A stretch of DNA of 29,764 nucleotides from a virus. The stretch spans positions 1-29,764 of IMG/VR virus record IMGVR_UViG_3300045996_002150, one strand, 5' to 3'. The position numbers and the translations under genes were made by a program. Positions 1-29,764 of the stretch are shown here, piece by piece (within the stretch, counting starts at the first letter, position 1; each line of letters begins with the position of its first letter). Under the pieces are notes generated by a model. It was not told the DNA's origin. It made no database searches and worked only from the letters and a program-made list of their open reading frames with translations.

Positions 1-22
1 ACCCCAACGGAGGGCTGAGACG

Positions 23-229
23 ATGGCAACCGCAGAGACGAACGCAGCCGGGCTCACGCTCGCGCAGTGGATGAAGGCGGTGGACCGGGGAGTGATGGCC
101 CGCGCCTCGGTGAGCGTTCACGATCTGGCCGACTGCACGTTTTGGGACTGGTGGCACGACGACATGGATCCCGACGAGGCGGCGCAGGAGGCGCTGCGGA
201 ACGACGGCTTCCCGGAGGAGCTCCTGTGA
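23..229 (+). CDS. small hypothetical protein, 68 aa
   Basis: I do not recognise a family. The product is acidic at its C-terminal half, with a Trp/Asp-rich stretch (FWDWWHDDMDPDEAA) and no membrane segment or signal peptide. The ATG start is preceded by a GGAGG at 9-13 with about nine bases of spacing. A TGA at 15-17 could be the end of a gene outside the window. The stop overlaps the next GTG start (GTGA at 226-229), so it is translated with its downstream neighbour. It is the first of three coupled small genes. Confidence 0.7.
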   Translation: MATAETNAAGLTLAQWMKAVDRGVMARASVSVHDLADCTFWDWWHDDMDPDEAAQEALRNDGFPEELL

Positions 230-426
230 TCGACATCAACGACGGCTACCTGCGCCGGCGGCCGCGGCGCCGCCCGCCCCCGGTGCGGCGGGTCGAGGGC
301 GCCATCCACATCCAGGTCGGCGCCGGCCAGATGTCCTACTGGCTGACCTTCCTCAGCTACTGCTGGCACTACGGCGCACCCCGCACGCTCGAGAAGGCCT
401 ACCGCGACATCGGAGGAACCCGCTGA
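226..426 (+). CDS. small basic hypothetical protein, 66 aa
   Basis: The GTG start sits inside the stop of the preceding gene (GTGA). The N-terminal third is very rich in arginine and proline (RRRPRRRPPPVRR), which could bind nucleic acid, followed by a more hydrophobic section (MSYWLTFLSYCWHYG) and a helical end. It shares its last base with the next ATG (TGATG). I recognise no family. The tight coupling on both sides is the main support for it being real, and no function should be assumed. Confidence 0.65.
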   Translation: MIDINDGYLRRRPRRRPPPVRRVEGAIHIQVGAGQMSYWLTFLSYCWHYGAPRTLEKAYRDIGGTR

Positions 427-701
427 TGTTACACCACGCCATCGCCGAGGAGATCAATCGCCGGATCCGCGCCGGCGAGCTCGAGACCACCGTCGCCGAC
501 ATCGAGCACACCGTCAAGGCGAAGCACCCGCACCGCCGCGGCTACGGGGCCCGGGTGCGCGACACGCTGATCCACGGCCAGAGCCAGGTGTGGGGCGCCA
601 TGGCGCTTGGCACCTACCTCTACGTTGACGCCGACACCGAGCGGGTGCGGTTCGGCCGCCGCTCCCCCCACCCCGAGTCGGTGACCGCGCAGGGCCTCTA
701 G
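426..701 (+). CDS. hypothetical protein, 91 aa
   Basis: The sequence begins like a regulated or DNA-binding helical protein (AIAEEINRRIRAGELETTVADIEHTVKAKHPHRRGYGARVRDTLIHG). It reads like a winged-helix arrangement, in which a helical segment is followed by a short beta segment (GTYLYVDADTERVRFG), but there is no diagnostic motif. The ATG shares one base with the previous stop. It is the last gene before the hairpin-containing gap at 702-827 and so probably closes a transcription unit. Confidence 0.7.
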   Translation: MLHHAIAEEINRRIRAGELETTVADIEHTVKAKHPHRRGYGARVRDTLIHGQSQVWGAMALGTYLYVDADTERVRFGRRSPHPESVTAQGL

Positions 702-730
702 ACAAACCATCCGCCACGAAAATCTTCACG

Positions 731-755
731 GGCCCCGGGGGTTGACTCCGGGGCC
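731..755 (+). terminator. GC-rich hairpin, possible terminator
   Basis: GGCCCCGG (731-738) and CCGGGGCC (748-755) form a perfect 8-bp stem with a nine-base loop, just after the stop of the gene ending at 701. The stem is strong, but it is followed by TATCGTATTTACT rather than a clean run of T, so intrinsic termination is plausible but not secure. The loop contains TTGACT, which could instead be a -35 element. Confidence 0.45.
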
Positions 756-770
756 TATCGTATTTACTCT
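742..770 (+). promoter_or_regulatory. weak candidate promoter upstream of the gene at 828
   Basis: TTGACT at 742-747 is followed after 17 bases by TACTCT at 765-770. The -35 and spacing match the two clearer promoters at 4913 and 13264, which also start TTGACT, but the -10 matches the consensus poorly and the -35 falls in the loop of a hairpin. It is listed because the gap must contain whatever starts the next operon, if anything does. Confidence 0.25.
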
Positions 771-826
771 CCAGTATCGACACGAAAATCAACACGGTTT
801 TCTAATCACCCTGGACTGGAGAGTGA
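764..826 (+). promoter_or_regulatory. inverted repeat covering the ribosome binding site of the gene at 828
   Basis: ACTCTCCAGT (766-775) and ACTGGAGAGT (815-824) are perfect reverse complements, and the pairing extends to 12 bp (764-775 with 815-826) with one G-U pair. The 3' arm contains the GGAG at 818-821 that serves the GTG at 828. In RNA this stem would hide the Shine-Dalgarno sequence; in DNA it could be a two-half-site operator. Either reading implies control of the following operon. Confidence 0.5.
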
Positions 827-827
827 C

Positions 828-1115
828 GTGTACGAGGTCTTCCGCCGCAATTTCGAGTCGCCCGGCCTGCGCGGTGACGGGCTCCCCCACCCCGAGCGTG
901 AGGTGGAGGGCACGTTCCTGAAGAACGTGCTCAACCTCACCGAGCTCGACAGCACCTTCCGGGTGCTCACCACGGCCGCCGCCATCGCCGGCCGGGAGGA
1001 GGAGTTCATCGCCCGCGACCGCGACACCGGCAGCTGGCTCGAGCCGGACGACGTGATCGAGCTGCTGCAGCAGGGCCCCGCGGAGTCGGACGACCCCGAG
1101 GAGCTGGCGTTCTGA
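828..1115 (+). CDS. hypothetical protein, 95 aa
   Basis: The GTG start has a well-spaced GGAG at 818-821 (six-base gap). The product is acidic and helical (YEVFRRNFESPGLRGDGLPHPEREVEG at the start, ending in a run of Glu/Asp), with no membrane segment. No family is recognised. It is the first gene of the long train of small genes, sits directly behind the inverted repeat that covers its ribosome binding site, and its stop overlaps the next start (TGATG). Confidence 0.7.
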   Translation: MYEVFRRNFESPGLRGDGLPHPEREVEGTFLKNVLNLTELDSTFRVLTTAAAIAGREEEFIARDRDTGSWLEPDDVIELLQQGPAESDDPEELAF

Positions 1116-1594
1116 TGCCCACCTACCACCCGTTCGGCTACCACGCCAGCTGGGGCGGCGCCGACGTCGCCATGCGGGACGGCGACGAGATGGTGGTGAC
1201 CACCGAGTTCGATCCGTTCTCTATCACGTCCGTTCGCCTACTTCCCAAGGAGAGACCGAGCATGACCGAGCAGGAGATCGCACTGCAGCAGGCCCGCCGC
1301 CAGGGCTACGTCGACGCCCGGGTCGGCGGCCGGTACGTGACCCCGGCCGAGCACGCGGCCGCCCGCAAGGCGGCTCAGCTCCGCTTCCCCATCCACTTCC
1401 TCAAGGCCCGCGAGATCGCGATGCGGGTGATCGGCGAGACAAAGGTTCGCTACTACCGCGTCAACCTGGAAACCGACCGGGTCGAGGTGAGGTTCGACGG
1501 CGAGACGGAGTGGAGCAACACCTGGTGGACCAGCGCCCACCTTCGCGAGCTGGGTGACCTGGGCCAGCATCCGAAGTTCGAGGTGCGCAAGTGA
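1115..1594 (+). CDS. hypothetical protein, 159 aa, with a possible internal start
   Basis: This is read as one 159-residue protein from the ATG that shares a base with the previous stop. Residues 50-159 (from MTEQEIALQQARRQGYVDARVGGRYVTP) look like a complete helical/beta protein on their own, and an ATG at 1262 is preceded by AAGGAG at 1247-1252 with nine bases of spacing. Two products, 159 and about 110 residues, are therefore possible. The C-terminal part carries a Trp-rich strand (EWSNTWWTSAHLREL). No family is recognised. Confidence 0.6.
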   Translation: MPTYHPFGYHASWGGADVAMRDGDEMVVTTEFDPFSITSVRLLPKERPSMTEQEIALQQARRQGYVDARVGGRYVTPAEHAAARKAAQLRFPIHFLKAREIAMRVIGETKVRYYRVNLETDRVEVRFDGETEWSNTWWTSAHLRELGDLGQHPKFEVRK

Positions 1595-1761
1595 GCCGCC
1601 TCCTCCTCTTCGGGGCCCTGCTGTCGGTGCTCGGCTCGGCCGCCGCGGGCGTACTTAGCGACTGGCGCAACGTCCGGCTGGGGCTCGGGCTGATCGGCGT
1701 CGCCGTCGCGCTCTGGACTCTCAGCTTCCTGGCCTTCCTGGCCGAGACGGCGGCCCGATGA
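1591..1761 (+). CDS. small two-helix membrane protein, 56 aa
   Basis: GTG overlaps the previous stop (GTGA) and the TGA overlaps the next ATG (ATGA), so the ORF fills exactly the space between its neighbours. The product starts VSRLLLFGALLSVLGSAAAG and has two hydrophobic helices (about residues 3-20 and 29-50) separated by a short polar loop (SDWRNVR). It is probably an inner-membrane hairpin. Its function is unknown; an accessory membrane or lysis-modulating role would be a guess. Confidence 0.6.
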   Translation: MSRLLLFGALLSVLGSAAAGVLSDWRNVRLGLGLIGVAVALWTLSFLAFLAETAAR

Positions 1762-2378
1762 GCGCCGGGATGCTGACCCACTCGGGCAGGCTCGTGACCC
1801 CCGGGTCCGACATCCCCTCGCTCTCGGACATGGCGCTGGGGCTGCTGCGGACGTCCCGGTTCTCGGGCCAGACCCGCCGCTGGTGGAGCGTGCTGCACCA
1901 CACGCTCTGGCTCCGCGACTACGTCCACTCCAAAGGCCGGGACCGCGAGCTCGAGCAGGGGATCCTGCTGCACGACGCCCACGAGGCCCTGACCGGCGAC
2001 ATCAGCACCCACTTCAAGACCGACGACATGCGCCGGCTGCAGGACCAGCTGGACCGGCGGATCCTCGCCCAGTGGTTCCCCGGCGGCTACAGCCGCTACC
2101 TCAGCTACCGGGAGCAGGTGAAGCACTGGGACCGGGTCGCGCTCCTGGCCGAGGCCGCGGTGGTGGGCCCGCCGGCGCTCGAGCACTGGGAGTCGCCGCC
2201 GGCGCGCGAGCTGTTCGCGCTCCACTTCGGCTCGCAGCCGGTCGCCGAGGCGGTGACGTACCTCGAGCGCTGGCTCGAGCTCAACGGCGACCTCCTCGAC
2301 CCCGCCATTCTCACCGACGCGGACGAGCCGTTCGGCCCCGCGCACCTCTTCATCACCCTCGTCACGGAGAACGTGTGA
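1758..2378 (+). CDS. HD-domain phosphohydrolase (YfbR-like), candidate nucleotide hydrolase
   Basis: The metal-binding residues of the HD superfamily are visible: H48 in SVLHHTL, the H72-D73 pair in LLHDAHEALTGD, and D125 in WDRVALLAEA. The segment RFSGQTRRWWSV before H48 matches the usual phage YfbR-like form. These enzymes remove phosphate from (deoxy)nucleotides; relatives include the 5'-nucleotidase YfbR and the dATP triphosphohydrolase DatZ of aminoadenine phages. The length of 206 residues is normal for the group. The sequence does not show the substrate. It is coupled to both neighbours by ATGA and GTGA overlaps. With the MazZ-like gene at 12776, a role in reshaping the dNTP pool is a reasonable inference. 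Confidence 0.85.
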   Translation: MSAGMLTHSGRLVTPGSDIPSLSDMALGLLRTSRFSGQTRRWWSVLHHTLWLRDYVHSKGRDRELEQGILLHDAHEALTGDISTHFKTDDMRRLQDQLDRRILAQWFPGGYSRYLSYREQVKHWDRVALLAEAAVVGPPALEHWESPPARELFALHFGSQPVAEAVTYLERWLELNGDLLDPAILTDADEPFGPAHLFITLVTENV

Positions 2379-2659
2379 TCACCCTCGAGCTGACGCTAAC
2401 GAACGAGACCGCCGAGCTGCTGCTGCAGGGCTTCAACGAGCAGCGCGAGCGCATCGCCCTCGAGATGGGCCGCGAGGACATGGACCCCGAGCGCGAGGAC
2501 CAGCTGACCAAGATGCTGGCGGCCGTGGCCCACGTCTACAACCCGCTCTACCAGCACCAGGAGCGGAACCGGGAGCTCGACCGCACCGACTTCCTGGACC
2601 GCCAGGAGGCCCGCGCCGAGCGCGCCCGCCGGGGCGAGAAGGTGAGGCTCCCGGCGTGA
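2375..2659 (+). CDS. hypothetical helical protein, 94 aa
   Basis: The GTG start overlaps the stop of the HD protein. The product begins VITLELTLTNETAELLLQGFNEQRERIALEMG and is almost all helix, with a highly charged C-terminus (RQEARAERARRGEKVRLP) that could form a coiled coil. No catalytic motif or membrane segment is seen and I recognise no family. A GTGA overlap couples it to the next gene. Confidence 0.65.
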   Translation: MITLELTLTNETAELLLQGFNEQRERIALEMGREDMDPEREDQLTKMLAAVAHVYNPLYQHQERNRELDRTDFLDRQEARAERARRGEKVRLPA

Positions 2660-2991
2660 GGGAGTGGGCCATGGTTCCCACCGGGACCGACGACAACTAC
2701 CGCCACCGGATCTCGGTCGACATGCGCGAGGTGGAGATCGAGAAGGACGGCGTGACGGGGAAGGAGCTGCAGCCGACGGTGAAGTTCCACGGGATCTACA
2801 GCGCCCGCCGGCAGGCGAAGAAGGCCACCGGGCTCACCGGCCGGCAGTGGGTGAAGCGCCGCAAGTGGATGCAGCGCGCCCAGCGCCATGTGGCGAAGCT
2901 CGGCGAGGCGCTCAAGGCGGTGAACCAGGCGCACGCGGAGACGCTCCTCAAGCTGGCGTCCGGCCCCCAGGAGACGGGGCCCGCCCGATAG
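2656..2991 (+). CDS. basic hypothetical protein, 111 aa
   Basis: The start is GTG inside the previous stop; an ATG six codons in is the alternative. The product has a short strand-rich beginning (NYRHRISVDMREVEIEKDG) and then a very basic helical stretch (SARRQAKKATGLTGRQWVKRRKWMQRAQRH) that could contact nucleic acid. There is no HTH signature I can confirm. It is the last gene before the 60-base gap in front of the HTH gene. Confidence 0.65.
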   Translation: MREWAMVPTGTDDNYRHRISVDMREVEIEKDGVTGKELQPTVKFHGIYSARRQAKKATGLTGRQWVKRRKWMQRAQRHVAKLGEALKAVNQAHAETLLKLASGPQETGPAR

Positions 2992-2999
2992 GGCGCTAC

Positions 3000-3016
3000 C
3001 GGGCACGAGCCCGTTT
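3000..3016 (+). terminator. short hairpin with three T, weak terminator candidate
   Basis: CGGGC (3000-3004), ACGA loop, GCCCG (3009-3013) then TTT, located just after the stop at 2991 and before the ribosome binding site of the HTH gene. The five-bp stem and three T make at best a weak or attenuating terminator. Confidence 0.25.
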
Positions 3017-3051
3017 ACACATCAACGAAGGAGGACAGCGGAGAAAACATC

Positions 3052-3267
3052 ATGCAGAGCACGACGCTTCAGATCGAGGTGCCGTACTTCCCCTCGGTCT
3101 CACGGCGGATGAAGGAGCAGCTGATCAATCCCTCGGCCCTGGCACAGGCGGCCGGCGTGGCGTTCAGCCAGCTCTCGCGGTGGCTGCACAAGGACATCGA
3201 CCCGAAGCTCTCGAGCATCGTCAAGATCGAGCATGCGTTCGAGACCATCGCGGAGCTCCGCAAGTGA
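3052..3267 (+). CDS. short helix-turn-helix DNA-binding protein, 71 aa
   Basis: Residues about 26-62 (NPSALAQAAGVAFSQLSRWL followed by HKDIDPKLSSIVKIEHAFE) have the layout of an XRE/Cro-type helix-turn-helix: a first helix, AQAAGV turn, SQLSRWL recognition helix, and a following helix. At 71 residues it is a DNA-binding domain and little more, as in Cro-type phage regulators. Unlike most genes here it does not overlap its upstream neighbour; GGAG at 3040-3043 with eight bases of spacing sets the ATG. It is a natural candidate to bind the palindromes over the promoters at 4910 and 13261, but that link is inference. Confidence 0.75.
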   Translation: MQSTTLQIEVPYFPSVSRRMKEQLINPSALAQAAGVAFSQLSRWLHKDIDPKLSSIVKIEHAFETIAELRK

Positions 3268-3452
3268 CCGAGCCCGCGCGCCGCTACGGGTTCGCTCTGG
3301 TGCGGAAGGAGTCGAACGAGATCGAGGAGTTCTTCTGGACGCGCGCCGAAGCCCGCGGCTCGCTTTCCTACAACCCCGAGGCGGACGGGCTCCGCATCGA
3401 ACGCGCGCGGGTGACTTCCTGTGTGAAGCCCCGGCAGGAGAAACGAACGTGA
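3264..3452 (+). CDS. small hypothetical protein, 62 aa
   Basis: GTG start inside the stop of the HTH gene (GTGA), and its own stop lies inside the next GTG. The product reads as a small alpha/beta protein (RRYGFALVRKESNEIEEFFW, then ARGSLSYNPEADGLRIERARV) with a basic tail. No family is recognised and there is no membrane segment. Its support comes from the fit between neighbours. Confidence 0.6.
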   Translation: MTEPARRYGFALVRKESNEIEEFFWTRAEARGSLSYNPEADGLRIERARVTSCVKPRQEKRT

Positions 3453-3592
3453 CGATGATTTTCAGCATCGAGTGGGACTGGCGCACCTGGTCCCTCGGCG
3501 CCGGCCTGGCGCAGCACTTCGGCGACAACTGGGGTGGGCTCGTGCAGCTCATGGCGGGGCCGCTCTACCTCGCCGTGGAATGGGGCGGCTGA
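3449..3592 (+). CDS. small hypothetical protein, 47 aa
   Basis: GTGA overlap at the start and TGATG overlap at the end. The product starts VTMIFSIEWDWRTWSLGAGL, is rich in Trp and Gly, and has a mildly hydrophobic C-terminal half (GLVQLMAGPLYLAVEW). That half might associate with membrane but is too weak to call a transmembrane helix. A relative in other phages would be needed to say more. Confidence 0.5.
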   Translation: MTMIFSIEWDWRTWSLGAGLAQHFGDNWGGLVQLMAGPLYLAVEWGG

Positions 3593-3681
3593 TGCGCTGG
3601 CTCCTCGACCAGACCCTCGGCCGGGCGGTGGTGTGGGCCGGGCACCGGGTCATGTCCCGCTACGCGGCGAGCCGGCCATGA
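3592..3681 (+). CDS. very small basic protein, 29 aa
   Basis: ATG shares one base with the previous stop and the TGA lies in the next ATG (ATGA at 3678-3681). The 29-residue product starts MRWLLDQTLGRAVVWAGHRV and is short, basic and amphipathic. It fits precisely between its neighbours, which is the only evidence for expression; it may act as a translational coupler rather than as a working protein. Confidence 0.45.
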   Translation: MRWLLDQTLGRAVVWAGHRVMSRYAASRP

Positions 3682-3812
3682 CCGAGTACCTCATGTTCTG
3701 GCTGGCGCAGGCCATCGTCGGCGTCGGCGTCTCGGTCGTGCTTCTCGGCGTGCTCGTGGGCGCCGCCGCGCTGACGGTGGAGGTCAAGGCCTGGCGCCGG
3801 AGGCGGTCGTGA
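3678..3812 (+). CDS. single-span membrane protein, 44 aa
   Basis: The product has a short N-terminus (MTEYLMFW), one strong hydrophobic helix of about 25 residues with Gly/Val/Leu/Ala, and a basic tail KAWRRRRS that predicts a cytoplasmic C-terminus. Both ends overlap neighbouring genes by four bases. Its function is unknown. Small membrane proteins of this type often modulate host envelope processes. Confidence 0.55.
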   Translation: MTEYLMFWLAQAIVGVGVSVVLLGVLVGAAALTVEVKAWRRRRS

Positions 3813-4006
3813 GCGGCATGGATCCGCAGGCCGCCGCCGAGCAGCGCGACCTGTTCGCGCAGTTTCTCGTCGGCTACGAGGACGTGGCCCGGCGCCACAG
3901 CGTGATCGTGATGCACGATCCCACCGGCGAGCCCTACCTGCTGCAGGTGAAGCCGGCGCGCGTCGACATCGAGATCGCCCGCCTCAAGCTGATGGAGGAG
4001 CTGTGA
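3809..4006 (+). CDS. small hypothetical protein, 65 aa
   Basis: GTG start in a GTGA overlap. Mostly helical, acidic N-terminus (MDPQAAAEQRDLFAQFLVGYED), then a short beta section (SVIVMHDPTGEPYLLQVKPARV). No family recognised. The stop overlaps the next GTG, so it is a link in the coupled train. Confidence 0.6.
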   Translation: MSGMDPQAAAEQRDLFAQFLVGYEDVARRHSVIVMHDPTGEPYLLQVKPARVDIEIARLKLMEEL

Positions 4007-4191
4007 AGACCGTCTTCCTCAAGAACGTGGTAGAAAAGTGGCTGGCCGAACGCGAGCGAGTCGAGGACTGCACCTGCCAGGACGAAGACGTGTTTGGTGG
4101 CTGTTGGTTCCACCTGCCGCGCGAGACCCAAATCGCCGAGCGGGTGGACAGCTTTCGCAAGGCGCTCGCTGAGGCGGGAGACGTACTGTGA
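4003..4191 (+). CDS. small Cys-containing hypothetical protein, 62 aa
   Basis: The sequence has a helical start (KTVFLKNVVEKWLAERERVE) and then DCTCQDEDVFGGCWFHLP. The three Cys and one His (C-x-C, then C-x-x-H) could bind a metal ion, though the spacing is unusual. GTGA overlaps join it to both neighbours. I do not recognise the family. Confidence 0.6.
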   Translation: MKTVFLKNVVEKWLAERERVEDCTCQDEDVFGGCWFHLPRETQIAERVDSFRKALAEAGDVL

Positions 4192-4754
4192 GGCCACAGT
4201 CCGCCAAGGCCAAGGGCCGCCGGCTGCAGCAGTACGCCCGCGACCGGTTCCTGGCCGTGTTCAAGATGCTGGGCGCGGACGACATCAGCTCGCGCTCGAT
4301 GGGGGCCGCCGGCGAGGATCTGCTGCTCTCGCCGCGGGCGCGGCGCTTCATCCCCTTCAGCGTCGAGTGCAAGAACCAGGAGGCGCTGAACATCTGGAAG
4401 GCGCTCGAGCAGGCCGACCGGGGCGACCGCGACCCGCTGCTGGTGTTCAAGCGCAATCACAGCGACACCTACTGCGCGCTGCCGTTCGACGCGCTGCTCG
4501 ACCTTCTCGAGGAGAGAGCTCATGGGATCCACGCGCAGGAAACCGCCGGCCGCACGGGAGTCGCAGGCGGTGCGGACGGTCACGTTCTCGTTCACCGCGA
4601 CCGAGGAGTCGCTGGAGAAGCTGGCGACGTTCCTCAGGTTCCTGCCCGACCTGAAGGCAATGCCGGCGACTGGTGCGCGGGCCGAGCTCCTGGCCTTCGA
4701 GCCGGAGCCCCCTCGCCCGCCCGTCTCCCCGGAGACAGCACGGGTGCTGCGTGA
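4188..4754 (+). CDS. PDDEXK-like phage endonuclease / resolvase-like protein
   Basis: Residues 1-108 match a phage nuclease type I recognise by pattern: a basic start (AKAKGRRLQQYARDRFL), SSRSMGAAGEDLLLSPRAR, then the PDDEXK-like core SVECKNQEALNIWKALEQA and LLVFKRN. E63 and K65 in VECK would be active-site residues, with E44-D45 upstream. Such proteins resemble Hjc/VRR-type nucleases that act on branched DNA. The family-like part ends near LLDLLEERA. The last 80 residues, which overlap the gene at 4522, are Gly/Ala/Arg-rich and read like an out-of-frame translation. The true protein may be shorter in relatives, and this copy may have lost its stop. Confidence 0.7.
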   Translation: MRPQSAKAKGRRLQQYARDRFLAVFKMLGADDISSRSMGAAGEDLLLSPRARRFIPFSVECKNQEALNIWKALEQADRGDRDPLLVFKRNHSDTYCALPFDALLDLLEERAHGIHAQETAGRTGVAGGADGHVLVHRDRGVAGEAGDVPQVPARPEGNAGDWCAGRAPGLRAGAPSPARLPGDSTGAA

Positions 4755-4911
4755 GGAGTGCGACCCGCTGATCGATCTGCTGGCGCTCCGCAGCGGGCTC
4801 GAGTTCGCCCGCCGCACGCTGACCGACCACGGCGCTGCCCGGCTGCGCGACGTGCCCGACGAGCGAATGCCCGAGCTCCGCGACTACCTGAAGAAGGCGC
4901 TCGGAAAGTGA
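4522..4911 (+). CDS. hypothetical protein, 129 aa
   Basis: The ATG is preceded by GAGGAGAG with five to six bases of spacing, a strong site inside the nuclease ORF. The first 233 bases overlap that ORF in another frame. The product has an alpha/beta N-terminus (RTVTFSFTATEESLEKLATFL), a Pro-rich linker (EPEPPRPPVSP) and a helical C-terminal domain. No family is recognised. The codon pattern and good site make this frame the likelier coding one in the overlap. The stop at 4909-4911 lies within the promoter palindrome. Confidence 0.7.
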   Translation: MGSTRRKPPAARESQAVRTVTFSFTATEESLEKLATFLRFLPDLKAMPATGARAELLAFEPEPPRPPVSPETARVLREECDPLIDLLALRSGLEFARRTLTDHGAARLRDVPDERMPELRDYLKKALGK

Positions 4912-4941
4912 CTTGACTTTCAAGTCGATAATCGCTAAGAT
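4910..4941 (+). promoter_or_regulatory. sigma70-like promoter with a palindromic operator, copy 1
   Basis: TTGACT at 4913-4918, a 17-base spacer, and TAAGAT at 4936-4941 make a good sigma70-type promoter. The -35 lies inside a perfect 7-bp inverted repeat, GACTTGA CTT TCAAGTC (4910-4926). A near copy lies at 13261-13292. The next gene starts at 4983 with its AGGAG at 4970-4974, so the promoter reads into the replication block. The palindrome on the -35 suggests repression. Confidence 0.75.
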
Positions 4942-4982
4942 TTTCGTCCCCGACAACGCAGGCCCCGAGAGGAGATACGCCC

Positions 4983-5387
4983 TTGAAGGTAACCGTTGAG
5001 TTCAACACCCCGCAGGAGATCGCGGACTTCTTCAGCCAGTACCGCCACACCCCGATCCAGACCACCATCGAGCCCCTGCCCCCGGTCGACGTCCCGGTGG
5101 TGGAGCGTGCCGTGGGCCTCACCCCGGAGTGGCCGACCGACACCCAGCCCGACGACATCGGCGTCGTCCTCGTGGAGGCCGTCGCGACCGACCAGGCCAC
5201 CGCCACCATCACCCGGAAGGTGCCGACGGTCGACGAGCTCAAGGTCGCCATCGACGGCTACCTCAAGAACCCCGAGGGCGGCAGCGTCAAGTTCCTCGCC
5301 CTGCTCCGCAACACCTTCAAGGTGGAGCGGGTGAAGGATCTCAGCGAGGAGCAGCGTGCCGAGCTCTTCCGGGAGATCGCGGCGTGA
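4983..5387 (+). CDS. hypothetical protein, 134 aa, first gene of the replication block
   Basis: The start is TTG at 4983, set by AGGAG at 4970-4974 with eight bases of spacing; it is the first gene after the promoter at 4910. The product is acidic, with an N-terminal segment (KVTVEFNTPQEIADFFSQYR), a Pro/Val/Thr-rich middle, and a helical C-terminal domain (VDELKVAIDGYLKN ... FLALLRNTFKVERVKDLSEEQRAEL). The C-terminus resembles small helical accessory proteins of phage recombination modules, but I cannot name a family. Confidence 0.7.
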   Translation: MKVTVEFNTPQEIADFFSQYRHTPIQTTIEPLPPVDVPVVERAVGLTPEWPTDTQPDDIGVVLVEAVATDQATATITRKVPTVDELKVAIDGYLKNPEGGSVKFLALLRNTFKVERVKDLSEEQRAELFREIAA

Positions 5388-5617
5388 AGATCCTCAACCG
5401 CGAGCAGCTGGACCGTCCGGTCTACGTGATGCCGGGCGACACCGTCGAGGTGACCCAGTCGAATCCGCTCACCGGCGAGGTGGTGCTCACCCAGCACCGC
5501 ATCGAGAAGTGCGACCGGTTCGACGTGGCCTTCATCGCCGAGATCGAGCCCGGCGACCTGGGGCTCGAGGCCGGCTACGTGGGTGGCATCGGCCGGCGGC
5601 CGAAGGGGCACGTATGA
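5384..5617 (+). CDS. small beta-rich hypothetical protein, 77 aa
   Basis: GTGA overlap at the start and ATGA at the end. The sequence (VYVMPGDTVEVTQSNPLTGEVVLTQHRI) suggests a small beta-barrel or SH3-like fold, followed by an acidic loop. No motif gives a function. It sits in the operon that carries the replication and recombination proteins. Confidence 0.6.
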   Translation: MKILNREQLDRPVYVMPGDTVEVTQSNPLTGEVVLTQHRIEKCDRFDVAFIAEIEPGDLGLEAGYVGGIGRRPKGHV

Positions 5618-5886
5618 GCACCTACCTCTGCGTCGGCGGGCCGTGGAACGGGCAGATCCAGGCGCTTCAGCCGGGCGCCCAGTCGGTGATCGTTGCACTG
5701 CACAACCCTGCGCTCCAGATGATCCCGGCGATCTACGACAGCCCCGAGGCGCCGCCGTACTCGGTGACCGTTCACCAGGCGGTCTACAAGCTGTCGAAGT
5801 ACAAGGTCGGCCCGGGCGTCACGGTCGAGGTGCTGGCCTACTTCGGCAAGGACGGCAGTGACCGTCCGAAGGGCTTCTACCTGTGA
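5614..5886 (+). CDS. hypothetical protein, 90 aa
   Basis: The sequence begins MSTYLCVGGPWNGQIQAL, a pattern seen in many small phage proteins of unknown role (C-x-GGPWNGQ). It continues with beta strands and a Tyr-rich segment (YSVTVHQAVYKLSKYKVGPG). It overlaps the preceding gene by ATGA and the DUF2800 gene by GTGA. I cannot assign a function. Confidence 0.65.
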   Translation: MSTYLCVGGPWNGQIQALQPGAQSVIVALHNPALQMIPAIYDSPEAPPYSVTVHQAVYKLSKYKVGPGVTVEVLAYFGKDGSDRPKGFYL

Positions 5887-7103
5887 GCAAGCCGAAGACT
5901 GAGCGCCAGCACGCCGAGCTCGGCGCCTCGAACAGCGAGCGGTGGATCAACTGCTCCGGCTCGGTGCGGATGGAGCGCGGCATCCCCAACACCGGGAGCG
6001 ACTATGCCCTCGAGGGCACCGTGGCTCACGATGTCGCGGAGCGGGCGCTGACCATGAAGCTGGACCCGGCCGTGTGGCTGGACACCGAGATCGACGGCGT
6101 GCTGGTCGACGAGGAGATGGTCGAGGGCGTCCGGCTCTACGTGGAGACCGTGCGCGCCGAGCTGGCCGAGGGCGACGAGCTCCACGTCGAGGTGCCGATC
6201 TCGCTCGCCGCGCTCAACCCGCCGAAGCCGATGTACGGCACCAGCGACGCGCGGATCTTCAAGCGCGTTCGCCGGCGGCTGATCGTCATCGACCTGAAGT
6301 ACGGCCAGGGCTACGCGGTCGAGGTGGTCGACAACGACCAGCTCTACTACTACGCGCTCGGCGCCCTGCTGGGGCTCGAGGAGGAGTACGGCTCCGGCCT
6401 GGTGGACGAGATCGAGCTGATCATCGTCCAGCCCCGGGCGGCGCACCCCGACGGCGCGGTGCGGCGGGTGGTGATCCCCTACCTCGAGATCATGGACTTC
6501 GCGCTCCGCATCCTGGCGGCGGCCGAGCGGACGCAGGATCCGAACGCGCCGCTCACGCCCGGCCGCTGGTGCCGGTTCTGCCGCGCGAAGGCGGTGTGCC
6601 CCGCGCTCAAGGACCAGGCGCAGGCGCTGGCGCGGGTGGACTTCGCCGAGCCCGCCGCCGAGCTCGCGCTGCCGACCCCGCCCGAGCACCTCACGCTCGA
6701 GCAGCTGGTGAAGATCGCCAACTACGGGGACGTGCTGGTGAGCTACGTCGGCGCCGTGCGGCGCCACATCCAGGGGATGCTCGAGCGGGGCCAGGAGGTG
6801 CCCGGCTTCAAGCTGGTGGCCAAGCGGGCGACCCGGAAGTGGGCCAGCGAGCGCCAGGTCGAGGAGTGGGCGCGCGAGGCCGGCGTCGAGCCGACCACGC
6901 TCTACAAGGAGCCCGAGCTCCGCAGCGTGGCCCAGCTCGAGAAGGCGCTCGGCAAGGGCACCATCCCCGCCGAGCTGGTGGTGAAGCTGTCGAGCGGCAA
7001 CACGGTGGCGCCGGTCGCCGACAAGCGGCCGGAGATTCCCGCGGGACCGCAGCAGGACTTCGCTGCACTCCCGCCGGGGGAGGATGCCGCAGCTACCGTG
7101 TAG
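5883..7103 (+). CDS. DUF2800-family nuclease (Cas4/RecB-like, Fe-S cluster)
   Basis: The active-site set of the PD-(D/E)XK Cas4/AddB-like group is visible: H49 in EGTVAHDVAE, D122 in GTSDARIF, D137 and K139 in VIDLKYG, and Q153 with Y156 in QLYYYAL. Four cysteines, C24, C230, C233 and C239 (WCRFCRAKAVC), have the spacing that holds a 4Fe-4S cluster. The 406-residue length is normal for DUF2800. It likely resects DNA ends in phage recombination and acts with the DUF2815 protein downstream, a pairing known from many phages. The GTG start overlaps the previous stop; the 3' end overlaps the endonuclease VII gene by 20 bases. Confidence 0.9.
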   Translation: MSKPKTERQHAELGASNSERWINCSGSVRMERGIPNTGSDYALEGTVAHDVAERALTMKLDPAVWLDTEIDGVLVDEEMVEGVRLYVETVRAELAEGDELHVEVPISLAALNPPKPMYGTSDARIFKRVRRRLIVIDLKYGQGYAVEVVDNDQLYYYALGALLGLEEEYGSGLVDEIELIIVQPRAAHPDGAVRRVVIPYLEIMDFALRILAAAERTQDPNAPLTPGRWCRFCRAKAVCPALKDQAQALARVDFAEPAAELALPTPPEHLTLEQLVKIANYGDVLVSYVGAVRRHIQGMLERGQEVPGFKLVAKRATRKWASERQVEEWAREAGVEPTTLYKEPELRSVAQLEKALGKGTIPAELVVKLSSGNTVAPVADKRPEIPAGPQQDFAALPPGEDAAATV

Positions 7104-7482
7104 CAAACACAACGAGCGTCGGCGCGACGGGCGCTGCGCGCAGTGCCACCGCGAGGCGGTGCGGCGCCACAAGCTGAAGTCCCGGTTCGGGCTCACGCCC
7201 GCCGAGTACGACGCGCGGATCGCCTTTCAGCACGGACGCTGTGCGATCTGCCACGACCCGATGACGAACCCGCACCTGGACCACGACCACGCGACCGGCC
7301 AGCTGCGCGAGGTGCTCTGCCTCAACTGCAACACCGGCATCGGCAAGCTGAAGGACAACCCGGCGCTGCTGCGCGCAGCCGCCCGCTACATCGAGAAGCA
7401 CCGCAACCAACCTGCCCCGGGAACCGCCGCAGCCCGGCCGGCAGACACACGCAAGCGGCAGAGCAGACAACCAGGAGCCTAG
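7084..7482 (+). CDS. recombination endonuclease VII (HNH, T4 gp49-like)
   Basis: The treble-clef zinc site is C53/C56 (CAIC) with C79/C82 (CLNC), around the LDHDHATG core in which D66 and H67 correspond to the catalytic Asp-His, with N83 after the last Cys. This is the endonuclease VII family, which cuts Holliday junctions and other branched DNA before packaging. A separate N-terminal C6-x2-H9 and C18-x2-C21 could bind a second zinc. The C-terminus after residue 110 is a disordered, basic tail. The 132-residue length is usual for phage versions. The start overlaps the nuclease gene by 20 bases. Confidence 0.9.
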   Translation: MPQLPCSKHNERRRDGRCAQCHREAVRRHKLKSRFGLTPAEYDARIAFQHGRCAICHDPMTNPHLDHDHATGQLREVLCLNCNTGIGKLKDNPALLRAAARYIEKHRNQPAPGTAAARPADTRKRQSRQPGA

Positions 7483-7484
7483 CA

Positions 7485-8075
7485 TTGGCACAGCTGACCG
7501 CAGATGAAGAGAGGGCGCTCAAGGTCACGACCGCGGAGTTCGTCACCTCCTACCCGTTCGTCTTCAAGGGACGGCCGAACGACGACGACAAGATCAAGTT
7601 CTCGGTCGCGATGGTCTTCACGAAGGAGACCCTCGAGAGCGAGAAGGGCAAGGCCTTCATCGCCGCCGCCGACCGGGCGATCAAGATGGCGATCAAGAAG
7701 AAGTGGGGCGACGCGCCGCCGAAGTCCCTGGCGCTTCCGTTCCACACCAGCGCGGACGAGATCGAGGACAAGGGTTACAAGTCCCTCGGCGCCGCCATGT
7801 ACATGAACGCCTCGGCCGACCAGGCCCCGGGCGTCGTGGACGCGCAGCTGAAGAACGTCACCGACGAGACCGCCGTGTACCCCGGCGTGATCGCCCGCGC
7901 GACCCTGAAGGCCTTCGGCTACGAGAAGAAGGGCAAGCGGGGCGTCTCGTTCGGTCTGAACAACATTCAGATCCTGCGCGACGGCAAGCGCCTCGACGGC
8001 CGCAAGGCCGCGGACGAGGACTTCGACGCCCTCGAGCCGGCCGACATCAGCCACGCGCTGTCGGATCTGAAGTAA
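7485..8075 (+). CDS. DUF2815-family single-stranded DNA-binding protein
   Basis: The start is TTG at 7485 with AGGAG at 7473-7477 and seven bases of spacing. The product (196 aa) shows the DUF2815 pattern: VTTAEFVTSYPFVFKGR, KIKFSVAMVFTKE, AIKMAIKKKWGD, ALPFHTSADEIEDKGY and MYMNASADQAPGVVD, ending in an acidic tail. The family forms an OB-like fold and is thought to coat single-stranded phage DNA. It regularly travels with DUF2800 nucleases and family A polymerases, as here. Confidence 0.88.
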   Translation: MAQLTADEERALKVTTAEFVTSYPFVFKGRPNDDDKIKFSVAMVFTKETLESEKGKAFIAAADRAIKMAIKKKWGDAPPKSLALPFHTSADEIEDKGYKSLGAAMYMNASADQAPGVVDAQLKNVTDETAVYPGVIARATLKAFGYEKKGKRGVSFGLNNIQILRDGKRLDGRKAADEDFDALEPADISHALSDLK

Positions 8076-8194
8076 ACAACAGGAAGACGGGTGTAGGCGC
8101 TTTGGTGCGATGGGCGGCACTGCTTAATGAGGTAGCCCTGCAGCCTCACCTACATCCGGCTCTTTCCGCTCACCTCACCGATAGAAAGGCTGTC

Positions 8195-10234
8195 GTGGAC
8201 GCCCCCGCTGTATCGCTCGACTTCGAGACCCGCGCCCGGGTGGATCTCCGTAAGAGCGGAGTCTACCCCTACGCCCGCGACGAGGACACCGACATCTGGT
8301 GCTTCGGCGTCCTCTTCCCCGACGAGGAGGAGGTTCGGCTCTGGTATCCGTGGCACGTCGACAGCGGCCAGAGCGCGGCCGACCGCGAGTACATCCGCGA
8401 GAAGCTTGACGCCCATGTGCTGCAGGGCGGGATCATCCGCGCCTGGAACGCGCAGTTCGAGCGCATCATCTGGCGCGAGATCCTGGGCCCGCGCTACGGC
8501 TTCGCCGTGCCCGCGCTCGAGCAGTACCACTGCACCATGGCCGAGGCCGCGGCGATGGGCCTGCCCAAGTCGCTGGACCGCGCGGCCGAGGTGGTGGGGC
8601 TGAAGGAGGGGAAGGACGTCCAGGGCTATCAGCTGATGATGCGGATGACGAAGCCCCGGAGCGAGAAGGGCGGGGACGTCGTCTGGTGGAACCTCCGCGA
8701 CCGGGTCACCCGGCTCGGCGCCTACTGCACCCAGGACGTGAAGGTCGAGGTGCAGATGGCCGCCAAGACCCGCCGGCTGAACGCCGTCGAGCGCCAGGTG
8801 TGGCTCGAGGACCAGCGCGTCAACGACCGCGGCGTGCTGATCGACGTCGACCTGGTGCGGGCGGCCAAGGTGATCACCGAGGAGAGCATCGAGCGCGCCT
8901 CGGCCGCCCTCTCCGAGCTCACCGACGGCGCGGTGACGAAGCCCAGCCAGGTCGCGAAGATCAAGCAGTACCTCTCCGACACCGGGCTGCAGGTGGAGTC
9001 GCTCAACAAGCCGGCCATCGCCGAGCTCCTCTCGAGCGATCTCTCCGAGCAGCACCGGGCCATCATCGAGACCCGGCGCGACTCGGCCAAGTCCAGCGTG
9101 AAGAAGCTGGACGCCATGCTCGCCTGCGTCGGCGACGACAACCGCGCCCGCGGGCTGCTGCAGTACCACTCGGCCGGGCCCGGGCGGTGGGGTGGCCGGC
9201 TGATCCAGCCGCAAAACTTCGTCCGCTCGTTCATCAAGAACGTCGAGCGCTACATCCCCGACGTGCTCGCCGAGCGCTACGACTACCTGGACATGTTCGA
9301 GTCGCCGCTCGACATCGTCGCCTGCCTCATGCGCGGGATGCTGATCCCGACGCCCGGGCACCGCTTCGTCGTCGCCGACTACGGCCAGGTCGAGGCCCGG
9401 CTGGTCAACTGGTTCGCCGACCAGCAGGACGTGCTCGACAACTTCCGCGCCAAGGACGCCGGCGACAAGTCGCGCGACCCGTACAAGATGATGGCCGTCA
9501 GCATGGGGCGCGGCGCCACCGTGGCCGACATCGACGACGCGGGGCGCCAGGCCGGCAAGGCGGCCGAGCTCGGCTGCGGGTTCCAGATGGGCTGGCGGAA
9601 GTTCGTGAGCGCCGCCTGGGATGTCTACCAGGTGCGTGTAAACGACGAGCAGGCGAAGGTCGCGGTCGCCGCCTACCGGGCGACGCACCCCAAGGTCAAG
9701 GCGTTCTGGTACGAGATGAACCGGAAGGCGCTGGCCGCCGTGCGGAAGCCCGGTGAGGTGCAGTACGTCGAGCCCTACGGCCGCGTGCGCTTCGTTAAGG
9801 CCGGCGGCTACCTGTGGATGGTGCTGCCGAGCGGGCGCACCGTGGCCTACGCCCGGCCCCGCATCGTGCCGGTCGAGAAGGAGTGGGAGGACGCCGAGAC
9901 CGGGAAGAAGACCCGCTCGGTGCGGGCCACCATCGAGGCCGAGGGCGAGGACTCGCAGACCCGGCAGTGGACCAGCTACTACCTCTACGGCGGGATCTTC
10001 ACCAACCACGCGGTGCAGGGCTCGGCGCGCGATCTCCTGGCCGCGGCCATGCTGCGCGCACCCGCGAAGGGCTACACCACCGTGCTGACGGTCCACGACG
10101 AGCTCGTTGCCGAGGTGCCGCTCGGCGTCGGCTCGGTGCAGGAGTACGAACACATCGTTGCCACTCTGCCCGCCTGGGCCGAGGGCTGCCCGATCATCGC
10201 AGAAGGCTGGGAAGGAGCGCGATACCGCAAATGA
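8195..10234 (+). CDS. family A DNA polymerase with 3'-5' exonuclease domain
   Basis: The phage replicative polymerase. The DxE of a DEDD exonuclease is at the start (LDFET, D9 and E11). Motif A is DYGQVEARLV with D395, motif B is K455-AAELGCGFQMG, and motif C is VHDEL with D635. At the place of E. coli Phe762 this enzyme has Leu (L459), and Phe463 replaces Tyr766, as in other DUF2800-linked phage polymerases. I chose GTG at 8195 because AAGG at 8186-8189 precedes it and because the exonuclease begins right there; the open frame continues far upstream but runs through the DUF2815 gene. Length 679 residues. Confidence 0.92.
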   Translation: MDAPAVSLDFETRARVDLRKSGVYPYARDEDTDIWCFGVLFPDEEEVRLWYPWHVDSGQSAADREYIREKLDAHVLQGGIIRAWNAQFERIIWREILGPRYGFAVPALEQYHCTMAEAAAMGLPKSLDRAAEVVGLKEGKDVQGYQLMMRMTKPRSEKGGDVVWWNLRDRVTRLGAYCTQDVKVEVQMAAKTRRLNAVERQVWLEDQRVNDRGVLIDVDLVRAAKVITEESIERASAALSELTDGAVTKPSQVAKIKQYLSDTGLQVESLNKPAIAELLSSDLSEQHRAIIETRRDSAKSSVKKLDAMLACVGDDNRARGLLQYHSAGPGRWGGRLIQPQNFVRSFIKNVERYIPDVLAERYDYLDMFESPLDIVACLMRGMLIPTPGHRFVVADYGQVEARLVNWFADQQDVLDNFRAKDAGDKSRDPYKMMAVSMGRGATVADIDDAGRQAGKAAELGCGFQMGWRKFVSAAWDVYQVRVNDEQAKVAVAAYRATHPKVKAFWYEMNRKALAAVRKPGEVQYVEPYGRVRFVKAGGYLWMVLPSGRTVAYARPRIVPVEKEWEDAETGKKTRSVRATIEAEGEDSQTRQWTSYYLYGGIFTNHAVQGSARDLLAAAMLRAPAKGYTTVLTVHDELVAEVPLGVGSVQEYEHIVATLPAWAEGCPIIAEGWEGARYRK

Positions 10235-10371
10235 GCACATCAGTGGAGGAGTACGAGGACGGGTGGTACTTCACGGACGAGGGGGAGCAGCTGCACGGTC
10301 CGTTCTCGTCGGAGGCGGAAGCCCTCGACGAGGAGAGCGCCTACTTCACCATCTTCGTGGAGGGGGAGTGA
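10231..10371 (+). CDS. small acidic protein, 46 aa
   Basis: ATGA overlap with the polymerase stop and GTGA overlap with the helicase start. The product begins MSTSVEEYEDGWYFTDEGEQ and is strongly acidic and Trp/Tyr/Phe-containing, looking like a small beta fold or a DNA mimic. No family is recognised. Its place between polymerase and helicase makes a role in replication possible, but nothing in the sequence shows one. Confidence 0.6.
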   Translation: MSTSVEEYEDGWYFTDEGEQLHGPFSSEAEALDEESAYFTIFVEGE

Positions 10372-12779
10372 CCGCTCCCGCACTGCGGCTCTACGACCGC
10401 GGCTACACCGAGCTGGTGTCGGTGTCCCCGCCGGGCGCCACGCTCTCGCCGGGCTCCAAGCTGTCGGCGAACCAGCTGGGCAAGGCCCCCGCGCGCCGGC
10501 TCGCCAACGGCACCTGGGTGGGCTACCGGTTCACCGACCACGTCGCCAACCGCGACGACGCGGAGCGGTGGGTGCAGTGGGGCGCGAACATCGGGCTCCT
10601 GGCCGAGAATTTCCCCGCGCTCGACATCGACTCGATGGACGAGTGGATGGTGCGGCAGGTGATGGAGCTGGCGCTCGCCACCTTCGGCCCGACGCCCTGG
10701 CGGGTGGGGAAGGCGCCGAAGACGCTGCTGCCCTACCGGCTCGAGGGCGCGCCGTTCGGGCGGATGGCGATCATCGTCGTGCGCGACGGCCAGTCCAACC
10801 TCATCGAGTTCCTCGGCAAGGGCCGCCAGTACCTGGTGTACGGCACGCACCCGAGCGGGTCCGCCTACCGCTGGGGCGGCGACTACGCGCTGTGGGACAT
10901 CGATCCCGAGATGCTGCCGACGCTCTCGCTCGAGCAGGCCCGCGCCTTCCTCGACACCCTGACCGATCTGTTCGAGGGCTCCGGCTGCGAGGTGCAGCGC
11001 GTGGGCGACGGGCGGGTCTTGAAGGGCGGCGACCTGGCGCAGGAGGCGCTCGTCGCGCCCTCGCTCGAGGTGCTCGAGCAGGCCGTGGCGCTCATTCCCA
11101 ACACCGACGAGTTCTTCCCCGACCGCCGCGACTACATGCGGATGGGGCACGCCATCCGCGCCAGCTGGCCGGAGAGCGAGGAGGACGCGTTCGCCGTGTT
11201 CGCCGAGTGGGCCGGCCGGCATCCGAAGGACGGTCGCGTCGCCGGCAACCCCGACACTCCGCGCGAGGACTGGCGCCGGTTCCGGCCGCCCTTCCAGCTG
11301 GGGTGGAGCTGGATCGCCGAGACCGCGCGCCGGTTCGGCTTCGTCGACGCCGCGCTCGACTTCGAGAAGGTGGAGCAGCAGCTCGAGGACGCGCGGCCCG
11401 ACGAGCTCGAGCTCAAGAGCTTCAAGACCGAGCAGTTCCCCGACTCCGACGAGTGGGTGGGCGACCTGGTGCGCCACGACAGCGGCCACCTGCTGCGGTT
11501 CGTGCCGAAGATGGGCGTCTGGTTCTGCTGGGACGGCTCGCGCTGGCAGAAGGATGCGGTGAACCTGGCCGAGGCGCGGATCCGGGACACCACCCGCAAG
11601 ATGGGCGCGCGGCTGGCGAAGTACGGCGGCAGCGAGCAGGAGGCGGCCAACGCGGCGAAGCGGGCGATGATGCTCACCAGCGCCAACAAGATGAAAAGCG
11701 TGCTCCGGTTCCTGCAGAGCTCGCGCGAGCTCACGGCCACGCCGGAGGCGTTCGACACCAACCCCTGGATCCTCAACACCCCGGGCGGCACGGTCGATCT
11801 CAAGACCGGGCTCCTGGGTCCGAGCGATCCCGAGCTGATGTGCTCCAAGCGCACGGCGGTCGTGCCGGATCCGAGCCGGGGGCTCACCCTGTGGGACCGG
11901 TTCCTCGACGAGGCGACGGCCGGCAACAAGGATCTGCAGCGCTACCTGCAGAAGTGGGCCGGCTACGCGCTGACCGGACTCACCATCGAGCAGAAGTTTC
12001 TCTTCATATGGGGCCCGGGCGGGCGCGGCAAGGGCACGTTCCTGCGCGCCATCGGCGGCATCCTGGCCGACTACCACACCCAGGCCTCGATGGACACCTT
12101 CGCCGCCGCCAACGGCGAGAAGCACCCGACCGATCTGGCGTCGATGCTCGGCGCCCGCATGGTCACCGCCAACGAGACCCAGGACGGCAAGCGCTGGGAC
12201 GAGGCGCGGGTGAAGGAGCTCACCGGCGGCGACCGGGTGAGCGCGCGGTTCATGCGGCAGGACTTCTTCGAGTACAAGCCGCAGTTCAAGCTGTTCTTCA
12301 TCGGCAACTTCCGGCCGGAGATTCGGAACGTCGACGCGGCCATGCGCCGGCGGCTGTACCTGGTGCCGTTCGTCACCGAACCCAAGCTGCGCGATCTGCA
12401 GCTCGACGACAAGCTGCAGGCCGAGGAGTGGCCGGCGATCCTCAGCTGGATGATCGAGGGCTGTCTGCTGTGGCAGCGCGAGGGCCTGGTGAGCGTGCCC
12501 GGCGTCGTGCGCGAGGCGACCGACGAGTACTTCGGCGAGCAGGACTCGTTCTCGCGGTGGATCCAGGACTGCACCGTCGAGAGCGACGAGAACACCCGCA
12601 TCACCTCGGCCTTCCAGAGCTGGCGCGAGTGGGCCGGGCGGAAGGGCGAGTGGGTGGGCACCGAGCGGCGCTTCACCAACGGCGTGCTCAACGCGGGACT
12701 CAAGCGGGGCCGGGACGAGGGCGTGCCCGTGTTCCTCAATCTCTCACTGAAGCAACAGACACCGGAGGGGCTAGGATGA
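10368..12779 (+). CDS. prim-pol / D5-type SF3 helicase (primase-helicase)
   Basis: The N-terminal bifunctional primase-polymerase domain has its catalytic pair at D85 and D87 (FPALDIDS). It is followed by a linker and the D5-N region (about 400-540). The C-terminal SF3 helicase has Walker A at G549-T557 (GPGGRGKGT), a Walker B-like NETQDG, and the LFFIGNFRPEIR sensor with MRRRLYLVPF. Such 800-residue fusions prime and unwind phage replication forks. The GTG start overlaps the stop of the small acidic gene. It ends in an ATGA overlap with the MazZ-like gene. Confidence 0.92.
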   Translation: MTAPALRLYDRGYTELVSVSPPGATLSPGSKLSANQLGKAPARRLANGTWVGYRFTDHVANRDDAERWVQWGANIGLLAENFPALDIDSMDEWMVRQVMELALATFGPTPWRVGKAPKTLLPYRLEGAPFGRMAIIVVRDGQSNLIEFLGKGRQYLVYGTHPSGSAYRWGGDYALWDIDPEMLPTLSLEQARAFLDTLTDLFEGSGCEVQRVGDGRVLKGGDLAQEALVAPSLEVLEQAVALIPNTDEFFPDRRDYMRMGHAIRASWPESEEDAFAVFAEWAGRHPKDGRVAGNPDTPREDWRRFRPPFQLGWSWIAETARRFGFVDAALDFEKVEQQLEDARPDELELKSFKTEQFPDSDEWVGDLVRHDSGHLLRFVPKMGVWFCWDGSRWQKDAVNLAEARIRDTTRKMGARLAKYGGSEQEAANAAKRAMMLTSANKMKSVLRFLQSSRELTATPEAFDTNPWILNTPGGTVDLKTGLLGPSDPELMCSKRTAVVPDPSRGLTLWDRFLDEATAGNKDLQRYLQKWAGYALTGLTIEQKFLFIWGPGGRGKGTFLRAIGGILADYHTQASMDTFAAANGEKHPTDLASMLGARMVTANETQDGKRWDEARVKELTGGDRVSARFMRQDFFEYKPQFKLFFIGNFRPEIRNVDAAMRRRLYLVPFVTEPKLRDLQLDDKLQAEEWPAILSWMIEGCLLWQREGLVSVPGVVREATDEYFGEQDSFSRWIQDCTVESDENTRITSAFQSWREWAGRKGEWVGTERRFTNGVLNAGLKRGRDEGVPVFLNLSLKQQTPEGLG

Positions 12780-13258
12780 GCACGCACGGCACCGCAGACA
12801 AGTCTCACATCCCCCAACCGCCGGCGGGTTCCCCGCCCCGGCACCTCGTGCTCCCGACCGGCAAGCAGGAGCGCAAGGACACGCCCGTCGTGTCGGGCTT
12901 CCTCGACTACTTCCCCGGCGCGGCCGCGGAGGTGGCGCGCGTGTCCAAGGCCGGCAACGACCAGCACAACCCCGGCCAGGCGATGCACTGGGCGCGGGGC
13001 AAGTCGAGCGATCACGCCGACTGCATCGTCCGCCACCTCATGGAGCGCGGCACGTTCGACAGCGATGGCCTGCGTCACTCGGCGAAGGTGGCCTGGCGGG
13101 CGATGGCGCTGCTGCAGGAGGAGCTCGAGGCCGAGGGCGCGGCGCCCGGCCGGGCCAGCCGCTTCCCCACGCTGCCGGAGCCTATCCGCATAACGCCGGA
13201 CCGGGAGCGCCGGAATCCGGCCTACTACCGGCACCCCGACGAGGATCCGAGCCAGTAA
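12776..13258 (+). CDS. MazZ-like dATP/dGTP diphosphohydrolase (DUF5664, N-terminal type)
   Basis: The segment from FPGAAAEVARVSKAGNDQHN (46-65) through HWARGKSSDHADCIVRHL (71-88) to GLRHSAKVAWRAMALLQEEL (98-117) matches the Pfam family named dATP/dGTP diphosphohydrolase, N-terminal. This is an all-helical MazG-like fold whose Glu/Asp/His residues would bind metal. MazZ of aminoadenine phages makes dGMP for PurZ. Many DUF5664 proteins occur without PurZ, so the specific role is open. It is the last gene of the operon starting at 4983. The first 35 residues are disordered and Pro-rich. Confidence 0.8.
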   Translation: MSTHGTADKSHIPQPPAGSPPRHLVLPTGKQERKDTPVVSGFLDYFPGAAAEVARVSKAGNDQHNPGQAMHWARGKSSDHADCIVRHLMERGTFDSDGLRHSAKVAWRAMALLQEELEAEGAAPGRASRFPTLPEPIRITPDRERRNPAYYRHPDEDPSQ

Positions 13259-13260
13259 GC

Positions 13261-13292
13261 GACTTGACTTCCGAGTCGATTTTCGATAGGAT
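13261..13292 (+). promoter_or_regulatory. sigma70-like promoter with a palindromic operator, copy 2
   Basis: TTGACT at 13264-13269, a 17-base spacer and TAGGAT at 13287-13292. It starts two bases after the TAA of the MazZ-like gene. The first 17 bases, GACTTGACTTCCGAGTC, differ from copy 1 (GACTTGACTTTCAAGTC) at three positions, and the arms CGACTTG and CGAGTCG still pair with one mismatch. It reads into the tiny gene at 13336. Confidence 0.75.
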
Positions 13293-13335
13293 TACGGTGT
13301 CGCCAACATCCACCCCTTCCACGGAGGATCCGCAG

Positions 13336-13404
13336 ATGCTTGACAAGAGCGGCACCAACTTCGGCTCACCCTGGCTGCAGAAGCCGCCCCGCAAGGGCAA
13401 GTGA
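13336..13404 (+). CDS. tiny 22-aa leader-like protein
   Basis: ATG has a textbook GGAGG at 13323-13327 with eight bases of spacing and is the first start after promoter copy 2. The product has 22 residues and begins MLDKSGTNFGSPWLQKPPRK. It is basic and Pro-rich, and its TGA lies inside the next GTG (GTGA at 13401-13404). It could be a working micropeptide or a coupler that sets translation of the next gene. It is too short for a family call, but the start is among the best in the window. Confidence 0.6.
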   Translation: MLDKSGTNFGSPWLQKPPRKGK

Positions 13405-13703
13405 GCAGCATCACCGTTCGGCGCTGCGCGACCGCCGCCTCCTACCTGGGGCGGCGGAAGCCACGCTGCAGCGGCCACAAGCCCGGCACCGGCCCCGGCT
13501 GCTTCACCTGCTGGGCCATCTACCTCAAGGCGCACGGGCACACCCCGAGCGTCGCACCGCTCACGAAAGTGAGGACCACCCGTGGCAACCCGCGCGTCCA
13601 GCGACCATCCGGTCAAACGAGTCGTGCAGACGAAGTACGAGGGCGAGCTCGTCCTCGAGGTGACGGCAACACACGCAACCCTGCGCCCCATCCGTACCCG
13701 TAA
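13401..13703 (+). CDS. small zinc-finger-like protein; C-terminal part uncertain
   Basis: GTG in a GTGA overlap with the 22-aa gene. Residues 1-60 are convincing: SITVRRCATAASYLG, then C23-x2-H26 and C34-x2-C37 (CSGH and CFTC), a possible zinc site. After about residue 60 the sequence becomes RTTRGNPRVQRPSGQTSRAD and overlaps the next gene in another frame for 122 bases, with no recognisable order. The stop may have been lost, or the tail may be real; I cannot decide. Confidence 0.5.
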   Translation: MSSITVRRCATAASYLGRRKPRCSGHKPGTGPGCFTCWAIYLKAHGHTPSVAPLTKVRTTRGNPRVQRPSGQTSRADEVRGRARPRGDGNTRNPAPHPYP

Positions 13704-13776
13704 AGGCGGGCCCGCGGAGGTCGTCGTGACCTGGGGGCATATCTACCACCGAGCTCTCGCCGCAAGGAGTCAATGA
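13582..13776 (+). CDS. small hypothetical phage protein, 64 aa
   Basis: The GTG start follows a GAGGA at about 13570-13575. The product has a basic start and a compact beta fold (KYEGELVLEVTATHATLRPIRT), then PAEVVVTWGHIYHRALAARS. The pattern of a short beta sheet, a TWG-x-IY motif and a helical end is one I have seen in small phage proteins of unknown role. It is well ordered, unlike the overlapping frame, and is the preferred coding frame in 13582-13703. Confidence 0.65.
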   Translation: MATRASSDHPVKRVVQTKYEGELVLEVTATHATLRPIRTRKGGPAEVVVTWGHIYHRALAARSQ

Positions 13777-13779
13777 CCC

Positions 13780-14541
13780 ATGGAGGCACTGCGCCAGCGT
13801 TTGCTAGACACCGCCCACGAGGCCGAGCGTCAGTCCCGGCGCGCCGGCACCCAGCAACAGTCCCGCGTCCAGCTCAAGGCCCTGGCCGAGCGACTCCGGG
13901 GCGACGCCAAGGGGCTCGAGCGGATGGTGGACAAATCACCTCCGGCGCGCTCGTTCCGCTCCGAGCTCGTGGGCGCGACGCTGGTGCTGCTCATGACGCT
14001 CGCGGTGCAGCCCGCGAACGCGCAGTCCCTGCCGGCCTCGACCGGGTGCGTCGGCAACAACGTGGTGACGGTGTACCGTCCCGACATCGCCAAGGACTCG
14101 CTCGCACTCAGCGAGCTCGAGGCCCACGAGCGGGTCCACCGGGCGCAGATCCGTAACGGGATGGAGAAGAAGGGAATGAATTGCGCGGACGCGCTGCAGG
14201 CGCTGTCGTCCAACCCGCTGGTGAACCTCATGGCCGAGGTGCCGGCGTACCGGGCGCAGGCCGAGTGGAACAAGCGGGCCCGGGCTGATTTCGATGTGGT
14301 GCGGTTCTACGAGTTTGTGGCCCAGGCACTGTACGCGACCTACTCCCCCTCCGGCTGCCGCAAGGACTACGGCGGCGGGATTATCTGCCCCCAGGGGAAG
14401 ATGCCGGCGATACCGTACAGCTACATCTACCAGTACCTGACCACCGGCGTGCGGCCGCCCTGGCCCCCGCAGCTGGCCGACTATCCGCAGCCGAACGTGG
14501 TGCTCGCGGACAGCCTGCTCGCCACCGGGGGAATACTCTAG
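13780..14541 (+). CDS. exported or membrane-anchored HExxH zinc-protease-like protein
   Basis: The product has 253 residues. Residues 1-58 are a charged helix; residues 60-82 are a hydrophobic stretch ending ANAQS, which looks like a signal peptidase site. H116-E117-R-V-H120 (LEAHERVHRAQ) is the HExxH of zinc metallopeptidases, and E153 in MAEVPAYRAQ is a likely third ligand. Cys at 90 and 135 and two near the C-terminus would be oxidised outside the cytoplasm. AAGGAG at 13764-13769 sets the ATG at 13780; an internal ATG at 13924 (residue 49) would give a plain signal peptide. It could act on host envelope or peptidoglycan proteins. Activity is inferred only from the motif. Confidence 0.7.
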   Translation: MEALRQRLLDTAHEAERQSRRAGTQQQSRVQLKALAERLRGDAKGLERMVDKSPPARSFRSELVGATLVLLMTLAVQPANAQSLPASTGCVGNNVVTVYRPDIAKDSLALSELEAHERVHRAQIRNGMEKKGMNCADALQALSSNPLVNLMAEVPAYRAQAEWNKRARADFDVVRFYEFVAQALYATYSPSGCRKDYGGGIICPQGKMPAIPYSYIYQYLTTGVRPPWPPQLADYPQPNVVLADSLLATGGIL

Positions 14542-14735
14542 CCCAGCTTCAGTCCCATCTCTGCCGCGGCCTCCTCGACAGCCTTGAGCATCTCGGGCGC
14601 GAGGAGGCCGCGCTCTTTGAGATCGCGGAGGGTCTCGAGGATCTCCCCGGGGGGAAGATCGTCCTCGTCCTCAGCGGCCGGTGGCGTACTTGGCGCGGAA
14701 GTCGCGAGCAGCTTCAGCGAACGATCTCGAGACAT
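14538..14735 (-). CDS. small hypothetical protein, 65 aa, end of the late operon
   Basis: The ATG at 14735 has a strong AAAGGAG just upstream (AAAGGAGCTAAGA-ATG). The first 65 bases overlap the C-terminal codons of the 832-aa gene. The product has a basic start (MSRDRSLKLL), an acidic Pro-rich middle and a helical tail (ILETLRDLKERGLLAPEMLKAVEEAAAEMG). It looks like a short scaffold- or C-terminal-type segment found at the end of some phage proteins. Its TAG and the TAG of the plus-strand gene are the two strands of one CTAG (14538-14541). Confidence 0.6.
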   Translation of the reverse strand: MSRDRSLKLLATSAPSTPPAAEDEDDLPPGEILETLRDLKERGLLAPEMLKAVEEAAAEMGLKLG

Positions 14736-17169
14736 TCTTAGCTCCTTTCGAGCGGTGAAGTTCCTGTTCAAAGAACCACAGTAGCGCCTGCACGTCGGCC
14801 GGCCGGAGCTCCTGGCCGGTCTTCTGCTTGAGGCGGTCGGCCATCGACGTCATCACGCCGCGGATCAGCGTCTTCTCCTGCGCGTCGGGTGCGTCGTCGA
14901 GAATCACCCGGTCGTACTTGTCGGTGCGGGTGCGAATCTCGCCCATCCAGCGCCGCCAGGTGCGGGTGGCCCACAGGTCGACGGTCACCTCGCCGTGCTT
15001 CCCGTTCAGGTTCCAGAAGAACCGCCCGATCTTGGGTCCGAAGTTGGCGACCGAGGTGGGCTCGAGCCGGGTGCCCTTCTTGAGCACGTTGGTCTCGCCC
15101 AGCAGGTGGTCGACGGTACCGGCCTCGCCCCGCTCCCTAATCATAGCATCCAGCTTCTGCAGCTGCTTGGCGTGGGTGCGCCAGCGGGGTGAGCGCATCA
15201 CGCCCTCGCCCATCTCGAGCCGGCCGGTCTTGAGGTAGCGCTCGTAGACCTGGACCGCGCTCTTGTAGTTAGGATCCACCTTCTGGCCGTTCGACATGAT
15301 CGACAGCACGGCCTTGAACACGCCCATTTTCTCCGGCGCCTCGGTGGCGGGGAAGATGGCCTTCGTGTTCTCCTCCATCGTCGCCACGGCGTCCCGATAC
15401 CAGTCGAGCGCGTTGCCCGGCCGCTTGAGCGCCTCCTCCACCTCGGCCAGGCCTCGCTGCATTGCCACGCTCTTCTTCACCCCCGGCTTGGCGAGCGTGA
15501 GCGGCTTGCGTCCGCGGATCAGCTCCTGGTGCGCCTCGAGCGCGGTGATGCGGGGCAGCTTCTTGGGCTGCGCCTGCAGCAGCGCCTTGGCCGGTGGTGC
15601 CGGTGGCTTCTCGAAGATCTCCTCGGAAAGGAGCCCGTCGCCCGCGTCGCTGCTGCCCACCGGTCGCCCGAAGGCGATGTCCTTGGCCTCCTCTCGCGAC
15701 ACAAAGCGCCCCCTGGAGGTGCGGAAGCCATCCTCGAACGGCAGCACGTCGGGATCGAGGCCGGCCTCTCGTGCGGCGTTATAGGTGAACCCGTGGTTCA
15801 GGTCGTCAAACTCGCGCCCGCCGACACGAATGGACGCGGCGGTGATGCGCTCCGGGGCCTCTCCGGGGACAAACTCCTCCGGCCAGAGCGCCGCCTTCTG
15901 CGGGGCGAACGGACGCTCCGCAGCGGGCAGGTGCGCGTTCGGTCCGAAATTCACCCAGCTGTTCTGGCCGCGGGTCTCGGTGAGGAGCGCCCGCTGGGCG
16001 AGCTCGTCCATCGTCGAGGCGTGCAGCCGCGTCGTGGCCTCTTCACCGCGGGGCCCGAACGGCAGTCCCCCGGCCGAGTGGGTGAGATCGTGAACGGCGC
16101 GGAAGTCGTCGTTCTGCTGCGGCGTCATGTAGGGATGCTGCGAGCTCGCGTTGGTCTTAAGCACCTTGAGCCGCTTGTTCTCGCGCACATCCTTCAGCAT
16201 CTCCGCGCTCGACTTGTAGGGATCCTCGTCGACGTACTCAAACTTGAATCCCGCCCGCTCGGCGGCGGCCTTCTGCTCGGCGATCTTCTTGTTCAGCGCG
16301 TCGTAGGCCGGCCGGGCGGCCTCGTCGAACACCGGCAGCCGCTCATAGGCCTGGGCCATCGCCCGCGAGCGCGCCTCGTCCAGCTGCGGCAGCTCGGTGG
16401 GGATGTGCCCGCCAAACTCGTCGCCGAAGAGCTGGGCCACCTCGGGCACCGCGTCGGCGCGGAGCGCGGGCAGGTTGATGTCGCCCTGGTAGGCGCCGGC
16501 CTTGATGTGGCCCGCGGCCTTCTGGTTGCGGGCGATGCCGAGCCGCCGGGCGCGCTCGAGATCCTCGACCGCGTCCGACACGTTCACCTCGAGGATCCCG
16601 GTCTCGGGATCGCGCCAGGTGCCGATGTGGGCGCCCGGCTTCTTGAGTCGCTCGGCGACTTCGGGACGCGCGGCCCACTGGGCGACCGCCTCGGCCTGGT
16701 TCTCCGGCGTGAAGGTCTGCGTGAACCGCGGATCCGCGACCAGGTAGCCGGAGCCCTTCATGGGCTTCAGCGTCTTCGGGTTGAGCGTGGCGCCGCCGGA
16801 GTGCTTCAGCACCGCGTCGGCGACCCGGGGGCCCACGTCCTTGACGCGGAGCGAGGGCATCCCGGCCGGCAGTCCGAGCGAGCCGACGATGCCACCGTAG
16901 AGCGATCCGGCGCCGCGGGCCACCTGCTGCCCGGTCGACGCGGGACGGTCGGCGGCCAGCTCGGCCAGGCGCCGCGTCCGCTCCCGCCACTTCCGGGTCG
17001 TGCTGCCGTGCTCCACCGGCCTCCCGGTGTTGGACGGCGCGGCGAAGTCGAAGAGATCCGCGAAGTCGGCGGGCAGGTTGCTCACGCCCTCGAGCGCGCC
17101 CGCGGCGAGCTGCTGCAGGAGCGCCCAGCCCGGGAGCTTCGGCGGCGGGGGAACGGCCGGGCCCGTCAC
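14671..17169 (-). CDS. large polyvalent internal virion protein, 832 aa
   Basis: At least three recognisable parts. Around 120-225 is GATLNPKTLKPMKGSGY and IGTWRDPETGILEVNVSDA with ...NQKAAGHI, a pattern common in phage polyvalent proteins. Residues 350-407 hold FRAVHDLTHSAGGLPFGPRGEE and ETRGQNSWVN, with H360, D361 and H364 arranged like a metal site. The C-terminal 290 residues (SIMSNGQKVDPNYKSAVQ, GEVTVDLWATRTWRRWMG, QALLWFFEQEL) look helical and may be a DUF7178-type domain, which I cannot confirm. As last of the ejection-type genes it is probably packaged and injected. GTG start overlaps the previous stop. Confidence 0.7.
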   Translation of the reverse strand: MTGPAVPPPPKLPGWALLQQLAAGALEGVSNLPADFADLFDFAAPSNTGRPVEHGSTTRKWRERTRRLAELAADRPASTGQQVARGAGSLYGGIVGSLGLPAGMPSLRVKDVGPRVADAVLKHSGGATLNPKTLKPMKGSGYLVADPRFTQTFTPENQAEAVAQWAARPEVAERLKKPGAHIGTWRDPETGILEVNVSDAVEDLERARRLGIARNQKAAGHIKAGAYQGDINLPALRADAVPEVAQLFGDEFGGHIPTELPQLDEARSRAMAQAYERLPVFDEAARPAYDALNKKIAEQKAAAERAGFKFEYVDEDPYKSSAEMLKDVRENKRLKVLKTNASSQHPYMTPQQNDDFRAVHDLTHSAGGLPFGPRGEEATTRLHASTMDELAQRALLTETRGQNSWVNFGPNAHLPAAERPFAPQKAALWPEEFVPGEAPERITAASIRVGGREFDDLNHGFTYNAAREAGLDPDVLPFEDGFRTSRGRFVSREEAKDIAFGRPVGSSDAGDGLLSEEIFEKPPAPPAKALLQAQPKKLPRITALEAHQELIRGRKPLTLAKPGVKKSVAMQRGLAEVEEALKRPGNALDWYRDAVATMEENTKAIFPATEAPEKMGVFKAVLSIMSNGQKVDPNYKSAVQVYERYLKTGRLEMGEGVMRSPRWRTHAKQLQKLDAMIRERGEAGTVDHLLGETNVLKKGTRLEPTSVANFGPKIGRFFWNLNGKHGEVTVDLWATRTWRRWMGEIRTRTDKYDRVILDDAPDAQEKTLIRGVMTSMADRLKQKTGQELRPADVQALLWFFEQELHRSKGAKNVSRSFAEAARDFRAKYATGR

Positions 17170-18680
17170 CGCTGCTTGTCCAGCGACTGAAGCCAGAGAA
17201 GGTTCTTCGCCCGCGGGGCGATGCCGGTGATCAGCGCCCGCGTGGCCATCGAGGGCCCCTCGCGCGGCGGCTGACTCGCGGCCGACTGGAGTGCGGTGGC
17301 GTCGGCGGCGATCTGCGGTGGGATCGTGCGCGTCGGCGGCGTCAGCATCTGCTGCGCCGCGTTGGCGCGGGCGCCGCGGCGTCCGAACAGCGCGCCGAGC
17401 GTCTTGTCGAGCACGCCCTCCTTCGACAGCGAGCCACCCGGCGACACGGGATCCGTGGCCGCGGCGCGGTTCGTGGCCTGCGCGCTGCCGGTGCCCTTCA
17501 GCACCTTGAGCAGCTGCTGGGCGCGCGGCAGGGCGCCGATGTACTCGTCGGGATCCGCCTTCGGTCCCGGCCGGTGCTTGAGGAATTTCCAGTCGGCGTC
17601 GAGCTCACGCAGGCCGGGGATGTTGGTCTGCATGAAGCCCTCCACCTCCTCGAGGCGGGGCTTGATCTCGTCCACCAGCGGCGCGTTCACGTCCTTCTGC
17701 GCCTTCGTCAGCTGGCCGCGGAGCCGCACGCGCAGCGCCTGCAGCTGCTGGAAGCTGGCCGTGGGCAGCGGCGCCGGGTTCGTGGGGAACATGATCCGCT
17801 GCATCTCCGGCGAGAGCGGCACGTCGGGGTACAGCTGCTCGAGCGCCCGGTACTTCGTCTGCAGATCCCTGACGCCGGCCCGCGCGCTCTTGATGGCCGA
17901 GCGGGTGTGCTGAATCGCCCGCGCCGTGGCCTCACGGTCGTAGCTGATGTGGCGGGCCGTCTTCATCGCCTCGGGCGACGCGGCGGCGATCTGGAAGCTT
18001 CCCGGCGCGAGGCGGTTCTGGTGCTGGGCGAGCGCCGCCACGTCTTCGGGCAGCTGGGCCGCCACCTCGCGCGAGATCGAGCGGGAGGGCTTGAACCAGT
18101 CGAGCAGCGCGCGGGAGCCCCGCTTCGCCAGCTGGCCGGCGGCGGGCAGCGCACCGAGGGCGGCGCCAAGGCCGCCGCCGATCAGTGCCTGCTCGCCCCG
18201 GTCGCCCGCTTCCGCACCGGCCGCTCCGGCCACGGCGCCCGCGGCGCCCGCGGCCACGGGCAGGGAGACGGCCTTCGCCGCCGCACCGAGCGGTCCGCCG
18301 AGCAGGAGGCTGCCGCCCACCTCGGCCGAGGTGGCCTGCTCCGGGTACTTCTCCTGGAACGCGCGCTGCTTGTCGCGGAAGCCCTTCCCCGCGAGCAGGC
18401 CGAGCACGTTGAGCGTGGCACCCTGGCCGGCGGCGCCGGCGAGGTTGGGGAGCTCCTCGGCGGGGAGCTCACCGACGCGCGAGCTGCGCGCCACGTTGGC
18501 GAGCGCGCCAACCGGGCCCAGGGCCCCCATCATCGAGTTGAGGATGCGGTCCTTGGCGGTGGGCGCGCCCGTCACCGGATCCAGCTTCACCCCGAGCTCG
18601 AGCAGTGCGGCGTCAATCTGCTCGTCGGTGAGGCCGGCGTCGGCGAGCTCGGCGATCAGCTGCTCGAGCTCGGGGTTCAC
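17166..18680 (-). CDS. putative ejection / internal virion protein, 504 aa
   Basis: It starts MNPELEQLIAELADAGLTDEQIDAALLELG, a helical motif typical of the start of phage internal proteins. A Gly/Ala-rich hydrophobic region follows (about 115-175, GGSLLLGGPLGAAAKAVSLP and AGAVAGAAGAEAG) that could insert in a membrane, then a long helical C-terminal part with a Pro-rich end. This is the usual make-up of podovirus pore- or conduit-forming ejection proteins. No enzymatic motif is seen. The GTG start at 18680 lies inside the previous stop. Confidence 0.65.
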   Translation of the reverse strand: MNPELEQLIAELADAGLTDEQIDAALLELGVKLDPVTGAPTAKDRILNSMMGALGPVGALANVARSSRVGELPAEELPNLAGAAGQGATLNVLGLLAGKGFRDKQRAFQEKYPEQATSAEVGGSLLLGGPLGAAAKAVSLPVAAGAAGAVAGAAGAEAGDRGEQALIGGGLGAALGALPAAGQLAKRGSRALLDWFKPSRSISREVAAQLPEDVAALAQHQNRLAPGSFQIAAASPEAMKTARHISYDREATARAIQHTRSAIKSARAGVRDLQTKYRALEQLYPDVPLSPEMQRIMFPTNPAPLPTASFQQLQALRVRLRGQLTKAQKDVNAPLVDEIKPRLEEVEGFMQTNIPGLRELDADWKFLKHRPGPKADPDEYIGALPRAQQLLKVLKGTGSAQATNRAAATDPVSPGGSLSKEGVLDKTLGALFGRRGARANAAQQMLTPPTRTIPPQIAADATALQSAASQPPREGPSMATRALITGIAPRAKNLLWLQSLDKQR

Positions 18681-19927
18681 GGGCGACCGCCCTGCATCCG
18701 CGCCTTGTAGCGCTCGATGGCCTCCTGCGCCTTGGGTGAGAAGGCGGGGCGCTGCGCCGGCGCGGCGGCCGGTGCGGCCGGCGGTCCCTCGAGCGCAGGT
18801 GCCGAGCTCGGCGCGGCGTCGAGGCCCAGGTCGCTGTAGTAGTCGACGAAGATCTCAGGGTCGACGCCCCACCGCCGCGCCCGCTGGCCGTAGCTGGTGC
18901 GGAGCTGGTCCTGCTTCTGCTTCCATCCGCGGCCCACGGCGAGCCCGGCGGCGCGGAAGTTTTCGACCTGCTGCGGGGTGAGGAATTGCCCGTCGAGCGC
19001 CTTGTTGTACATGTTGCGGATCCGGTCGGGCACGCCCGCGGCGTTCTGCGCGGTCGCGTACTCGCCCTCCCGCACCGTCGAGCCGGGATCCTGGATCTTC
19101 ATGAAGCTGAAGATCAGACCGATGCTCGCGGCCGGATTGGTCTTCGCAATGTCGGCGTTCCGGGTCAGCGTGGTGATCTGGTTCGCGACCGTCGCGTGGT
19201 CCTTCGTGGCCATGCGGTAGTCGTCGCCCAGCTGGTTCTCGCGCTGGAACCCGCGCATGTGCTCGATGTCCTGGCGCGCGGAGCCCTCGTTCTTCGCGAC
19301 ACCCGGCTGGCTGTCGATCACCTCACCGGTGGAGCTGTCGTAGGTCTGCACGACGGGGAGCCCGGTCTTGGGATCCGCCACCGTGCGCTCGGCCAGGTGC
19401 CGCTTCTGCTGCTGCTGGTTCTGCTGCAGCGACGGGCCCAGCGACGCCAGGTAGGTCACCAGCGGCTTCGCGGCCTCGGGGCCGAGCGCGAGCGCCTGGG
19501 GCAGGAGAGCGTTTACACGCTCGAACACCTGCTCCACGCTCTCACCCGGCTGCGGCTTCACCTGCTCGTAGAGCTCGCGCATCCGGCGCTGCATGACCTG
19601 GCCCTGCGCCGTGTCGAGCGCGCCGCGGTAGCCCTCACGGCCGGCGCTCAGTCCCTCCTGCAGCGCGGGACCGAGACCGCCGCCCACCTTCTGCTGGGAG
19701 CCGGAGAGGATCGCCAGGCCCATGTCGAGGAGCCCGCGCCGGCTGGCGCGCTGCTGCTCGTCGAAGCCCACGGCCGAGTCCTCCGGCGTGGCGCCCAGGA
19801 GACCCATGAGGCCCGACGGCATGATCGGATCGTTGACGCCCTCCCAAAACGAGCGGGGCTTCTGTGGCATCCGCGGTGCCTTGACGTACTTGCGGAACAC
19901 GTCCTGCCGGATCGGAAGATCAGCCAC
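18677..19927 (-). CDS. putative internal virion / ejection protein, 416 aa
   Basis: GTG at 19927 overlaps the upstream stop; a longer frame upstream is out of register with the gene before it and is not used. Residues 230-345 include IGLIFSFMKIQDPGSTVREGEY, ATAQNAAGVPDRIRNMYNK and FLTPQQVENFRAAG, a block I recognise from internal proteins of podoviruses. The N-terminal 100 residues have GLGPALQEGLSAGREGYRGAL. The C-terminal linker is Pro/Ala-rich. It likely leaves the particle with the DNA during infection. Confidence 0.75.
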   Translation of the reverse strand: MADLPIRQDVFRKYVKAPRMPQKPRSFWEGVNDPIMPSGLMGLLGATPEDSAVGFDEQQRASRRGLLDMGLAILSGSQQKVGGGLGPALQEGLSAGREGYRGALDTAQGQVMQRRMRELYEQVKPQPGESVEQVFERVNALLPQALALGPEAAKPLVTYLASLGPSLQQNQQQQKRHLAERTVADPKTGLPVVQTYDSSTGEVIDSQPGVAKNEGSARQDIEHMRGFQRENQLGDDYRMATKDHATVANQITTLTRNADIAKTNPAASIGLIFSFMKIQDPGSTVREGEYATAQNAAGVPDRIRNMYNKALDGQFLTPQQVENFRAAGLAVGRGWKQKQDQLRTSYGQRARRWGVDPEIFVDYYSDLGLDAAPSSAPALEGPPAAPAAAPAQRPAFSPKAQEAIERYKARMQGGRP

Positions 19928-20738
19928 GGAAGAGCCCCTTGATGCCCGAGATGCCGCCGAGTCCCGCGAAGAGCGAGCCGATGCCCAGTGCGTTGCCGAG
20001 GAAGCCACCGCCCTGCGTCGGCTGCGTGTACGTCTGACCCTGCGGCGAGCCGCCGAGAATCGAGGCGAGTATGCCCAGCTGCTGCTGGGGGTAGGCCTTG
20101 GCCTGGTCGAACTGGCCGTGCTCGTAGTCGAGCTGCTGCTGGCCGAGCCCCTGGAGGTACTGGCCGCCCTTGGAGTACGCGTCGGCCACGCCCTCGAGCC
20201 CCTGCAGGCCCTGCATCCCGAGCCCACCGAAGTAGGAGCGGTCGGCGCCGAAGCGGTCCGCGGCGTCGCTGAAGCCCCGCGAGCGGAGCGCGGCGAGGGT
20301 GTTGGCCTCGTTCGCGTTCACGTCCTTGAGCGCCTCAGCCTGGAGCACGCCGGAGCGTGAGCCCCCGAACGCGCCCGCGGCGGTAGCCGCCTGCGCGCCG
20401 GCGGTGAGGGCAGCGTCGCGCTGCTTCGCGAAGTCGCCTTGAATCCCGCCGATCACCTGGTCCTGGTATGGATCCATGTACTTCTTGAGCGCGTCGCCGG
20501 AAAACTCCTGCGAGCCGAGGCCCATCATGTCGGCGAGCGAGCTGTAGCGATCCTCGAGGCCGCCGGCGGTCTCGAGCCCCTTCATGTAGACATCGCTCGG
20601 CCCCGCGACGCCCTGGCCGCTGTACGGCTGGTAGGGCTGGTTCGCGATCTGCGTGGCCTGGTTCCACAGCTGCTGCCGCGCGTAGTCGCTGAACGCGTCG
20701 GGCTTCTGTGTCGTGGTCTGCGTGCCGCCCTTGCTCAC
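19920..20738 (-). CDS. putative internal virion protein, 272 aa
   Basis: The protein is rich in Gly, Ala, Gln and Tyr, with the pattern KPDAFSDYARQQLWNQATQIA, YMDPYQDQVIGG and AAGAFGGSRSGVLQAEA, then a Gly-rich C-terminus (GGGFLGNALGIGSLFAGLGGISG). This arrangement is widespread in podoviruses next to the injection proteins and is usually labelled an internal or DNA-transfer protein. ATGA links it to its upstream gene. A direct enzymatic role is unlikely. Confidence 0.7.
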   Translation of the reverse strand: MSKGGTQTTTQKPDAFSDYARQQLWNQATQIANQPYQPYSGQGVAGPSDVYMKGLETAGGLEDRYSSLADMMGLGSQEFSGDALKKYMDPYQDQVIGGIQGDFAKQRDAALTAGAQAATAAGAFGGSRSGVLQAEALKDVNANEANTLAALRSRGFSDAADRFGADRSYFGGLGMQGLQGLEGVADAYSKGGQYLQGLGQQQLDYEHGQFDQAKAYPQQQLGILASILGGSPQGQTYTQPTQGGGFLGNALGIGSLFAGLGGISGIKGLFRG

Positions 20739-20992
20739 GGCTGCCTCCCCTGCAGCAGGCGGCCGAGAAGGCCACCCTGCAGCTGCATCGGCAGCGGCTG
20801 GAACGACGTCGGCTGCACCATCGGGCGCTGCTGGGACTGCGGCAGGAGACCGAACAGGCCGGGCATCGCGCCCATGGCGCCGGCGCGCGGCGGCATCACG
20901 TTCATCGGCCGCGCCGGCTGGCGCCCCACCTGACCCAGGAGGGCCAGATGCTGCGCGGTAAGTGCCTCGGGATTCTTGCGTCCACCCTTCAT
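20735..20992 (-). CDS. small Met/Pro/Gln-rich protein, 85 aa
   Basis: The product starts MKGGRKNPEALTAQHLALLGQVG and has many Met, Pro, Gln and Leu (PMNVMPPRAGAMGAMPGLFG). It is probably unstructured. It lies four bases after the end of the previous gene and shares ATGA with the next one. It may be a small virion or assembly protein given its place among the ejection-type genes; no family is recognised. Confidence 0.6.
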   Translation of the reverse strand: MKGGRKNPEALTAQHLALLGQVGRQPARPMNVMPPRAGAMGAMPGLFGLLPQSQQRPMVQPTSFQPLPMQLQGGLLGRLLQGRQP

Positions 20993-20996
20993 CGGT

Positions 20997-21413
20997 CTAG
21001 AGCTCCTTTGCGAGCACCGTCCAGCGGGGCTCCCAGCCCTCTTCTCGTGTCAGAAACGAGCGGAGCCATCCCGCTCTGCCTGCGAGCGTGGCGCGCGAGC
21101 ATCCCTGCCCGCGAGCCCACTCGATGATCTTCGGGTACATCGTGCGGAGCTCCTGCATGTCCCCGCCGGCCAGGAAAAAGTGAAGATCCCGCTGCCGTGG
21201 GTATGGGATCACCTCGGTGATCACCGCACTGGCCTCGCCGGGCCAGAACTGCAGGTGACCCAGGCAGATCGACTGCCACAGGTCGTCCAGCGTGTGCGTG
21301 GGGGCGGAACCCCCGTAATTTAGCGCCCGGGTAATCGGTTCGCAAAGGCGGTCGAAATCCGCCTTAACCTGCGCGTCGAGTAGCAGCGGGAAACTCGGGC
21401 CCGTGCTAGGCAA
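20997..21413 (-). CDS. GNAT/T7 gp13-like phage protein, 138 aa
   Basis: The start is TTG at 21413, overlapping the previous gene by eight bases. The sequence has LDDLWQSICLGHLQFWPGEASAVITEV, YPRQRDLHFFLAGGDMQEL and CSRATLAGRAGW, which is the widespread phage protein with an acetyltransferase-like fold related to T7 internal virion protein gp13. It is usually found beside the tail and ejection genes, as here. An assembly role rather than acetyl transfer is the usual view; I infer it from pattern only. Confidence 0.65.
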   Translation of the reverse strand: MPSTGPSFPLLLDAQVKADFDRLCEPITRALNYGGSAPTHTLDDLWQSICLGHLQFWPGEASAVITEVIPYPRQRDLHFFLAGGDMQELRTMYPKIIEWARGQGCSRATLAGRAGWLRSFLTREEGWEPRWTVLAKEL

Positions 21414-21648
21414 CGGTCGAGTCCGTGATGAGCCCCAGCTCCTCGAGCTTCGTCAGCAGGTCGTCCAGCGCCGTGCCGGCGCTGCGGTCCCCGGTCACCT
21501 CGACCCGCTGCTGCAGCACCTGCGCGAGCGCGTTGGCGAGCGCCAGGAAATTTTGCTCCACGATCTGGCGGAACGCCGCCTCGTTGGCGAGCGAGTACCT
21601 GGGCTCCGGCTGGGGGAGCGGCGTCACGCCGGCGAGGGCGACGCTCAC
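21406..21648 (-). CDS. small helical protein, 80 aa
   Basis: The ATG overlaps the end of the stabilisation-type gene. The product is Pro-rich at the start, then helical (AAFRQIVEQNFLALANALAQVLQQRVEV), with a second helix near the end (LDDLLTKLEELGLI). It could oligomerise as a short coiled coil. No family is recognised. It is part of the tail/internal protein section of the operon. Confidence 0.65.
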   Translation of the reverse strand: MSVALAGVTPLPQPEPRYSLANEAAFRQIVEQNFLALANALAQVLQQRVEVTGDRSAGTALDDLLTKLEELGLITDSTVA

Positions 21649-23150
21649 CGGCGGCCTCCGGCGACGGCGTCAAAGCGCACCTGGCCGAGCCGCCAGTCGA
21701 CGGCCTGTAGCTGCTCGAACTTCACCCGCATCTGGCGCGCGGTGATCCGCACGTTGGTCGGCAGCGCCGCGGCGAAGGGCCCGTACTGGGTCTCGGTCGA
21801 CTGCGGGTAGTTGCCGGCGTAGAGGTACATGCGGATGTCGCCCTGCGTCTTCTCGTCGGGCACGAGCTCGCGCATCATGAACACCTGGTCGCCGGCGTCG
21901 CCCACCTGCACGGGCCCGCTCTCGAGCGAGGGGTCCGGTCCGCTGTAGCCGTCGCGGCTGAAGCCCACCTCGTGGGTGTACAGGTTCCCGCTCTCGTCGG
22001 CCATGAGCGGGGTCGTGAACACGCCGCGGTCGACGCCGGCGCTCCGGTTCAGCTTCCCGGGCGTCCAGTGTCCCTCGCGGTAGTTGTAGGTCACGTACCG
22101 GTCAATCGCGGTCGAGAGCCCCGAGCAGTAGAAGAACTTGATCTCGCCCATCTCGGCGAAGTGCTGGGCCGTGACCTTGGCCTTCTGCACCACGTTGAAA
22201 TTCGAGAACACGTAGTCGGCGATCTCGCAGGGAATCTCCTTCACGAAGCCGTTGTACTCGTAGAAGCCCCGCTGCCCCATCCAGATCGCCCGGCCGCCGA
22301 TCATGGCCACGGCCTCGGGCCCGATGAGCCCGCAGTCGGTGCCCTTCTTGCGGAACGAGTAGACCAGCGTGCCGCCGATGTACTGGGCGCTGAAGAGCTC
22401 GGTGTCGGTCCAGATGAGCGTCTCACCCTGGCCGCGCCGTCCGGCCTTGATCGATCCGGTGCCCTCAAGGATGAAGTCACCCGCCTGGTTCCCGGAGGCC
22501 GGGGTCCAGGTGGTGAAGTTTTCCTGGTCGGGCCACTGCACCTTCCGACCATCGCCTCCCGCACCCAGCGCGAAGATGAAGCGCTCCGGTGTCACCACCA
22601 CGCCCTTGCAGCTGGTGGGCGCGTTGGTCACCGCCGCCAGATCGTTCCCGGTGTTGAGATCCCACTTGAGGATCCGCCCGTCTTCCGGGAGGCAGGCCAC
22701 CAGGTGGTCGCCGAAGTTGTCGGCGTGCCAGATGGCGGGATCGGTGGTCGTGGCCACCGTGCCCTCGCCCTGGCCGTAGACGCCGGCGCCGTAGTTGCCG
22801 GCGCCGTAGTTGCCGACGCTCTGCACCGCGTCCGCGCCGCCGGTCGTGAGCCCGGCAATCGTGATGTCGGTCAGCGTGCCGGTCTTGAACGCGTACATCT
22901 TGCTGTTGGTGCCGATGGCCACCCAGGCCTCGCCGCCCCCGGCGGCGCGCCAGGCGCGCATGGTGCGCGGCGCTCCGGTCACGGTGACCGCGGCGCCGGC
23001 GTTGTCCTTGAGGGTCTGCCAGCCGCCGAGCGGGCGGATGGTGCCCTCGATGAAGCGCACGAGGTTGGCGTCGTACCAGCGCCCGAGGCTCTGGTACTTC
23101 GTGCCGTTCCGCATGACACCCGGCGGGATCCGCAGCGGGACAAGAGTCAT
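21645..23150 (-). CDS. tail nozzle / packaged-DNA stabilisation-type protein, 501 aa
   Basis: It starts MTLVPLRIPPGVMRNGTKYQ; the ATG at 23150 shares bases with the endolysin stop. The sequence YQSLGRWYDANLVRFIEGTIRPLGGW near the N-terminus, WVAIGTNSKMYAF, the short NYGAGNYGAGVYGQG repeat, and KVQWPDQENFTTWTP are typical of the podovirus stabilisation/nozzle group (P22 gp10-like and SU10-like), which forms a beta-propeller-type ring in the tail below the adaptor. Its length is in the normal range. I chose the ATG at 23150 over one five codons earlier because of the overlap pattern. Confidence 0.8.
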   Translation of the reverse strand: MTLVPLRIPPGVMRNGTKYQSLGRWYDANLVRFIEGTIRPLGGWQTLKDNAGAAVTVTGAPRTMRAWRAAGGGEAWVAIGTNSKMYAFKTGTLTDITIAGLTTGGADAVQSVGNYGAGNYGAGVYGQGEGTVATTTDPAIWHADNFGDHLVACLPEDGRILKWDLNTGNDLAAVTNAPTSCKGVVVTPERFIFALGAGGDGRKVQWPDQENFTTWTPASGNQAGDFILEGTGSIKAGRRGQGETLIWTDTELFSAQYIGGTLVYSFRKKGTDCGLIGPEAVAMIGGRAIWMGQRGFYEYNGFVKEIPCEIADYVFSNFNVVQKAKVTAQHFAEMGEIKFFYCSGLSTAIDRYVTYNYREGHWTPGKLNRSAGVDRGVFTTPLMADESGNLYTHEVGFSRDGYSGPDPSLESGPVQVGDAGDQVFMMRELVPDEKTQGDIRMYLYAGNYPQSTETQYGPFAAALPTNVRITARQMRVKFEQLQAVDWRLGQVRFDAVAGGRR

Positions 23151-23611
23151 CCGGCCCTCAGCCACTCAGAGGTGGCCGCGCGCCGCTTGATCAGCCCGGG
23201 CAGTCGCTCCATCCGCTTCGTCGTGGGGTTGCGGGCGAAGACCCAGCGGTCGTTCTGCGCCGCGGCCTCACGCCACCAGGCCTTGTCGATCATGACCTTC
23301 ATGGTGCTCTTGCCGTAGCTCGCGCCGCCCAGGTTGAAGCAGAAGTCGATGATCGCCGCCGCGCGGCGCTCGCTCGACTCGTGAAGAATCGGCGACAGCT
23401 TGAGCGCGGCGCGCTGCGCCACCATCAGATCCGCGAGCAGCAGGATCGCCGCCTCGGGCTCCTTCAGGGGCCGGTGCTCGAGCGACGGGATCCGGCTGCC
23501 GTAGCCGATAGTCGGGTAGCCGGCCGGGCAGAGGTACGGCTTCGCACGGAAGCCCTCCATCGCCTTGACGTGGTCGATCAGCTCCTGGGTGATGCCGTGC
23601 TTTGGGTTCAC
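23147..23611 (-). CDS. endolysin, GH24 phage lysozyme (T4 type)
   Basis: E19 in KAMEGFRAKPYLCPAGYPTIGYGS is the catalytic acid. C28, nine residues later, stands where T4 lysozyme has Asp20, and T34 matches Thr26, so spacing is exactly that of T4 (11, 20, 26). Cys in place of Asp is known in this family. Length 154 is normal. There is no signal or SAR sequence, so release depends on a holin, and the two small membrane proteins just upstream are the candidates. The GTG start at 23611 overlaps the previous stop. Confidence 0.9.
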   Translation of the reverse strand: MNPKHGITQELIDHVKAMEGFRAKPYLCPAGYPTIGYGSRIPSLEHRPLKEPEAAILLLADLMVAQRAALKLSPILHESSERRAAAIIDFCFNLGGASYGKSTMKVMIDKAWWREAAAQNDRWVFARNPTTKRMERLPGLIKRRAATSEWLRAG

Positions 23612-23808
23612 TCGGCCCCCTTGTAGGTCGCGCGCTTCGTGAGAAACTGGGTGATGTCGAGACCGGCCCACACGCACAGAAACGCCAGCCACTCCCAGGC
23701 CGGCATCCAGGTGGAGAGGAGGACGCGCGTCGTCGTGCCGAGCATCGCGAGGATGGTCGCGAGGATCCGCAGGTTCGTGGTCGGCAGCTCCGCGAGCCAC
23801 TGGTTCAT
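23608..23808 (-). CDS. small two-helix membrane protein, holin candidate, 66 aa
   Basis: Two hydrophobic helices, about 14-33 (LRILATILAMLGTTTRVLLS) and 37-53 (AWEWLAFLCVWAGLDITQF), separated by a short polar turn, with a basic/acidic tail. It lies directly before the endolysin and is joined by a GTGA overlap. Size, topology and position fit a holin or a holin partner. Lysis function is inferred; no family signature is seen. Confidence 0.65.
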   Translation of the reverse strand: MNQWLAELPTTNLRILATILAMLGTTTRVLLSTWMPAWEWLAFLCVWAGLDITQFLTKRATYKGAE

Positions 23809-23999
23809 CCGAACACCCGGGCGATGATGAAGCTGATGACGGCACTGACGCCGGCCGCGACCCACCCGGCCACCTTGCGTCCGCCCCGGATCTCGGACAT
23901 CGTCGCGAGGATCTGCTTGACGTCGGACTTGACCTCCGTGAGATCGTCCTGCAGCGCGCGGATCTGCGCCGTGTGCTGTCCCAGCGTGAAGTCGTTCAT
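23805..23999 (-). CDS. coiled-coil plus one-TM protein, XhlA-like lysis candidate, 64 aa
   Basis: Residues 1-40 form a charged heptad-rich helix (IRALQDDLTEVKSDVKQIL) and residues 45-62 form one hydrophobic helix (VAGWVAAGVSAVISFIIARV). This is the layout of haemolysin XhlA-like phage proteins that act with a holin. ATGA overlaps join it to its neighbours and it precedes the two-helix protein and the endolysin. A lysis role is likely but unproven. Confidence 0.65.
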   Translation of the reverse strand: MNDFTLGQHTAQIRALQDDLTEVKSDVKQILATMSEIRGGRKVAGWVAAGVSAVISFIIARVFG

Positions 24000-24727
24000 A
24001 CCCCACCCCCGCACGTCGTACCCATGAAGTAGTTGGTCGGACCCACGCTGGCGGTCGAGACGACCTCGTTGTTCGAGCGGCGCCACACCTCAACCGTGAA
24101 CGTGTAGCTCCGGTTGGTGAAGCCTCCGTTGGCGTTCTCGGAGCCGCCCGGCGCGTGGTCGGCGAAGAGCGTGGCGTTGTTCACGTCAGCGTTGACGATG
24201 CTGCCGTTCCGCTTCACCACGGTGCGGAAGTTGGTGTTGTCGGGATTCGCCATCGACCACGACACCCGGAAGGTGTCGTTCGTGAGATTGCCGCCGATGC
24301 AGCCGCCGGTGGCGAGGTTGGTGGCACTGACGCCGCTGACGACCGGCGCGGGGCACTGGCTGTAGAGCTGGGCCCAAGTGGTCGCGGTCTTCGAGTCGAT
24401 GACCACGCCGGCCTGGTCCACCAGGTCGACGCGGAAGACATAGGCCGAGGTGAACGAGCCCGAGCCCGCGCCCTCTTTGTAGCCGGTGACGGTGTAGTCG
24501 TGGGTCTCCTGGGTGCTGGCCACGGTCGCGAGCAGCACGCCGTCCTTGTAGTACTTGAGGCTGTAGCTCGCGTTCGGGTTGATCACGTCGCACGTCAGCC
24601 GCACCTGTGCGGTCGACGCGAGCGTGCCGCCGGAGCAGGCCCCGGACGCCAGCGACGCGGCCGTGAGCCCGCCGTTGAAGCGGGGCACGTCCCCGGCCAG
24701 GAACGGCGCCAGCATGAGCCCGAGCAT
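23996..24727 (-). CDS. exported two-domain, Cys-paired beta protein, 243 aa
   Basis: The ATG at 24727 shares one base with the previous stop (TAATG). A short hydrophobic start ([17 protein letters not shown]) may be a signal peptide. Then two similar domains of about 100 residues each begin ASGACSGGTLAS and ATGGCIGGNLTN and close with YSQCPAP and GTTCGGG. Each has a likely disulphide and an Ig/FnIII-like run of strands (SLKYYKDGVLLATV; RTVVKRNGSIVNADV). It sits beside the tail-fibre-type gene and the lysis genes, so it may be a virion surface or envelope-facing protein. Confidence 0.6.
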   Translation of the reverse strand: MLGLMLAPFLAGDVPRFNGGLTAASLASGACSGGTLASTAQVRLTCDVINPNASYSLKYYKDGVLLATVASTQETHDYTVTGYKEGAGSGSFTSAYVFRVDLVDQAGVVIDSKTATTWAQLYSQCPAPVVSGVSATNLATGGCIGGNLTNDTFRVSWSMANPDNTNFRTVVKRNGSIVNADVNNATLFADHAPGGSENANGGFTNRSYTFTVEVWRRSNNEVVSTASVGPTNYFMGTTCGGGV

Positions 24728-25242
24728 TAGGCGGCGAAGCCCCGAACCGCGTTGGCGCGCCAGGTCGTCCCGCCGTTGCGGGTGACCATGGCGATCAGAT
24801 CGTAGCCCACGCTGGTGAGGGTCGGGGCCACGTCGCCGGGCCACTCCACGCTCGCCGGCCAGCTGATGCTGAACGCGCCCGCGTTGCGGAGCTCAATCAG
24901 AATCACCACCGCGAGCGGCGAGGCCGGCACGTTGGCGATGCTGAAGGTGGTGTTGCCCACCACGGTGCCGAAGAAGTAGTTGCCGGCCGACAGGTCGAGG
25001 GGTTCGCCCCCGCCGTAGCCGCCGACCTTCTCCACCGTCTTGAGCGTCGCCGAGTGTAGGTTCGCCACCCCGGTCATCGTGCCACCGGCCTTGGGGAGCG
25101 CGGCGCCCGCGGTGTCCTGGGCCTCCTTGATCTCCGTGTCGATGGTGTCCATGTCGGTGTTCAGCTTGCCGCCCCAGCTGCCGGCGCTGGCACCCACCTC
25201 TGGCTTCACCAGGGCAAAGTTGGTCGTCGTCGTGTCGGCCAT
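24727..25242 (-). CDS. tail fibre / appendage-type protein, 171 aa
   Basis: The N-terminus [20 protein letters not shown] followed by [12 protein letters not shown] is a segment seen at the start of many phage tail fibre and appendage proteins. [20 protein letters not shown] follows, a short repeat common in fibre shafts. The C-terminal 100 residues are beta-rich and would be the tip or a linker. At 171 residues it is short for a fibre, so it may join another protein. It starts three bases after the adaptor stop. Confidence 0.75.
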
Positions 25243-25245
25243 CGG

Positions 25246-25893
25246 TTACTCTCCCAGCGCCCGGCGGGGGCGCACCGTCTTCGGGGAGCCCGCCCACTTC
25301 TGCTTGTGCAGAGCGATGCGGAGCTCCTCGAGCGCGCTGGTGAACCGCTTATCCCACATCGGCAGGCGCTCGTCGTCTTTGAGGAACGGCGCCGTCTCGC
25401 AGAGCGCCCCATAGAGGTACACATCCGGGTAGGACGTGAGGATCCAGTTGGTGCTGGCGCTGTTCGCCGGATCGAGCGGTGTGAAGGTCTGCACGTACTC
25501 GGCCCGCACCACGTAGGCCGTGGCCGAGTCGGGAGCGGGGGAGACCCGCAGCTTGTAGCTGGTGTCGCCGCTCTGGAGGATCGCGGCGGCGAGCGGAATG
25601 CCGGACACGCCGTCGCGGCTGTACTCGGCCAGGCGGTTGATCGGCACCAGGTCGATGTCGCCGTAGCGGCTCCCGCCCTGGTAGTACAGGGCGTTCATCC
25701 GCTTGAAGTCGACGGGAAGCGACACCTCGGCCGCGGCCAGGGTGAGCTCCAGGTCGGTCGTGCGCTCGACGTCCGAGCGCCGGATCCTGGCTTCGGCGAG
25801 CACCACGAAGTCGGGGACGTAGGCCCCGAGATCCGTGCGGTTGGTCATGTCGCCGACGGCTGTTGCCAGCTCGCCGTAGTTGTCGAGGGCCAA
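25246..25893 (-). CDS. phage adaptor (head-tail connector) protein, 215 aa
   Basis: The start is TTG at 25893 with a GGAGAG upstream. The sequence (MTNRTDLGAYVPDFVVLAEARIRRS, DLELTLAAAEVSLPVDFKRM, GIPLAAAILQ, YVVRAEYVQTFTPLD, ILTSYPDVYLYGALCETAPFL) matches the podovirus adaptor group found below the portal in BPP-1/SU10-type phages. Helical N-terminal domain, then a beta section, then a C-terminal helix that ends in the basic tail RPRRALGE. It joins head to nozzle. The gap of about 60 bases upstream is the largest within the late block. Confidence 0.8.
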   Translation of the reverse strand: MALDNYGELATAVGDMTNRTDLGAYVPDFVVLAEARIRRSDVERTTDLELTLAAAEVSLPVDFKRMNALYYQGGSRYGDIDLVPINRLAEYSRDGVSGIPLAAAILQSGDTSYKLRVSPAPDSATAYVVRAEYVQTFTPLDPANSASTNWILTSYPDVYLYGALCETAPFLKDDERLPMWDKRFTSALEELRIALHKQKWAGSPKTVRPRRALGE

Positions 25894-25934
25894 GGCTGTT
25901 AACTCTCCGGTGCAGTACTCCTCTCGTAAAGGGA

Positions 25935-25953
25935 CGCTGAAATATACTCAGCG
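25935..25953 (-). promoter_or_regulatory. hairpin between glycosyltransferase and adaptor genes
   Basis: CGCTGA and TCAGCG form a perfect 6-bp stem with an A+T-rich seven-base loop, just past the glycosyltransferase stop. The loop is unusually A+T-rich for this genome. It may be a weak terminator, an RNA processing signal, or part of an internal late promoter. No T-tract follows on the minus strand. Confidence 0.3.
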
Positions 25954-25955
25954 AT

Positions 25956-26684
25956 CTACGCGCCAACCACCTCGATCTTCGGCGCGGGTTTCGGCTCCAC
26001 GTCCTCGCGGACGAGGAGGGCGTGGTCCATCAGAAACGGCAGCACCCCGACATGGGCCACCAGCTTGCTCAGATCGTGGTCTACCATGACGTGGAAGCCC
26101 TTCTCCCGGGCGCGGTGGCAGAAGTAGACGTCCTCGCCCACGAAGCCCCGGCCGGGGATCGTCCCGTGGGAGCAGAGGAAGAACGGCTGCTGGCGGTCGG
26201 CCTGGGCGTGGAAGACGTTGGCATGGGTGAGCACGCAGCCGAAGCCGATGTGCTCCACCTCCTGCAGCCCGGTGTCCTCCTCGGTGGTGTAGAGCCGGCG
26301 GTCCGACTCCTTGCTGTCGCCGAGCTCGAGCGTGGCGACCGGACGGGGCGGCGTGCGGCGGGTGGAGTAGTTGGCGCCGACGACGTACTGGTTGTGGCGC
26401 ATCAGCCGGAGCAGCGCGTCCTTCGGGAAGATCATGTCGCTGTCCAGCCACAGCATGTGGGTGGCACCCCAGTCCAGCGCCTGGCGGGCGAGCTGCTCGC
26501 GGGCCTGGTCGATGTAGGTGCCGGGCAGCATGAAGAGCGCGATCTCGAGCTCGCGGCCGTCCTCCTTCATCATCACCGCGGCGGCGGTGCTGAAGGCCAA
26601 CAGGTTGGCGAGCGCGTTGGCGAACGGGGCGGCGACCTGGTCTCCGGCGGGCACCAGCACGGCGACCTTCCAGGTGGCCTGCAT
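25956..26684 (-). CDS. GT-A-like glycosyltransferase in the virion operon, 242 aa
   Basis: The sequence KVAVLVPAG at the start and THMLWLDSDMIFP (DSD at 81-83, the DXD metal site) are typical of GT-A glycosyltransferases. It continues LLRLMRHNQYVVGANYSTRR, EHIGFGCVLTHANVF and GEDVYFCHRAREKGF, which fits the phage-encoded family placed among head genes. It would transfer a sugar from a nucleotide sugar to a phage or host target. ATGA overlap with the previous gene. Confidence 0.8.
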   Translation of the reverse strand: MQATWKVAVLVPAGDQVAAPFANALANLLAFSTAAAVMMKEDGRELEIALFMLPGTYIDQAREQLARQALDWGATHMLWLDSDMIFPKDALLRLMRHNQYVVGANYSTRRTPPRPVATLELGDSKESDRRLYTTEEDTGLQEVEHIGFGCVLTHANVFHAQADRQQPFFLCSHGTIPGRGFVGEDVYFCHRAREKGFHVMVDHDLSKLVAHVGVLPFLMDHALLVREDVEPKPAPKIEVVGA

Positions 26685-27004
26685 CAGACCCTCCCCGGCC
26701 GGGTGCGGAACGGCCGGCCCATCCAGCTGTTCAGCCACCGCCTCATGTAGCTCTGGTCGTCCAGCGCGCCGCTGCGCTGCATGTCCTGTGCGATCATCGC
26801 CGGAATCGAGGCCACATGCACGGTGTCGCCCTTGAACGGCGTGCGCTCGTCGAACGCGTTGTAGCGGTCCTTGAGCTCCTCGATCATGGAGCCCCCGCCG
26901 TGCTGGATGCGCTCGAACGTGATCGACTCGTCGTCGTGGTTGTAGTGGAACACCTGCTCGATCTTCGTGAACGGATCGTAGTCGAACGGCCGGGTCTCGA
27001 TCAC
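26684..27004 (-). CDS. hypothetical protein, 106 aa
   Basis: The GTG at 27004 lies inside the previous stop (GTGA), so the longer frame upstream is not used. The product begins VIETRPFDYDPFTKIEQVFH and is acidic and aromatic, with a likely beta N-terminus and helical C-terminus (YMRRWLNSWMGRPFRTRPG). No family is recognised. The position between the capsid-proximal membrane protein and the glycosyltransferase suggests a virion or assembly role. Confidence 0.65.
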   Translation of the reverse strand: MIETRPFDYDPFTKIEQVFHYNHDDESITFERIQHGGGSMIEELKDRYNAFDERTPFKGDTVHVASIPAMIAQDMQRSGALDDQSYMRRWLNSWMGRPFRTRPGRV

Positions 27005-27630
27005 AGGATCCTCCCGATCTTCGCCGACACCTGCACGCCAACGCCGGCGCAGGGCTTCCCGTCGAGGCAGACGCCTGCGAACGGACCCACCCGCACCTCG
27101 GGCTGCAGCTTGGACCAGAACGATTCGCGGAGCGGCGCCTTCTCGATGGCGCGGTCCTTGGCGGCGATCACGGCATTCGCCTGGGTGAGGAGCCCGGTCA
27201 GCGTGGCGCTGACCCGCTTCTCTGACTGCCACAGGCTCTCGAACACATCGGCCGACTGCTTGAGGCTGTCGGCCGTGGCGACGAGAGCGTGAATGGTGGG
27301 TTGACACGTATCGGGGAGCGTTTGCGCGGCGACGCGGAGCTGGACGAGGCGACGTCCGGCTCGGGTCTTCTCCCACCGCGTCTTGGCGGCGACCGAGTCG
27401 TCGTGGCGCTTCCACGCCTTGATGGAGTCCTGGGCCACGCGGATGCTGTCCCGCAGGGCAGCGCTCATCGAGTCCGCGGCCTGGACCTGAAGCTCGAACA
27501 CCTTGGCACGCTCGGCCGACTGGCCGGCGCTCCGCACCAGGTTGACGACGGTGAGGCCGGTGATGAGCACGGTAAGAGCGATAACGTAGGGGACCAGCGA
27601 CTTCAGTCGGGGAAGATACTGCTGCAGCAT
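27001..27630 (-). CDS. coiled-coil membrane protein, spanin-like, 209 aa
   Basis: Preferred start is ATG at 27630, where GGAG lies six bases upstream; a longer form starts at 27702. An N-terminal helix (VPYVIALTVLITGLTVVNLV) crosses the inner membrane. A long charged coiled coil (about 35-165) with Ser/Asp repeats follows, then a Gly-rich end (RVGPFAGVCLDGKPCAGVGVQ) of the type found in some inner-membrane spanin-like proteins. The layout fits an i-spanin, but it is far from the lysis genes, so the role is open. Confidence 0.6.
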   Translation of the reverse strand: MLQQYLPRLKSLVPYVIALTVLITGLTVVNLVRSAGQSAERAKVFELQVQAADSMSAALRDSIRVAQDSIKAWKRHDDSVAAKTRWEKTRAGRRLVQLRVAAQTLPDTCQPTIHALVATADSLKQSADVFESLWQSEKRVSATLTGLLTQANAVIAAKDRAIEKAPLRESFWSKLQPEVRVGPFAGVCLDGKPCAGVGVQVSAKIGRIL

Positions 27631-27722
27631 GTGAGCTCCGGGGAGAGCCTCCTCTGTAAGCGGGATTGGGATGACGCCCCCAGGTTGCCCCAAGAACGCC
27701 ATCCCCGTTAACTACCCGTGGA

Positions 27723-28688
27723 TCAAGTGGTGGTCAGATCCGCGGCCAGACCCAGCGCAGCCTCGTTCTTCACGATGAGCAGCGCTTCCTTCACGAGCAT
27801 CGCCTTGCTGGCGTCGCCGCTCTTCCCGAGCGCCTTGACAGCGTAGGGACGCAGCACACCAACCTTGATGTACTCGTAGTCCAGGAACCAGCCATCTGCC
27901 TCGCGCTGGAACCGGTTCGGGACGTAGCGGATCACGCCCCAGTTGGACACGTACACATCCACCGCGCCGATGGTGGCAGTCGGCTTCGGCGTGCTGAGAT
28001 CGTAGTTACGGGTGGCCACGCCCGAGAAGGACGCCGCGCGCACCTTGTTCACCGGACCCAGCATGTTCACCTTCACGTCGCCGCCCGAGGCCCAAATCAG
28101 CTGCGCGACGTTCTTGAGGATGTCCTCAGTGTACGCGCGGAGCGTGCCATCGGTACGAGCCGCAGCCGGGACGCCCGAGGTGTAGGTCGGGTTGCCGCCG
28201 GTGGCGTGCTTGTCGACGTTGGTCTTGATCCACGCGCCCAGCGTGGCGGTCTTCGCAGCGGTGGAGCTGTTGCCAGCCGAGCCACCGATGTTGTTCAGGA
28301 GGATCGCCTCCCAGTCGCGCTTCATTTCCTTCGCGCGCTTCATGGTCTGGTAGGAGAACTCCGACTTCCGGCCGGCCTTGTCCACCGCTTCCACGGTGTC
28401 GGCGACCAGGACCAGCTTCCGCAGGATCTGCGTGTAGTTACCCACGCGGACGGTCGCGGCAGCCGAGGGGTACGAGCTGATGTCGTCGCCCTGGATCTGC
28501 GCGTTCGCGGTGTCGACCGCGGCCAGCGAGTCAGTCTGCCACTCGTGCAGGGTCTGCTTCACGGACTCGGTGCCGATGTTGCTCACCAGAGGCGTATCCT
28601 CGGGCGAGATGTTGCTGATCAGATCCGAGAGCGACTCCCGGAGGCCTTTCCGGTCGTAGGTCTGGACTGTGTTCGTGATTGCGGACAT
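27723..28688 (-). CDS. major capsid protein, DUF5309 / SU10-like HK97 fold
   Basis: The N-terminus (TNTVQTYDRKGLRESLSDLI, SNISPEDTPLVSNIG, HEWQTDSLAAVDTANAQIQGD) is the characteristic start of the DUF5309/SU10 capsid family, and NYTQILRKLVLVADTVEAV and FSYQTMKRAKEMKRDWEAIL follow. Length 321 residues is normal. No delta domain or protease is seen, so a separate scaffold, the gene upstream, is expected. It builds the icosahedral head. Confidence 0.92.
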   Translation of the reverse strand: MSAITNTVQTYDRKGLRESLSDLISNISPEDTPLVSNIGTESVKQTLHEWQTDSLAAVDTANAQIQGDDISSYPSAAATVRVGNYTQILRKLVLVADTVEAVDKAGRKSEFSYQTMKRAKEMKRDWEAILLNNIGGSAGNSSTAAKTATLGAWIKTNVDKHATGGNPTYTSGVPAAARTDGTLRAYTEDILKNVAQLIWASGGDVKVNMLGPVNKVRAASFSGVATRNYDLSTPKPTATIGAVDVYVSNWGVIRYVPNRFQREADGWFLDYEYIKVGVLRPYAVKALGKSGDASKAMLVKEALLIVKNEAALGLAADLTTT

Positions 28689-28700
28689 GGTTCTCTGTTC

Positions 28701-29738
28701 CTATCCGAGGAAATCCTCGGGGAGCATCTGCTGGAATGCACGGGCAGCGTCATCGACTTTGCCCGACTTGCGAGCGGCTGCAACCGCCTCACGCACTCGC
28801 CGATCTCTCGAGCTGCTCGGGCTGCTCGGAGGTGTGGCGCCCGGCTGGAGTACCGGGGTCTTCTTGGTGCCCGTCGGTGTGGCCGGGACCGGTTCGCCTT
28901 TCTTCGTGGCCTTCGCCAGATCGTACTGACTCGCCTTGTACAGGATCATCATGAGGCGGTGGTCCGCCACACTCTGCACCTGCTCGGGCGTGAAGCCTGC
29001 GACCTCGGTCGCGTACTTCATCAGTGCCTTCACAGTGGCCGGCTCCTTGAACTCCGGCAGCACCTCGAGCAGCCGGGTGTACTCGGCGTCGACATGCTTC
29101 TGGAACGTCTCCCGACGCTCCTCAGCCTGCTTGGCTTCTGCCGCGGCGATCTCACTGGCGACCTTCTCACGTTCCTGCTTGATGAGCGTCCACTCGGCGA
29201 CCGCTTCGGCAAACTTCTCTGGATGCTGGGCCTTGATGGCATCCCAGTTTGGCTCCGTCGGCACCAGCTCCTGGAGGGACTTCTCGTACTGCTTCAGACC
29301 CTCGAGGTACTTTGTGCGTTCGGCTGCGGTTTCGGCTTTGGCGGTCTCGAGGATCTTGCGGTCCTCGGCGACGGCCTGCGTCTTCCGCGTGTAGTCCGCG
29401 TGCCGGAGAATGCTCTTCTCGAGCTCCTCGAGCGTGTACTCCTGGTCGCCCACCTTGACCTTCTGTGGCGCCGGGGGAGTAGGCTCCTCGGGCTCGTCGG
29501 CATCGTCCTGCGTCTCCTCGGACTCCTCCTCGTCCTCGGCCTTGGGGGCGTCGGGCGCGGGGGTGGCCGGCGCATCAGCGGATGCGTCCTCGGCCTGCAG
29601 CTCGCTGACGCCGTTCTCCTCCCAGTCGGAAGGCAGCAGTCGCTCGAGCAGTGATGCGGCAGAATCGGTATCGAGAGCCTCAGTCGCGGGGGCGGGTGCT
29701 GAGGGTGTTCCCTGGTCGTTCGCCATGATGGTAACCAC
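28701..29738 (-). CDS. putative scaffold protein, 345 aa
   Basis: An acidic, low-complexity N-terminal part (Asp/Glu/Ala/Pro-rich, to about residue 100) is followed by a long helical, coiled-coil part (TAAERTKYLEGLKQYEKSLQ; EKVASEIAAAEAKQAEERRE) and a basic C-terminus (SRDRRVREAVAAARKSGKVD) ending near the capsid gene. This is the classic form of a head scaffold. Start is uncertain: GTG at 29738 is two bases after AAGGAG, and ATG at 29726 is fourteen bases after it. The upstream gene, probably portal, is beyond the window. Confidence 0.7.
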   Translation of the reverse strand: MVTIMANDQGTPSAPAPATEALDTDSAASLLERLLPSDWEENGVSELQAEDASADAPATPAPDAPKAEDEEESEETQDDADEPEEPTPPAPQKVKVGDQEYTLEELEKSILRHADYTRKTQAVAEDRKILETAKAETAAERTKYLEGLKQYEKSLQELVPTEPNWDAIKAQHPEKFAEAVAEWTLIKQEREKVASEIAAAEAKQAEERRETFQKHVDAEYTRLLEVLPEFKEPATVKALMKYATEVAGFTPEQVQSVADHRLMMILYKASQYDLAKATKKGEPVPATPTGTKKTPVLQPGATPPSSPSSSRDRRVREAVAAARKSGKVDDAARAFQQMLPEDFLG

Positions 29739-29764
29739 GTCTCCTTTGTTTTGTCAAGCCCTTT

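Follow-up and report, generated by a model that had tools for sequence, protein, structure and literature searches.

Two promoters of this phage, S1 and S2, are probably copies of one host-sigma70 promoter with an operator embedded in its -35 box, where a small HTH protein encoded at position 3052 (HTH 3052) likely excludes polymerase and co-controls the two operons downstream. The window, meaning the whole stretch of DNA that was analyzed, is an IMG/VR virus record of 29,764 bases (29.8 kb), probably a fragment of the virus genome.

Operon organization

The window contains three successive operons on the plus strand, followed by convergent late genes on the minus strand. The first operon in view (828–4911, plus strand) encodes an HD phosphatase, HTH 3052, a PDDEXK/RusA-like nuclease and small ORFs. 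The replication operon (4983–13258, plus strand) encodes a DUF2800/PD-DEXK exonuclease, an endonuclease VII-like protein, an Enc34-type ssDNA-binding protein, a family A DNA polymerase, a D5-type primase-helicase and a dATP/dGTP diphosphohydrolase. The last operon, a small one (13336–14541, plus strand) convergent with the late genes, consists of small ORFs and a gene for an exported-looking protein of 253 amino acids (13780–14541) with an HExxH motif (AHERVH). This protein had no match in Pfam, PHROGs or NCBIfam; the protein at the equivalent place in L009, a close syntenic relative (12728–13117), likewise has an HExxH motif (AHEMLH). A divergent cI/cro pair with integrase, as in lambdoid immunity regions, was not recognized within the 29.8 kb in view of what may be a fragment. 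A scan of genome contigs returned seven distant MAG contigs and nothing else.

S1 and S2 are located where the first and second operons, respectively, end, and each has a dyad that starts 0–2 nt from the preceding stop codon.

The promoter pair

The original prediction placed two near-identical promoters at 4910–4941 and 13261–13292, and both sequences are found exactly there, with 17-nt spacers. The S1 promoter (4913–4941, plus strand) has the -35 hexamer TTGACT (4913–4918) and the -10 hexamer TAAGAT (4936–4941), with the replication operon downstream. The S2 promoter (13264–13292, plus strand) has TTGACT (13264–13269) and TAGGAT (13287–13292), with the small last operon downstream. The predicted palindromes were also borne out. 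The S1 dyad, GACTTGACTTTCAAGTC (4910–4926), is perfect, with 7-bp arms around a 3-nt centre, while the S2 dyad, GACTTGACTTCCGAGTC (13261–13277; CGACTTGACTTCCGAGTCG at 13260–13278), has a single T.G mismatch between its arms, CGACTTG/CGAGTCG. Their inner cores, TTGACT-TTCA-AGTC (4913–4926) and TTGACT-TCCG-AGTC (13264–13277), are the candidate operators.

S1 and S2 are paralogous promoters of the sigma70 type, in which hexamers near the consensus stand 16–18 nt apart. Both match 9 of the 12 consensus bases with a spacer of 17, and no other site in the first 15,000 bases of the window matches at least 9. The segments 4906–4942 and 13257–13293 are 81% identical over 37 nt. Although 8.35 kb apart, the two promoters agree at 22 of 28 positions, and among 739 promoter pairs from the window and 146 related loci this pair alone reached at least 20 of 28.

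The 17-base motif has no further match at up to three mismatches in the window besides its own reverse complement (0.01 expected from dinucleotide shuffles). A search for a third site with a degenerate 17-nt dyad, at three mismatches, gave a count at the level of chance (22 vs. 18.8). The pattern TTGACT-N17-TANNNT occurs three times in the window, at 742, 4913 and 13264, a number attained in 3 of 100 shuffles. When the bases outside the hexamers were shuffled, the P values for palindromicity were 0.014 for S1 and 0.15 for S2; the palindromes by themselves are weak evidence. Neither a search of IMG/VR with the exact 33-nt promoter pattern nor a near-DNA search of phage records produced a match.

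A core dyad in related phages

Approximately 220 related loci were gathered with alignments or sequences of the polymerase, capsid and primase, with searches of whole records in a second pass; a polymerase search with a single sequence found no match, while alignment queries did retrieve loci. What the relatives conserve is the inner core TTGACT-N4-AGTC rather than the 7-bp arms, or more generally TTGACW-N4-WGTC, the left half of which is the -35 box. There are seven such core-dyad sites in total. Besides S1 and S2, two are in G001 (the record of locus L346), at 2641 and 6543 (TTGACT-TCGG-AGTC and TTGACT-CCAC-AGTC), and three are on the minus strand of G003 (the record of L008). Two of these are at 3203–3231 and 4135–4163 (TTGACA-TGGG-TGTC and TTGACA-TAGA-TGTC), and the third is beyond the replication genes, after the primase, at 29278–29291 (TTGACA-TTTA-TGTC). 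All seven sites agree in the core spacing and in its register to the -35 box. The pair formed by position 6 of the hexamer is T..A in the window phage and G001 and A..T in G003, and because this pair switches between phages, the dyad itself seems to be maintained, beyond the -35 box alone.

Two further records, G005 and G007, have versions of the core with three pairs. G005, which encodes an HTH homolog, has no clear core-dyad promoter, with one full dyad lacking a -10 box and one three-pair site. In G007 (locus L469), a TTGACR-CNNN-NNTGAG-like element was seen three times ahead of the gene for the HTH homolog, at 13, 65 and 1181 of the locus; this element is perhaps a further operator variant.

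The core is associated with the HTH family. At least three pairs of the core were present in 9 of 14 promoter-like sites from HTH-bearing phages (hand-listed, one with a CATATT -10 box) and in none of 23 from HTH-less relatives (Fisher p=1.6e-5), and 3 of the 5 HTH-bearing records, vs. 0 of 46 others, had at least two full dyads (p=4.8e-4), both statistics being post hoc, with the pattern drawn partly from the phages in which it was then tested and the sites within one phage not independent. Neither the HTH gene nor the core dyad was found in L009, nor in L343 and others with the replication block.

Two other identifications of the dyad were tried and rejected. The FNR-type box was dropped for its different spacing. 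As a general feature of phage promoters, GACTTGACTT followed by AAGTC fared no better – among the matches listed, the dyad was completed in 1 of 76 in an unbiased control, and the relaxed GACTTGACTT/AAGTC pattern returned 68 contigs in 15 clusters, mostly from AT-rich, unrelated phages.

The candidate regulator

HTH 3052 (3052–3267, plus strand), a mid-operon gene product, is a protein of 71 amino acids of the Cro/C1 type, which clears the HTH_3 (PF01381) cut-off by a narrow margin (24.1 bits vs. 23). The top matches of its structural model (pLDDT 81) were complexes of the P22 c2 DNA-binding domain, with a probability of 1.00 but a best E-value of 0.046 for these matches. The model also resembles SinR and the restriction-modification controllers C.AhdI, C.BclI and C.Esp1396I (all E-values at least 0.001), and sequence similarity to PDB entries by phmmer is low (E at least 0.48). 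No other HTH protein was recognized among the window genes scanned, a subset of the ORFs.

Homologs are encoded in G001, G003 and G005, with G007 added by profile (E 5.4e-8), and four homologs have in common (S/A)QxSR in the region of the recognition helix. A two-row alignment had retrieved from IMG/VR the copy in L011 alone before the four-row profile added G007, and tblastn of phage records found no match. Weak matches in G018, G019, G030, G034 and G041 (E near 1e-3) and G036 (1.5e-4) were classed as generic HTH domains; scored as homologs, they would weaken the association at the level of phages.

In G003 the HTH ORF starts at 3128, ca. 75 nt downstream of the core-dyad promoter at 3231–3203. 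Because the occurrence of its homologs is associated with that of the core dyad, and one homolog is directly preceded by a core-dyad promoter, HTH 3052 appears to be the best regulator candidate for S1 and S2.

A possible second promoter class

P742 (730–770, plus strand), the sole promoter seen ahead of the HTH operon, may belong to a second class. The original prediction listed it as a weak candidate beginning TTGACT, and it does so (TTGACT-17-TACTCT), but the GC-rich dyad around its -35 box (730–756) is not of the same class as those of S1 and S2. In place of the core dyad, P742 and three G001 promoters have the 13-mer GGGGGTTGACTCC (737–749 in the window), which is absent from all other loci checked. 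In G001, the closest HTH-bearing relative with both, the promoter that follows the replication operon and the one in front of the HTH gene are of the 742-like class rather than the core-dyad class. The promoter of the HTH gene is at 9907–9935, ca. 58 nt upstream of the start of the HTH ORF. There may thus be two promoter classes, one of them 742-like and common to the window phage and G001. With no core dyad in P742, autoregulation of the HTH operon is not visible in the window. The proposal that one regulator, perhaps HTH 3052, serves both operons gains from the co-occurrence of homologs and core dyads and from the G003 promoter, while the promoter nearest the HTH gene in the window and in G001 is of the other class.

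Promoter layout in other relatives

Several phages that share the replication block have dyad promoters directly before and after it. In the temperate L069, GTTGACATTATGGCAAC precedes and GTTGACATTCCGGCAAC follows the replication genes, and an integrase gene follows the second. L049, also temperate, has the same arrangement, and its motif recurs in the cI-cro gap. Palindromes of 17 nt were common to intergenic gaps within the same phage in 8 of 84 cases, vs. 0 of 300 in a cross-phage control (score 20.5), and promoter-like sites in these gaps had AAC more often than expected at the position where it makes up a GTTG-N9-CAAC dyad (8 of 80). The GTTG-N9-CAAC dyads of L069, L035 and L049 are similar in design to those of the window but were not counted as the same operator, since their spacing differs. 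As the dyads of the temperate relatives differ from the sequence in the window, they support the layout and not the particular operator.

Other repeated sequences were seen in these loci. Stretches resembling the 3' half of a tRNA occur in L049 (12605–12935) and L069 (13450–13700), where they lie after the replication genes, before the integrase and adjoining the dyad promoter, and are probable attP sites. In L009, at 1001–1585 and upstream of the early genes, a perfect palindrome, TGTGTGTCGAAATGACACACA, is repeated in tandem and again farther downstream – candidate iterons, or else a different kind of operator in several copies. Palindromes of the form CGATACC...GGTATC are repeated in gaps of L006, L068 and L074, which are Rhodoferax phage P26218 and two relatives.

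Proposed mechanism and alternatives

In the proposed mechanism, a small phage HTH protein of the Cro/C1 type, most likely HTH 3052 from the upstream operon, would bind as a dimer, centred near -28 to -30, at the candidate operator TTGACW-N4-WGTC, in which the -35 hexamer of S1 or S2 forms the left half-site. The bound dimer would exclude RNA polymerase from the -35 box, giving joint control of the replication operon and the small operon behind it. Dimer binding, repression, the identity of HTH 3052 as the acting protein in this phage and the timing are all predictions from sequence.

The dyads could be bound instead by a host protein or by a phage repressor from the missing part of the genome. 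This is unlikely. In its favor, the record is a 29.8-kb fragment, temperate relatives use a cI/cro pair, the gene for HTH 3052 lies within an operon and the dyad is absent from P742; against it, core dyads track the HTH family in relatives and precede the HTH gene in G003, and the window genes scanned, a subset of the ORFs, yielded no second HTH protein. Somewhat less probable still is that the dyads are RNA hairpins, either terminators or stabilizing stem-loops, that belong to the 3' end of the operon before them and simply happen to overlap the promoter that follows. Their position at the stop codons fits this, as do the energies of the RNA stems (-9.9 and -8.9 kcal/mol for S1 and S2, -25.1 for P742 with z -3.6, and -20.6 for the S2 counterpart in L008 with z -3.35), and the internal mismatches in S2 and in the GC-rich dyads (P742, L008, L346, L348) are mostly G.U-compatible. 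However, S1, P742 and the L008 counterpart of S2 have no U-tract and S2 has four U only, unlike an intrinsic terminator, in which a U-tract follows a GC-rich stem, and a terminator scan gave no excess of sites (6 vs. 5.1 in shuffles). A hairpin would not need the fixed register to the -35 box that the core keeps, nor would it be expected to track an HTH gene. The lack of U-tracts, the constant register and the association with the HTH family favor the reading as a DNA operator; a role at the 3' end alongside the operator role is possible.

It is very improbable that the HTH protein activates transcription, or both activates and represses it as restriction-modification controller proteins do. 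The dyad is centred near -30 and overlies the -35 box, and a protein bound there usually blocks polymerase. The core spacing is also N4 and not N3, even though the HTH model resembles C.AhdI, C.BclI and C.Esp1396I and C.PvuII-like boxes have the form GACT-tat-AGTC (PMC4824078). There is equally little reason to regard the promoter as duplicated and its palindrome as incidental: the modest shuffle P values, and GACTTGACTT as a common -35 context in phages, would allow it, while the compensating T..A/A..T change across three phages and the absence of the core from all 23 sites of HTH-less relatives speak against it. Control of both operons by one phage regulator, through the dyad on the -35 box, appears to be the best-supported reading.

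More broadly, uncultivated phages, most of them high in GC, may have a new regulator-operator family, a suggestion about as strong as its counter-case. In such a family an HTH protein of 70–84 amino acids and the operator TTGACW-N4-WGTC(AA), with the -35 box as left half-site, would join the promoters around the replication operon in one switch, and polymerase and regulator would use the same bases. The analysis predicts a regulator and its binding site purely from sequence, in phages that have no cultured members. A recurring layout is also indicated, in which control promoters flank the replication operon, the dyads vary by lineage, and an integrase lies behind the second promoter in temperate members.

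Comparison with known systems

The kind of system proposed, in which early promoters contain the operators of a small Cro/C1-type phage regulator, is already known. As in P22 c2 and lambda-type Cro/C1 systems, the putative regulator has a predicted small HTH_3 fold (its best PDB matches being P22 c2 complexes) and a short, near-palindromic candidate operator lies over early promoters. Unlike those systems, no tripartite operator, divergent cI-cro region or integrase is in view here, the operators belong to separate operons 8.35 kb apart, and the sequence similarity is low. TP901-1 CI also has several operators, one of them over the lytic promoter, but these are clustered within less than 1 kb around the divergent cI/mor genes (PMC7250872), whereas those described here are far apart.

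The gp71 repressor of mycobacteriophage L5 has an operator overlapping an early promoter and further intergenic stoperators (PMC5712189). The arrangement here is similar in having one (putative) repressor, an operator that overlaps an early promoter and further intergenic sites, but the L5 sites are asymmetric and number about 24, while the two described here are symmetric and both inside promoters, unlike stoperators of the L5 type. The palindromic operator motif of mycobacteriophage BPs gp33, which the genome has in complete as well as partial copies (PMC4557955), is a further parallel, though the BPs operator is CGACATATGTCG, its repressor is a different one, and its immunity is integration-dependent. 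The controller (C) proteins of restriction-modification systems and their C-boxes (PMC4824078, PMC5282649) have GACT/AGTC half-sites and a small HTH fold that the model of HTH 3052 resembles, but the C-box spacing is N3 (GACT-N3-AGTC) rather than the N4 of the core dyad, and no restriction-modification genes were recognized nearby.
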